Assembly: GCA_030829985.1 (NCBI GenBank)
Contig: JAURNW010000002.1
Span: 1-41,272, forward strand
Reading direction: 5' to 3'
DNA length: 41,272 nt
Source: Gammaproteobacteria bacterium
Lineage (GTDB): Bacteria > Pseudomonadota > Gammaproteobacteria > Eutrophobiales > Eutrophobiaceae
Below the pieces are notes generated by a model. It saw only the letters and a program-made list of their open reading frames with translations. It had not been told where the DNA came from and made no database searches. Positions within the stretch are counted from its first letter, which is position 1, and the number at the start of each line of letters is the position of its first letter. Of this stretch, positions 1 through 41,272 are shown in pieces. The position numbers and the translations under genes were made by a program.

Positions 1-72
1 CGTGCATTGATTAAACAAAATACCTTGGCACTACGTAAACAGATGCATTACGATAAACAACACATTAACTAA
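1..72 (+). CDS. C-terminal end of an unknown gene (partial)
   Basis: Frame 1 is open from the window edge to a TAA at 70-72 and gives 23 residues rich in Lys, Gln and Leu. Only the tail is visible, so neither family nor function can be judged. It could be chance, since 69 open bases are not significant. The next possible gene starts just downstream on the same strand. Confidence 0.3.
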   Translation, partial: RALIKQNTLALRKQMHYDKQHIN

Positions 73-100
73 CCCGATGAACCGATCTGTCTCTTAGTTT

Positions 101-469
101 ATGCCGCTCTTTGTCCAAAAGGTTTTGACGACGTACAGAAACACTGGTCAAGCAATTGCTATTGACTACACCCAAGGAATAGATCACGACGACCTTAAGG
201 TTTCGATGCCAAATAGTGAAATATTTAAAGGCAAGGCAGTCATGGTCGGTAATAGTACCAGCACTATTAATAGTTTTGATTCAACCGGAACCAGTGCCTT
301 CTCTGTCGTTGAAAATTATACTGGTGATGTACAGGCCGTGTTATTTGGCAGTAAAGGAAATACGATGCGATGCAAACTGCAATATGCAGACTCAGGAGGT
401 TTGACTACCGCAGGCGGTATCGGTATTTGTGAATCATCCAATGGCGAAGTGATTGATGTTATCTGGTAA
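101..469 (+). CDS. small hypothetical protein, possibly a broken secreted protein
   Basis: This is a 122-residue ORF. Its C-terminal half has the pattern GxKGxTMRCKLxYAxxGG...GGxGxCxxxxGEVIDV, which recalls small uncharacterised proteobacterial exported or outer-membrane proteins with two conserved cysteines; I know no function for them. No clear signal peptide follows the ATG at 101. An in-frame ATG at 77 would add eight codons, but a TAG at 95-97 interrupts it, so the original N-terminus may have been lost through a nonsense mutation or a rearrangement. I see no convincing ribosome binding site before 101. It lies between an unknown gene tail and a tRNA remnant, which suggests a rearranged patch. 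It may be real, or it may be a decaying pseudogene. Confidence 0.45.
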   Translation: MPLFVQKVLTTYRNTGQAIAIDYTQGIDHDDLKVSMPNSEIFKGKAVMVGNSTSTINSFDSTGTSAFSVVENYTGDVQAVLFGSKGNTMRCKLQYADSGGLTTAGGIGICESSNGEVIDVIW

Positions 470-547
470 ATGAACGGATTGATTGAAGTTTACTAAACGA
501 TATTTATGGGACAATTAAAAATTTGATAGCTCTGAAAGCGTTATAAA

Positions 548-610
548 TGGCGCGCCCGGAGAGATTCGAACTCCCGCGCCCCCCCCTAGTTCGTAGATAG
601 GTACTCTCTA
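548..610 (-). pseudogene. truncated tRNA-Arg(ACG)-like remnant
   Basis: Read on the minus strand, this segment contains the 3' side of a D stem (GAGA), an anticodon loop CTACGAA as in tRNA-Arg(ACG), a T arm with GGGAG, TTCGAAT and CTCTC, an acceptor 3' strand CGGGCGC, discriminator G and an encoded CCA at 550-548. The 5' acceptor strand and the 5' half of the D arm are missing; a T-rich terminator flank is found there instead. The anticodon stem has one mismatch, and a run of about eight Gs follows it. It cannot fold into a complete tRNA. I read it as a tRNA 3' fragment, possibly left by an element that integrated at a tRNA-Arg gene. Confidence 0.6.
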
Positions 611-618
611 AAAACATA

Positions 619-656
619 AAAAAGCCGCAGTATTTATTCAATCACTGCGGCTTTTT
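619..656. terminator. bidirectional intrinsic terminator
   Basis: A 13-bp perfect stem (619-631 with 644-656, core AAAAAGCCGCAGT) encloses a 12-nt loop. It has T-runs on both strands, so it can terminate in either direction. It lies 40 bp past the stop codon of the minus-strand molybdoenzyme gene and is its likely terminator. Confidence 0.85.
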
Positions 657-695
657 ATTTTCATCATTCATCCTTGATGTCTGTTTCGTATAAGG

Positions 696-2816
696 CTACG
701 AAGCAGCTTCTACCTGCACCAGATTATCGAAGAACGTGGGTGAATGTCCCATGTCTCCAAACTCTGCGGAACTGGTGATGTTGACTGTTCCTTTGTTGAG
801 CTGTCTCCAGTAACCTAATGTGGTCAAACAGATACCGGCGTTCACGTCATCGGTAATCTTCGCTACACCTTCGTATGCACCCCGGTCGTTAAACACTTTT
901 ACGGTATCGCCATCGCTAATGCTGCGTGATTCGGCATCAGCCGGATTCAACATTACAAATTGCTCGCCCTGATCTTTTATCTTCATGTTGGCATAACAGG
1001 AATTCAGGAAGGCGTGGCTCTTCGGTGCAATCATGCTTAACGGGTATTTCTTTGCCATTTCCGGATTGGTTTCCGGACGTTCGTACGGTGGCAGGTAATC
1101 CGGTAATTCAGGGATATCTTCTCCCGGTTGAAAACCTTCGTACATTTGTCTGAACGGTGCGGCGACAAAGTTCTTTGCACCGACCACTTTAAACTCACAT
1201 TTGCCTGAAGGTGTTGGGAAGTTACCTTCTTTATGCGGACAACGATCATCTTTCGTGCCGACGGTTAAACGGGCAAAGCCGTTCTTGCGCAGGTATTCCA
1301 GATCAATCCCGTCACACGCAGGAGAATCCCAATCAACAAAGTTTTCAAGACATTCTGAGTCTGACCATTTCAAACGGTCTTCGTCGTAGCCCATTTTTTC
1401 TGCCAGACGTCGGAAGATTTCATTGTTCGATAAGCATTCTCCGGGGGATTCAACGCTCTTGGCATTGTAGGTCAGGTATAAATGACCCCATGAAAGAATA
1501 ATATCTTCCATTTCCGCGCCCATTGAAGCGGGTAATACGATATCGGCATAGGATGCTGTATCGGTAATAAAATGATCCGCAGCGACATGAAAGATGTCTT
1601 CCTGTTCCAGACCGGCAACCACTTTATCCGCTTCCGGTGATTGCGTTACCGGATTGGTATTCCATGTCATGACTGATTTAATCGGTGTCTTCAGGTTTTG
1701 TTCACCTGTTAACGCCCGACCCAGTTGCAGGATACTCACCACTTGCGTGCCTTCAGGAATTAATTCAGGTGCGCAGATAACATCAAACTTGTACGGATGT
1801 TCCCAAACCGGAAATTGCGTTACACCACCACCCACATGACGCCATGCGCCGGTTAATGCTGGAATACTGGATACTGCACGGATGGTTTGGCCACCGCCGT
1901 AATGACGTTCCAGACCTACACCCATACGAATCGCTGCGGGTTGTTCTGTTGCCAGTTCTTTAGCGAGTTTACGGATATCTGCTGCCGGTACGCCGGTGAT
2001 TTCTTCTGCCCATTCCGGTGTATGTTTCTTTGAGTGTTCTTTAAGGTCATCAAAACCTACGGTGTAGTTATCAACATAATCCTGATCAACCAAACCTTGT
2101 TCGATAATGCTGTTAATGACAGCCATGGCTAATGCGCCATCGGTTGAAGGCTTCGGTGCGATATGCCAATCGGCTTGTTTTGCTGTTTTTGATTTATAGG
2201 CATCAATCACAACGACCTTTGCACCTTTTTGTTGTGCTTCTTTAACGATTGCCCAGTGATGCAGGTTGGTACTGACACTGTTACATGCCCAGATGACGAT
2301 ATATTTTGAATGAATATAACTTTCGACATCGACACCGGCTGTTGGACCAACGGTTAATAACCAGGCGGTACAGGAACCTTCACCGCAATAAGTACGTTCG
2401 CAAACGGTCGCACCCATTTTATTAAAGAAGGCATCACCACCGTTTAAACCATGCACTAAGCCCTGATGGCCAAGATAGCTGACTGGCAGGATTGATTGAG
2501 GGCCGAATTCTTCTATCAGGCCTTTCCATTTATCCGTGATGGTATCAATGGCTTCGTCCCAGGTGATTTGTTCAAATTGCTTGCTGCCTTTTGGACCGAC
2601 ACGTTTCATCGGATGCAGTAAACGATCGGGATGATAATGACGTTTTTCGTAGTCTTTTAATTTGACGCACAAACCGCCGCGGGTCATGGGGTGGTCTTTG
2701 TTGCCTCTTACACCAATTACTTTGCCGTCTTCAATATCGAAGACCATCGCGCAGGTATCAGGACAATCATGGGGACAACCACCGAATGCGGTTTCTACTT
2801 TGGGATTTGCAGCCAT
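696..2816 (-). CDS. DMSO-reductase-family molybdopterin oxidoreductase
   Basis: This 706-residue protein carries an N-terminal [4Fe-4S] motif CPHDCPDTC (Cys14, Cys18, Cys22) with a fourth ligand at Cys50 in GGLC. Next comes the pterin-binding core, with a probable Mo-ligating Cys144 in RTYCGEGS, the position where formate dehydrogenases have Cys or Sec before HGPS. The C-terminus is a molybdopterin dinucleotide-binding barrel, from roughly residue 595. There is no Tat signal, so it is probably cytoplasmic. The subgroup with this N-terminal motif is usually annotated only as an oxidoreductase or formate-dehydrogenase-like protein, and the substrate is unknown. It is transcribed alone, with GAGG-type Shine-Dalgarno bases before the ATG and a strong terminator after the stop. 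The CoxDE-like pair lies divergently upstream and could be linked to it functionally, but that is inference. Confidence 0.85.
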   Translation of the reverse strand: MAANPKVETAFGGCPHDCPDTCAMVFDIEDGKVIGVRGNKDHPMTRGGLCVKLKDYEKRHYHPDRLLHPMKRVGPKGSKQFEQITWDEAIDTITDKWKGLIEEFGPQSILPVSYLGHQGLVHGLNGGDAFFNKMGATVCERTYCGEGSCTAWLLTVGPTAGVDVESYIHSKYIVIWACNSVSTNLHHWAIVKEAQQKGAKVVVIDAYKSKTAKQADWHIAPKPSTDGALAMAVINSIIEQGLVDQDYVDNYTVGFDDLKEHSKKHTPEWAEEITGVPAADIRKLAKELATEQPAAIRMGVGLERHYGGGQTIRAVSSIPALTGAWRHVGGGVTQFPVWEHPYKFDVICAPELIPEGTQVVSILQLGRALTGEQNLKTPIKSVMTWNTNPVTQSPEADKVVAGLEQEDIFHVAADHFITDTASYADIVLPASMGAEMEDIILSWGHLYLTYNAKSVESPGECLSNNEIFRRLAEKMGYDEDRLKWSDSECLENFVDWDSPACDGIDLEYLRKNGFARLTVGTKDDRCPHKEGNFPTPSGKCEFKVVGAKNFVAAPFRQMYEGFQPGEDIPELPDYLPPYERPETNPEMAKKYPLSMIAPKSHAFLNSCYANMKIKDQGEQFVMLNPADAESRSISDGDTVKVFNDRGAYEGVAKITDDVNAGICLTTLGYWRQLNKGTVNITSSAEFGDMGHSPTFFDNLVQVEAAS

Positions 2817-3253
2817 ATTTGCTCGCCTCTTGTTGGATATGATTTAGGAATTATTTTTATTATCCGCTAAATAATACTCCTAGATTCCATTAGACACCAT
2901 TAAATGGCTTAGGAAAGTCACAAATACCTGCATATTAGATTGTCATAATTTAGAGCAATACGAACTCATTTTGACAATCTCAGTGCCAATCAATAAATGA
3001 CATGCCGAAGCCTGTGTCCAATTAATATTAGATGTATTGTCTAAAACGGTTATTTTCTTCCTCATTAATATAAGTAATTGAAATTACTAATAATTTATTA
3101 TCTTTCAAATATAAATATGAGATATTCTCATTTAATGATACTGAACTATTAACGTTTTATTTGTTTATATTCATGAAAATTAAAATGTAGACCATTAGTT
3201 AAAGTTTTTGTTATAAAAAGAAATCTTTTCTATTTATAAATTTTTAATTTCAA
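2817..3253. other. AT-rich divergent intergenic region
   Basis: These 437 bp between the molybdoenzyme gene (-) and the CoxD-like gene (+) hold no credible ORF. They are very AT-rich toward the right and contain small inverted repeats, for example ATGAGA-TAT-TCTCAT at 3117-3131 and AGTAATT-GA-AATTACT around 3072-3088. Both promoters must lie here, but I cannot place them with confidence. I see no obvious ribosome binding site before the ATG at 3254. Confidence 0.5.
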
Positions 3254-4102
3254 ATGAATTTAAATGACGTTGGATATATTCCTGATAAAAAATTAGTCAC
3301 ATCGCTTGATTTGATGAGCCAGTTGAATAGACCTTTATTAATCGAGGGTGAAGCTGGTGTCGGTAAAACCGCTGTTGCTATTGCATTGGCTAAATTACAT
3401 GACTGCAATTTAATACGTCTACAATGCTATGAAGGATTAGATATTCAATCATCTATATACGAATGGAATTATTCAAAGCAATTGTTATGGATTAACCTTC
3501 AAAAAGAAAATAATAACCAACTTGAACTTAAAGAAATTTTTAGTGAAGAATTTTTGTTAGAGCGCCCATTATTACAGGCAATTAAGGAAGACAATCCGCC
3601 TGTATTATTAATTGATGAGGTAGACAGAGCTGATGAAGCCTTTGAAGCATATCTACTTGAATTACTGTCTGAATTTCAAATTAGTATTCCTGAGCTGGGT
3701 ACAATAAAAGCTAAATCGATTCCATACGTTATCCTGACTTCGAATGGAACGCGTGAACTCAGTGATGCCCTTCGCCGTCGTTGTTTGTTCCATTACCTTG
3801 ATTACCCTGAACCCGAACGTGAATTTTCAATTATCGAACAATCTATCCCTAATATTAATTCGCAAATTAATCAGCAGATTGTAAATTTCGTCCATGCTTT
3901 GCGAAAACAGGATTTAAATAAACCACCGGGCATAGCTGAAACAATCGATTGGTCTACCGCCCTCACTGGTTTATATATTAATGATTTGTTAGAAGCAAAA
4001 GAACAAGTAAGCACTACACTGAGTTGTCTTTTGAAAACCCGAGAAGATCAGCAAAAGATCAATGATGGAGAACTTCTTAAATTAATTAATATTGCTGTAT
4101 GA
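3254..4102 (+). CDS. MoxR/CoxD-like AAA+ ATPase
   Basis: This 282-residue protein has Walker A GEAGVGKT at 32-39, Walker B LLIDEVDRAD at 118-127, a sensor-1 segment with TSNGTRE, and an Arg-rich DALRRRC segment that probably carries the arginine finger. These mark the MoxR group of AAA+ ATPases, closest in style to CoxD. Proteins of this type act with a VWA partner as chaperones that mature or insert metal into enzymes; CoxD is known from Cu-S-Mo centre assembly in CO dehydrogenase. The next gene is such a partner, and the two ORFs overlap by four bases (ATGA), so they are co-translated. No molybdenum hydroxylase subunits are nearby, so the client is unknown. Candidates are the divergent molybdoenzyme or proteins encoded elsewhere. 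Confidence 0.85.
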   Translation: MNLNDVGYIPDKKLVTSLDLMSQLNRPLLIEGEAGVGKTAVAIALAKLHDCNLIRLQCYEGLDIQSSIYEWNYSKQLLWINLQKENNNQLELKEIFSEEFLLERPLLQAIKEDNPPVLLIDEVDRADEAFEAYLLELLSEFQISIPELGTIKAKSIPYVILTSNGTRELSDALRRRCLFHYLDYPEPEREFSIIEQSIPNINSQINQQIVNFVHALRKQDLNKPPGIAETIDWSTALTGLYINDLLEAKEQVSTTLSCLLKTREDQQKINDGELLKLINIAV

Positions 4103-5223
4103 GTGAAGTTTGTTTCAAAGAAAAGATCAGTGGTTTTGCTCATCACCTGCGTGAAAATGGGCATATTATAGGTATTAAAGAGTTAACGGATATCATCGAT
4201 TCAATTGCTAATCTTGAACAACCTGATGAAAAAATAAGTCGTCATTATTTACGTACAATTTGCTGTCGTAATAAGCAGGAATGGCATCAATTTGATGATT
4301 TATTTGATAAGTTTTGGCACCCAAAAACAAAAAATCAATCGACGAATGAATCATCTACAACTGATACTTCCTCTCGTAGAAAAGCACAAGAAAGTATTAG
4401 TGGTATAGCAGGAACCTCGACCAGTCAGTGTGAATCACTCACTTCTAACGAACATAGAGGGGCAGGAAAGCAAAATACAATTGCCAAAGCAGATTTTCGT
4501 TTTTTAAATGATACGCATGCCATGCGTGAAGCTGAAGACCTGGCGGAAAAACTGGCTATTCGTCTTAAGTCTAGGACTCGTACACATAAGAAAATATGTA
4601 TGAAAGGCAAAAATATGGATGTACGACATACCTTGCGTAAAAACCTTAGTAATGGAGGCATTCCAATAAAACCAGCTTATGCTGTTAAATATAAAAAACC
4701 GCCGCATCTCGTTCTTTTGCATGATGTCTCTCACTCGATGAGTTGGAACAACCCATTATTATTTCGTTTTGCTCGCGGATTGATTCATGCGTGTAGTAAA
4801 AACGAAGCTTTTGTATTTCATACAAAATTATTTTGTGTCACTGATCTTTATAGGGAAAAATCGATTAAGCAAATGCGAGACAAACTTGAATCAAAAAATC
4901 ACCTTTGGTTAGGTGGTACATGCATCGCTGAATCAATTAGACAATTTAATCTAAACCATGCAAAAAAAGTCCTTAAACATGATTCTATTATCGTTATTAT
5001 TAGTGATGGTTTTGATACCGATAAGCCCGAAGATCTAGCATTACAGTTAAAAAATTTAAATTCACGCTCAAAACAAATACTCTGGTTAAATCCAGCCCTG
5101 GGACGGGGGCCGATTAAATCGAATTCTCACAACATTGCAGCCGCTCAGCCTTATGTTGACCATTTCTTGCCTGCACACAGTGTTGATGCATTGCGCAACG
5201 TCATTTACAAGATAAAACTTTAA
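4099..5223 (+). CDS. CoxE-like VWA domain protein
   Basis: This is a 374-residue protein. A helical N-terminal half ends in a low-complexity Ser/Thr-rich linker (about 76-125). The C-terminal von Willebrand A domain has a complete metal-ion-dependent adhesion site: DVSHS (Asp209, Ser211, Ser213), a Thr in LGGTC, and SDGFDTD. This is the layout of CoxE, the partner of CoxD-type ATPases in enzyme maturation. The start overlaps the end of the ATPase gene by four bases, confirming an operon of two. No third gene follows; remnants of unrelated genes lie downstream. Assignment to the VWA/CoxE family is firm. The client enzyme is not known. Confidence 0.85.
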   Translation: MSEVCFKEKISGFAHHLRENGHIIGIKELTDIIDSIANLEQPDEKISRHYLRTICCRNKQEWHQFDDLFDKFWHPKTKNQSTNESSTTDTSSRRKAQESISGIAGTSTSQCESLTSNEHRGAGKQNTIAKADFRFLNDTHAMREAEDLAEKLAIRLKSRTRTHKKICMKGKNMDVRHTLRKNLSNGGIPIKPAYAVKYKKPPHLVLLHDVSHSMSWNNPLLFRFARGLIHACSKNEAFVFHTKLFCVTDLYREKSIKQMRDKLESKNHLWLGGTCIAESIRQFNLNHAKKVLKHDSIIVIISDGFDTDKPEDLALQLKNLNSRSKQILWLNPALGRGPIKSNSHNIAAAQPYVDHFLPAHSVDALRNVIYKIKL

Positions 5224-5297
5224 ATTTTAAGATTTGTAACGAAACTTCCTCACAATAAACAAGTCAGTACCATTAAATAATAACTCTTGTTTATAAA

Positions 5298-5471
5298 ATG
5301 CGACTTTTATTTCTACTACTGCTATTTTGCACATCATCAATTTCTTTTGCTTTTGATCATTCTCATTCTGAATATGACACACTTTTAAATGAGATCGTTA
5401 TTGAAAAAGGTGCTGAGACTGCTGTTGATTATGATCGACTGAAAAGTAACCCTGCTTCCCTGAATAAATGA
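5298..5471 (+). pseudogene. N-terminal fragment of a DUF547 protein
   Basis: An ATG at 5298 opens 57 codons to a TGA at 5469-5471. The product begins with a good signal peptide (hydrophobic Leu run, then SISFA) and continues FDHSHSEYDTLLNE and VDYDRLK. This is the recognisable beginning of secreted DUF547 proteins, which are normally several times longer. The reading frame breaks off into a stretch that matches a different family, so I read it as a truncated remnant. DUF547 proteins have no assigned function that I can state. Confidence 0.6.
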
Positions 5472-5656
5472 TCATTTCTCAAGAGTATGGCACGCATCAA
5501 AACAATATCTCTTTTGATAACTCCAATACCGGACTCGGGTTATATTTCTCCAAACTAGTCGCAGAGATACATAAGAACAAGGGTCGACACGGCTACATCA
5601 ATACGACCAATGAAGGCATAGACGGTGGTGGCTGTTTTGCAATTTATTTGCCTTAA
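5468..5656 (+). pseudogene. C-terminal fragment of a histidine kinase
   Basis: These 62 codons encode a segment with SQEYGTH, NTGLGLYFSKLVAEIH and a final GGGCFAIYLP. That is the end of a HATPase_c domain: the G2 box GLGL and the last beta strand of sensor histidine kinases. The N box, the G1 box and all sensor and dimerisation domains are missing, and an in-frame TAA lies directly before the ATG. It cannot be a working kinase. It abuts the DUF547 fragment, which points to a deletion that joined two formerly separate genes. Confidence 0.65.
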
Positions 5657-5931
5657 ATTTTGAAAGCACACGGATATCGTTAAATCATATTAGACATACG
5701 GCAATAATCAGCATCAATTTTTTGAATTAATCCCAGCTACACTATGAGCCAGTAAAAACTAACTATCTTACTGTTCTCATTGATAAAAATTAGCTATCTA
5801 AATATTGTTTTTGATCCGCTATCTCCAATCTATTCACCGACGCAGACTTCTTTTTTGAATGATTAACTAAGCTACTGAAATAAATCATATTTCATGCGTA
5901 TTTCTGATTTACATACAGAGTTTTGCCCAAC
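5657..5931. other. non-coding stretch upstream of the nrdA control region
   Basis: I see no ORF with coding character, no RNA gene and no clear repeat between the kinase remnant and the DnaA box before nrdA. It is AT-rich and probably decayed sequence. Confidence 0.5.
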
Positions 5932-5940
5932 TTATCCACA
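5932..5940 (+). promoter_or_regulatory. DnaA box
   Basis: TTATCCACA is a perfect consensus DnaA box. It lies 58 bp before the nrdA -35 element. DnaA control of nrdAB is known in Escherichia coli, so this site plausibly links dNTP supply to replication. A single 9-mer can occur by chance, but its position is suggestive. Confidence 0.5.
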
Positions 5941-5969
5941 GCTAATCCGGATCTAGATCACAGGCCATT

Positions 5970-5985
5970 CCACATCATCCAGTGG
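5970..5985 (+). promoter_or_regulatory. NrdR box 1 (distal)
   Basis: CCACATCATCCAGTGG is a 16-bp imperfect palindrome resembling the NrdR box (acaCwATATaTwGtgt type). It lies 32 bp upstream of a second, similar site, about three helical turns, which is the usual arrangement for the NrdR repressor at ribonucleotide reductase promoters. Confidence 0.6.
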
Positions 5986-5997
5986 TTTAAGAAGTGC

Positions 5998-6026
5998 TTG
6001 ACCACATTTTATTGTGGTGTTATACA
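5998..6026 (+). promoter_or_regulatory. nrdAB sigma70 promoter
   Basis: TTGACC (5998-6003) and TATACA (6021-6026) are separated by exactly 17 bp and lie 85 bp before the nrdA start codon. The promoter-proximal NrdR box sits inside the spacer. A good GGAGG Shine-Dalgarno sequence precedes the ATG at 6111. Confidence 0.7.
6002..6017 (+). promoter_or_regulatory. NrdR box 2 (promoter-proximal)
   Basis: CCACATTTTATTGTGG, extended to ACCACA-N6-TGTGGT at 6001-6018, fits the NrdR box well. It overlaps the end of the -35 hexamer and fills the spacer of the nrdA promoter, so a bound repressor would block RNA polymerase. Confidence 0.7.
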
Positions 6027-6110
6027 TTCGTTTACAGAACAAACATCAACAAGTTTCTAGCACCATTTGAGTGCTTGAACATATAAAAATAAAGAACTGG
6101 AGGGGTGTAA

Positions 6111-9008
6111 ATGGAGGCAGAAGCTACTGCTAATACAGATCCGGGTAATGTCACTGGTAAATTAGACGGTGATTTAGGCGCAGACACGGCTGAAAAGAGA
6201 TCAACTCAGTCGAAATCAGATCACTTAAACAGTCAACTCGGTCAATATCGAGTGATTCGTCGCAACGGTAAAGTTACTGCATTTGATATTGGTAAGATCT
6301 CTGTCGCTATGACAAAGGCCTTCATCAATGTTGAAGGAGGCACTGCGGCAGCTTCAACCCGTATCCACCAGACGGTTGAATCACTGACTGAGCAAGTCGT
6401 TAATGCCCTGACCCGACGTATGCCAGATGGTGGAACCGTCCACATCGAAGATATTCAGGATCAGGTTGAACTGTCCTTGATGCGCACCGGACAACAAAAA
6501 GTAGCCCGAGCCTATGTCATTTATCGTGAAGAACGTTCTCGTGAACGTGCGGCTGAAAAAATTGCCGCCAAGACTTCCTCTCCAGAAGCTATAGAAACGA
6601 GCCTGATAAATGTTAAACGCCCGGATGGTAGCAAAGAACCGCTGGATATTGTTCGTTTGCAAGCAATCATTGCTGAATCCTGTGAAGGTTTTTCTGAAGT
6701 TGATGAAAAAGTAATTCTAGAGGCTACTCTAAGCAACTTATTCGATGGTATTGATCAAGCTGATGTGACAAATGCATTAGTGATGAGCGCCAGAACCTTA
6801 ATAGAAAAAGAACCTGACTATACCTATGTCGCGGCCTGTTTATTACTGGACAAATTACGCCAGGAAGCGCTGAGCTTTATTGAAGGCTCTATGACTCAGG
6901 CAACACACAAGGAAATGAATGAGCTTTATAGTATTTATTTCAAAAAATATATTCACCGTGGATCAGAGTTGGGTTTAATTGATCATGAATTGACCAAATA
7001 TGATCTGGAACGATTAGGCGCTGCAATTCATGCTGATCGTGATCGTCAATTCACATATCTTGGTTTACAAACGCTTTATGATCGTTATTTTATTCATGCC
7101 AACGACGTGCGCTTTGAACTACCACAAGCATTTTTTATGCGTGTGGCTATGGGTCTGGCAATTAATGAACTTGATCGTGAAGGACGAGCCATAGAATTTT
7201 ATGAGCTCTTGTCATCATTTGATTTCATGAGTTCAACCCCTACCCTGTTTAATTCAGGCACCTGCCGACCACAACTCTCAAGTTGTTATCTGACAACCGT
7301 GCCAGATGATCTCGACGGTATTTTTTCCGCTATTAAAGATGATGCATTACTGTCGAAATTTGCTGGTGGACTGGGCAATGACTGGACACCTGTTCGTGCC
7401 CTCGGCGCACATATCAAAGGCACTAACGGTAAGTCTCAAGGTGTCGTCCCATTTTTGAAAGTTGCTAATGATACTGCGGTAGCCGTCAATCAGGGTGGTA
7501 AACGTAAAGGTGCGATGTGTGCCTATCTTGAAACCTGGCACATGGATATTGAAGAGTTCCTTGATCTACGTAAGAACACGGGTGATGAACGTCGTCGAAC
7601 ACACGACATGAACACCGCAAACTGGATCCCTGATCTATTCATGAAACGTGTTGCAGAAGAAGCAAACTGGACGTTGTTTTCACCGCACGAAACACCTGAT
7701 TTGCATGACCTTTATGGACATGAATTTGAAACGCGTTACGTTGAATACGAACAGCAGGCAGCGGCAGGTCTTATATCAAACTTTAAAACTGTGCCGGCAA
7801 TGGAACTATGGCGCAAAATGCTATCCATGCTATTCGAAACGGGTCATCCATGGGTCACGTTTAAAGACCCTTGTAATATCCGTTCGCCACAATCACATGT
7901 AGGCGTTGTTCATTCGTCGAATCTTTGTACCGAGATTACGTTGAACACATCGGAAGATGAAATCGCTGTCTGTAATTTAGGCTCGGTAAATCTGCCACAA
8001 CATGTCGATGAAAATGGTTTAAATGTTGAGAAACTTGAAAAAACCATTAAGACAGCAATGCGTATGCTCGACAACGTAATTGATTACAACTATTACAGTG
8101 TACTCAAAGCAAGACGCTCCAATCTAAGACACCGACCAGTTGGCCTGGGCATAATGGGATTTCAGGATGCCTTGTATAAACAGCGTTTGTCTTATACCTC
8201 AGACGAAGCAATTAATTTTGCTGATACGAGTATGGAAGCCGTTAGTTACTATGCAATCAAGGCATCAACTGATCTGGCAGAAGAACGAGGCGCTTACTCA
8301 AGCTTCAATGGTTCTCTCTGGAGTCAGGGGATCTTACCCATTGATTCAATGCAACGTTTAGCTGATATACGCGGTGATTACCTGCAAGCTAATTTTGATC
8401 AAAGTTTGAATTGGGATGAATTACGCGAACGTGTTATGAAAACCGGTATGCGAAATTCAAATTGTATGGCTATAGCACCGACTGCAACCATTTCAAATAT
8501 TTGTGGTGTAAGCCAATCGATTGAACCGACTTATCAAAACCTGTTTGTTAAATCGAATCTCTCCGGTGAATTTACTGTGGTTAATCCTTACCTGGCGCAA
8601 GACTTGAAAGCCCGCGGTATCTGGGATGAAGTTATGGTGAATGATCTCAAATACTTTGATGGCAGCGTGCAATCAATTGATCGCATTCCTGATGACCTTA
8701 AAGAAATCTATGCCACCGCCTTTGAAGTTGATTCGCGCTGGTTAGTTGAAGCGGCTTCAAGACGACAAAAATGGATCGATCAAGGGCAGTCTTTAAATCT
8801 TTATATGGCTGAACCAAGTGGCAAGAAACTCGACAACTTATATAAGTTGGCATGGGTTCGCGGTTTAAAAACCACCTATTACTTGCGTTCACTTGGCGCG
8901 ACGCATATGGAGAAAAGCACCAGTAACAGCTCGGAAAACAAGAGTAATGTTATTGAAGAACCGAAAGCCTGTTCGATTCTAGACCCGGACTGTGAAGCAT
9001 GTCAGTAA
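6111..9008 (+). CDS. nrdA: ribonucleoside-diphosphate reductase class Ia, alpha subunit
   Basis: This 965-residue enzyme reduces ribonucleoside diphosphates to deoxy forms. After a poorly conserved 45-residue leader come two ATP-cone domains (about 47-140 and 163-255), the arrangement seen in Pseudomonas-type NrdA. The catalytic barrel then carries the active-site cysteine in LSSCYL, the NLCTEI triad (Asn, Cys, Glu) and the second cysteine in CNLGSVNL. The C-terminal tail ends with DPDCEACQ, the redox-active cysteine pair that shuttles reducing equivalents. The start is supported by GGAGG at proper spacing. nrdB follows after 32 bp. Two NrdR boxes, a DnaA box and a sigma70 promoter lie upstream. 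It is a housekeeping gene with no link to the one-carbon genes beside it. Confidence 0.97.
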   Translation: MEAEATANTDPGNVTGKLDGDLGADTAEKRSTQSKSDHLNSQLGQYRVIRRNGKVTAFDIGKISVAMTKAFINVEGGTAAASTRIHQTVESLTEQVVNALTRRMPDGGTVHIEDIQDQVELSLMRTGQQKVARAYVIYREERSRERAAEKIAAKTSSPEAIETSLINVKRPDGSKEPLDIVRLQAIIAESCEGFSEVDEKVILEATLSNLFDGIDQADVTNALVMSARTLIEKEPDYTYVAACLLLDKLRQEALSFIEGSMTQATHKEMNELYSIYFKKYIHRGSELGLIDHELTKYDLERLGAAIHADRDRQFTYLGLQTLYDRYFIHANDVRFELPQAFFMRVAMGLAINELDREGRAIEFYELLSSFDFMSSTPTLFNSGTCRPQLSSCYLTTVPDDLDGIFSAIKDDALLSKFAGGLGNDWTPVRALGAHIKGTNGKSQGVVPFLKVANDTAVAVNQGGKRKGAMCAYLETWHMDIEEFLDLRKNTGDERRRTHDMNTANWIPDLFMKRVAEEANWTLFSPHETPDLHDLYGHEFETRYVEYEQQAAAGLISNFKTVPAMELWRKMLSMLFETGHPWVTFKDPCNIRSPQSHVGVVHSSNLCTEITLNTSEDEIAVCNLGSVNLPQHVDENGLNVEKLEKTIKTAMRMLDNVIDYNYYSVLKARRSNLRHRPVGLGIMGFQDALYKQRLSYTSDEAINFADTSMEAVSYYAIKASTDLAEERGAYSSFNGSLWSQGILPIDSMQRLADIRGDYLQANFDQSLNWDELRERVMKTGMRNSNCMAIAPTATISNICGVSQSIEPTYQNLFVKSNLSGEFTVVNPYLAQDLKARGIWDEVMVNDLKYFDGSVQSIDRIPDDLKEIYATAFEVDSRWLVEAASRRQKWIDQGQSLNLYMAEPSGKKLDNLYKLAWVRGLKTTYYLRSLGATHMEKSTSNSSENKSNVIEEPKACSILDPDCEACQ

Positions 9009-9040
9009 TCATAGATAACTTTCAAGAGGTAGCTTAATCA

Positions 9041-10186
9041 ATGTTGGACTGGAATGACCCATTAGCCAAACCGGCACTCAAAACAAGTAACGTAGAACCC
9101 ACTATTGTCGAACAGACATTAAACAGGTCTGTTGCAGATGAGAGTAAAAAACCGGAGCTTAAAGTTGCTCTCAGTAAAACTGCGCCTGTAAATCCGGATG
9201 ACAAACGTGTTATTAATGGACAAACAGATATTAATCAATTAGCGCCGTTTAAATATCCATGGGCCTGGAATTTTTTCCTTAACGCCAATAAGAATCATTG
9301 GACGCCACTTGATATTAATATGGCGCAGGATGTAACCGACTATAGACATAAACTGACACTCGAAGAAAAACACGTTTATGAAAATGTGCTGTCTTACCTG
9401 ACAACCTCTGACATTCTCGCTATGCGTAATATCGGTCTAGCCGTTATGGAAAAAATGTCTGCGCCTGAGTTACAAATTTATCAGGCACGTCAGGTGTATG
9501 AAGAAGCATTACATACCTGGACCTATCAACATTGCATCGAGACCATTGGTCTTGATCAGGGTGAAATCTATAATCGTTATCGTGTTGTGCCAGAGATTCA
9601 TCAAAAGATCTCGGTCGCTAACCGTCGTTTAAGTTCTGTCATGCGTTCTGATATTGATTTGAGAGACCCTGATGAACTACATAACTTTGTTATTTCATAC
9701 ATGTTCTTTGCTGCGATTTTTGAAGGCTGCTGGTTCTATAACGGCTTCAGCCCTATCTTTGCCTTGCAACGACGAGGACTGATGAAGGGCACTGCAGAAC
9801 AATTACAATACATCATGCGTGATGAAGTCATGCATGCTGCATTTGGTATCCGCGTTGTAAAACAAATCATTCAGGAAGAAAATTTGACGTTGGATAAAAA
9901 AGCAATACGTCATATGTGGGATGAAGCTTATGAAGCAGAGAAAGCTTATACCAGCTATATATTAAAAGACCCCATACTGGGTTATTCAGCAGAAACACAT
10001 ATTGGGCAGTTCCAATACATTGCCAATCGTCGTGCTAATCAACTGGGTCTGAGTGAAGAACCATTCCCTGGCGCAGAATCAACCCTGCCCTGGCTGGATG
10101 AACAAGCCAATATGAGAAAAGAGAAGAATTTCTTTGAAACGCGTGTAACCGAATATCAAACCGGGGGCGCATTAATTTGGGAATAA
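9041..10186 (+). CDS. nrdB: ribonucleoside-diphosphate reductase class Ia, beta subunit
   Basis: This 381-residue subunit holds the diiron centre and tyrosyl radical. Visible ligands are Asp in TTSDILA, Glu and His in YEEALHTW, Glu in IFEGCWF, and Glu and His in RDEVMHAAF. The radical tyrosine is present in HTWTYQH, so this is not a tyrosine-less type. The first 60 or so residues form a variable extension before the conserved PWAWNFF segment. The C-terminal tail (EYQTGGALIWE) is the peptide that normally docks on NrdA. It is co-transcribed with nrdA and followed by a double hairpin. Confidence 0.96.
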   Translation: MLDWNDPLAKPALKTSNVEPTIVEQTLNRSVADESKKPELKVALSKTAPVNPDDKRVINGQTDINQLAPFKYPWAWNFFLNANKNHWTPLDINMAQDVTDYRHKLTLEEKHVYENVLSYLTTSDILAMRNIGLAVMEKMSAPELQIYQARQVYEEALHTWTYQHCIETIGLDQGEIYNRYRVVPEIHQKISVANRRLSSVMRSDIDLRDPDELHNFVISYMFFAAIFEGCWFYNGFSPIFALQRRGLMKGTAEQLQYIMRDEVMHAAFGIRVVKQIIQEENLTLDKKAIRHMWDEAYEAEKAYTSYILKDPILGYSAETHIGQFQYIANRRANQLGLSEEPFPGAESTLPWLDEQANMRKEKNFFETRVTEYQTGGALIWE

Positions 10187-10216
10187 AAGTTTACCGTGAC
10201 CGCCTTAGCGGGATCA

Positions 10217-10273
10217 GCCGAGATGGATGCTCGGCTATTGCCTGGTATCTCCAGCCTCTTCCGGATACCAGGC
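10217..10273 (+). terminator. double hairpin after nrdB
   Basis: Two consecutive stem-loops lie 30 bp past nrdB: AGCCGAG-N7-CTCGGCT (10217-10237), and GCCTGGTATC paired with GATACCAGGC (10240-10273), the latter followed by CTTCTT. The second has only a weak T tract. They probably end the nrdAB transcript before the convergent minus-strand operon. Confidence 0.65.
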
Positions 10274-10364
10274 CTTCTTATTCAGTGAGCAATCCTTGTG
10301 TAAGTCAGGATTGTATTAATTCTTGAAGATTATGAAGTTAGTATTTGATAACCGTTTTCAAAAA

Positions 10365-10970
10365 TCAGCATTCAACCGAATGCTGGTTCTCATTTAATAA
10401 ATGATATTGTTCACTAGCAAAGACTTTTATTTCACCAGAAAAGTTGCCTAGCAAAGAACTGAAGCCCTGATCGATGTAGCCTTCATTTATCAAGGACTTT
10501 AAATCGTAATCAGAAGTTAGTTTATCAATTGTTTTTATCAAAATTAATTGTTCAGCGTTCACCTTTGTCGCAAGCCATAAAGCAATACTATCCGAGCTAT
10601 AATCCCAACTGGCGGGTATTTCTGAAAAATCATTTAAGAGTACGTCAGGTAACCATAACATCGGCATTTGGGAATCTTTCGTAGACAAGAGTTCATCGAT
10701 ATTTTCAATAATCTTGATAGAAGGATTCAAGCCAGTTAACAAATACCCATATTGAAACATCGCTAACAACGCCAGCCGATGAGCAGTTTGATTATCAAAA
10801 CAGAGTGATTGTTGGGTTTCCCTGACCTTATCTGCAAATTCACCACCACCAGGCACAATAATAACCCTGGTTTTTTGTGCTAATTTAGTAATGCTTTCCA
10901 ACCACAATGTTAATTCTGCGCTTCTCATCAAACTACCACCGAGTTTTATAACGGTGACACTCAATGTCAT
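10365..10970 (-). CDS. mfnE: amino-acid-kinase-fold protein, MfnE-like
   Basis: This 201-residue protein of the aspartate/glutamate/uridylate kinase fold has an N-terminal KLGGSL phosphate loop, VPGGGEFA in the second loop, and a YSSDSIALWLA nucleotide-side segment. Small kinases of this kind are found in H4MPT gene islands of methylotrophs. The archaeal relative MfnE phosphorylates the aminomethyl-furanmethyl phosphate precursor of methanofuran. It is the last gene of a four-gene operon with pabB (4-bp overlap), an MfnF-like protein and an MfnD-like ligase, which supports a methylofuran role. The family call is good. The specific reaction is inferred from context and from the archaeal family. 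Confidence 0.7.
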   Translation of the reverse strand: MTLSVTVIKLGGSLMRSAELTLWLESITKLAQKTRVIIVPGGGEFADKVRETQQSLCFDNQTAHRLALLAMFQYGYLLTGLNPSIKIIENIDELLSTKDSQMPMLWLPDVLLNDFSEIPASWDYSSDSIALWLATKVNAEQLILIKTIDKLTSDYDLKSLINEGYIDQGFSSLLGNFSGEIKVFASEQYHLLNENQHSVEC

Positions 10971-12331
10971 GTCTCCTGCTTGAATAATTTCAACATCGCG
11001 GCAGCTTTATCAAAACATTCTTTGTATTCTGAATCTACTTTGGAATCCCAGACAATACCACCACCCGCATTAAAGTAGAGTTGAGCAGCATATTTAATTA
11101 AGGTTCTTATACAAATATTACTGTCCATGTTGCCATCAAATCCAACATACATTACGGAACCGCAATAGACTGAACGTCGATGCGGTTCAAGTTCTTCAAT
11201 AATTTCCATCGACCTCAATTTTGGCGCACCGGTAATAGACCCACCGGGAAAACAGCCGCGCAATAAATCCAGTGCATCTTTATCGTCAGCTAATATTCCG
11301 GAAATAGTACTGACAAGGTGATGCACAGTTGCATATGTTTCCAGCGCAAATAATTTTGGGACAACAACTGAACCGGCTTCGCAGGACTTACTAATATCGT
11401 TTCGTAACAAATCGACGATCATCAAATTTTCTGCACGATCTTTCTCACTTTCCAACAAACACACAGCCAGTGCTTTATCCTCATAAGCAAATACAGAACG
11501 ATGTTTTGTACCTTTAATCGGTTTTGTTTCAACCTGATTGCCTGTGACACGTAAGAAACGTTCCGGCGATGAACTGAGTACTGCAGCAAAGGGAAAATTC
11601 AAATAAGCAGCAAAAGGTGCCGGATTAACATCTCTTAATTTTAAGTACGCAGACCAACTATCACCCTCAAAATCAGCAACGAAACGTTGTGACAGATTCA
11701 CCTGATAACAATCACCTTCAAGTATGTATTTTTTTATCTTATCAAATGCCAGACCGTATTGTTCTCTGGACATATTCGATTTAACGTCAGAGGTTACGCG
11801 AAATCCCTTTGCTTCCTTAGTTGTCGGCTTAGAAAAAAGCTCCAGCAATTCTGGCCAGATTGATTCCGTTTTTTTGAATCGACAAAAACTGGTCAACCAG
11901 ACCCGTCGTACGTGATGATCAATAATAAGAGCCCAATCATAAATACCCACAGCCATTTCCGGCATGTCGATGTCATTAATAGCCAGTTCGGGCAAGTCTT
12001 CCAGTCGACGACCAAGATCATAAGCAAGGTAACCTATTGCCCCTCCACAGAATGGAAGCCCACTTAAATTACTATCCTGCTCACCTAAATATTGTTTTAA
12101 CAACAGCAGTGGGTCTTCTGTCGAAGTGATATTGTTATCAGCATCATCTCTGATATAAGTCGCATCACCGTATGTGGCAAGCGTAATAGCAGGACGAGAA
12201 ACAATAATATCGTAACGCCCCATATCAATACGTGGATAACCACTATCGAGAAACATACTCCATGGTTCATCTGCTATCAGCGCAAATAGTTCAGCAGCAT
12301 TTCTATGATAGGGTAATTCTGAGACCTTCAT
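10967..12331 (-). CDS. pabB: aminodeoxychorismate synthase component I
   Basis: This 454-residue chorismate-binding enzyme converts chorismate (with ammonia or a glutaminase partner) to 4-amino-4-deoxychorismate, the pABA precursor. Visible motifs are an N-terminal GGAIGYLAYDLG segment, the catalytic lysine motif KPIKGT, ERFLRV, the segment LRNDISKSCEAGSV, and GCFPGGSITGAPK with Mg-binding acidic residues near the end. The KPIKGT motif marks PabB rather than anthranilate synthase, which has PIAGT. pABA feeds both folate and H4MPT. Here the gene lies between MfnF- and MfnE-like genes, so a dedicated supply for H4MPT is likely. The start is 1 bp past the MfnF-like stop, so the genes are translationally coupled. 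Confidence 0.92.
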   Translation of the reverse strand: MKVSELPYHRNAAELFALIADEPWSMFLDSGYPRIDMGRYDIIVSRPAITLATYGDATYIRDDADNNITSTEDPLLLLKQYLGEQDSNLSGLPFCGGAIGYLAYDLGRRLEDLPELAINDIDMPEMAVGIYDWALIIDHHVRRVWLTSFCRFKKTESIWPELLELFSKPTTKEAKGFRVTSDVKSNMSREQYGLAFDKIKKYILEGDCYQVNLSQRFVADFEGDSWSAYLKLRDVNPAPFAAYLNFPFAAVLSSSPERFLRVTGNQVETKPIKGTKHRSVFAYEDKALAVCLLESEKDRAENLMIVDLLRNDISKSCEAGSVVVPKLFALETYATVHHLVSTISGILADDKDALDLLRGCFPGGSITGAPKLRSMEIIEELEPHRRSVYCGSVMYVGFDGNMDSNICIRTLIKYAAQLYFNAGGGIVWDSKVDSEYKECFDKAAAMLKLFKQET

Positions 12332-12332
12332 G

Positions 12333-13370
12333 TTATTTTTGAAGCCTGTTTAATTGCGCAAGTGCTACCGCCGGCGCGCAGGTATTACATTTATCGGAAA
12401 GTTCCGATTCAGTATCACATAATTCACTAAATTCTATATAAGGCATATTCAAACGTTGCGCCACTTTCTTTATCAGAAAACGTCCTGTACCGGCACCGAC
12501 TATTGTCGTTTTATTTCCGTCACTGTTGCTTAATACTCTTAGGATTGACCTGGTTAAAGACTGTAAATGCACTTCTTCAAAATACTCTGCCAGTTTATTC
12601 CAGTCATTATATTCGACTTTATTTGAATCCGTACCTACCATTCTTGCAAGTCGTCGAACACTACACTCAATGTTTTTAGCTTTGCCATCTGCAGTATCCA
12701 TTAGATCATCTTCTTCAGTGATACATTCCAAAATCCTGTAGATATCTGCCGTAGTTGCAAAATGTTCTGCTGCCAGACTTTGCCACTCTCCACAAAAAGG
12801 CACTTTTTGAGTTAGCGCCATTAATGGTGTTCTAATAACACCGGTATAAACCAACTCATCGAAACGCAAACGGCTTTGATCATCATGGCCACGATGCATA
12901 AGCTTATTATTAGAAAACGGAATAATGTCAGTCGTAGTACTGCCCACATCTATAAATAAACCCGAGTCTATCCTTGAGGCAACATATACTGCGCTTGCAT
13001 ACCAATTGGCCGAAGCAATTTCTTCGAGTTTGTTTCGAGCATTATTTAAATTCAATAGCTCTCCCTGCACGGTATAGAAACTTATATCATTTCCTATTAA
13101 TTCTTCACAAAGATTGATCAACGAATTCAAGCCTGCTTCCCTATTCTCAAAAACATCGACTAGCTCTGCTGTCATCGTCAATGCATGTGTATGTGTGCCG
13201 GAAGGTAATTTCTTTATCATAATAGGAATTGATTTATCCAAACATTCCAATCCTTTCCAGAGCGGCGTGGCTATTTGTTCAACAAAATGGACCTTACTAT
13301 TACTATCGATACACGCCACCTTCAGATGTGCACCACCGATGTCCCAGCCTATAGAATAAGAAGCTTTCAT
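12333..13370 (-). CDS. mfnF: H4MPT-linked C1 pathway protein, MfnF-like
   Basis: This 345-residue protein of the hydantoinase/oxoprolinase (actin-like ATPase) group has an N-terminal GWDIGGAHLK phosphate-1 motif, VGSTTTDI as phosphate-2, and VGAGTG near residue 290 as the adenosine motif. It belongs to the family found only with H4MPT-linked one-carbon genes. The archaeal member MfnF joins the furan moiety to glutamyl-tyramine in methanofuran synthesis. The C-terminus contains a DKCNTCAPA cysteine pair, possibly metal-binding. It lies 5 bp after the MfnD-like gene and 1 bp before pabB, in one operon. The family assignment is strong. The exact substrate in bacteria, where methylofuran is tyrosine-based, is inferred. 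Confidence 0.8.
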   Translation of the reverse strand: MKASYSIGWDIGGAHLKVACIDSNSKVHFVEQIATPLWKGLECLDKSIPIMIKKLPSGTHTHALTMTAELVDVFENREAGLNSLINLCEELIGNDISFYTVQGELLNLNNARNKLEEIASANWYASAVYVASRIDSGLFIDVGSTTTDIIPFSNNKLMHRGHDDQSRLRFDELVYTGVIRTPLMALTQKVPFCGEWQSLAAEHFATTADIYRILECITEEDDLMDTADGKAKNIECSVRRLARMVGTDSNKVEYNDWNKLAEYFEEVHLQSLTRSILRVLSNSDGNKTTIVGAGTGRFLIKKVAQRLNMPYIEFSELCDTESELSDKCNTCAPAVALAQLNRLQK

Positions 13371-13375
13371 AATCT

Positions 13376-14356
13376 TTATAAATTTACCCTTACTGGTTCG
13401 GCCTCGGCCAGATCAATATCTACTATTTTATTATTTAAAAATACATCCAGAATTTTTGCCGTTACGTTACAACCTAACGATTCAGAAATTCCTGCATAGG
13501 CAGTTGTAAATCTCGGATTAATATCTACCACGAATAACTTATTATCAGACAGAATCAAATCGACGCCGATATAACCTGCAAAACCAGAGATTGTTGTCAC
13601 TATTTTTTGTGCTAAAGCCAGCATTTTGTCCTGATATAACAAACATTCATTAACTCCTATTGCTGTCAAAGTAACGCTGCCTTCTATAATTTCAATATAT
13701 TGTTTATTACATGCCAGTAGTCGAACCTGATTGTCAAAAACAAGCAGTGACATACTTAGCGACAAGCCTTCCAGATAAGGCTGCATAATCATATTGGTAT
13801 CTTTGTATTTATCTATTATTTCAGATAATTCATTCTCGCTTTTAATAAAAAAGCAATTTTCACTACCAACACCATCATCAGGTTTAACGATCCAGCCAGT
13901 TGAACTCGCAACAACAGGTTCATTTATTCGTTTTGTTTCTATGACACTAATATCTGCCTTTGCCAGTAAATTAGTCGTTAATAATTTGCTCGTACATATC
14001 TTTATAGTATCTGGCTTTGAACCAATATATATATTTCCATATTCACTAAATAACTCAGCTAGAAAATATAAAGCATTTCCTGTTTCAGGCGCAATCAACC
14101 ATGCCACATCCGACATTTTTATCCATTTGGGTAACACCTCTTCGAGGGCCAGTGCTGCAACAAGATACTGTTCAGTATTATCATCAAATGAGTCAATCCG
14201 GATATCCCTGGACATTGAAACTTTTAATTCACCTGCCTGATGTAGCTCTTTTAATAAAGTTTGCAGCATAATCTTGCCTTCATTAAGAAGAGATTCAGGC
14301 AAGTCCCGACCAGATAATCCACCTCCTGTGATAAACTCAAATAAAAAATGATGCAT
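13376..14356 (-). CDS. mfnD: ATP-grasp ligase, MfnD-like
   Basis: This 326-residue ATP-grasp protein begins with MHHFLFEFITGGGL, typical of the family containing the archaeal tyramine-glutamate ligase MfnD. Central VKPDDGVGSEN is the ATP-binding lysine and glycine-rich segment, and FVVDINPRFTTAY gives the Mg-binding Asp/Asn pair. It is proposed to attach glutamate in methylofuran synthesis. It is the first gene of the minus-strand operon mfnD-mfnF-pabB-mfnE. Its start codon lies only 8 bp from the start of the divergent HisA-like gene, and no Shine-Dalgarno sequence is visible, so its promoter must overlap the neighbouring gene or the mRNA may be nearly leaderless. Confidence 0.7.
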   Translation of the reverse strand: MHHFLFEFITGGGLSGRDLPESLLNEGKIMLQTLLKELHQAGELKVSMSRDIRIDSFDDNTEQYLVAALALEEVLPKWIKMSDVAWLIAPETGNALYFLAELFSEYGNIYIGSKPDTIKICTSKLLTTNLLAKADISVIETKRINEPVVASSTGWIVKPDDGVGSENCFFIKSENELSEIIDKYKDTNMIMQPYLEGLSLSMSLLVFDNQVRLLACNKQYIEIIEGSVTLTAIGVNECLLYQDKMLALAQKIVTTISGFAGYIGVDLILSDNKLFVVDINPRFTTAYAGISESLGCNVTAKILDVFLNNKIVDIDLAEAEPVRVNL

Positions 14357-14364
14357 GTTAGATT

Positions 14365-15069
14365 ATGTTAATTATCCCTGTTCTAGATATCAGCCGTGGC
14401 TTGGTTGTTCACGCTAAAAAAGGCGAGCGCAAAGATTATAAAGCCATTTCATCAATTATATCCTCGACCCCGGATCCAATCATGGTGGTCAAAGCCTTTC
14501 TTGAATTATACCCTTTCAAGATAATTTATATTGCTGATCTCGATGCTATACAGGGACTTCAAAATCAGAGCAAATTGATTGATTCAATCGCTTTGCAATT
14601 TGGGGAATGTGAATTTTGGCTGGATGCCGGTTTGGAAACAATCATTAACCGGGAAGCTGAATTTACAGCTAAAAATATAAAACTTGTACTTGGTTCAGAA
14701 AATAAATTGTCCCGCGAATCACTCGCTATGATGTTAAACAATAATCATAATATTTTATTATCACTCGATTTTACTGAACAGGGCTTGATAGAGAACAATT
14801 ATTTACTTGATGATGCATCACTATGGACACCTAAATTGATTGTAATGATGCTTCATCGTGTAGGTATAACTAAAGGGATTGATTATCACTGTTTAAACAA
14901 AGTGTTATCCATAGCTACAAGGAATGAAATCTATTCAGCCGGCGGTGTTCAAAACGGTACTGACCTGATAAAGCTGGATTCAATCGGAATCAAAGGTGTG
15001 TTACTGGCTACTTCCCTTCATAACGGTTCTATAACCAGGCAGGATCTGATGCAATTTATAGATAAGTAG
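14365..15069 (+). CDS. HisA/HisF-related TIM-barrel protein of the H4MPT gene island
   Basis: This 234-residue (beta-alpha)8 barrel starts with IPVLDISRGLVVHA and continues with IYIADLDAIQG and a C-terminal IYSAGGVQN phosphate-binding loop. These resemble HisA, but the protein is the divergent HisAF-related type known from methanogens and H4MPT-using bacteria and lies far from any histidine genes. A role in H4MPT or methylofuran synthesis is likely from context; the reaction is not known to me. It is transcribed alone on the plus strand, 8 bp from the divergent mfnD start, and ends at a terminator shared with fae. No Shine-Dalgarno is visible, yet the start is fixed by the conserved first strand. 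Confidence 0.75.
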   Translation: MLIIPVLDISRGLVVHAKKGERKDYKAISSIISSTPDPIMVVKAFLELYPFKIIYIADLDAIQGLQNQSKLIDSIALQFGECEFWLDAGLETIINREAEFTAKNIKLVLGSENKLSRESLAMMLNNNHNILLSLDFTEQGLIENNYLLDDASLWTPKLIVMMLHRVGITKGIDYHCLNKVLSIATRNEIYSAGGVQNGTDLIKLDSIGIKGVLLATSLHNGSITRQDLMQFIDK

Positions 15070-15144
15070 TCCAGAAACGATGTAATGAATTTAGCCATTT
15101 TCGTACTTCCATGCCTCTGCGGCATAGCGTGCTCCGGAAATAAA

Positions 15145-15179
15145 AATGCCCCGATTATCATTACAATAACCGGGGCATT
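15145..15179. terminator. bidirectional terminator between the HisA-like gene and fae
   Basis: AATGCCCCG (15145-15153) pairs perfectly with CGGGGCATT (15171-15179) around a 17-nt loop. A-runs on the left and TTAATTT on the right give U tracts in both directions. It separates two convergent genes. Confidence 0.8.
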
Positions 15180-15231
15180 AATTTAATACTGAAACCTAAT
15201 TCAGCAACAATACACTTTATCTAACGATAGA

Positions 15232-15744
15232 TTAAGCGTGTGCTGCGAATGGATGTTCAGCTGAACCTTTCTTGCTAACTACTTCTGCAGCTTTAGGCTC
15301 ACGAGCAACAGCACGCTTAACAGATAGCTTGGTTGCTTCATAGTTATAGTCCTGAATTTTCGCATCATCATCTGCTAACCAATGAATAAATACGCCTACA
15401 GAAATAAAGATATCATCCGCTTCGTCAGCAGGAATGGTGCCGTCTTCAACACAATCCATAACAGCCATAGCAACACCACGTTGTGCAGGACCAAACATTT
15501 GAACTGCTTGTTTTGAACCTTTGATGGTAACTTTGTTAAACAGAATGGTATTAGGTTTACAAGCCAGGTTAGGCGCTACAACTGCCAACAAGGTGCTGAA
15601 ACCGTCTTTGTTATTGGTTAATGCATTTGCGAAAGCTGATTCAGCTGCGCTGCCACGTGGACCCATCATTAAGTCAATGTGTGCAACTTCATTGCCATCA
15701 CCTACTAATGCTTCACCAATTAATACTCTATCAATGACTGCCAT
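15232..15744 (-). CDS. fae: formaldehyde-activating enzyme
   Basis: Fae condenses formaldehyde with H4MPT to methylene-H4MPT and is normally very abundant in methylotrophs. The 170-residue product carries the family signature [16 protein letters not shown] with the catalytic His22, [18 protein letters not shown], and the C-terminal YNYEATK and HPFAAHA. I chose the ATG at 15744 because GGAGGAGAT lies at ideal spacing and the product then has normal Fae length. An in-frame ATG at 15795 would add 17 residues ([11 protein letters not shown]...) and also has weak SD-like bases. It is the last gene of the minus cluster but is separated from the CitG-like gene by about 160 bp, so it may have its own promoter. 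Confidence 0.97.
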
Positions 15745-15833
15745 TTTTACATCTCCTCCAGTTAAAAAACCAAATAGTTTTCCGAATATTGACATATTAC
15801 ATCCATCCTATTTGTTTATATTTAAAATTAAAC

Positions 15834-15848
15834 AGGGGTCTTTCCCCT
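15834..15848 (-). promoter_or_regulatory. small GC hairpin in the fae leader
   Basis: AGGGG-N5-CCCCT forms a short hairpin between the CitG-like stop and the fae start, followed on the minus strand by a T-rich stretch. It could be a weak terminator for the upstream operon or a 5' stabilising hairpin in the fae mRNA. The sequence cannot decide. Confidence 0.35.
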
Positions 15849-15902
15849 ACCAGTAAAACTGACTAAAAGACTGCTCTTTCTAGCCTGTAATTTTGTAAAT
15901 TC

Positions 15903-16736
15903 TTATTGAGTCATATTATATACCAAGAGACTTGCTGCTGTTAAATCAGCACTGGTTCCTGGATTATAATTTTTTATCTTAAGTTCCTTGTCAAAATCCT
16001 GCAGCAATCCGATGCTTTTTTCGGGGTTTTTATTAAATTCTTTAATTATAGCCCCGCTTTTAATTTTTATTTTGTCAGCTACCTCTCGCCCGTACTTTCT
16101 TTCAACATGAGAGTCAGACATTGTCGACATAAAATTCAGATGGCATGAAACGGTTGACCATTTTACACTATTCCAACGTTTCTCAAAGTCTTTAATCGAA
16201 GTCAATCCAATGTCAAAAATCCCGGCAAAATTATTAGTATATTGCAGTGCAATAGAATCTCTTTCTTTAGCTAATTGCATCGCTGTTATCAGAGAACAAG
16301 TAGGTTTTTGGTTAACATCCTGAGAATCAACATCGCCCAATCCGCCTGGATTTGCCAGACTTATCGCTTCAAAAATTTGATCTGCGTCATTTTGTGTTGA
16401 TGACCTTAAAGTGCTTTCTAGATTTAGTCGCAAATCTCCTGCGCTATTAAACTCTATTTCACCCGCCATAATGATTGGAGCGAAAAGTAATAACATTCCT
16501 AAATTCGTATTACAACCCACTGCTAGTTGAGTTGCTCGGACACTGTCCAGGACACGTTGCCCCAAACCACTCGTTTGTTTACAAAGTAATGGGACGGAAA
16601 CTTCAGCGCTTTTCTGAAAATCTCGAACAGTCATGCCATGACCATCAGCATAGAGACTCACATTCCCCGGCTTAAATGCCTCTAATTCTCCCAGGAAACT
16701 GGACATTGCTGCAGTTTCCAATTGCTGCCTATGCAT
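15903..16736 (-). CDS. CitG/MdcB-like (triphosphoribosyl-dephospho-CoA synthase family) protein of H4MPT clusters
   Basis: This 277-residue all-helical protein is related to CitG. Visible are an early FKPGNVS motif (like KPGLV in CitG), NTNLGMLLLFAP in the middle, NPGGLGDVDSQDV, and NPGTSADLT near the C-terminus. In methylotrophs this family (often called orf5) is restricted to H4MPT islands and is needed for the pathway. It may transfer a ribosyl-phosphate group during cofactor synthesis, but the reaction is not established as far as I know. It lies 3 bp after the RimK-like gene, in the same operon. Confidence 0.75.
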   Translation of the reverse strand: MHRQQLETAAMSSFLGELEAFKPGNVSLYADGHGMTVRDFQKSAEVSVPLLCKQTSGLGQRVLDSVRATQLAVGCNTNLGMLLLFAPIIMAGEIEFNSAGDLRLNLESTLRSSTQNDADQIFEAISLANPGGLGDVDSQDVNQKPTCSLITAMQLAKERDSIALQYTNNFAGIFDIGLTSIKDFEKRWNSVKWSTVSCHLNFMSTMSDSHVERKYGREVADKIKIKSGAIIKEFNKNPEKSIGLLQDFDKELKIKNYNPGTSADLTAASLLVYNMTQ

Positions 16737-16739
16737 TGT

Positions 16740-17669
16740 TCAATTTATTTCTGCGCACACTTTTAAACTGTTGTTTTCAGCAATATGCATAACAAATGAA
16801 TCAATCAAACATGAGGCAATGTTAAAATTAGTAACGCTTTGCAGCCCATACCATGCCGGTATGCTATTAACTTCTATGACATAAAGTTGGCCACTTTTAT
16901 CCAACATGAGATCAACACCTGCATAATCAATATCAAGTACCTTACAAGCAGCTTCTGCCATGCGCGCAATATTCTCATCAGCGACTATAGGCTCACATAT
17001 CGCACCTTGCGCACGATTGGTAATCCATTCCTGTCCTCGCCGTAACATCGCTGCTTTTGCTACGCCATCAACGACCAGGACACGGATATCTGTAAATTCA
17101 TTGTTTTTTCTTTCCACAAACCGTTGTAAATAATAGATTCCGGCAAATTTTTCATCGTGTATTAAACCTGTACTCTTATCCACAAGATGCACACCAATAC
17201 CTTGTGACCCGAACAATGGTTTTAATACAAGTTGATTTCCTTTTAATGTTTCTCTATCAAGTATGGACTGCGCATGCTCATTTGATTCACATATCCATGT
17301 TGCTGGTGTGGGGAGACCAGCCCGGCTCAACAACAGACTGGTAAGCGGCTTATCAACAGTACGTTCTATTGATCTTGGCGTGTTATAAACAGTAACACCC
17401 AGTTCATGCATTGCATGCAGGATATCAAGACGAAATATTACTTGTTCAAGACTACCGCCCGGTACACCTCTGACAAAAATGCCTAAGGGAAGCCCATTAA
17501 ACCCGGGCAATGTTAGTTCCGGTCCTTCTCCATTAATTTCAACGACACAATCTGTCAAAGAAACATAATCACATTCCAGTCCATGTTCATGTAACGCAGC
17601 TATTAACTGCCGTCCATGCCAGCCGGGATCATCAGTAATTATTGCGATTTTTCGTTGTGTCTCGTACAT
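16740..17669 (-). CDS. RimK-like ATP-grasp glutamate ligase
   Basis: This 309-residue ATP-grasp protein of the RimK type has an N-terminal pre-ATP-grasp domain (IAIITDDPGWHGRQL), NTPRSIERTVDKPLT, the ATP loop LVLKPLFGSQGIGV, DIRVLVVDG, and the Mg-binding DYAGVDLM and VIEVNSIPAW segments. RimK relatives add glutamate, often repeatedly. Archaeal MptN/CofF act on H4MPT and F420, and bacterial methylofuran carries a polyglutamate chain, so a role in glutamylating methylofuran or H4MPT is plausible. It lies 6 bp from mch and 3 bp from the CitG-like gene. Family call firm, substrate inferred. Confidence 0.8.
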   Translation of the reverse strand: MYETQRKIAIITDDPGWHGRQLIAALHEHGLECDYVSLTDCVVEINGEGPELTLPGFNGLPLGIFVRGVPGGSLEQVIFRLDILHAMHELGVTVYNTPRSIERTVDKPLTSLLLSRAGLPTPATWICESNEHAQSILDRETLKGNQLVLKPLFGSQGIGVHLVDKSTGLIHDEKFAGIYYLQRFVERKNNEFTDIRVLVVDGVAKAAMLRRGQEWITNRAQGAICEPIVADENIARMAEAACKVLDIDYAGVDLMLDKSGQLYVIEVNSIPAWYGLQSVTNFNIASCLIDSFVMHIAENNSLKVCAEIN

Positions 17670-17675
17670 CGGACT

Positions 17676-18650
17676 TTAGCTAAACGACTTATCCAGCAAA
17701 TCAAGGTCTATACTTCCCGCATGAAATGTATTGCCCGTGGTTAGAGAACTGACCGCTACCCGAGCGGGACTAAATAACATCGGATCAATCTTGTAAAAAT
17801 CATAACCAACATCCTTGAATATTTCGCCAAAGGGCCGACCATAATCATTAGAAGAACTGCTCGGCAACTTCTCTGCCAGATCTTTAGCATCATCGTCACT
17901 GGCTTCAACAAACAAATGAATTTGACCTGCAAATAAAATAGCGTCGTTAGTCCTGCTCATTGCCGTTAAAAAGTCTTTTGATGGCGGACATATCGGCGCA
18001 CTACCTGCCCCATCAATAATATTTTCCAGAGGGAAATGTAATGCGTGTGCCTTATGGAGTGATGTTTCCAGTACCCTGCCAACGACCTGAATAGAACCCG
18101 CCAGGCTTGATGTCGGTGTTAAAATTATCGTAAGTGCAGATGCCGGGATACCGCATTTTTCAGCAATTTTATCTGCTACTTCAACGGGCGGTAATTTATC
18201 GACCTCAACAACGATGAATGCCTTGTCAGCAACATCTCGGTAAGCAAGTTCATCATACAAAGATTCACTACTACCCACAGCACGTGCCGGTCCTGAACCC
18301 AAAGCATTGAATGCGCCTTTACCTTCACCGTGATTTAAACTCCAACCCGCATATTGGCTACCCAGACAAGCTAATACAGGGTTTGTGCTATGCACATCCA
18401 GATGCCAGGACCAATGCCGAAAATTAGTTGAAGCACGTAATTTAACTGTTCCAAGCCCACCCATACAAATTTCAGCAATTAAGCGACCGGCTTCAAGGCC
18501 GCCAGCTACATTTATACCGGCATCAATAATACGACAACCATTACTAAGCTCTGATACTCCCAAACGTAATGAAGTTGCGTTCGTCACCATGTATTCAACT
18601 AATGGTTCAGTAAGTGCGTTAATACTGGGAGATGATATTTGTTTATTCAC
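17676..18650 (-). CDS. mch: methenyl-H4MPT cyclohydrolase
   Basis: Mch hydrolyses methenyl-H4MPT to 5-formyl-H4MPT in the cytoplasm. The 324-residue product shows the family pattern: [52 protein letters not shown], the conserved [16 protein letters not shown], and GRPFGEIF near the end. Length matches archaeal and bacterial Mch (about 320). It lies between the RimK-like gene (6 bp) and an ATP-grasp gene (35 bp), in one operon with mtdB and the beta-RFAP synthase gene. Confidence 0.95.
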
Positions 18651-18685
18651 AATTCTTCCTCTTTTCTATAATTGACATTAATGAC

Positions 18686-19810
18686 TCAAGCAGCATGCTG
18701 TTGAGCCATTAGCATCGTTTCAATATGGTTTAATTTATTCTCTAAATCAGCTTTCACTTTAACTATCGAATCTGCTTCTGCATGGATGCTACAAACAGGA
18801 TATTTTGCTTTGATGACAGTAGCAAAGCATGGTTTATCTTTAACCCATGACGGCCAAACTATAGTCTCGTCAATTCGAACCTCATGTTTTGCATAAAAAA
18901 TAACATACCCTTTAGCCGTATCAGCTTGTCGGTATTTGTAATCGATCTTCCTTCCCTCAAAACAGCCAATATGCAAATCAAACAAAGAGACTTGCTGTTC
19001 GTATAAATCAAATGAAGATGGCGGCCGAGGATTAATTTCAAGCACGTAAATTTCGCCCGTATCATCGACAATATAATCAATCCCACAAAGACCAAGCAAT
19101 CGAGTCTGCGAAGTTATTTTGTTGACTATTTCTTCTATACGTTGTTTTTCCTTATTTTCAACAGACAGTCTACTTATAACTCCTTTATACAAAAAGGGCA
19201 TTTCTGCAAATTGATCAGATTGTAATTGTTCGTTATAACCGACTATCTTTGCATGTGTCTTCATGGCAAGAAAAACTGCACTTGATGTAGTGCCAGAAAT
19301 ATATTTTTGATAGTAACTGTCAGGCACAGGGTCAGCCTTGACCTGAGAGGCCCATTGCACATGCGCGCCACCCGTAGCAGCAGACTGTTTTATCAACCAG
19401 TCTTTAATTGCGGTTGGTCTTGTAGATGAAATATCTGGTGTAGTTATTGATGCTTTACTTAACAAATTATACAAGCTACCCGGGTCTTTCAGAGTATCAA
19501 TCGTAGATTTACTATTACTCAGAACGGGAGCAATGTCGGCGAGCTTATCAATTAATTCGGTTCTTTTTTCAAATCCGGCACCAAGCACCAGTACCATATC
19601 CGAGAGACATGAACCCAACGTACTTACTTTATCAAGTAATACTGACTCATCAAAAGCATCATCGAGAAAATCAACTTGATGCGTAGAGTTAGAAACCAAT
19701 TTTGTATCTTCATCAGCAAAACAATCTATTACATGAACACGGTAAGCTGCCCGATGTGCTGAAGCAGCTAAAGACCTTCCGCAATGTGCGATGACGACAT
19801 AATCAGTCAT
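18686..19810 (-). CDS. ATP-grasp protein of the H4MPT island
   Basis: This 374-residue ATP-grasp protein has an N-terminal Rossmann-like domain (YVVIAHCGRSLAASAHRAAY), a central segment GGAHVQW before the ATP lid, and GIDYIVDDTGEIYVLEINPRPPSS, giving the metal-binding Glu/Asn and the NPRP motif. It resembles the uncharacterised ATP-grasp protein (orf17 type) conserved in methylotroph H4MPT clusters and in methanogens. A ligase step in H4MPT or methylofuran synthesis is likely; the substrate is unknown. It lies between mtdB (58 bp) and mch (35 bp), in the same direction. Confidence 0.75.
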   Translation of the reverse strand: MTDYVVIAHCGRSLAASAHRAAYRVHVIDCFADEDTKLVSNSTHQVDFLDDAFDESVLLDKVSTLGSCLSDMVLVLGAGFEKRTELIDKLADIAPVLSNSKSTIDTLKDPGSLYNLLSKASITTPDISSTRPTAIKDWLIKQSAATGGAHVQWASQVKADPVPDSYYQKYISGTTSSAVFLAMKTHAKIVGYNEQLQSDQFAEMPFLYKGVISRLSVENKEKQRIEEIVNKITSQTRLLGLCGIDYIVDDTGEIYVLEINPRPPSSFDLYEQQVSLFDLHIGCFEGRKIDYKYRQADTAKGYVIFYAKHEVRIDETIVWPSWVKDKPCFATVIKAKYPVCSIHAEADSIVKVKADLENKLNHIETMLMAQQHAA

Positions 19811-19868
19811 CTAGCAAACCCCTGTCCAGAGATACCCCCGGACATGGATCTGTTGCATATCACTGAAA

Positions 19869-20777
19869 TTAAAGTTTGCTGACAATTTCCCTGGCAACAT
19901 CAAATGCTCTTTCATGATCCAGATACAATGGCTTATCTGTATTTTTCATCATTTCAAACATTTTAAAATGTATTTTGTACTTCACGTCACCAATAGCCAA
20001 TGCGCCAAGCCCAACTGCTTTTTGTGGTGTATTTGCTATTTCGACACCCATGTCATGTACATCAACGCCCTCTATACCGACTGGTGGCACCGCATTAACA
20101 TCAGCCGCAACTAACAGGTTGGTGGCTTGCTCTAACTGTTTCTTTGATAGTGCTTGTATCCCTGCCTTGGCTGCACCGATAACAATATTTGTTTCTGGAA
20201 AATACTCCATTAACTTATCATCGGTACTGCTATCAGCTCCTAACATTTTCACGCCGAATCGGGAGTTATATTCCGAAGCATATTCAGTCGCGACCTTAGC
20301 GCCCCTGCGGCTGGTGAGGTAAACTGTAGCACCACAATTAGCTGCTAATATGCCAGCACAGACACCGACAGGACCCGTACCACCAATAATATCAATTCGT
20401 TTTCCATCAAGTGATTCGCCCGTTTTTTTCTTTAACTGGACTTCTACACAAGCCATCAGGGCTGCAGCGGTTGTTATTGCGCCACTGGGATCAGCAAACA
20501 CAGAAACTTCAAAAGGAGGAACCATTGCCGTTTTGGCCCGATTAAGCATATCGATAGCCAGTCCAAATTCCCTGCCGCCAATAAATATTCCAGTTCGTTT
20601 AACACCCTTTTTGCCACGCGAAAAAATCGTGTCCTGAGTCAAGGCATAAATATCATCCAGCGTAACTTCAGAATATGGGATAACACCATCGAATTCTGCT
20701 TCATAGGCCATATTGACATCAAATGGACTAACATTTTTCGTAGGGTTGAACATATGTAGTAAATAAGGGTCTTTCAT
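19869..20777 (-). CDS. mtdB: NAD(P)-dependent methylene-H4MPT dehydrogenase
   Basis: MtdB oxidises methylene-H4MPT to methenyl-H4MPT with NAD or NADP. The 302-residue protein matches the MtdB family: LHMFNPTKNVSPFDVNMA, EVTLDDIYALTQDTIFSRG, RTGIFIGGREF, the dinucleotide loop IIGGTGPVGV at about 130, LLVAADVNAVPPVGI and GLGALAIGDVKYK. It belongs with MtdB rather than with the NADP-specific MtdA, whose N-terminus differs. It lies 22 bp after the beta-RFAP synthase gene. Confidence 0.94.
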   Translation of the reverse strand: MKDPYLLHMFNPTKNVSPFDVNMAYEAEFDGVIPYSEVTLDDIYALTQDTIFSRGKKGVKRTGIFIGGREFGLAIDMLNRAKTAMVPPFEVSVFADPSGAITTAAALMACVEVQLKKKTGESLDGKRIDIIGGTGPVGVCAGILAANCGATVYLTSRRGAKVATEYASEYNSRFGVKMLGADSSTDDKLMEYFPETNIVIGAAKAGIQALSKKQLEQATNLLVAADVNAVPPVGIEGVDVHDMGVEIANTPQKAVGLGALAIGDVKYKIHFKMFEMMKNTDKPLYLDHERAFDVAREIVSKL

Positions 20778-20799
20778 TTCTTATTATTCCTGCTTTAAG

Positions 20800-21828
20800 T
20801 TATAAGTTCGTTACTTTTAAATTTTCGTTTTGTACTGACAGATTAATGTCCCTTGATTCTATAAGTGCTTTTTCATTACGTGCCTTACTCATTACAAATC
20901 GCAATCTTGATTCAGATTGCCATTGTTCACGTGTTTTTTTCAATGCCTGAAAAGCTAATGTCTCGTCCGGAAAAAAAGCAAAACCCGTAGGCCCCCAGGA
21001 GCTTTGACCAACACCAGTAGCACCGGCATTTTTCAAATTATCAAGAATGGGCTTCATAAAAGGTGAAGTGTAACGACCACCTTGGGCATCCGCAAAATAA
21101 TCACCAACAATGTTTTGTATTTGTGTTATTGCTTGACCAAAGCGATCACAATCTTTTTCCATGATTGCGGGTAAAACCTGCATTAAAGTTAATCGGGACA
21201 GCACTCCCGACATATTCTCATCCATTGGCGGCAACGTATTAAATGCGCGGCGTTCGGGAACACCATTAATGCCTTCAGTCTGATCATCAAATATCAGAAC
21301 AATACGCCAATTTTCCGGAAACGCCATATGACTTATTACGGGCGGGACTTCGGTATTATCCCCGCGACCACCATCTACAATAAAACCGCCACGCATAAAA
21401 GTTCCGATACCAATTCCTGATCTGGCCCCTCGGTGTAATATTGCAGCAAGTCGACCGGGATTTTGCTCGGATAAATCGTATAATTTCGCAATAGCTGTCG
21501 CAACGGCTAGTGATAATTGTGTGCCAGAACCCAAACCTGAGTGCTCGGGAATAGCCGACTTGATCGACATTTTAACGCCACCACTGATACCAAAATGTGA
21601 CAATATTTGCTCTGCATAATCCTCAGCGCGTTTTGACGAAAGTCCAGTAACGTTTATATCATCAGCATATTCAGTAGTAAGTACAGTTTCGACATCCGTA
21701 ATGGAGAGCCCCAGACTACCAAATTTTCTTTCTAATCCACCATGTAGGTCCAGAAACCCCAGGTGTAACCTTGCTGACGCACGGACACTGATCTGCTTTG
21801 ATTTGCTTTTTAATTGATTATTATTCAT
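20800..21828 (-). CDS. beta-ribofuranosylaminobenzene 5'-phosphate synthase
   Basis: This enzyme condenses pABA with phosphoribosyl diphosphate and releases CO2, the first committed step of H4MPT synthesis. The protein has the GHMP-kinase-like fold: RLHLGFLDLHG at the N-terminus, IPEHSGLGSGTQLSLAVA as the phosphate loop, GARSGIGIGTFMRGGFIVDGG, and a C-terminal GQSSWGPTGFAF. I chose the ATG at 21828 (MNNNQLK..., 342 residues). The longer frame from 22044 would add 72 residues with no family similarity and would run through the divergent promoter and into the gene at 21995. It heads the minus operon with mtdB, the ATP-grasp gene, mch, the RimK-like gene and the CitG-like gene. Confidence 0.9.
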   Translation of the reverse strand: MNNNQLKSKSKQISVRASARLHLGFLDLHGGLERKFGSLGLSITDVETVLTTEYADDINVTGLSSKRAEDYAEQILSHFGISGGVKMSIKSAIPEHSGLGSGTQLSLAVATAIAKLYDLSEQNPGRLAAILHRGARSGIGIGTFMRGGFIVDGGRGDNTEVPPVISHMAFPENWRIVLIFDDQTEGINGVPERRAFNTLPPMDENMSGVLSRLTLMQVLPAIMEKDCDRFGQAITQIQNIVGDYFADAQGGRYTSPFMKPILDNLKNAGATGVGQSSWGPTGFAFFPDETLAFQALKKTREQWQSESRLRFVMSKARNEKALIESRDINLSVQNENLKVTNL

Positions 21829-21935
21829 TTTCTTAATGGAGCATTGATTGAAACATGTAAAACACCTTATTGTACTGTATGTTACAGCTCTGAGATAGCA
21901 TTCTGCATAAGATATGGATTTAATCACATATCTGT

Positions 21936-21965
21936 TTGTCCTTGGTATTAAGACAGGATTATAAT
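21936..21965 (+). promoter_or_regulatory. predicted promoter of the fwd/fhc-1 operon
   Basis: TTGTCC (21936-21941) and a perfect TATAAT (21960-21965) are separated by 18 bp. They lie 29 bp before the GTG start of fwdD, with AGGAG between. The divergent beta-RFAP synthase gene starts 108 bp to the left, so this region controls both operons. Confidence 0.6.
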
Positions 21966-21994
21966 CGGTATCGAACATCATCAGGAGAAGACAA

Positions 21995-22342
21995 GTGTCA
22001 GAAAAAATGATCCTCATTCCAGGCCGTTCCAGTAAACAAGGCACTTCTCTAAATCAAGGCAAACTGAAGGATGAATACAAACAAGTCACCACCACCCTTG
22101 AGATGAACAGCGACGACATGAAAAAAAGAGGGTTGATAGATGGCGATGAAGTCCGTTTAAGCAATGAAACGGGTGAAACCATTGTACGTTGTCTAGGTGT
22201 AAAACCCGAAGATCTGCCGCCAGGCATGCTGTTTATTCCTTATGGACCACCCTCAAGTCAGCTCATGGCAAGTGATACGGCTGGTTGTGGCATGCCCTTA
22301 TCTAAACATATGGAAGTTGAAATTGAGAAAATTTCAACTTAA
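21995..22342 (+). CDS. fwdD: formylmethanofuran dehydrogenase subunit D-like (molybdopterin dinucleotide-binding)
   Basis: This 115-residue protein matches the FwdD/FmdD subunit of archaeal formylmethanofuran dehydrogenase. It has NSDDMKKRGLIDGDEVRLSNETG, as in the double-psi barrel that binds molybdopterin dinucleotide, then PPGMLFIPYGPPSSQL and a C-terminal DTAGCGMP, close to the archaeal GP.AN...T.GTGMP pattern. The GTG start at 21995 is supported by AGGAG at good spacing. It is directly followed (39 bp) by an FwdB-like catalytic subunit. The hydrolytic bacterial Fhc complex has no such subunit, so its presence suggests that pterin and metal are really bound here. Confidence 0.85.
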   Translation: MSEKMILIPGRSSKQGTSLNQGKLKDEYKQVTTTLEMNSDDMKKRGLIDGDEVRLSNETGETIVRCLGVKPEDLPPGMLFIPYGPPSSQLMASDTAGCGMPLSKHMEVEIEKIST

Positions 22343-22381
22343 CCGCATACTACCCATTCTGGCTTATGCTGAGGTGCTTCT

Positions 22382-23740
22382 ATGAGTGAAAATATCAAGA
22401 TCGTAGAGAACGCAACATGCACATTCTGTGGCTGTGTCTGTGATGACATGATCCTTCATGTCGACATGGATGAAAAACGTATTACTAAAGCAAAAAATGC
22501 TTGTGTATTGGGCCGAGCCTGGTTCGCAGAACACACTATTGAAGACACCCCGGCGGCCATGATCGATGGTAAAGCAGTCTCAATCGAAGAAGCCATTGAA
22601 GAAGCGGCGCAAACACTGTCAAATGCAAAATTCCCTATTACTTATGGTCTAAGTGACACCACCTGTGAAGCACAACGCCAGGCCGTCGCCATCAGCGATA
22701 TGATTAAAGGCAATATTGATACCACGACCTCTGTTTGTCATGGACCGTCAGGTCTTGCCTTTCAAGGCGTTGGAGAGAGCACCAGCACCTTGGGTGAGGT
22801 TAAAAACCGGGCAGATCTCGTAATCTATTGGGGTGGCAACCCTGCTGAGTCTCATCCTCGACACTTTGGACGTTATGCTGTTACACCAAAAGGCATGTTC
22901 ACCCCGGGCGGTAAGAAAGACAGGACTATTGTATTAGTAGATGTACGCAAGACAAAAAGCTCACCCGTTGCAGACATATTGATCAGACCTAAACCAGGTA
23001 AAGACTTTGAAGTTTTATGGGCATTGCGCGCCTTGGTTAAAGGTAAAAAATTATCGCCAGATATTGAAGCAAGAACGGGGGTTCCTTTAGAAACTCTGCA
23101 GGATCTTACTGAACGCATGAAAAATTGCCGTTTTGGAGTACTATTTTTTGGCATGGGGTTAACCATGACGCGTGGTCGTCATTTTAATTCCGGCGCCCTG
23201 CTCGCTTTGGCTACTGATTTAAACGAATTCACACATTTTGTCGCTAAACCCGTGCGCGGTCACGGCAATGTCACTGGCGCTGACAATGTCGTCTCCTGGC
23301 AGACAGGGTACCCATTTGGTGTTAATTTCAGTCGTGGTTATCCACGTTTTAATCCAGGCGAATTCACAACTGTTGACACTCTGTCCAATGCTGACGCTGA
23401 CGCGGCATTGATTATTGCCAGTGACCCGGCGTCAAACTTTCCCAAGAAGGCAATTGCACATTTAAAAAGTATCCCGGCGGTAGTACTGGATACTAAATGC
23501 ACTGAAACCAGTAAAGATGCTCATGTCGCATTTCGCACATCAACTTATGGCATCAACACTTCCGGGACGGTGTATAGAATGGATGATGTACCAATAACCT
23601 TAAGACCCGCATTTGAATCACCCTTTCCGGATGATTACACTATTTTGACGGGCATAAGAAAACGAGTGAATGAATTAATGCTGGCGAAACACTATGCATC
23701 AGGAGCCAGCGGTCAAGCTAAAGTGGCAGCGCCTATCTAA
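22382..23740 (+). CDS. fwdB: formylmethanofuran dehydrogenase subunit B-like, with an intact metal site
   Basis: This 452-residue FwdB/FhcB family protein binds [4Fe-4S] through Cys13, Cys16, Cys20 and Cys41 (CTFCGCVC...NAC). It keeps Cys119-His120 in TSVCHGPSG, the Mo/W ligand and proton-relay pair of archaeal FwdB and formate dehydrogenases. It also keeps Arg292 in PVRGHGNVTG, which parallels PLRGQNNVQG in the formate dehydrogenase of this same window. In known methylotrophs the FhcB protein has lost redox function and serves only as a scaffold, so this copy is unusual. It is encoded with an FwdD-like subunit and upstream of fhcA, fhcD, fhcC, ferredoxin and ferredoxin reductase. I infer oxidation of the bound formate to CO2 (or the reverse). 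The fhcA start is 209 bp further on. Confidence 0.9.
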   Translation: MSENIKIVENATCTFCGCVCDDMILHVDMDEKRITKAKNACVLGRAWFAEHTIEDTPAAMIDGKAVSIEEAIEEAAQTLSNAKFPITYGLSDTTCEAQRQAVAISDMIKGNIDTTTSVCHGPSGLAFQGVGESTSTLGEVKNRADLVIYWGGNPAESHPRHFGRYAVTPKGMFTPGGKKDRTIVLVDVRKTKSSPVADILIRPKPGKDFEVLWALRALVKGKKLSPDIEARTGVPLETLQDLTERMKNCRFGVLFFGMGLTMTRGRHFNSGALLALATDLNEFTHFVAKPVRGHGNVTGADNVVSWQTGYPFGVNFSRGYPRFNPGEFTTVDTLSNADADAALIIASDPASNFPKKAIAHLKSIPAVVLDTKCTETSKDAHVAFRTSTYGINTSGTVYRMDDVPITLRPAFESPFPDDYTILTGIRKRVNELMLAKHYASGASGQAKVAAPI

Positions 23741-23887
23741 AAGATCGCGAAGAGACTTTAACTTTAGCAATGCATAAACTATAGTATTTTGCAGTATAAG
23801 TTTTTATTAGAAATAATTGAGACCATTTACGAGAAAATAAATAGTAATCAAAAAGAAATTCATTAGTGTTTTTTTGATTAAAGATTA

Positions 23888-23899
23888 GCAGTTAACTGC
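23888..23899. promoter_or_regulatory. 12-bp palindrome before fhcA copy 1
   Basis: GCAGTTAACTGC is a perfect palindrome 50 bp before fhcA-1, in the only sizeable gap (23741-23949, about 209 bp, AT-rich, no ORF) inside this operon. It may be a regulator site or part of an internal promoter. I cannot name a binding protein. Confidence 0.35.
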
Positions 23900-23949
23900 C
23901 GTCGTAAAATTACTCATTAAAATATAACAACAATATTTAGGGGTATGTG

Positions 23950-25596
23950 ATGTCAGCAGCTATGCGCATCGTAAACGGCAAAGTGTACGACCCTGCCAAT
24001 AATATCGATGGTGAAATAAAAGATATTTGCATCAAGGACGGCAAGATTGTCGATTCGGTTGATGATGATGCAATAGTTATCAATGCTCAAGGGATGGTTA
24101 TTATGCCCGGCGGCGTAGATATCCACTGTCACATTGCAGGTCCCAAGGTAAACGCCGCCAGAAAACTTCAACCGGAAGACCATCGACATGATGTCCATCC
24201 GGGCACCCCTTTCACTCGTTCTGGAACGGGTGGCACAGTCCCATCAACTTTTGCAACCGGCTACCGCTATGCCACTTTAGGCTATACCACTGCTATGGAA
24301 GCCGCTGTTACACCGATAGGTGCAAGACATACGCTTGAAGAATTTCATGATACACCTGTAATCGACAAAGGGTTTTATGTCTTACTGGGTGAAAACATTT
24401 TTCTACAAAACCTGCTGCGTGAAAAACGCATGGAAGAATTTGATCAAGCCGTTGCCTGGTGGGTCAATGCCACTAAAGCATACACAGTAAAACTGGTCAA
24501 TCCTGGCGGTGATGAACCCTGGAAAGGCAAAAAAAATTCAAATGTGTCTGATATCGATGAAAAAACCGATGAAGGACTTAGCCCGCGAGAAATTATTGAA
24601 GCCTTTATAGTCTCTGTAAACAAACAAGGGTTTCCACATCCGCCGCATATTCATTGCAATAATCTTGGCCATAGTGGCAACTATAAAACGACTCTGGAAA
24701 CAATGAAAACAGCTGGCGATATGCGCGCTCATATAGCGCATATTCAGTTTCATAGTTACGGTGGTGAACTGGGTAAAAATCCAGTTTCCAAAGCAGCTGA
24801 AATAGTTGAGTACGTTGACAACCATCCTAATATCACCTGCGATGTTGGTCAGGTTATGTTTGGTAAATCGACTATCATGACTGCCGATGCACCTTTAGCT
24901 TATGTATTGAAAGGTCATACCAAGGGCAAGTGGGTCAATGCCGATACCGAATGTGAAAGTGGTTGCGGCATTGTGCCTTTCCAATACCAGGAGCATGTAT
25001 ATATGCATACCCTGCAGTGGGCTATTGGTCTTGAAATATTCTTACTCTCGAAAGATCCCTGGCGCGTTATCTTATCGACCGACCATCCCAACGGCGGTTC
25101 ATTTATGAATTATCCTAAATTGATTAAATTATTGATGGATAAATCATTTCGTCACGAAGAAATGAAACGCGTTAATCAAAAGGCGTTGGCTAATTGTTCA
25201 TTACGTGATCTGGAACGTGAATTTACGTTAAACGAAATCGCTATTATAACCCGTGCTGGACCTGCTCGTGCTCTAGGCTTGAGTAACAAAGGTCATTTAG
25301 GTAATGGTGCAGATGCCGACATTACTATTTACGATGAGATGGAAGATAAGGAGATGATGTTCAACGCACCACGTTATGTCATCAAATCTGGCCATGCCAT
25401 TATTGATAACCACGAATTCAAAACTGATTTTATTGGCAAGTTATTACATATCAGTCCCGAATATGACAAGAAGATTGAAGAGGTTGTACAGCCTTTCTTT
25501 GAAAGTTATTACTCAATCGAATTTTCAAACTATGCGGTAGATGATAGCTATCTTCATGATCATGAAATCATTCAAACCGGGAATGCCAAAGCATGA
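23950..25596 (+). CDS. fhcA: formyltransferase/hydrolase or formylmethanofuran dehydrogenase subunit A (copy 1)
   Basis: This 548-residue amidohydrolase-fold subunit hydrolyses N-formyl-methylofuran to formate. It keeps the dinuclear metal motif DIHCHIAG (His59, His61), a Lys181 in YTVKLVNPGG that corresponds to the carboxylated lysine of archaeal FwdA, histidines in PHIHCNNLGHSGN and HIQFHSYGG, and the catalytic Asp in STDHPNGG. I start at the ATG at 23950, which has AGGGG at good spacing, rather than at the GTG just before it. In the archaeal enzyme a tunnel passes formate between the A and B subunits; with the intact B subunit encoded upstream, the same could happen here. The stop overlaps the fhcD start by four bases. 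Confidence 0.93.
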   Translation: MSAAMRIVNGKVYDPANNIDGEIKDICIKDGKIVDSVDDDAIVINAQGMVIMPGGVDIHCHIAGPKVNAARKLQPEDHRHDVHPGTPFTRSGTGGTVPSTFATGYRYATLGYTTAMEAAVTPIGARHTLEEFHDTPVIDKGFYVLLGENIFLQNLLREKRMEEFDQAVAWWVNATKAYTVKLVNPGGDEPWKGKKNSNVSDIDEKTDEGLSPREIIEAFIVSVNKQGFPHPPHIHCNNLGHSGNYKTTLETMKTAGDMRAHIAHIQFHSYGGELGKNPVSKAAEIVEYVDNHPNITCDVGQVMFGKSTIMTADAPLAYVLKGHTKGKWVNADTECESGCGIVPFQYQEHVYMHTLQWAIGLEIFLLSKDPWRVILSTDHPNGGSFMNYPKLIKLLMDKSFRHEEMKRVNQKALANCSLRDLEREFTLNEIAIITRAGPARALGLSNKGHLGNGADADITIYDEMEDKEMMFNAPRYVIKSGHAIIDNHEFKTDFIGKLLHISPEYDKKIEEVVQPFFESYYSIEFSNYAVDDSYLHDHEIIQTGNAKA

Positions 25597-26504
25597 AGAT
25601 TAAATCTACAGAAATTGTCGATACCTTTGCAGAAGCGTTCAAGATGTTTGGCAGTCGCATTATCATTACGGCAGCAACAAAAGAATGGGCAATGGCAGCC
25701 GCACAATCCATTACCGGTTTTGCAACCTCGGTCATCGGTTGTAAATGCGAAGCCGGTATAGAGAAATTAATTGCTGCCGATGATTCCCCGGATTTAAGGC
25801 CGGGCGTCAGTATTTTATTGTTTGCCATGGATGCAGAAAGTCTTGGAAAAAGACTGATGGAACGCATAGGACAATGTGTTATGACTTGTCCAAGTACTGC
25901 TTGCTACAACGGTTTGGATGAAGGCTCACCGGTTACGGTTGGCGGTCAATTGCGTTATTTTGGGGATGGCTATCAGATCAGCAAAGTACTTGGAAAAAAC
26001 AAGCTCTGGCGCATTCCTGTAATGGATGGTGAATTCCTGATTGATGATAAATTCAATGTGCAGGAATCAGTGGGTGGCGGCAACTTATTAATCCTTGGCA
26101 AAAACCAAAAAGCGACATTAAGAGCAGCCAGTGCCGCGACCAAAGCTATACGCAAGCTACCCGATGTTATCTTGCCCTTCCCTAACGGTGTTGTTCGTAG
26201 TGGCAGTAAAGTTGGTTCCCGCTACAAATCATTGATCGCGTCTACTAACCATTTATATTGCCCTACGTTGCGTGGCGCGATCGAATACTCGGAACTGGAT
26301 GATGGAATCAATAGCGTACTTGAAATTGTAATCGATGGCTTATCACTGGCAGCAGTTGAAGCAGCCATGCGTGTTGGAATTACTGCAGCCGCCAAACCCG
26401 GCATAAAGAAAATATCAGCCGGTAATTATGGTGGTGGTCTGGGTCAACACCATATCCATTTACATCAACTCCTTGCCTCGAAGGATTGGAGTGGAGAAGT
26501 TTAA
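25593..26504 (+). CDS. fhcD: formylmethanofuran:H4MPT formyltransferase (copy 1)
   Basis: This 303-residue Ftr/FhcD family protein transfers the formyl group between H4MPT and methylofuran. It has the typical DTFAEAFKMFGSRIIITA start, RPGVSILLFAM, RIGQCVMTCPSTACYNGL, FGDGYQISK, NGVVRSGSKVGSRYKSL and the C-terminal ISAGNYGGGLGQHHIHL. Length is that of the family (about 300). It overlaps fhcA by four bases and is 3 bp before fhcC, so the operon is tightly coupled. In archaea Ftr is usually a separate enzyme; in bacterial Fhc it is part of the complex. Confidence 0.94.
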   Translation: MKIKSTEIVDTFAEAFKMFGSRIIITAATKEWAMAAAQSITGFATSVIGCKCEAGIEKLIAADDSPDLRPGVSILLFAMDAESLGKRLMERIGQCVMTCPSTACYNGLDEGSPVTVGGQLRYFGDGYQISKVLGKNKLWRIPVMDGEFLIDDKFNVQESVGGGNLLILGKNQKATLRAASAATKAIRKLPDVILPFPNGVVRSGSKVGSRYKSLIASTNHLYCPTLRGAIEYSELDDGINSVLEIVIDGLSLAAVEAAMRVGITAAAKPGIKKISAGNYGGGLGQHHIHLHQLLASKDWSGEV

Positions 26505-26507
26505 GCA

Positions 26508-27320
26508 ATGGCTCTTAAATTAAATTTACATACACAACCTGATGTTCCTTTGGAAGCTGACTGTATCAGTCCGGATAAAATGCAATCGCTAAGTAAGCAC
26601 GAAATTGAACAACTGATAATTTTCCATGGCAACCGTCAGGTTCCGTTAAAAGACTTTTTTGAATGTAGCGGTGAATTTGATGGAGAAATTAATATTGATG
26701 GTGACTTGTCCAGGATAAAACATATTGGTGCTGCCATGTCCTTTGGCAAGATAACAATAAGCGGCAGTGTTGGTATCCATACCGGCGCAGCGATGACTGG
26801 CGGTGAAATCATCGTTGAAGGAGATGCTTCCGATTGGTTAGGTCCCGAGATGTATGGCGGTAAAATCACTGTTAAAGGTAATGCTGGTCACATGGTCGGT
26901 AGCGGTTATCGCGGCAGCACCATTGGTATGCAGGGTGGTGAAATTATTGTGCATGGTAATGTCAAAAATGAAACCGGCCATGTCATGCGTAGAGGACTGA
27001 TCGTGGTTGGCGGTAATTCCGGTGATTTTACCGGAGTAAATATGGTCGCCGGGACCATTATAGTATTAGGAGAAATGGGTATACGTACTGGCGCAGGAAT
27101 GAAGCGCGGCTCTATAGTTTGCCAAACAAAATCAGAGCTATTACCCACCTTTACCCATAGTTGCGATTATCAACCTTTGTTTCTTCAACATTATTTCAAA
27201 TATTTAAAATCAATTGGTCTTGCTATCAATGACTCATTGTTTAACGGCTCATTTGAACGCTGGTGCGGAGATTCAGTTGAATTAAATCGAGGAGAAATCC
27301 TGTTATATGCAGGAAAGTAA
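26508..27320 (+). CDS. fhcC: formyltransferase/hydrolase or formylmethanofuran dehydrogenase subunit C (copy 1)
   Basis: This 270-residue FwdC/FhcC protein is a right-handed beta-helix related to the C-terminal domain of glutamate synthase. It has repeated GG.I.V.G..G...G..M turns, visible from about residue 75 to 200 (for example MTGGEIIVEGDA, MYGGKITVKGNAG, MRRGLIVVGGNSG). It acts as a structural and methylofuran-holding subunit next to FhcA. A 57-bp gap with a strong Shine-Dalgarno sequence leads to the ferredoxin gene, so the operon probably continues. Confidence 0.92.
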   Translation: MALKLNLHTQPDVPLEADCISPDKMQSLSKHEIEQLIIFHGNRQVPLKDFFECSGEFDGEINIDGDLSRIKHIGAAMSFGKITISGSVGIHTGAAMTGGEIIVEGDASDWLGPEMYGGKITVKGNAGHMVGSGYRGSTIGMQGGEIIVHGNVKNETGHVMRRGLIVVGGNSGDFTGVNMVAGTIIVLGEMGIRTGAGMKRGSIVCQTKSELLPTFTHSCDYQPLFLQHYFKYLKSIGLAINDSLFNGSFERWCGDSVELNRGEILLYAGK

Positions 27321-27377
27321 AACTCAACATCATTTTAATTACTAGAGGAAATGCCTTTAACAGGCTAGGAGGAAACG

Positions 27378-27683
27378 ATGACAACAATCGTAACAGATAA
27401 TTGTAAAGACTGCCGTTTTACAGATTGTGTAACCGTCTGCCCGGTCGCTTGCTTTCATTATGATGATGATATGCTCTACATCGATCCAGACGTTTGTATT
27501 GATTGCAGTGCATGTATACCTGAATGTCCGGTTCAGGCCATTTATGAAGGCGATGACATTCCTGAAGACAAAGAAAACTGGATCGAGATCAACGCTGAAA
27601 GAGCACCCAATCTGCCTGTTTGTGAAGAGCAAATGGATCCCCTTCCCGGTGCAGAAGAAAGAAAAGAAGCTCTCGGGTTTTAA
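27378..27683 (+). CDS. fdxA: 7Fe ferredoxin
   Basis: This 101-residue ferredoxin of the FdxA/FdI type has Cys9, Cys17 and Cys50 placed for a [3Fe-4S] cluster, and Cys21, Cys40, Cys43 and Cys46 for a [4Fe-4S] cluster. Extra cysteines are at 12 and 25. The C-terminal half is the acidic tail usual for this family (NAERAPNLP...DPLPGAEE). AGGAGG lies at ideal distance before the ATG at 27378, so strong translation is expected. It sits between fhcC-1 and a ferredoxin reductase gene (7 bp), which makes it the obvious electron acceptor for the FwdB-like subunit. The archaeal complex uses polyferredoxins for this; none is present here. Confidence 0.93.
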   Translation: MTTIVTDNCKDCRFTDCVTVCPVACFHYDDDMLYIDPDVCIDCSACIPECPVQAIYEGDDIPEDKENWIEINAERAPNLPVCEEQMDPLPGAEERKEALGF

Positions 27684-27690
27684 TTAAGCC

Positions 27691-29073
27691 ATGACGAACC
27701 TGGGCACAGACCAAAACCCTTTACTAGTAGCCATTGTGGGTAGTGGCCCCAGTGGTTTTTATGCGGCTGAAGCCTTGATCAAATCTGAAGTTAAAGTAAA
27801 GGTAGATGTTCTGGAACGCTTGCCTTCTCCCTTCGGACTTGTTCGTAGTGGTGTAGCGCCTGATCATCAGAAGTTAAAACAGGCGATCAAACTGTATGAA
27901 AAAATTGCAGAATCACCTGATTTTAACCTGATTGCCAATGTGACGGTGGGCACTGATATCTCTGTTAAAGAATTACGTGACGCTTATCATGCTATTATTT
28001 TCACCTGTGGCGCTGAGTCTGATCGTAAACTAGGTGTTCCCGGGGAAGATTTAAAAGGCAGTTATACCGCAACAGAATTTGTTGGTTGGTATAATGGACA
28101 CCCTGATTATCGAGACCGTGAATTTGATCTGTCTCACGATATTGCGGTAATAATCGGACAAGGGAATGTTGCCGCTGATGTCAGCAGGATTTTGTCGAAA
28201 ACGATTGATGAACTAAAACATACTGATATTGCCCAGCATGCACTGGACGCATTGGCCGAAAGCAAAATTAAAGAAATACACGTTATCGGAAGACGCGGAC
28301 CCGCTCAGGCTAAATTCACACCAAAAGAGTTACGTGAATTTGGCGAACTCTCGGATTGCGAACCAGTCGTCCTTGAACAGGATTTGTTGCTTAACCCGGA
28401 AAGCGAAAAAGAGTTAGAAGAAAAAAGTAATATCTCCAGCAAGAAAATCTACGATTTATTTTGCGAGTTTTCTAAACGGGAACCAGACACAGCTAAATCA
28501 AAAAAATGTTTTTTCAGTTTTCTTATGAGCCCGAAAGAACTCATAGGCGATACAACATTGGAGAGAATAATTTTTGAAAAAAATAAATTGTCAGGCGAGT
28601 CGTTTAAACAGTCCGCAAGGGGCACTGGTGAAACAATAGAACTCGAAACTGGAATTTTATTTCGTAGTATCGGTTACCGAGGGATTCCTGTAGAAGGAGT
28701 ACCTTTTAATGAAAGCTGGGGAACTATCCCTAACGACAAAGGCAGGGTTACTGATTCCGAGAATAATGTGGTCGATCAACTTTATACTGCTGGTTGGATT
28801 AAGCGTGGTCCTAGTGGCATAATTGGCACAAACCGCGCCTGTAGTGTGGAAACAGTTGAATGTTTAATTCAAGATCTTGAAAAACTGAATAGCAGTACAA
28901 AAAAGTCAGGTGCGAAAGCGATTTATTCCAAGCTGGATATTAAATCTATTCGGCATATTAATTTTGAGGATTGGAAAAAAGTTGACACGAGTGAAATTGA
29001 ACTTGGAGAAGTCAAAGATAAACCACGTGAAAAGTACACGAGTATTCATGAGATGTTATCGGTAATTAAATAA
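27691..29073 (+). CDS. ferredoxin-NADP reductase, adrenodoxin-reductase type
   Basis: This 460-residue flavoprotein of the FprA/adrenodoxin reductase family has the FAD loop VGSGPSGFYAAE at 15-26, LPSPFGLVRSGVAPDH, an NADP-binding loop IGQGNVAADVSRIL, the Arg-rich IGRRGPAQAKFT that selects NADP(H), and the C-terminal AGWIKRGPSGIIGTN. It moves electrons between reduced ferredoxin and NADP. It starts 7 bp after the ferredoxin gene and ends the first operon; the gap of 126 bp to the second fhc set contains a GTGTTTTAAAAACAC palindrome at 29142-29156. The context suggests NADPH formation from electrons released by the redox-type Fwd complex, or ferredoxin reduction for the reverse direction. Confidence 0.92.
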   Translation: MTNLGTDQNPLLVAIVGSGPSGFYAAEALIKSEVKVKVDVLERLPSPFGLVRSGVAPDHQKLKQAIKLYEKIAESPDFNLIANVTVGTDISVKELRDAYHAIIFTCGAESDRKLGVPGEDLKGSYTATEFVGWYNGHPDYRDREFDLSHDIAVIIGQGNVAADVSRILSKTIDELKHTDIAQHALDALAESKIKEIHVIGRRGPAQAKFTPKELREFGELSDCEPVVLEQDLLLNPESEKELEEKSNISSKKIYDLFCEFSKREPDTAKSKKCFFSFLMSPKELIGDTTLERIIFEKNKLSGESFKQSARGTGETIELETGILFRSIGYRGIPVEGVPFNESWGTIPNDKGRVTDSENNVVDQLYTAGWIKRGPSGIIGTNRACSVETVECLIQDLEKLNSSTKKSGAKAIYSKLDIKSIRHINFEDWKKVDTSEIELGEVKDKPREKYTSIHEMLSVIK

Positions 29074-29199
29074 AACAATTATCATTTTTTGTTTGTTTCT
29101 TTCTGCCTCTTCCTCAACATATACACCTGTAGTAACGTTATGTGTTTTAAAAACACGCTATTAAAACCAATAGCTTCTATAAAAGCGAAAGTTAATTAA

Positions 29200-30498
29200 T
29201 TGATTATAAAGGAAATATTTCTGGAAAAAGTATCAACAGCGAGCGCGTCAATAACCAGAGATGTTACTTGCCCTTTTTGTGGGATTCTATGCGACGACCT
29301 GGTAATAAAAAATCAACAGGAGTCACTAAAAATACTTGAAAATGGCTGCCACAAAGCAGTCTCATCTTTTGAATCTATTTTGGCGGTAAATGAACCCAAA
29401 ATTAATGGTAAACCTGTCGCGCTTACTGACGCTATCAATGAAATGTGTGCGATCCTTAAAAAATCACATGCCCCCCTGATCGCGGGCCTTGGTAGTGACG
29501 TTGCGGGTATACGAGAAATAATGAATCTGGCAGATAAAACCGGTGCAGTGATTGACCATATGCACGGCAATGCCCTGATCCGAAACTCACTTGTTTTACA
29601 GGACCTTGGCTGGATTACAACGACGATGACAGAAATCAGAAATCGTGCTGATTTGATTATATTTGCCGGGACAGATGCAACAGGCTTCCCTCGATTTTTT
29701 GAACGGGCTATCTGGAATAAAAAGTCTATGTTCAAGTTGAAGAATGAACAACGTGAGATTGTTTATATAGGCGAAAAACTAAATACAAAATCAGGTGTAA
29801 ACCCAAACGGCAAAAAACCTTCCGTGCTCACCTGCAAAACGGATCAAATCGGTGAGGTCATTTCAAGCTTGCACGCACTTGTTACTGGCGCAACACTTGA
29901 TGTGAATGAAGTCGCTGGGATTAAAATCAAGACACTACAGGAACTCGGTAAGAAGATGATGGCTGCCAAATATGGCGTAATTATCTGGTCACCTGCTGAT
30001 CTGGATATCCCTCATGCTGAACTGACTATTCAAAACTTTTGTGAAATTGTTAAATATTTGACCCGAACAACGCGATTTGCAGGATTTTCACTGGGTGGTA
30101 ATGATGGCGCTATAACGGCAAATAATGTCTGTGCCTGGCAGAGTGGTTATCCGTTAAGAGTTAACTACAACAAAGGTTATCCTGATTACGATGCTCAGCG
30201 TTATTCAACTCAAAATGTTCTCAAAAAGAAAGAGGTCGACTCTCTACTCTGGATATCCAGTTTCAATTCGAAGGTGAACCCACCGCGAGCATCAGTACCT
30301 ACAATCGTAATGGCAACGCCAGATACAAAATTAAATTTCACACCTGATGTATTCATCCCTGTAGCAACTCCTGGAGTTGATCATGCAGGTCAATTATTTC
30401 GTACTGATAGCGTTATTTCCTTACCATTAAAACAAGTAAGGCAATCGCCATATACCAGCGTTAAGTCGATCCTCAAACAAGCTATCGAAAGGATGTAA
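29200..30498 (+). CDS. fhcB: formyltransferase/hydrolase complex subunit B (copy 2, redox-dead type)
   Basis: This 432-residue FhcB paralogue of the protein encoded at 22382-23740 still has CPFCGILC (Cys24, Cys27, Cys31) and Cys50 for an iron-sulfur cluster. At the metal position it reads DHMHGNAL, so the ligand Cys is replaced by Met121, while His122 remains. The active-site Arg region reads SLGGNDGAI instead of PVRGHGNVTG, so the Arg is lost too. No FwdD-like gene accompanies it. This fits the known hydrolytic role, in which B is only a scaffold. The start is uncertain: no ATG is available. TTG at 29200 gives the longest frame, but AAAGGA lies better placed for CTG at 29221. Confidence 0.88.
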   Translation: MIIKEIFLEKVSTASASITRDVTCPFCGILCDDLVIKNQQESLKILENGCHKAVSSFESILAVNEPKINGKPVALTDAINEMCAILKKSHAPLIAGLGSDVAGIREIMNLADKTGAVIDHMHGNALIRNSLVLQDLGWITTTMTEIRNRADLIIFAGTDATGFPRFFERAIWNKKSMFKLKNEQREIVYIGEKLNTKSGVNPNGKKPSVLTCKTDQIGEVISSLHALVTGATLDVNEVAGIKIKTLQELGKKMMAAKYGVIIWSPADLDIPHAELTIQNFCEIVKYLTRTTRFAGFSLGGNDGAITANNVCAWQSGYPLRVNYNKGYPDYDAQRYSTQNVLKKKEVDSLLWISSFNSKVNPPRASVPTIVMATPDTKLNFTPDVFIPVATPGVDHAGQLFRTDSVISLPLKQVRQSPYTSVKSILKQAIERM

Positions 30499-30508
30499 AC
30501 AAGATTCT

Positions 30509-32164
30509 ATGTACATAAAATTAACTAACGGCATCGTCTATGATCCTGTGCATGGCATCAATGGTGAACATAGGGATATCTATATCAATGATGGCCACAT
30601 AACACGTAAACCGTCCAGCAATGCAAAGATAGACAAAATTTATGATCTGAAAGGCAAGGTCATAATGGCAGGTGCTATTGATATTCACACACATATTGGT
30701 GGCGGAAAGGTCAATATAGCACGCATGATGCTGCCAGAAGACCATGCTACAGACCTGGTCGAGAAGACCGAACTTACGCGTTCCGGCTGTGGTTATGCAG
30801 CACCATCAACTTTAACCGCTGGTTATCGTTATGCTGAAATGGGTTATACCGCCTGCTTTGAACCCGCCATGCTGCCAGCGAATGCTCGACAAGCTCATAT
30901 GGAAATGGCTGATACACCGATGGTAGACAAAGGTGCCTATGCCATGCTCGGTAGCGACGATTTCTTCTTACGCATGCTTGCATCTAAAAAAGACCAGGCT
31001 GCTATAAGTGATTACGTTGGTTGGACAATCAATGCTACACAGGCAATGGGTATAAAGGTTGTTAATCCCGGTGGCATCAGCGCTTTTAAATTTAATCAAC
31101 GCAAACTGGACCTGGATGAATTAAATCAATACTACGGCGTATCGCCACGGGATATTATTAAATCTTTGGCTAGAGCAGTAACGGAATTAGGCATACCTCA
31201 TCCCTTACATCTACATGGATGCAATCTTGGCGTGCCTGGCAATCTCAACACAACGCTGGAAACAATTCGTGCGGTTGAAGGGATGCGTATGCATCTTACT
31301 CATATTCAGTTTCATAGTTACGGTACTGAAGGTGACAAAAAGTTTTCTTCGGGTGCTGCCGAAATTGCAGAAGCGGTCAATAAGAATCCGAATATATCGA
31401 TTGATGTTGGGCAAATACTCTTTGGCCAAACAGTAACAGCATCGGGTGATTCAATGATGCAGTATGCAGGACATTGGCATGCCCATCCCAAAAAATGGGT
31501 CATTATGGACATTGAATGTGATGCTGGTTGCGGCGTAGTTCCTTTTAAATATCGTGATAAGAACTTTGTAAATGCTTTGCAATGGGCTATCGGACTTGAA
31601 ATATTTCTATTGATAGATGACCCATGGCGTGTCTTTTTAACAACGGATCATCCGAACGGCGCCCCGTTTACAAGTTATCCGCATCTGATCCGTTTATTAA
31701 TGGATAAAAGTTTTAGGAATGACATGCTATCAACTATTAATAAAGAAGCTGCTGCTGCGAGTACCCTTGGTAGTATTGATAGAGAGTACTCCTTATATGA
31801 AATAGCGATAATGACCCGGGCTGCTCCGGCTAAAAGTCTGGGTTTAAAAAATAGAGGTCATCTTGGTTCCGGGGCAGTTGCAGACATTACGGTCTATAGC
31901 AATAACAAAGATAAAGAAAAAATGTTTAGTAAACCGGATTATGTATTCAAGAATGGTGAACTCATTGTGCGTAACGGAAAAATCATTAAAGTTGTCAATG
32001 GTGCGACTCATACGTTACGACCGGAATATGATAACAGTATAGAGAAATCGCTAAAGCGTTACTTTGATGATTATCAAACGGTTAGTCTTGGTAATTTTAA
32101 AATTGATGATGATGAAATTATTGAACATGGTAATGGAAAAATCATCATCCAACCCTGTATGTAA
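30509..32164 (+). CDS. fhcA: formyltransferase/hydrolase complex subunit A (copy 2)
   Basis: This 551-residue amidohydrolase-fold subunit has DIHTHIGG (His60, His62), Lys183 in MGIKVVNPGG, PLHLHGCNLGVPGN, HIQFHSYGT and the catalytic Asp in TTDHPNGA. All metal and catalytic residues seen in copy 1 are thus kept. It hydrolyses formyl-methylofuran to formate. The gene follows fhcB-2 by 10 bp. With formate dehydrogenase genes downstream, formate produced here would be oxidised to CO2 with NADH formation. Confidence 0.93.
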   Translation: MYIKLTNGIVYDPVHGINGEHRDIYINDGHITRKPSSNAKIDKIYDLKGKVIMAGAIDIHTHIGGGKVNIARMMLPEDHATDLVEKTELTRSGCGYAAPSTLTAGYRYAEMGYTACFEPAMLPANARQAHMEMADTPMVDKGAYAMLGSDDFFLRMLASKKDQAAISDYVGWTINATQAMGIKVVNPGGISAFKFNQRKLDLDELNQYYGVSPRDIIKSLARAVTELGIPHPLHLHGCNLGVPGNLNTTLETIRAVEGMRMHLTHIQFHSYGTEGDKKFSSGAAEIAEAVNKNPNISIDVGQILFGQTVTASGDSMMQYAGHWHAHPKKWVIMDIECDAGCGVVPFKYRDKNFVNALQWAIGLEIFLLIDDPWRVFLTTDHPNGAPFTSYPHLIRLLMDKSFRNDMLSTINKEAAAASTLGSIDREYSLYEIAIMTRAAPAKSLGLKNRGHLGSGAVADITVYSNNKDKEKMFSKPDYVFKNGELIVRNGKIIKVVNGATHTLRPEYDNSIEKSLKRYFDDYQTVSLGNFKIDDDEIIEHGNGKIIIQPCM

Positions 32165-32173
32165 ATATTAATC

Positions 32174-33070
32174 ATGAAAATAAATGGCGTACAGATAGAC
32201 GATACATTTGCAGAAGCTTTCCCGATGAAAGCGACTCGCATCATAATTACAGCTATGACACTTAAGTGGGCATATCGGGCTGCAAATGCAATTCGTGGAT
32301 TTGCATCTTCAGTCATAGCATGTGGCATTGAGGCTGATATCGAGCGGGAACTCAAACCATCAGAAACACCGGATGGTCGTCCAGGTATTTCGGTGATGAT
32401 CTTTGCAATGTCTACAAAAGATCTGGAAAAACATGTTGCAACACGCGTTGGCCAATCGGTTATGACAACGGCAACCACAGCATGTTATTCAGGGCTGGAA
32501 AGCGAACAAACCGTTTCTATAGGAAAAAGCCTGCGCTTCTTTGGTGATGGTTATCAAATATCAAAAGTTGTAAATGGCAGACGTTTCTGGCGAATTCCGG
32601 TTATGCACGGTGAATTTATCTGTGAGGAGTCTACCGGCGTAACAAAGGCAATTGGCGGGGGTAACTTTCTGGTACTGGCTAAAACAGCCCGACATGGACT
32701 TGCGGCTTGTGAAAAAGCTGTCGATGAAATTCAAAAGTTACCCGGTGTAATTACCGCTTTTCCCGGAGGTGTTGTCGGTTCAGGCTCGAAGGTCGGCTCT
32801 AAATACAAATTTCTCACTGCGTCTACAAATGAGGCGTACTGCCCGACATTGAAAGGTCAGGTAAAATCAGAACTTACAGACGAGATTGGTTCAGTACTCG
32901 AAATAGTAATTGATGGCCTTGATGAAGATTCTATAAATCAGGCAATGCGGGTGGGTATTAAAGCCGCCTGCTCTTTTGGTTTAGCAAAAGGTATTTGTCG
33001 GATTAGCGCTGGGAATTATGGTGGCAATCTGGGGCCTCATTTGTTCCACCTAAGGAAGTTACTTAAATGA
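32174..33070 (+). CDS. fhcD: formylmethanofuran:H4MPT formyltransferase (copy 2)
   Basis: This 298-residue Ftr/FhcD protein is parallel to copy 1: DTFAEAFPMKATRIIITA, RPGISVMIFAMS, RVGQSVMTTATTACYSGL, FGDGYQISK, GGVVGSGSKVGSKYKFL and ISAGNYGGNLGPHLFHL. It starts 9 bp after fhcA-2 and overlaps fhcC-2 by four bases. Surface segments differ clearly from copy 1, as expected if each Ftr is paired with its own complex. Confidence 0.93.
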   Translation: MKINGVQIDDTFAEAFPMKATRIIITAMTLKWAYRAANAIRGFASSVIACGIEADIERELKPSETPDGRPGISVMIFAMSTKDLEKHVATRVGQSVMTTATTACYSGLESEQTVSIGKSLRFFGDGYQISKVVNGRRFWRIPVMHGEFICEESTGVTKAIGGGNFLVLAKTARHGLAACEKAVDEIQKLPGVITAFPGGVVGSGSKVGSKYKFLTASTNEAYCPTLKGQVKSELTDEIGSVLEIVIDGLDEDSINQAMRVGIKAACSFGLAKGICRISAGNYGGNLGPHLFHLRKLLK

Positions 33071-33891
33071 GCGCACTAACTTTTACTTTAAAAACTCCCC
33101 CTAAATTCACGTTGAATGTTGCTCCGCTGATTCCGGAAAATCTAGAAGGAAAAACGCTGGCAAAAATAAAAACTATCAAGCTCATATATGGTAATGAAAC
33201 GGTAAAAGTGGATGCTTTATTCAGTATGAAAGGTACCGATTCTAGCCATATTTGTCTTGATAAAAGCACTGACAAACTCATTAATGTTGGGCAAAAGATG
33301 ACCCGGGGTTCTATTTTCATCAAAGGTGATGTTGGCGATTTCCTTGGCCAGGGGATGAAAAATGGAAAAATTATTGTTGATGGAAACACCGGGGCATGGG
33401 CCGGAAATGCCATGTCCGGCGGCCGTATTGATATACATGGAAATGCCTTAGATTATGTTGGTGCAGGTGCTCCGGGTGATACCTTTGGCATGACGAATGG
33501 TCTGATTAATATAAAAGGTAATGCGGGTGATAGAGTCGGTGATCGTATGCGCCGTGGCATAATCATTATTCAGGGCAAATCCGGAAATTATTGTGGCAGC
33601 CGTATACATGCAGGCACAATAATTGTACTGGACAAAGTCGGCAAACTACCTGGTGAGGGGATGCGGCGAGGTACAATCATTCTGGCTAAAAAACCTGCCC
33701 ATCTGTCCGCAACGTTTAAAAGTTGTGGGAATTTAAAAATGCAGTTTTTACGTCTCCTATTTACTCAGCTTGCAAATATTGATGATGAACTTGCGTTATT
33801 CAGTAAATATGGGCCTGAGGCACATCGCTTTTCAGGCGATCTGGCAAGAAATGGCAAGGGAGAGATACTTATCTTGCAACATTATAAATAA
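33067..33891 (+). CDS. fhcC: formyltransferase/hydrolase complex subunit C (copy 2)
   Basis: This 274-residue FhcC beta-helix protein has the repeated pattern MTRGSIFIKGDVG, MKNGKIIVDGNTG, MSGGRIDIHGNA, MRRGIIIIQGKSG. The first 60 residues are poorly conserved against copy 1. It is the last gene of the second set, overlapping fhcD-2 by four bases. A 263-bp gap with a 10-bp inverted repeat follows before the formate dehydrogenase genes. Confidence 0.92.
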   Translation: MSALTFTLKTPPKFTLNVAPLIPENLEGKTLAKIKTIKLIYGNETVKVDALFSMKGTDSSHICLDKSTDKLINVGQKMTRGSIFIKGDVGDFLGQGMKNGKIIVDGNTGAWAGNAMSGGRIDIHGNALDYVGAGAPGDTFGMTNGLINIKGNAGDRVGDRMRRGIIIIQGKSGNYCGSRIHAGTIIVLDKVGKLPGEGMRRGTIILAKKPAHLSATFKSCGNLKMQFLRLLFTQLANIDDELALFSKYGPEAHRFSGDLARNGKGEILILQHYK

Positions 33892-33993
33892 ATACCATTA
33901 AGCGTATAAAATGCTGCAATTTGTCAGAATCATGGGTTTAGCTGACTTAATTGACTTTAGATAATAACTAAACCAATATTACTTATATACCCA

Positions 33994-34029
33994 CTTGATA
34001 GAATTGAGATGATGTTCGTTTCTATCAAG
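33994..34029. repeat. inverted repeat between fhcC-2 and formate dehydrogenase
   Basis: CTTGATAGAA (33994-34003) and TTCTATCAAG (34020-34029) are perfect 10-bp arms around a 16-nt loop. There is no T tract, so it is a weak terminator at best; it may be an operator. The rest of the 33892-34154 gap is AT-rich without an ORF and has a TATAAT at 34091-34096 that could be the -10 of the formate dehydrogenase promoter. Confidence 0.45.
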
Positions 34030-34154
34030 CAATTGTCGATTGACATTAATTAATTTAATTGTGAGTTCGGCTCATAAGGTTATGCGTTAGTATAATTATA
34101 AAAAAAGCATGACACTTATTAACAATTATAAAATCAATATAGAAACGAATATCA

Positions 34155-35816
34155 ATGAAACGTACTCGAGGAAAAAAAGGTCGCGTCCAAGGCCGCACTA
34201 CACCCCATAAATCGTTAGCAGAAATCAGACAAATTCTTGGTGATTCGCCAAGAACGCGTGACATGCTAATAGAGAATCTTCACAAGATTCAAGATCATTA
34301 TCACCATATATCAAACCGACATATTCTTGCACTTTCTATTGATATGAGCCTGCCCATGGCTGAAGTCTATGAAACAGCAACGTTTTATCACCACTTTGAT
34401 GTACTCGCTGAAAATGAAGTAGCCCCTCCATCCAGAACAGTAAGAGTTTGTGATTCACTCACCTGCGAAATGTTTGGTGCAAAAAATTTAATCAATCAAC
34501 TTGAATCTGAAGATATTGATGATGTTCGAATTCAGCCAGTACCCTGTGTAGGACGCTGCAGCCATGCCCCAGTCGCCGTTGTTGGAACCAACCCGATAGA
34601 ATCTGCAGACTTGACTAAAATTAAAACAGCTATTCAAAATAATGAGTTCGAAGATACTGAACCAGACTGCATAAACTATAGTGAATATAGAAAGAATGGT
34701 GGCTATCAAACTCTAATAGATTGTGTAGAAGCTAAACATAATCGCGAAGACATTATTTCAATATTAGAAGATTCTAATTTACGTGGCCTGGGTGGAGCGG
34801 GATTTCCGACTGGACGTAAATGGCGAATTTTGAGTGAACAATCAAAACCCAAAATGATTGCCATCAATATCGATGAAGGTGAACCAGGAACATTCAAAGA
34901 CCGGTTTTATCTTGAACAGGATCCACATCGGTTTATTGAAGGCACTTTAATTGCTCATTGGGCTATTGAAGCTGACAAGATCTACATTTATTTAAGAGAT
35001 GAATACGCGGGCTGCCGTAAAGCATTAGAAAAAGAACTCGCCTCACTAAAGCAGAATCCGCCATGTGCATTACCTGAGATTCACCTAAGACGTGGTGCTG
35101 GAGCCTATATATGTGGCGAAGAATCAGCAATGATTGAATCTATTGAAGGTAAACGAGGCATGCCACGATTACGTCCGCCTTATGTTGCGCAAGTGGGTCT
35201 TTTTGGACGCCCTACCCTTGAACAAAATATGGAAAGTATGCATTGGGTAAGAGATATTATTAACAATGGTGCAGAGTGGTTTTCCAAGAATGGTCGACAT
35301 GACCGCAAAGGGCTGCGATCTTTTTCTGTAAGTGGTCGTGTACAAAAACCCGGAGTACATCTTGCACCGGCAGGGATCACAATTCAGGAATTAATTGATG
35401 AGTATTGTGGTGGCATGCTTGATGGACATGAATTCTATGGCTATTTCCCTGGTGGTGCATCTGGAGGTATTTTGCCCGCATCATTAGGCAATATCCCGCT
35501 TGATTTTGATACATTGCAACCTTACGGTTGTTTCATTGGCTCTGCAGCAATTGTCGTATTATCAAACAAAGACAGCGCAAAACAAATGGCACTCAATGCC
35601 ATGCGCTTTTTTGAAGATGAATCATGCGGTCAATGCACTCCCTGCCGAGTAGGAACTGCCAAAGCAGTTAAACTAATGGAAAAAGAAGACTGGGATCAAC
35701 CTCTACTGGAAGAATTGTCCACTGCCATGGTCGATGCTTCAATTTGTGGTTTAGGTCAAGCTGCGCCAAATCCTTTGCGTTGCGCAATAAAATATTTTCC
35801 TGAGGAATTCAAATAA
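34155..35816 (+). CDS. fdhB: NAD-dependent formate dehydrogenase beta subunit (NuoE-NuoF fusion)
   Basis: This 553-residue diaphorase subunit takes electrons from the alpha subunit and reduces NAD. The N-terminal NuoE-like domain binds [2Fe-2S] through Cys99, Cys104, Cys131 and Cys135 (CDSLTC, CVGRC). The NuoF-like part has RGLGGAGFPTGRKW for FMN, INIDEGEPGTFKDR and GAGAYICGEESA for NADH, and ESCGQCTPCRVG for [4Fe-4S]. The fused form is that of the two-subunit FDH1 of Methylobacterium; other soluble enzymes have the two parts as separate FdsG and FdsB proteins. The first 15 residues are very basic. The stop shares one base with the alpha-subunit start. Confidence 0.94.
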   Translation: MKRTRGKKGRVQGRTTPHKSLAEIRQILGDSPRTRDMLIENLHKIQDHYHHISNRHILALSIDMSLPMAEVYETATFYHHFDVLAENEVAPPSRTVRVCDSLTCEMFGAKNLINQLESEDIDDVRIQPVPCVGRCSHAPVAVVGTNPIESADLTKIKTAIQNNEFEDTEPDCINYSEYRKNGGYQTLIDCVEAKHNREDIISILEDSNLRGLGGAGFPTGRKWRILSEQSKPKMIAINIDEGEPGTFKDRFYLEQDPHRFIEGTLIAHWAIEADKIYIYLRDEYAGCRKALEKELASLKQNPPCALPEIHLRRGAGAYICGEESAMIESIEGKRGMPRLRPPYVAQVGLFGRPTLEQNMESMHWVRDIINNGAEWFSKNGRHDRKGLRSFSVSGRVQKPGVHLAPAGITIQELIDEYCGGMLDGHEFYGYFPGGASGGILPASLGNIPLDFDTLQPYGCFIGSAAIVVLSNKDSAKQMALNAMRFFEDESCGQCTPCRVGTAKAVKLMEKEDWDQPLLEELSTAMVDASICGLGQAAPNPLRCAIKYFPEEFK

Positions 35817-38611
35817 TGGCTGCTAATCCAAAATTCATGAATGAGAAAGCCGTCTCTTTTAAATTAAATGGTGATGATATTGAGGCTTACGGCGAAGAAA
35901 CTATTCTGCAAGCCGCTAAACGCAATGGTATAGAAATACCACATCTTTGCTACAAAGAGGGTTATCGACCGGATGGAAATTGTCGTGCATGTGTAGTAGA
36001 GATCGATGGTGAGCGCGTATTAGCACCATCATGTTGCCGTCAACCTACAGAAGGAATGGCAGTAAACAGTAATAATGAACGTGCCCAATTATCACAGAAA
36101 ATGGTATTGGAATTGTTGTTGTCTGATATGCCGCAACAAGGAAAGTCACCCTATAAATTACATTCAGAACTTGATTATTGGGCCGAAAAATTAGAAGTAT
36201 TTAATCCTCGTTTTGAACAAAGAGAACAACCTAAACCCGACCTTACACATCCCGCGATTGCAGTAAATCTGGATGCTTGTATTCAATGCACCCGTTGCGT
36301 AAGGGCTTGTCGTGAAGAACAAGTAAATGATGTGATTGGTATGGCATTTCGTGGGAAGCATGCTGAAATTATTTTTGATATGGCAGAACCCATGGGAGAA
36401 AGCACCTGTGTTGCCTGTGGCGAATGTGTGCAGGCATGCCCTACTGGTGCGCTGATGCCAGCGAAGAATGTTGGCTTAATTGAACCGGATAAAAAAGTTG
36501 AATCCGTATGTCCTTATTGTGGAGTCGGTTGTTTATTAACCTACAACATCAAAAACAATCATATTCAATATGTTGAAGGACGTGATGGTCCTGCTAACAA
36601 GAGCAGATTATGTGTCAAAGGAAGATATGGTTTTGATTATGTACACCATCCGGACCGTCTCACAAAACCTCTAATTCGTCGGGAAGGAATGGAAAAAACA
36701 CCTTCTTTAATCGACCCGACTGAAGTGCATAAGTATTTCCGTGAAGCCAGTTGGGAAGAAGCATTAGATTTTGCTGCAAGCGGTCTAAAAAATATCAGAG
36801 ACACAAAAGGTCCTAATGCTTTAGCAGGTTTTGGTTGTGCGAAAGGCAGTAATGAAGAAGCTTATTTGGTTCAAAAATTAGTACGTACTGGTTTTAGAAC
36901 AAATAATGTCGACCACTGTACTCGTTTATGTCATGCGTCATCAGTTGCTGCCTTACTCGAAACAATTGGATCCGGTGCAGTTTCAAACCAGGTAGCTGAT
37001 GGTTCAGAAGCTGAAGTGATTATAGTTATCGGAGCACGACCAAATGATAATCATCCGGTTGCCGCAACATTCATAAAAAATGCTACCGACCGTGGTAGCA
37101 AATTGGTACTGATAGAACCTTACGGTTCTGAAATGTATCTTCATGCAGAACATTTACTACAATTAAGACCCGGGACAGATGTATTACTGCTGAATGCAAT
37201 GATGCATACAATTATTACTGAAAACTTACAAAATCAGGAGTTCATTGATCAGCATACTGATGGTTATCAGGCTTTAAAAGAAACTGTGCTTAAATACAGT
37301 CCTGAAGAAGTTGCACCTATCTGTGCTATTCCACCGGAAACTATAAAAACAGTAGCACGCTTATATGCAACTGCGAAAACTGCAATTATTTTCTGGGGCA
37401 TGGGTATTTCACAACATATACATGGAACAGACAACGCCAGATGTTTAATTTCTCTGGCACTTATGACTGGACAGATTGGTAGAACAAGTACTGGTTTACA
37501 TCCCTTACGTGGACAAAATAATGTACAAGGCACTTCTGATGTCGGTTTAATACCAATGGTCTATCCAGACTATCAGCCTGTATCAGATCCGAACGTGAGG
37601 AAAAAATTTGAACAACTTTGGGGGCAGGAACTTGATGCTGATGTGGGTAAGACAGTTGTCGAAATTATGCATGCTATCCATGATGGTGATCTAAATGGAC
37701 TTTATATTATGGGCGAAAACCCGGCCATGTCAGATCCAAACCTCAATCATGCGCGGGAGGCTCTCGCAACCCTTGAGCATTGTGTAGTACAAGATATTTT
37801 CTTCACTGAAACATGCAGCTATGCAGATGTTATATTACCCGCCAGTGCTTTTCCTGAAAAATCCGGTACTTTCACAAACACAGACAGACGTGTACAAATG
37901 GGTCGTCAAGCCATAAATCCACCGGGTGACGCTAGACAGGATTTATGGATTATCCAGGAAATTGCGAATCGTATTGGCCTTAATTGGAATTATGATGGCC
38001 CTGAAGATGTCTTCAATGAAATTCGAAAAGCAGTCCCAAGTATGGGCGGTATTACCTGGGAAAGGTTAGAGAAAGAGGATTCCTTAACTTATCCACTATT
38101 AAAAGAAGGCGACTCTGGTGAACCTATTATCTTTAAAGATGGCATCTTCCCAACAGAAGATGGTAAAGGGCGATTTGTCCCTGCTGAGTACATTGAAGCA
38201 GCAGAAATGCCGGACAGCAAATATCCCTATGTATTTGTAACCGGTCGTCAATTGGAGCACTGGCATACAGGAACCATGACACGTCATTCACGCGTACTAG
38301 ATGCGCTGGAACCGGGCCCATGTATTATGGTTAACCCCAAAGATCTGAAAAAGTTTGGGCTAAAGACTGGTGATATGTTAGTCGTAGAATCAAGACGCGG
38401 CAGAATTGCAGCGACTACCAGAGCTGATGAGCACATGCTTGAAGGCGTAGTAATGATGCCATTCACATTTAGTGAAGCAGCCGCTAATTTAATTACTAAT
38501 GAAGAATTAGATCCATTTGGCAAAATCCCGGAATTTAAATTTTGTTCAGTAAGATTAAAGAAAGGTACTCGAACAAACGACGAGATTAGTAAACAGAAAA
38601 GTAATCATTAA
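35816..38611 (+). CDS. fdhA: NAD-dependent formate dehydrogenase alpha subunit (Mo/W)
   Basis: This 931-residue catalytic subunit oxidises formate to CO2. The NuoG-like N-terminus has a [2Fe-2S] site (Cys45, Cys56, Cys59 and Cys73 or Cys74), then CIQCTRCVRAC and CVACGECVQAC for two [4Fe-4S] clusters. The catalytic domain begins with CPYCGVGC (from Cys232) and Cys266. The Mo/W ligand is Cys372 with His373 in TRLCHASS, so it is the cysteine form, not selenocysteine. PLRGQNNVQG carries the active-site Arg. It overlaps the beta subunit by one base and is cytoplasmic with no signal. By domain layout it matches FDH1-type enzymes; whether it uses W or Mo cannot be read from sequence. Its likely formate source is the fhc-2 complex encoded upstream. 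Confidence 0.95.
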   Translation: MAANPKFMNEKAVSFKLNGDDIEAYGEETILQAAKRNGIEIPHLCYKEGYRPDGNCRACVVEIDGERVLAPSCCRQPTEGMAVNSNNERAQLSQKMVLELLLSDMPQQGKSPYKLHSELDYWAEKLEVFNPRFEQREQPKPDLTHPAIAVNLDACIQCTRCVRACREEQVNDVIGMAFRGKHAEIIFDMAEPMGESTCVACGECVQACPTGALMPAKNVGLIEPDKKVESVCPYCGVGCLLTYNIKNNHIQYVEGRDGPANKSRLCVKGRYGFDYVHHPDRLTKPLIRREGMEKTPSLIDPTEVHKYFREASWEEALDFAASGLKNIRDTKGPNALAGFGCAKGSNEEAYLVQKLVRTGFRTNNVDHCTRLCHASSVAALLETIGSGAVSNQVADGSEAEVIIVIGARPNDNHPVAATFIKNATDRGSKLVLIEPYGSEMYLHAEHLLQLRPGTDVLLLNAMMHTIITENLQNQEFIDQHTDGYQALKETVLKYSPEEVAPICAIPPETIKTVARLYATAKTAIIFWGMGISQHIHGTDNARCLISLALMTGQIGRTSTGLHPLRGQNNVQGTSDVGLIPMVYPDYQPVSDPNVRKKFEQLWGQELDADVGKTVVEIMHAIHDGDLNGLYIMGENPAMSDPNLNHAREALATLEHCVVQDIFFTETCSYADVILPASAFPEKSGTFTNTDRRVQMGRQAINPPGDARQDLWIIQEIANRIGLNWNYDGPEDVFNEIRKAVPSMGGITWERLEKEDSLTYPLLKEGDSGEPIIFKDGIFPTEDGKGRFVPAEYIEAAEMPDSKYPYVFVTGRQLEHWHTGTMTRHSRVLDALEPGPCIMVNPKDLKKFGLKTGDMLVVESRRGRIAATTRADEHMLEGVVMMPFTFSEAAANLITNEELDPFGKIPEFKFCSVRLKKGTRTNDEISKQKSNH

Positions 38612-38620
38612 ACAACAACC

Positions 38621-38651
38621 TGGATAATATTCTGAAACAGAATATTATCCA
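38621..38651. terminator. hairpin between convergent fdhA and the unknown secreted protein gene
   Basis: TGGATAATATTCTG and CAGAATATTATCCA are perfect 14-bp arms around AAA, 10 bp past the fdhA stop. There is no long T-run, but the stem is strong and lies between convergent genes, so it probably terminates or protects both transcripts. Confidence 0.7.
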
Positions 38652-38703
38652 GAAAACGTATGTTTAATATGTAAATTAGCTGGAAAGTATAAACAGATTT
38701 AAA

Positions 38704-39495
38704 TCAGGACTCGTTATTCTTAACATCTACCAGGGTGAGCGTTTCCAATACTAACGGCTCAGCACCTTCCTTACTTTTATCAGGAATCAGTGTTGTTATC
38801 TGATAAAGACTACCAGGAAGCTCATCTGAAAAGATGAATTCATAATATTTATCTGCAAACTGTTCGAAATCACGGCGATGAGGGTCATTTAAATAAGGGG
38901 AAAAATATATTTTTTCACCGTTATATTCTTTTCCGTTAAATTTAAACTTTGTTGGCTCAACTACCGCATCATTTCTCAATGAGATCTTGATATACTTTTG
39001 AAAATGTCTCCAATGACCATTAGTCAAACGATTCATTTCATAGACATCTCCCTGCATATAAATTCCTATTGCAGGATTACCCGTAATATTTGTCACATTA
39101 TCAGGGGTGACAACTTGTTTCTTTTCTGCTGTAAAAAATTCCATCATGGCATTCTTGGTGCCATCTTCATTCAGTTCAAGTATTTTCAAATATACTGAAT
39201 CCGTAAATCCTTCTTCATATGTTCCAGATTTTACAAACTCATAGTAAAGACTAAGGGGAGATTTTATATTTCCCAAATGGTCACTGTGCCATAATTTAGT
39301 CTCAGCCTCGTTAAATTGGAAATCTTCAGGGATTTCTTCTACTTCTCCATAACGTCCTATGCTTGATTCAATTTCTTCCTGTGTTAATGGCGTCCCAGCA
39401 CCCGGAGTGGCAACTTCATTTTGTTCTTCAGCAAATAAATTGCTACTAAGCAACAGGGGGAAAATCGTAAGAAGTATATAAGCTATAAATTTCAT
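38704..39495 (-). CDS. secreted protein of unknown function in the xox cluster
   Basis: This 263-residue protein has a clear signal peptide (hydrophobic core, then SSNLFA before EEQN, cleavage near residue 22), so it is periplasmic. I do not recognise the family. The mature part is acidic and mixed alpha/beta, with aromatic-rich segments such as LSLYYEFVKSG, HWRHFQKYI and KIYFSPYLNDPHRRDF, and it has no cysteine. It follows xoxJ by 15 bp on the same strand and is the last gene of the operon. The position suggests a helper in methanol dehydrogenase assembly, cofactor or lanthanide handling, or electron transfer, but nothing in the sequence proves it. Confidence 0.75.
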   Translation of the reverse strand: MKFIAYILLTIFPLLLSSNLFAEEQNEVATPGAGTPLTQEEIESSIGRYGEVEEIPEDFQFNEAETKLWHSDHLGNIKSPLSLYYEFVKSGTYEEGFTDSVYLKILELNEDGTKNAMMEFFTAEKKQVVTPDNVTNITGNPAIGIYMQGDVYEMNRLTNGHWRHFQKYIKISLRNDAVVEPTKFKFNGKEYNGEKIYFSPYLNDPHRRDFEQFADKYYEFIFSDELPGSLYQITTLIPDKSKEGAEPLVLETLTLVDVKNNES

Positions 39496-39510
39496 ATGTC
39501 AGCAACTCAA

Positions 39511-40350
39511 TTATTTAATTAATGGCACACCGAAGTCTGTTAATATTTTTTCTATATCGGTTTTATTTTCTTTAATTAGATTGTTTATTTTTTCTTTCCA
39601 GGCTTTTTCACCATATCTTACAGCCATTGAAAAACTATATGTAAACCGCATCTCTGGTCTTTCTGGATCATCTTTTAAAGGTAGTAAAACCAGTTCAACA
39701 TCTTCCTTTTTATACTGTTTTGCAAAATAGCCGGCCGTTGGCCCCCAGATAATAGTTGCATCAATTTTACCTGCGGCCACGTCTTCGACCATTTGTTGTC
39801 CAGGATTGACTTTAGGGTCACCTGATTGTCCTTGATAACGAACCATATGACTCATGAGTTCATTATAAAATACCCATAACTGTTGCGGTCCACGGTCAGG
39901 CAATCCTATCTTGATATCATTTTTTTCTTCATTTACAAACTTGCCAAGCATGGAGGGCTCGGTTATAGAATCCAACTTTCTGCCTTTTGCATATACTAAA
40001 ACATAAGTAGAAGTAAAATATGGTTCAGTAGTCGCCGCTAATTCAAAATTCGATGGAGCACTAATCACTAAATCGCATTTGTAACCAAGGCCTTCTTCAG
40101 ATTCAGCTCTTAGAGTATTTCTTATAAAACCAATACGCTGTGGAAAAAATTCATATTTCACTTTCAACCCTAATTTATCAGCTAATAACTCTGCTATTTT
40201 ATTTTCATAACCTTCTTCTGCTCTACTTGAAAATGGCAACATATAAGGATCTGCACATACTTTAAGAAATTCAGAATCAGGGAATCCTTCTTCCGCAAAG
40301 CATGTTTGCATCACTAGCATTGATAATAAAAAATTGAATATGAGTTTCAT
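39511..40350 (-). CDS. xoxJ: XoxJ-like periplasmic solute-binding protein
   Basis: This 279-residue protein has a signal peptide (cleavage likely after TCFA, about residue 19). It belongs to the quinoprotein-dehydrogenase-associated group of family 3 substrate-binding proteins: LKVCADPYMLPFSSRAEEGYENKIAELLADKLG, FFPQRIGFIRNTLRA, CDLVISAP and a C-terminal DFGVPL. XoxJ and MxaJ accompany PQQ methanol dehydrogenases and are thought to help activate or fold them rather than transport solutes. It lies between the cupredoxin gene (73 bp) and an unknown secreted protein gene (15 bp), all on the minus strand with xoxF upstream. Confidence 0.88.
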   Translation of the reverse strand: MKLIFNFLLSMLVMQTCFAEEGFPDSEFLKVCADPYMLPFSSRAEEGYENKIAELLADKLGLKVKYEFFPQRIGFIRNTLRAESEEGLGYKCDLVISAPSNFELAATTEPYFTSTYVLVYAKGRKLDSITEPSMLGKFVNEEKNDIKIGLPDRGPQQLWVFYNELMSHMVRYQGQSGDPKVNPGQQMVEDVAAGKIDATIIWGPTAGYFAKQYKKEDVELVLLPLKDDPERPEMRFTYSFSMAVRYGEKAWKEKINNLIKENKTDIEKILTDFGVPLIK

Positions 40351-40423
40351 AAGTTTAAATTTGTCCGCATGTTAATAGCGGACATTCCATTTTAGTATGC
40401 GAAGTATTTATGTTCTTACCTTT

Positions 40424-40864
40424 CTATTTGGTAGGTTTTATTTTATTTATCTTACCCAACAACCTGCGAAAAGGTCCTTTTAGTGTATCCATCGCTTTTT
40501 GTTTATAGGCTGCGATATCATCCGCAGTGACATCACCAACAATTATTACGCCAACCATGCCGAATCCAATATGAGGCTGGCAGACATAAGCATAAATACC
40601 GGGTTTTTCCAGATGCGCTTGTACATTTTCGCCCATACCACCGGCCCATGGCGTAGCACCTTCAGGAATTAACCCTTCTACAGATACGGAATTATGTGAA
40701 TTCATATTAGAAAAATGCACACTGTCACCTTCTGCAACATAAAGGATGTCATTTTCAAAAGCACGAGCACCTGCTTTAATTGTATGTTCGGCTGCATTAG
40801 CAACATTTGGTAATATAAATGCCGCAGTAGCCAGAAATATGGTCAGCATATTTTTCATCATCAT
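40424..40864 (-). CDS. pseudoazurin-like cupredoxin
   Basis: This small blue-copper protein is 146 residues long, with a signal peptide cleaved after about residue 24 (NVANA). The type-1 copper ligands are all visible: His57 (NSHNSV), Cys95, His98 and Met103 in CQPHIGFGM, with the C-x2-H-x4-M spacing and the IPEGA and GMVGVIIVGD segments of pseudoazurin. I chose the ATG at 40864, which has GGAG at proper distance, over a TTG at 40879. In most xox clusters the gene between xoxF and xoxJ is a cytochrome c (xoxG); here the cupredoxin takes that place. It likely accepts electrons from the methanol dehydrogenase or passes them on. Confidence 0.88.
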   Translation of the reverse strand: MMMKNMLTIFLATAAFILPNVANAAEHTIKAGARAFENDILYVAEGDSVHFSNMNSHNSVSVEGLIPEGATPWAGGMGENVQAHLEKPGIYAYVCQPHIGFGMVGVIIVGDVTADDIAAYKQKAMDTLKGPFRRLLGKINKIKPTK

Positions 40865-40934
40865 GTCGATCATCTCCAAATAATTAATATTCTATATATT
40901 GTTCTAATAGACAACTTTAAATTTCAAGGCACGA

Positions 40935-40963
40935 ATTAAAGAGTGCTTTTGACAGCATGTCAA
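40935..40963 (-). promoter_or_regulatory. predicted promoter of the cupredoxin-xoxJ operon
   Basis: On the minus strand TTGACA (40963-40958) and TTTAAT (40940-40935) are 17 bp apart and lie about 70 bp before the cupredoxin start. The -35 is one arm of a palindrome, TTGACA-N3-TGTCAA (40949-40963), a possible operator. The remaining gap up to the xoxF terminator is AT-rich and shows no ORF. Confidence 0.6.
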
Positions 40964-41139
40964 TTTATATACCATGAATTGACCCTTTTTTAAGGTTTAA
41001 GTCAGAGCCCATTTGAATTTCATACAGTTTCAATGTTTATGACTGAATAAGTCATAACAAGTTCTTATAAATAATACTGAAATAATAGAGAGTATTTATA
41101 CAAATCAATTAAAAACTCAAACTTCACTAATAAAAAAAT

Positions 41140-41161
41140 CCCCGACACCGAAGTGTCGGGG
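41140..41161 (-). terminator. xoxF terminator
   Basis: On the minus strand a 9-bp stem CCCCGACAC / GTGTCGGGG closes a TTCG tetraloop and is followed by ATTTTTTTA, a classical intrinsic terminator. It lies 31 bp past the xoxF stop, so the cupredoxin operon needs its own promoter or read-through. Confidence 0.9.
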
Positions 41162-41192
41162 ACATCTTAACAAACGCTTGTTTGCTGAGATC

Positions 41193-41272
41193 TTATGGCA
41201 GAGAGAAAACCATCAAGACACCACTGTTACGTGATGAATTCAACAGTTTACGATAACCACCCACAGCACCTA
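41193..41272 (-). CDS. xoxF: PQQ methanol dehydrogenase, probably XoxF (C-terminal end only)
   Basis: The minus strand is open from the window edge to a TAA at 41195-41193 and encodes GAVGGYRKLLNSSRN followed by SGVLMVFSLP. This resembles the final strands of PQQ-dependent methanol dehydrogenases (GAVGAF...GG...VFSL in MxaF and XoxF). The short tail directly after VFSLP is more like XoxF than MxaF, which continues with a longer extension. The xoxJ gene downstream on the same strand supports the call. Only about 25 residues are visible, so the lanthanide-site Asp cannot be checked. Confidence 0.72.
   Translation of the reverse strand, partial: GAVGGYRKLLNSSRNSGVLMVFSLP

Follow-up and report, generated by a model that had tools for sequence, protein, structure and literature searches.

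A predicted redox-competent formyl-methylofuran dehydrogenase operon in a gammaproteobacterium with genes for one-carbon growth

We describe here a seven-gene operon at positions 21995-29073 on the plus strand of a 41,272-nucleotide window (the whole stretch of DNA analysed), in which ORF positions and profile matches give the order D-B-A-FhcD-C, followed by genes for a 7Fe ferredoxin and an NADPH reductase of FprA type. An earlier note had read the genes as fwdD-like, fwdB-like, fhcA, fhcD, fhcC, 7Fe ferredoxin and ferredoxin-NADP reductase, and all seven lie on the strand and in the places it gave them, each with a profile match. The features of this operon, referred to as operon 1, are as follows.

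21995..22342, plus strand: D1, FwdD-like molybdopterin dinucleotide binding subunit, 115 aa (PF01568, 51.2 bits)
22382..23740, plus strand: B1, FwdB-like catalytic subunit, 452 aa, [4Fe-4S] and Mo/W ligand residues intact (TIGR03129, 495.2 bits)
22418..22504, plus strand: B1 stretch with the [4Fe-4S] cysteines C13, C16, C20 and C41 (residue positions)
22736..22741, plus strand: B1 codons for Cys119-His120, predicted Mo/W ligand and neighbour (aligned with 5t5i_B C118-H119)
23255..23257, plus strand: B1 codon for Arg292 (aligned with 5t5i_B R288)
23947..25596, plus strand: A1, FwdA/FhcA amidohydrolase, metal-site residues and Lys64 intact (TIGR03121, 693.3 bits)
25593..26504, plus strand: FhcD/Ftr formyltransferase of operon 1 (TIGR03119, 411.8 bits)
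26508..27320, plus strand: C1, FwdC/FhcC GXGXG subunit (TIGR03122, 269.2 bits)
27378..27683, plus strand: 7Fe ferredoxin, Azotobacter FdI/FdxA type (1frk_A, 105 bits)
27691..29073, plus strand: NADPH:ferredoxin reductase, FprA/adrenodoxin reductase type (M. tuberculosis FprA, 1lqt_A, 349 bits over residues 9-457)

The window also contains fae and mch, while mobA, fdhD and a gene for a PQQ alcohol dehydrogenase are present in the organism's genome; judged by its gene content, the host is a carrier of genes for growth on one-carbon compounds. A search of the same genome for the AMO/PmoA family gave no match, and control genomes were equally silent. Counts of promoter-like sites (25; shuffles 31.4) and terminator-like sites (14; shuffles 10.7) gave no basis for drawing an operon boundary.

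B1 scores 495.2 bits against TIGR03129, for which the cut-off is 327.8, and 361 bits across 427 residues against the archaeal FwdB 5T5I_B, an extent of similarity that excludes chance resemblance. Cys119, His120 and Arg292 align with Cys118, His119 and Arg288 of the archaeal protein, and these residues, together with Cys13, Cys16, Cys20 and Cys41, were found where the earlier note had placed them, in register with FwdB. All seven are invariant in an alignment of B1 with 20 relatives, these having been picked from the active type, and the four cysteines are present in 91 of 92 active-type B sequences, the remaining one being gapped at the site. A structural model predicted with AF2 from a 62-row alignment (pLDDT 92.8) superposes on FwdB along nearly its whole length (5t61_H, Z 52.3, 1.8 A, 424 residues), as compared with Z 34.7 and 2.6 A over 346 residues for inert FhcB. 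A first model built from 21 rows was discarded, with a pLDDT of 71 and active-site loops below 50.

The best PDB matches of D1 are all FwdD chains (2ki8_A, 9sfi_S and 5t5i_D), and residues R11, Q15, G16, K23, G60, G77, G84, T95 and K104 are identical across 86 aligned D sequences, three of them archaeal. D1 scores 75.5 bits against the NCBIfam W-specific FwdD model, far under its cut-off of 175. The PF01568 match and the matches to FwdD chains bear out the proposal that a putative pterin-binding FwdD homologue is encoded directly upstream of B. A1 has H57, H59, K178, H229, H231, H271, D385 and K64 (5t5i_A numbering). The operon 1 ferredoxin reaches 111.5 bits against FdxA_Protbact, under the cut-off of 135; its C9, C12, C17, C21, C40, C43, C46 and C50 are conserved in all 57 such genes in the loci compared, and C25 in 51 of them. 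NCBIfam matches of the reductase are partial and below cut-off.

A second complete Fhc operon, B2-A2-FhcD2-C2, which the earlier note did not mention, occupies positions 29200-33891, and formate dehydrogenase genes follow it.

29200..30498, plus strand: B2, redox-dead FhcB (TIGR03129, 321.7 bits, just under the cut-off)
30509..32164, plus strand: A2 (TIGR03121, 793.1 bits; nearest PDB chain FhcA 6s6y_A, 438 bits)
32174..33070, plus strand: FhcD2 (TIGR03119, 433.6 bits)
33067..33891, plus strand: C2 (TIGR03122, 255.6 bits)
34155..38611, plus strand: NAD-type formate dehydrogenase beta and alpha, an alternative formate route (profile matches)

In B2 the three ligand positions are taken by Ala-Leu and Gly, and the FeS cysteines are retained. 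The formate dehydrogenase alpha subunit scores 755.7 bits against TIGR01591 (cut-off 666.25) and the NuoF-like beta subunit 378.4 bits, under the cut-off of its model; the host has at least one formate dehydrogenase besides operon 1. The dead Fhc and the formate dehydrogenase just downstream are a built-in control for operon 1. In comparisons between genomes, B1 diverges more slowly than B2 in seven of nine pairs (dN 0.052-0.112 versus 0.130-0.308), the B2 values for L008 and L013 (2.1 and 2.9) being omitted as likely slicing artefacts; we give dN in place of dN/dS because synonymous changes approach saturation (pS 0.53-0.85). The hydrolase residues and Lys64 are identical between A1 and A2, and are therefore not diagnostic of Fwd. 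The Lys64 gate was also rejected as a marker of type, with lysine in 73 of 74 A sequences beside active B and in 35 of 36 beside dead B.

The 80 genome loci compared belong to the top 80 among 362 B1 relatives, and the sample therefore favours close kin and the active type. In a careful B tree of 79 rows (145 thinned to 84, with five long or gappy dead rows then omitted) calculated without the active-site columns, 29 rows of the active type group in one clade (99/95), separated from 45 others (100/100), and B1 falls in that clade, outside the redox-dead FhcB. A FwdD gene stands next to B in 81 of 87 bacterial cases of the active type and in none of 53 dead ones, in a sample that includes these best 80 relatives, although the counts are not independent trials, because the contrast in D follows essentially one deep split in the tree. 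Left out of these counts were one 260-aa fragment (L029), six duplicates and three ORFs of at least 560 aa, namely L106 (active-type, no D found) and L031 and L081 (both dead); restoring these three gives 81 of 88 and 0 of 55. In two Planctomycetota relatives (L103 and L104) an in-frame TGA lies exactly at the codon for the B ligand Cys, and both genomes contain a tRNA-Sec (67.5 bits, cut-off 47), a call that ARAGORN confirms. Because the hairpin 3' of the TGA (z about -1.6; ranked 12th and 20th among 417 in-gene windows) lends weak support to a putative SECIS element, the selenocysteine argument rests on the tRNA-Sec.

The separate clade, the adjacency of FwdD, and the TGA at the ligand codon with tRNA-Sec argue that B1 is not a dead FhcB with luckily retained residues. 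Ligand residues by themselves are no proof of activity, since L106 (G552) has the motifs with no D found within its 19 kb, and L107 and L108 keep Cys-His and Arg with no D and group with the dead type in the tree. These last two show that the residues can outlive the D subunit, and they favour the proposal that the B1 and D1 residues are kept by descent in a redox-inert scaffold, the complex only hydrolysing formyl-methylofuran to formate as Fhc does, as do the hydrolase residues shared by A1 and A2. We nonetheless consider this quite improbable, given that B1 and the adjoining D are conserved, that two relatives have TGA/selenocysteine at the ligand position, that a D-diflavin fusion exists (see below), and that the hydrolytic job is already covered by the separate dead Fhc next door.

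A further proposal is that B1-D1 oxidises free formate with NADP as a formate dehydrogenase with a side role, A-FhcD-C being a separate hydrolase. B1-D1 does look like a formate dehydrogenase split in two, and D-B pairs lacking any nearby A, FhcD or C occur in L080, L082 and L105. However, B1 scores 78.1 bits against the formate dehydrogenase alpha model TIGR01591 (cut-off 666.25), with B and D as separate genes; 80 of the 87 active-type B genes have an A gene no more than 4 kb away, the other seven being in Chloroflexota or Planctomycetota-sample loci; and formate is channelled internally in the archaeal counterparts (PMC11656701). We regard this proposal as unlikely.

Ferredoxin and ferredoxin-NADP reductase genes lie within 8 kb of 51 of the 87 active-type B genes in the sample that includes the best 80 of 362 B1 relatives. 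The pair is downstream as a rule in Gammaproteobacteria and upstream in L060 and L072 (Betaproteobacteria), L062 (Gemmatimonadota), L035 and L047; the Chloroflexota loci, L065 and L067 showed neither gene. The tandem arrangement of the operons also brings both within 8 kb of 21 dead B genes among 53, whereas among 26 dead B genes in loci lacking an active B, none has a nearby ferredoxin and two a nearby reductase. In all five distinct loci with a divergent D (L069, L071, L076, L077 and L068, the last on a contig that ends inside the FAD domain), FwdD forms a single polypeptide with the flavodoxin, FAD and NAD domains of a CysJ-like diflavin reductase, a fusion that occurs in Methylothermaceae/Methylococcaceae. 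The linkage on either side and the fusion support predicted wiring of the active-type complex to NADP(H), and the fusion in other lineages independently backs the ferredoxin/NADP electron route suggested earlier.

We conclude that operon 1 probably encodes a redox-competent bacterial formyl-methylofuran dehydrogenase of Fhc-like build in which the formate-oxidising half is retained, the type that the earlier note had proposed and to which the B clade, the fit of the B1 model and the conserved D all point. As far as they were run, the computational checks that the note had set as refuting did not refute this type. Points on the other side are the low W-specific score of D1, the absence of a FwdF/G-type polyferredoxin gene from operon 1, the hydrolase residues shared with A2 and the additional formate dehydrogenase of the host. 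As predicted from its genes, the complex most likely converts formyl-methylofuran to CO2 with reduction of NADP. FhcD, encoded in the operon, would transfer the formyl group from formyl-H4MPT to methylofuran, and A1, which has the residues of the binuclear site, would hydrolyse formyl-methylofuran to formate. The formate would pass inside the complex to a Mo/W-bis-pterin held by B1 and D1, where the metal, ligated by Cys119 with His120 and Arg292, would oxidise it to CO2. Electrons may then flow from the [4Fe-4S] cluster of B1 through the linked 7Fe ferredoxin and FprA-type reductase to NADP+. Since the metal-binding parts are kept and the genes are linked to NADP, the one-carbon unit is probably turned straight into CO2 and reducing power. 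The dead Fhc and NAD-type formate dehydrogenase next door would yield NADH from the same intermediate, and with two routes from one intermediate the tandem locus looks like an NADPH/NADH branch point.

The oxidative direction is our inference. In the reductive direction, NADPH electrons delivered through ferredoxin would serve to fix CO2 as formyl-methylofuran, which would supply formyl-H4MPT and C1 assimilation. Operon 1 does encode both the redox site and FhcD, although it contains no electron-bifurcating or hydrogenase gene and the context is oxidative, with fae and mch alongside and the PQQ alcohol dehydrogenase in the genome. The potential of NADPH is about -0.32 V. Archaeal relatives do work reductively in hydrogenotrophic methanogens, but the midpoint potential of the formyl-MFR reaction is estimated at -0.53 V (both from PMC11656701), well below that of NADPH. 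Fixation of CO2 with NADPH as donor is thermodynamically less likely, and we think reductive operation improbable.

The predicted complex resembles archaeal Fwd/Fmd (5T5I, 8RJA) in its FwdA, FwdB, FwdC and FwdD homologues, in the conserved FeS, Cys-His, Arg and hydrolase residues, and in the fold of B (Z 52). It differs in that operon 1 encodes the formyltransferase FhcD, in its 7Fe ferredoxin and FprA reductase, with no FwdF/FwdG-type polyferredoxin and no F420/Hdr partner among its genes, and in its carrier, which is presumably methylofuran and not methanofuran. With bacterial FhcABCD (6S6Y) it shares the A, C and FhcD subunits and the H4MPT pathway context, but it keeps the Mo/W site residues, FeS domain and D subunit; operon 2 does fit Fhc in lacking the ligands and a D subunit. 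The FhcB of 6S6Y is a 361-residue chain that aligns only from B1 residue 58 on, and bacterial FhcB is described as being without the Mo/W cofactor (PMC10100899). The premise of the earlier note, that bacterial complexes are purely hydrolytic and without pterin or D, is somewhat too strong: a 2023 study counted FwdB in bacteria (PMC10100899), and a 2020 paper had described an fwdDBA-ftr-fwdC operon from Actinobacteria that includes the catalytic Cys (PMC7325909). Our literature search found no account of the NADP-linked methylotroph version. The Hakuba Actinobacteria operon has the identical D-B-A-ftr-C order, an N-terminal FeS domain and catalytic Cys118, although its FwdB is, as printed, also said to lack tungstopterin motifs; unlike operon 1 it has a Wood-Ljungdahl context with H4MPT biosynthesis genes not observed, and the available part of that paper makes no mention of a ferredoxin-FprA pair or D fusion (PMC7325909). 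The Fwd of Ca. Ethanoperedens (PMC11493965, PMC11656701, available parts) likewise offers an oxidative formyl-MFR route that reaches a soluble carrier through an added reductase, there F420 and an archaeal reductase subunit, as against NADP and a ferredoxin-FprA pair or D fusion in the operon 1 type. The available parts of the reports on Methylothermaceae B42 (PMC4688376), Gulf of Mexico methanotrophs (PMC9874027), Idas symbionts (PMC10199937) and a Methylobacter bioanode (PMC13322032) contain no description of this feature.

We lean, if only slightly, towards a wider reading in which aerobic methylotrophs possess a formyl-methylofuran dehydrogenase that is wired to NADP and bypasses free formate, its wiring having arisen in at least two forms (7Fe ferredoxin with FprA, and a single FwdD-FMN-FAD-NADP polypeptide), and in which such a redox enzyme has a decayed sister in the hydrolytic Fhc of the textbooks, stages of decay (Cys lost, His and Arg kept) being extant in Planctomycetota. 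If true, this would give the methylotroph H4MPT pathway, whose product is taken as formate, a direct step that yields NADPH and releases CO2. The active-type bacterial complexes would supply intermediates between archaeal Fwd and inert Fhc, and bacterial lineages, some labelled as methanotroph families, would become available for studying archaeal-type CO2/formyl-carrier chemistry with an NADP acceptor. The FwdD-diflavin fusion would be a ready-made connection of a Mo/W formate site to NADP(H).

The window carries two formyl-carrier complexes head to tail on its plus strand, and we list them here with the neighbouring genes that bear on their function:

13376-14356, minus strand, MfnD, a weak match (131.8 of 400 bits)
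15232-15795, minus strand, fae (score above cut-off)
17676-18650, minus strand, mch (score above cut-off)
20800-22044 (ORF), minus strand, beta-RFAP synthase family gene (TIGR00144, 161 bits; cut-off 113.5)
21995-29073, plus strand, operon 1: D1, B1, A1, FhcD1, C1, ferredoxin, reductase
29200-33891, plus strand, operon 2: B2, A2, FhcD2, C2
34155-38611, plus strand, NAD-type formate dehydrogenase, 3' of operon 2 (alpha subunit: TIGR01591, 755.7 bits)

Elsewhere the genome encodes a PQQ alcohol dehydrogenase (TIGR03075, 742.9 bits), the substrate of which we take to be methanol, and its mobA (243.5 bits) and fdhD (250.8 bits) genes indicate that the host could make a bis-MGD enzyme. We also note a further MopB-family oxidoreductase at 696-2816 (minus strand), intermediate between DmsA-like and formate dehydrogenase models and scoring below the cut-off of every model among the matches listed, and an ORF pair at 3254-5223 that presumably encodes an AAA+ ATPase and a von Willebrand-type partner.

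The B subunits of the two operons differ at the metal site. B1 scores 495 bits and B2 321.7 bits with TIGR03129 (cut-off 327.8), and Methanothermobacter FwdB (5T5I_B) matches B1 with 361 bits over 427 aligned residues and B2 with 128 bits. The earlier note had matched the Mo/W-site residues of B1 to those of archaeal FwdB, and the alignment bears this out, with C118, H119 and R288 of 5T5I_B in register with C119, H120 and R292 of B1. B2 has A-L and G at the ligand positions, and all four N-terminal FeS cysteines are kept; in this it differs from the FhcB chain of 6S6Y (361 residues), which aligns only from B1 residue 58 on and does not include the FeS part. Superposition of the predicted AF2 fold of B1 (pLDDT 92.8) gives Z 52.3 against FwdB (424 residues, 1.8 A), Z 34.7 against FhcB (346 residues, 2.6 A) and Z values of about 24-29 against formate dehydrogenases. 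A1 has intact hydrolase residues and Lys64, and A2 has them equally. The identity of the window's B1 to that of nine near relatives is 83-93%, compared with 61-79% for B2 of the same genomes, and in the seven usable pairs dN is 0.052-0.112 for B1 versus 0.130-0.308 for B2, values from which dN/dS was not derived because synonymous sites are close to saturation. The slower change of B1 is consistent with B1 being catalytic and B2 having a looser role as a scaffold.

Retention of these residues by chance, in a protein that otherwise belongs among redox-dead FhcB, would leave B1 nested within that group. The comparison comprised five archaeal chains and 140 distinct B sequences of bacteria, taken from the window, from 37 regions in other genomes and from 80 loci. 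These loci are the best 80 of 362 relatives, among which the closest that carry a name are MAGs with the label Gammaproteobacteria, in some cases Thiotrichaceae (UBA973, UBA7357). Cys-His and Arg are present in 87 bacterial and all five archaeal rows (active-type) and absent from 53 (dead). For the trees we reduced the 145 rows to 84 by thinning, removed the active-site columns and had the five archaeal rows alone as outgroup; a second tree left out five long or gappy dead rows. A single clade with B1 holds 29 of the 31 active-type bacterial representatives, with SH-aLRT 94 in the first tree and ultrafast bootstrap/SH-aLRT 99/95 in the second, and the opposite side of the second tree (45 rows, 100/100) holds the dead rows and, from the Planctomycetota sample, two that retain the residues. 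Because the clade with B1 is separate from the dead rows in both trees, B1 does not lie inside redox-dead FhcB. Three switches between active-type and dead are needed on the tree, and all three are forced by its starred branches.

Presence of a D subunit follows the same division. A D gene adjoins 81 of the 87 active-type B genes and none of the 53 dead ones (81/88 and 0/55 once three length-filtered rows are added back, the added active-type row without D being L106), although these are not independent events, since the contrast follows one deep split. The six active-type B genes without D are at loci L078 and L103, both of which end at a contig edge, L013, where ORFs resembling transposase pieces by eye stand where D would be, L054, where D was not found within the locus, and L107 and L108, which are the two residue-keeping rows on the dead side of the tree. 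Nine positions (R11, Q15, G16, K23, G60, G77, G84, T95 and K104) are identical in 86 D sequences, three of them archaeal. At three loci (L080, L082, L105) there are D-B pairs with the A, FhcD or C gene not seen nearby, and at two Anaerolineales-labelled loci (L050, L056) about 3-5 kb of other ORFs separates B from A.

The genes next to the complex suggest where its electrons would go. The ferredoxin of operon 1 is of the Azotobacter FdI type with all nine FdI cysteines, eight of which are kept in 57/57 such genes of the loci and C25 in 51, and the reductase resembles FprA/adrenodoxin reductase. Of the 87 active-type B genes, 51 have both within 8 kb, many loci ending at a contig edge, and 21 of the 53 dead ones also have them nearby, because active and dead operons are often in tandem. 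Where the locus has no active B (26 dead B genes), a ferredoxin is nearby in no case and a reductase in two (L095, L111). In Gammaproteobacteria the pair is downstream as a rule; the upstream position occurs in Betaproteobacteria (L060, L072), Gemmatimonadota (L062), L035 and L047. This placement on either side argues that the link outlasted rearrangement. At five Methylothermaceae/Methylococcaceae loci the pair was not seen, and there FwdD forms the N-terminus of a 728-757-residue protein with flavodoxin, FAD-binding and NAD-binding domains, encoded divergently from B:

L069:4215-6419, minus strand, FwdD-diflavin fusion
L071:6524-8797, minus strand, FwdD-diflavin fusion
L076:1559-3751, minus strand, FwdD-diflavin fusion
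L077:2749-4932, minus strand, FwdD-diflavin fusion
L068:1-1335, minus strand, FwdD-diflavin fusion, interrupted by the contig end within the FAD domain

The closest PDB match of the fusion is the sulfite reductase flavoprotein CysJ (448 bits, L069). Neither the pair nor the fusion was seen in the methanotroph-labelled locus L054 of the same group. With a limit of E 1e-60, 48 of 369 Gammaproteobacteria genomes match the fused protein, and none among the matches listed reaches the D part, the earliest starting at residue 117. A 1007-aa frame at G820:C1:2067247-2068881 has a CysJ-like part 57% identical to the fused reductase. That this complex has two different modules of NADP(H) type attached to it is the best evidence that its B-D site would exchange electrons with NADP(H).

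The ligand position itself points to metal binding. Two genomes from the Planctomycetota sample, G613 and G582, have a B gene that is open only if an in-frame TGA is decoded, and the TGA falls exactly at the Cys119 position (SL-U-HGPTE):

L103, 4334, minus strand, in-frame ligand-codon TGA of a bacterial FwdB gene
L104, 11256, minus strand, in-frame ligand-codon TGA of a bacterial FwdB gene

Both genomes have a tRNA-Sec (67.5 bits, threshold 47; ARAGORN tca), and the two B proteins are probably bacterial selenoproteins. Such an exchange of Cys for Sec, the other known ligand of the FwdB lineage in the available part of PMC7331816, would be best explained by a metal-binding residue. In the same sample, L109-L118 form an FhcB decay series, with Cys replaced by Gly or Ser and His and Arg retained in L109-L113, and the ligand motif deleted in L114-L118.

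Counted by score, 29 of 58 genomes, our own included, have a B above 490 bits, which in 27 is accompanied by another of 200-400 bits; the other two (G025 and G027, 97 and 98% complete) have the high-scoring B only. G027 shares an identical B with L059, one of four Legionellales-labelled loci (with L014, L016 and L079) ordered D-B-A-F-C-Fd-FNR-formate dehydrogenase, within which dead Fhc was not seen. With the active type found by itself in such genomes and loci, the redox version can apparently do without the dead Fhc. In a 398-genome sample of the window's phylum, B at E 1e-40 or better occurs in eight, and only the window's own is above cut-off; among 246 genomes from the phylum of G452 (source of L080, labelled Planctomycetota) it occurs in 19, with 11 above cut-off, five of these being forms without the Cys.

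As far as the available parts of these papers go, bacterial FwdB was noted as absent by Wells 2020 (PMC7331816), and Wells 2023 (PMC10100899) describes 149 bacterial FwdB representatives, attributed to transfer from archaea, and treats FhcB as being without cofactor. Some members of that FwdB set have no ligand Cys, and the 149 are therefore not necessarily all redox-competent. The Hakuba Actinobacteria have fwdDBA-ftr-fwdC with an FeS domain and Cys118, H4MPT biosynthesis genes were not observed there, and their FwdB is described, as printed in the part available, as without tungstopterin motifs (PMC7325909). Among the matches listed from the open-licence PMC literature there was no description of an NADP-wired methylotroph version, a D-diflavin fusion or a bacterial Sec form.

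In the mechanism that we propose, FhcD would convert formyl-H4MPT to formyl-methylofuran, A1 would hydrolyse it, and B1-D1 would oxidise the internal formate at Mo/W, with electrons passing to ferredoxin and on to NADP+. Because the midpoint of the formyl-MFR reaction is given as near -0.53 V in the available part of PMC11656701, oxidation with NADP+ would be downhill and CO2 reduction with NADPH uphill. Operon 2 together with the formate dehydrogenase would yield NADH from the same formyl-H4MPT, and the cell may thus choose between NADPH and NADH.
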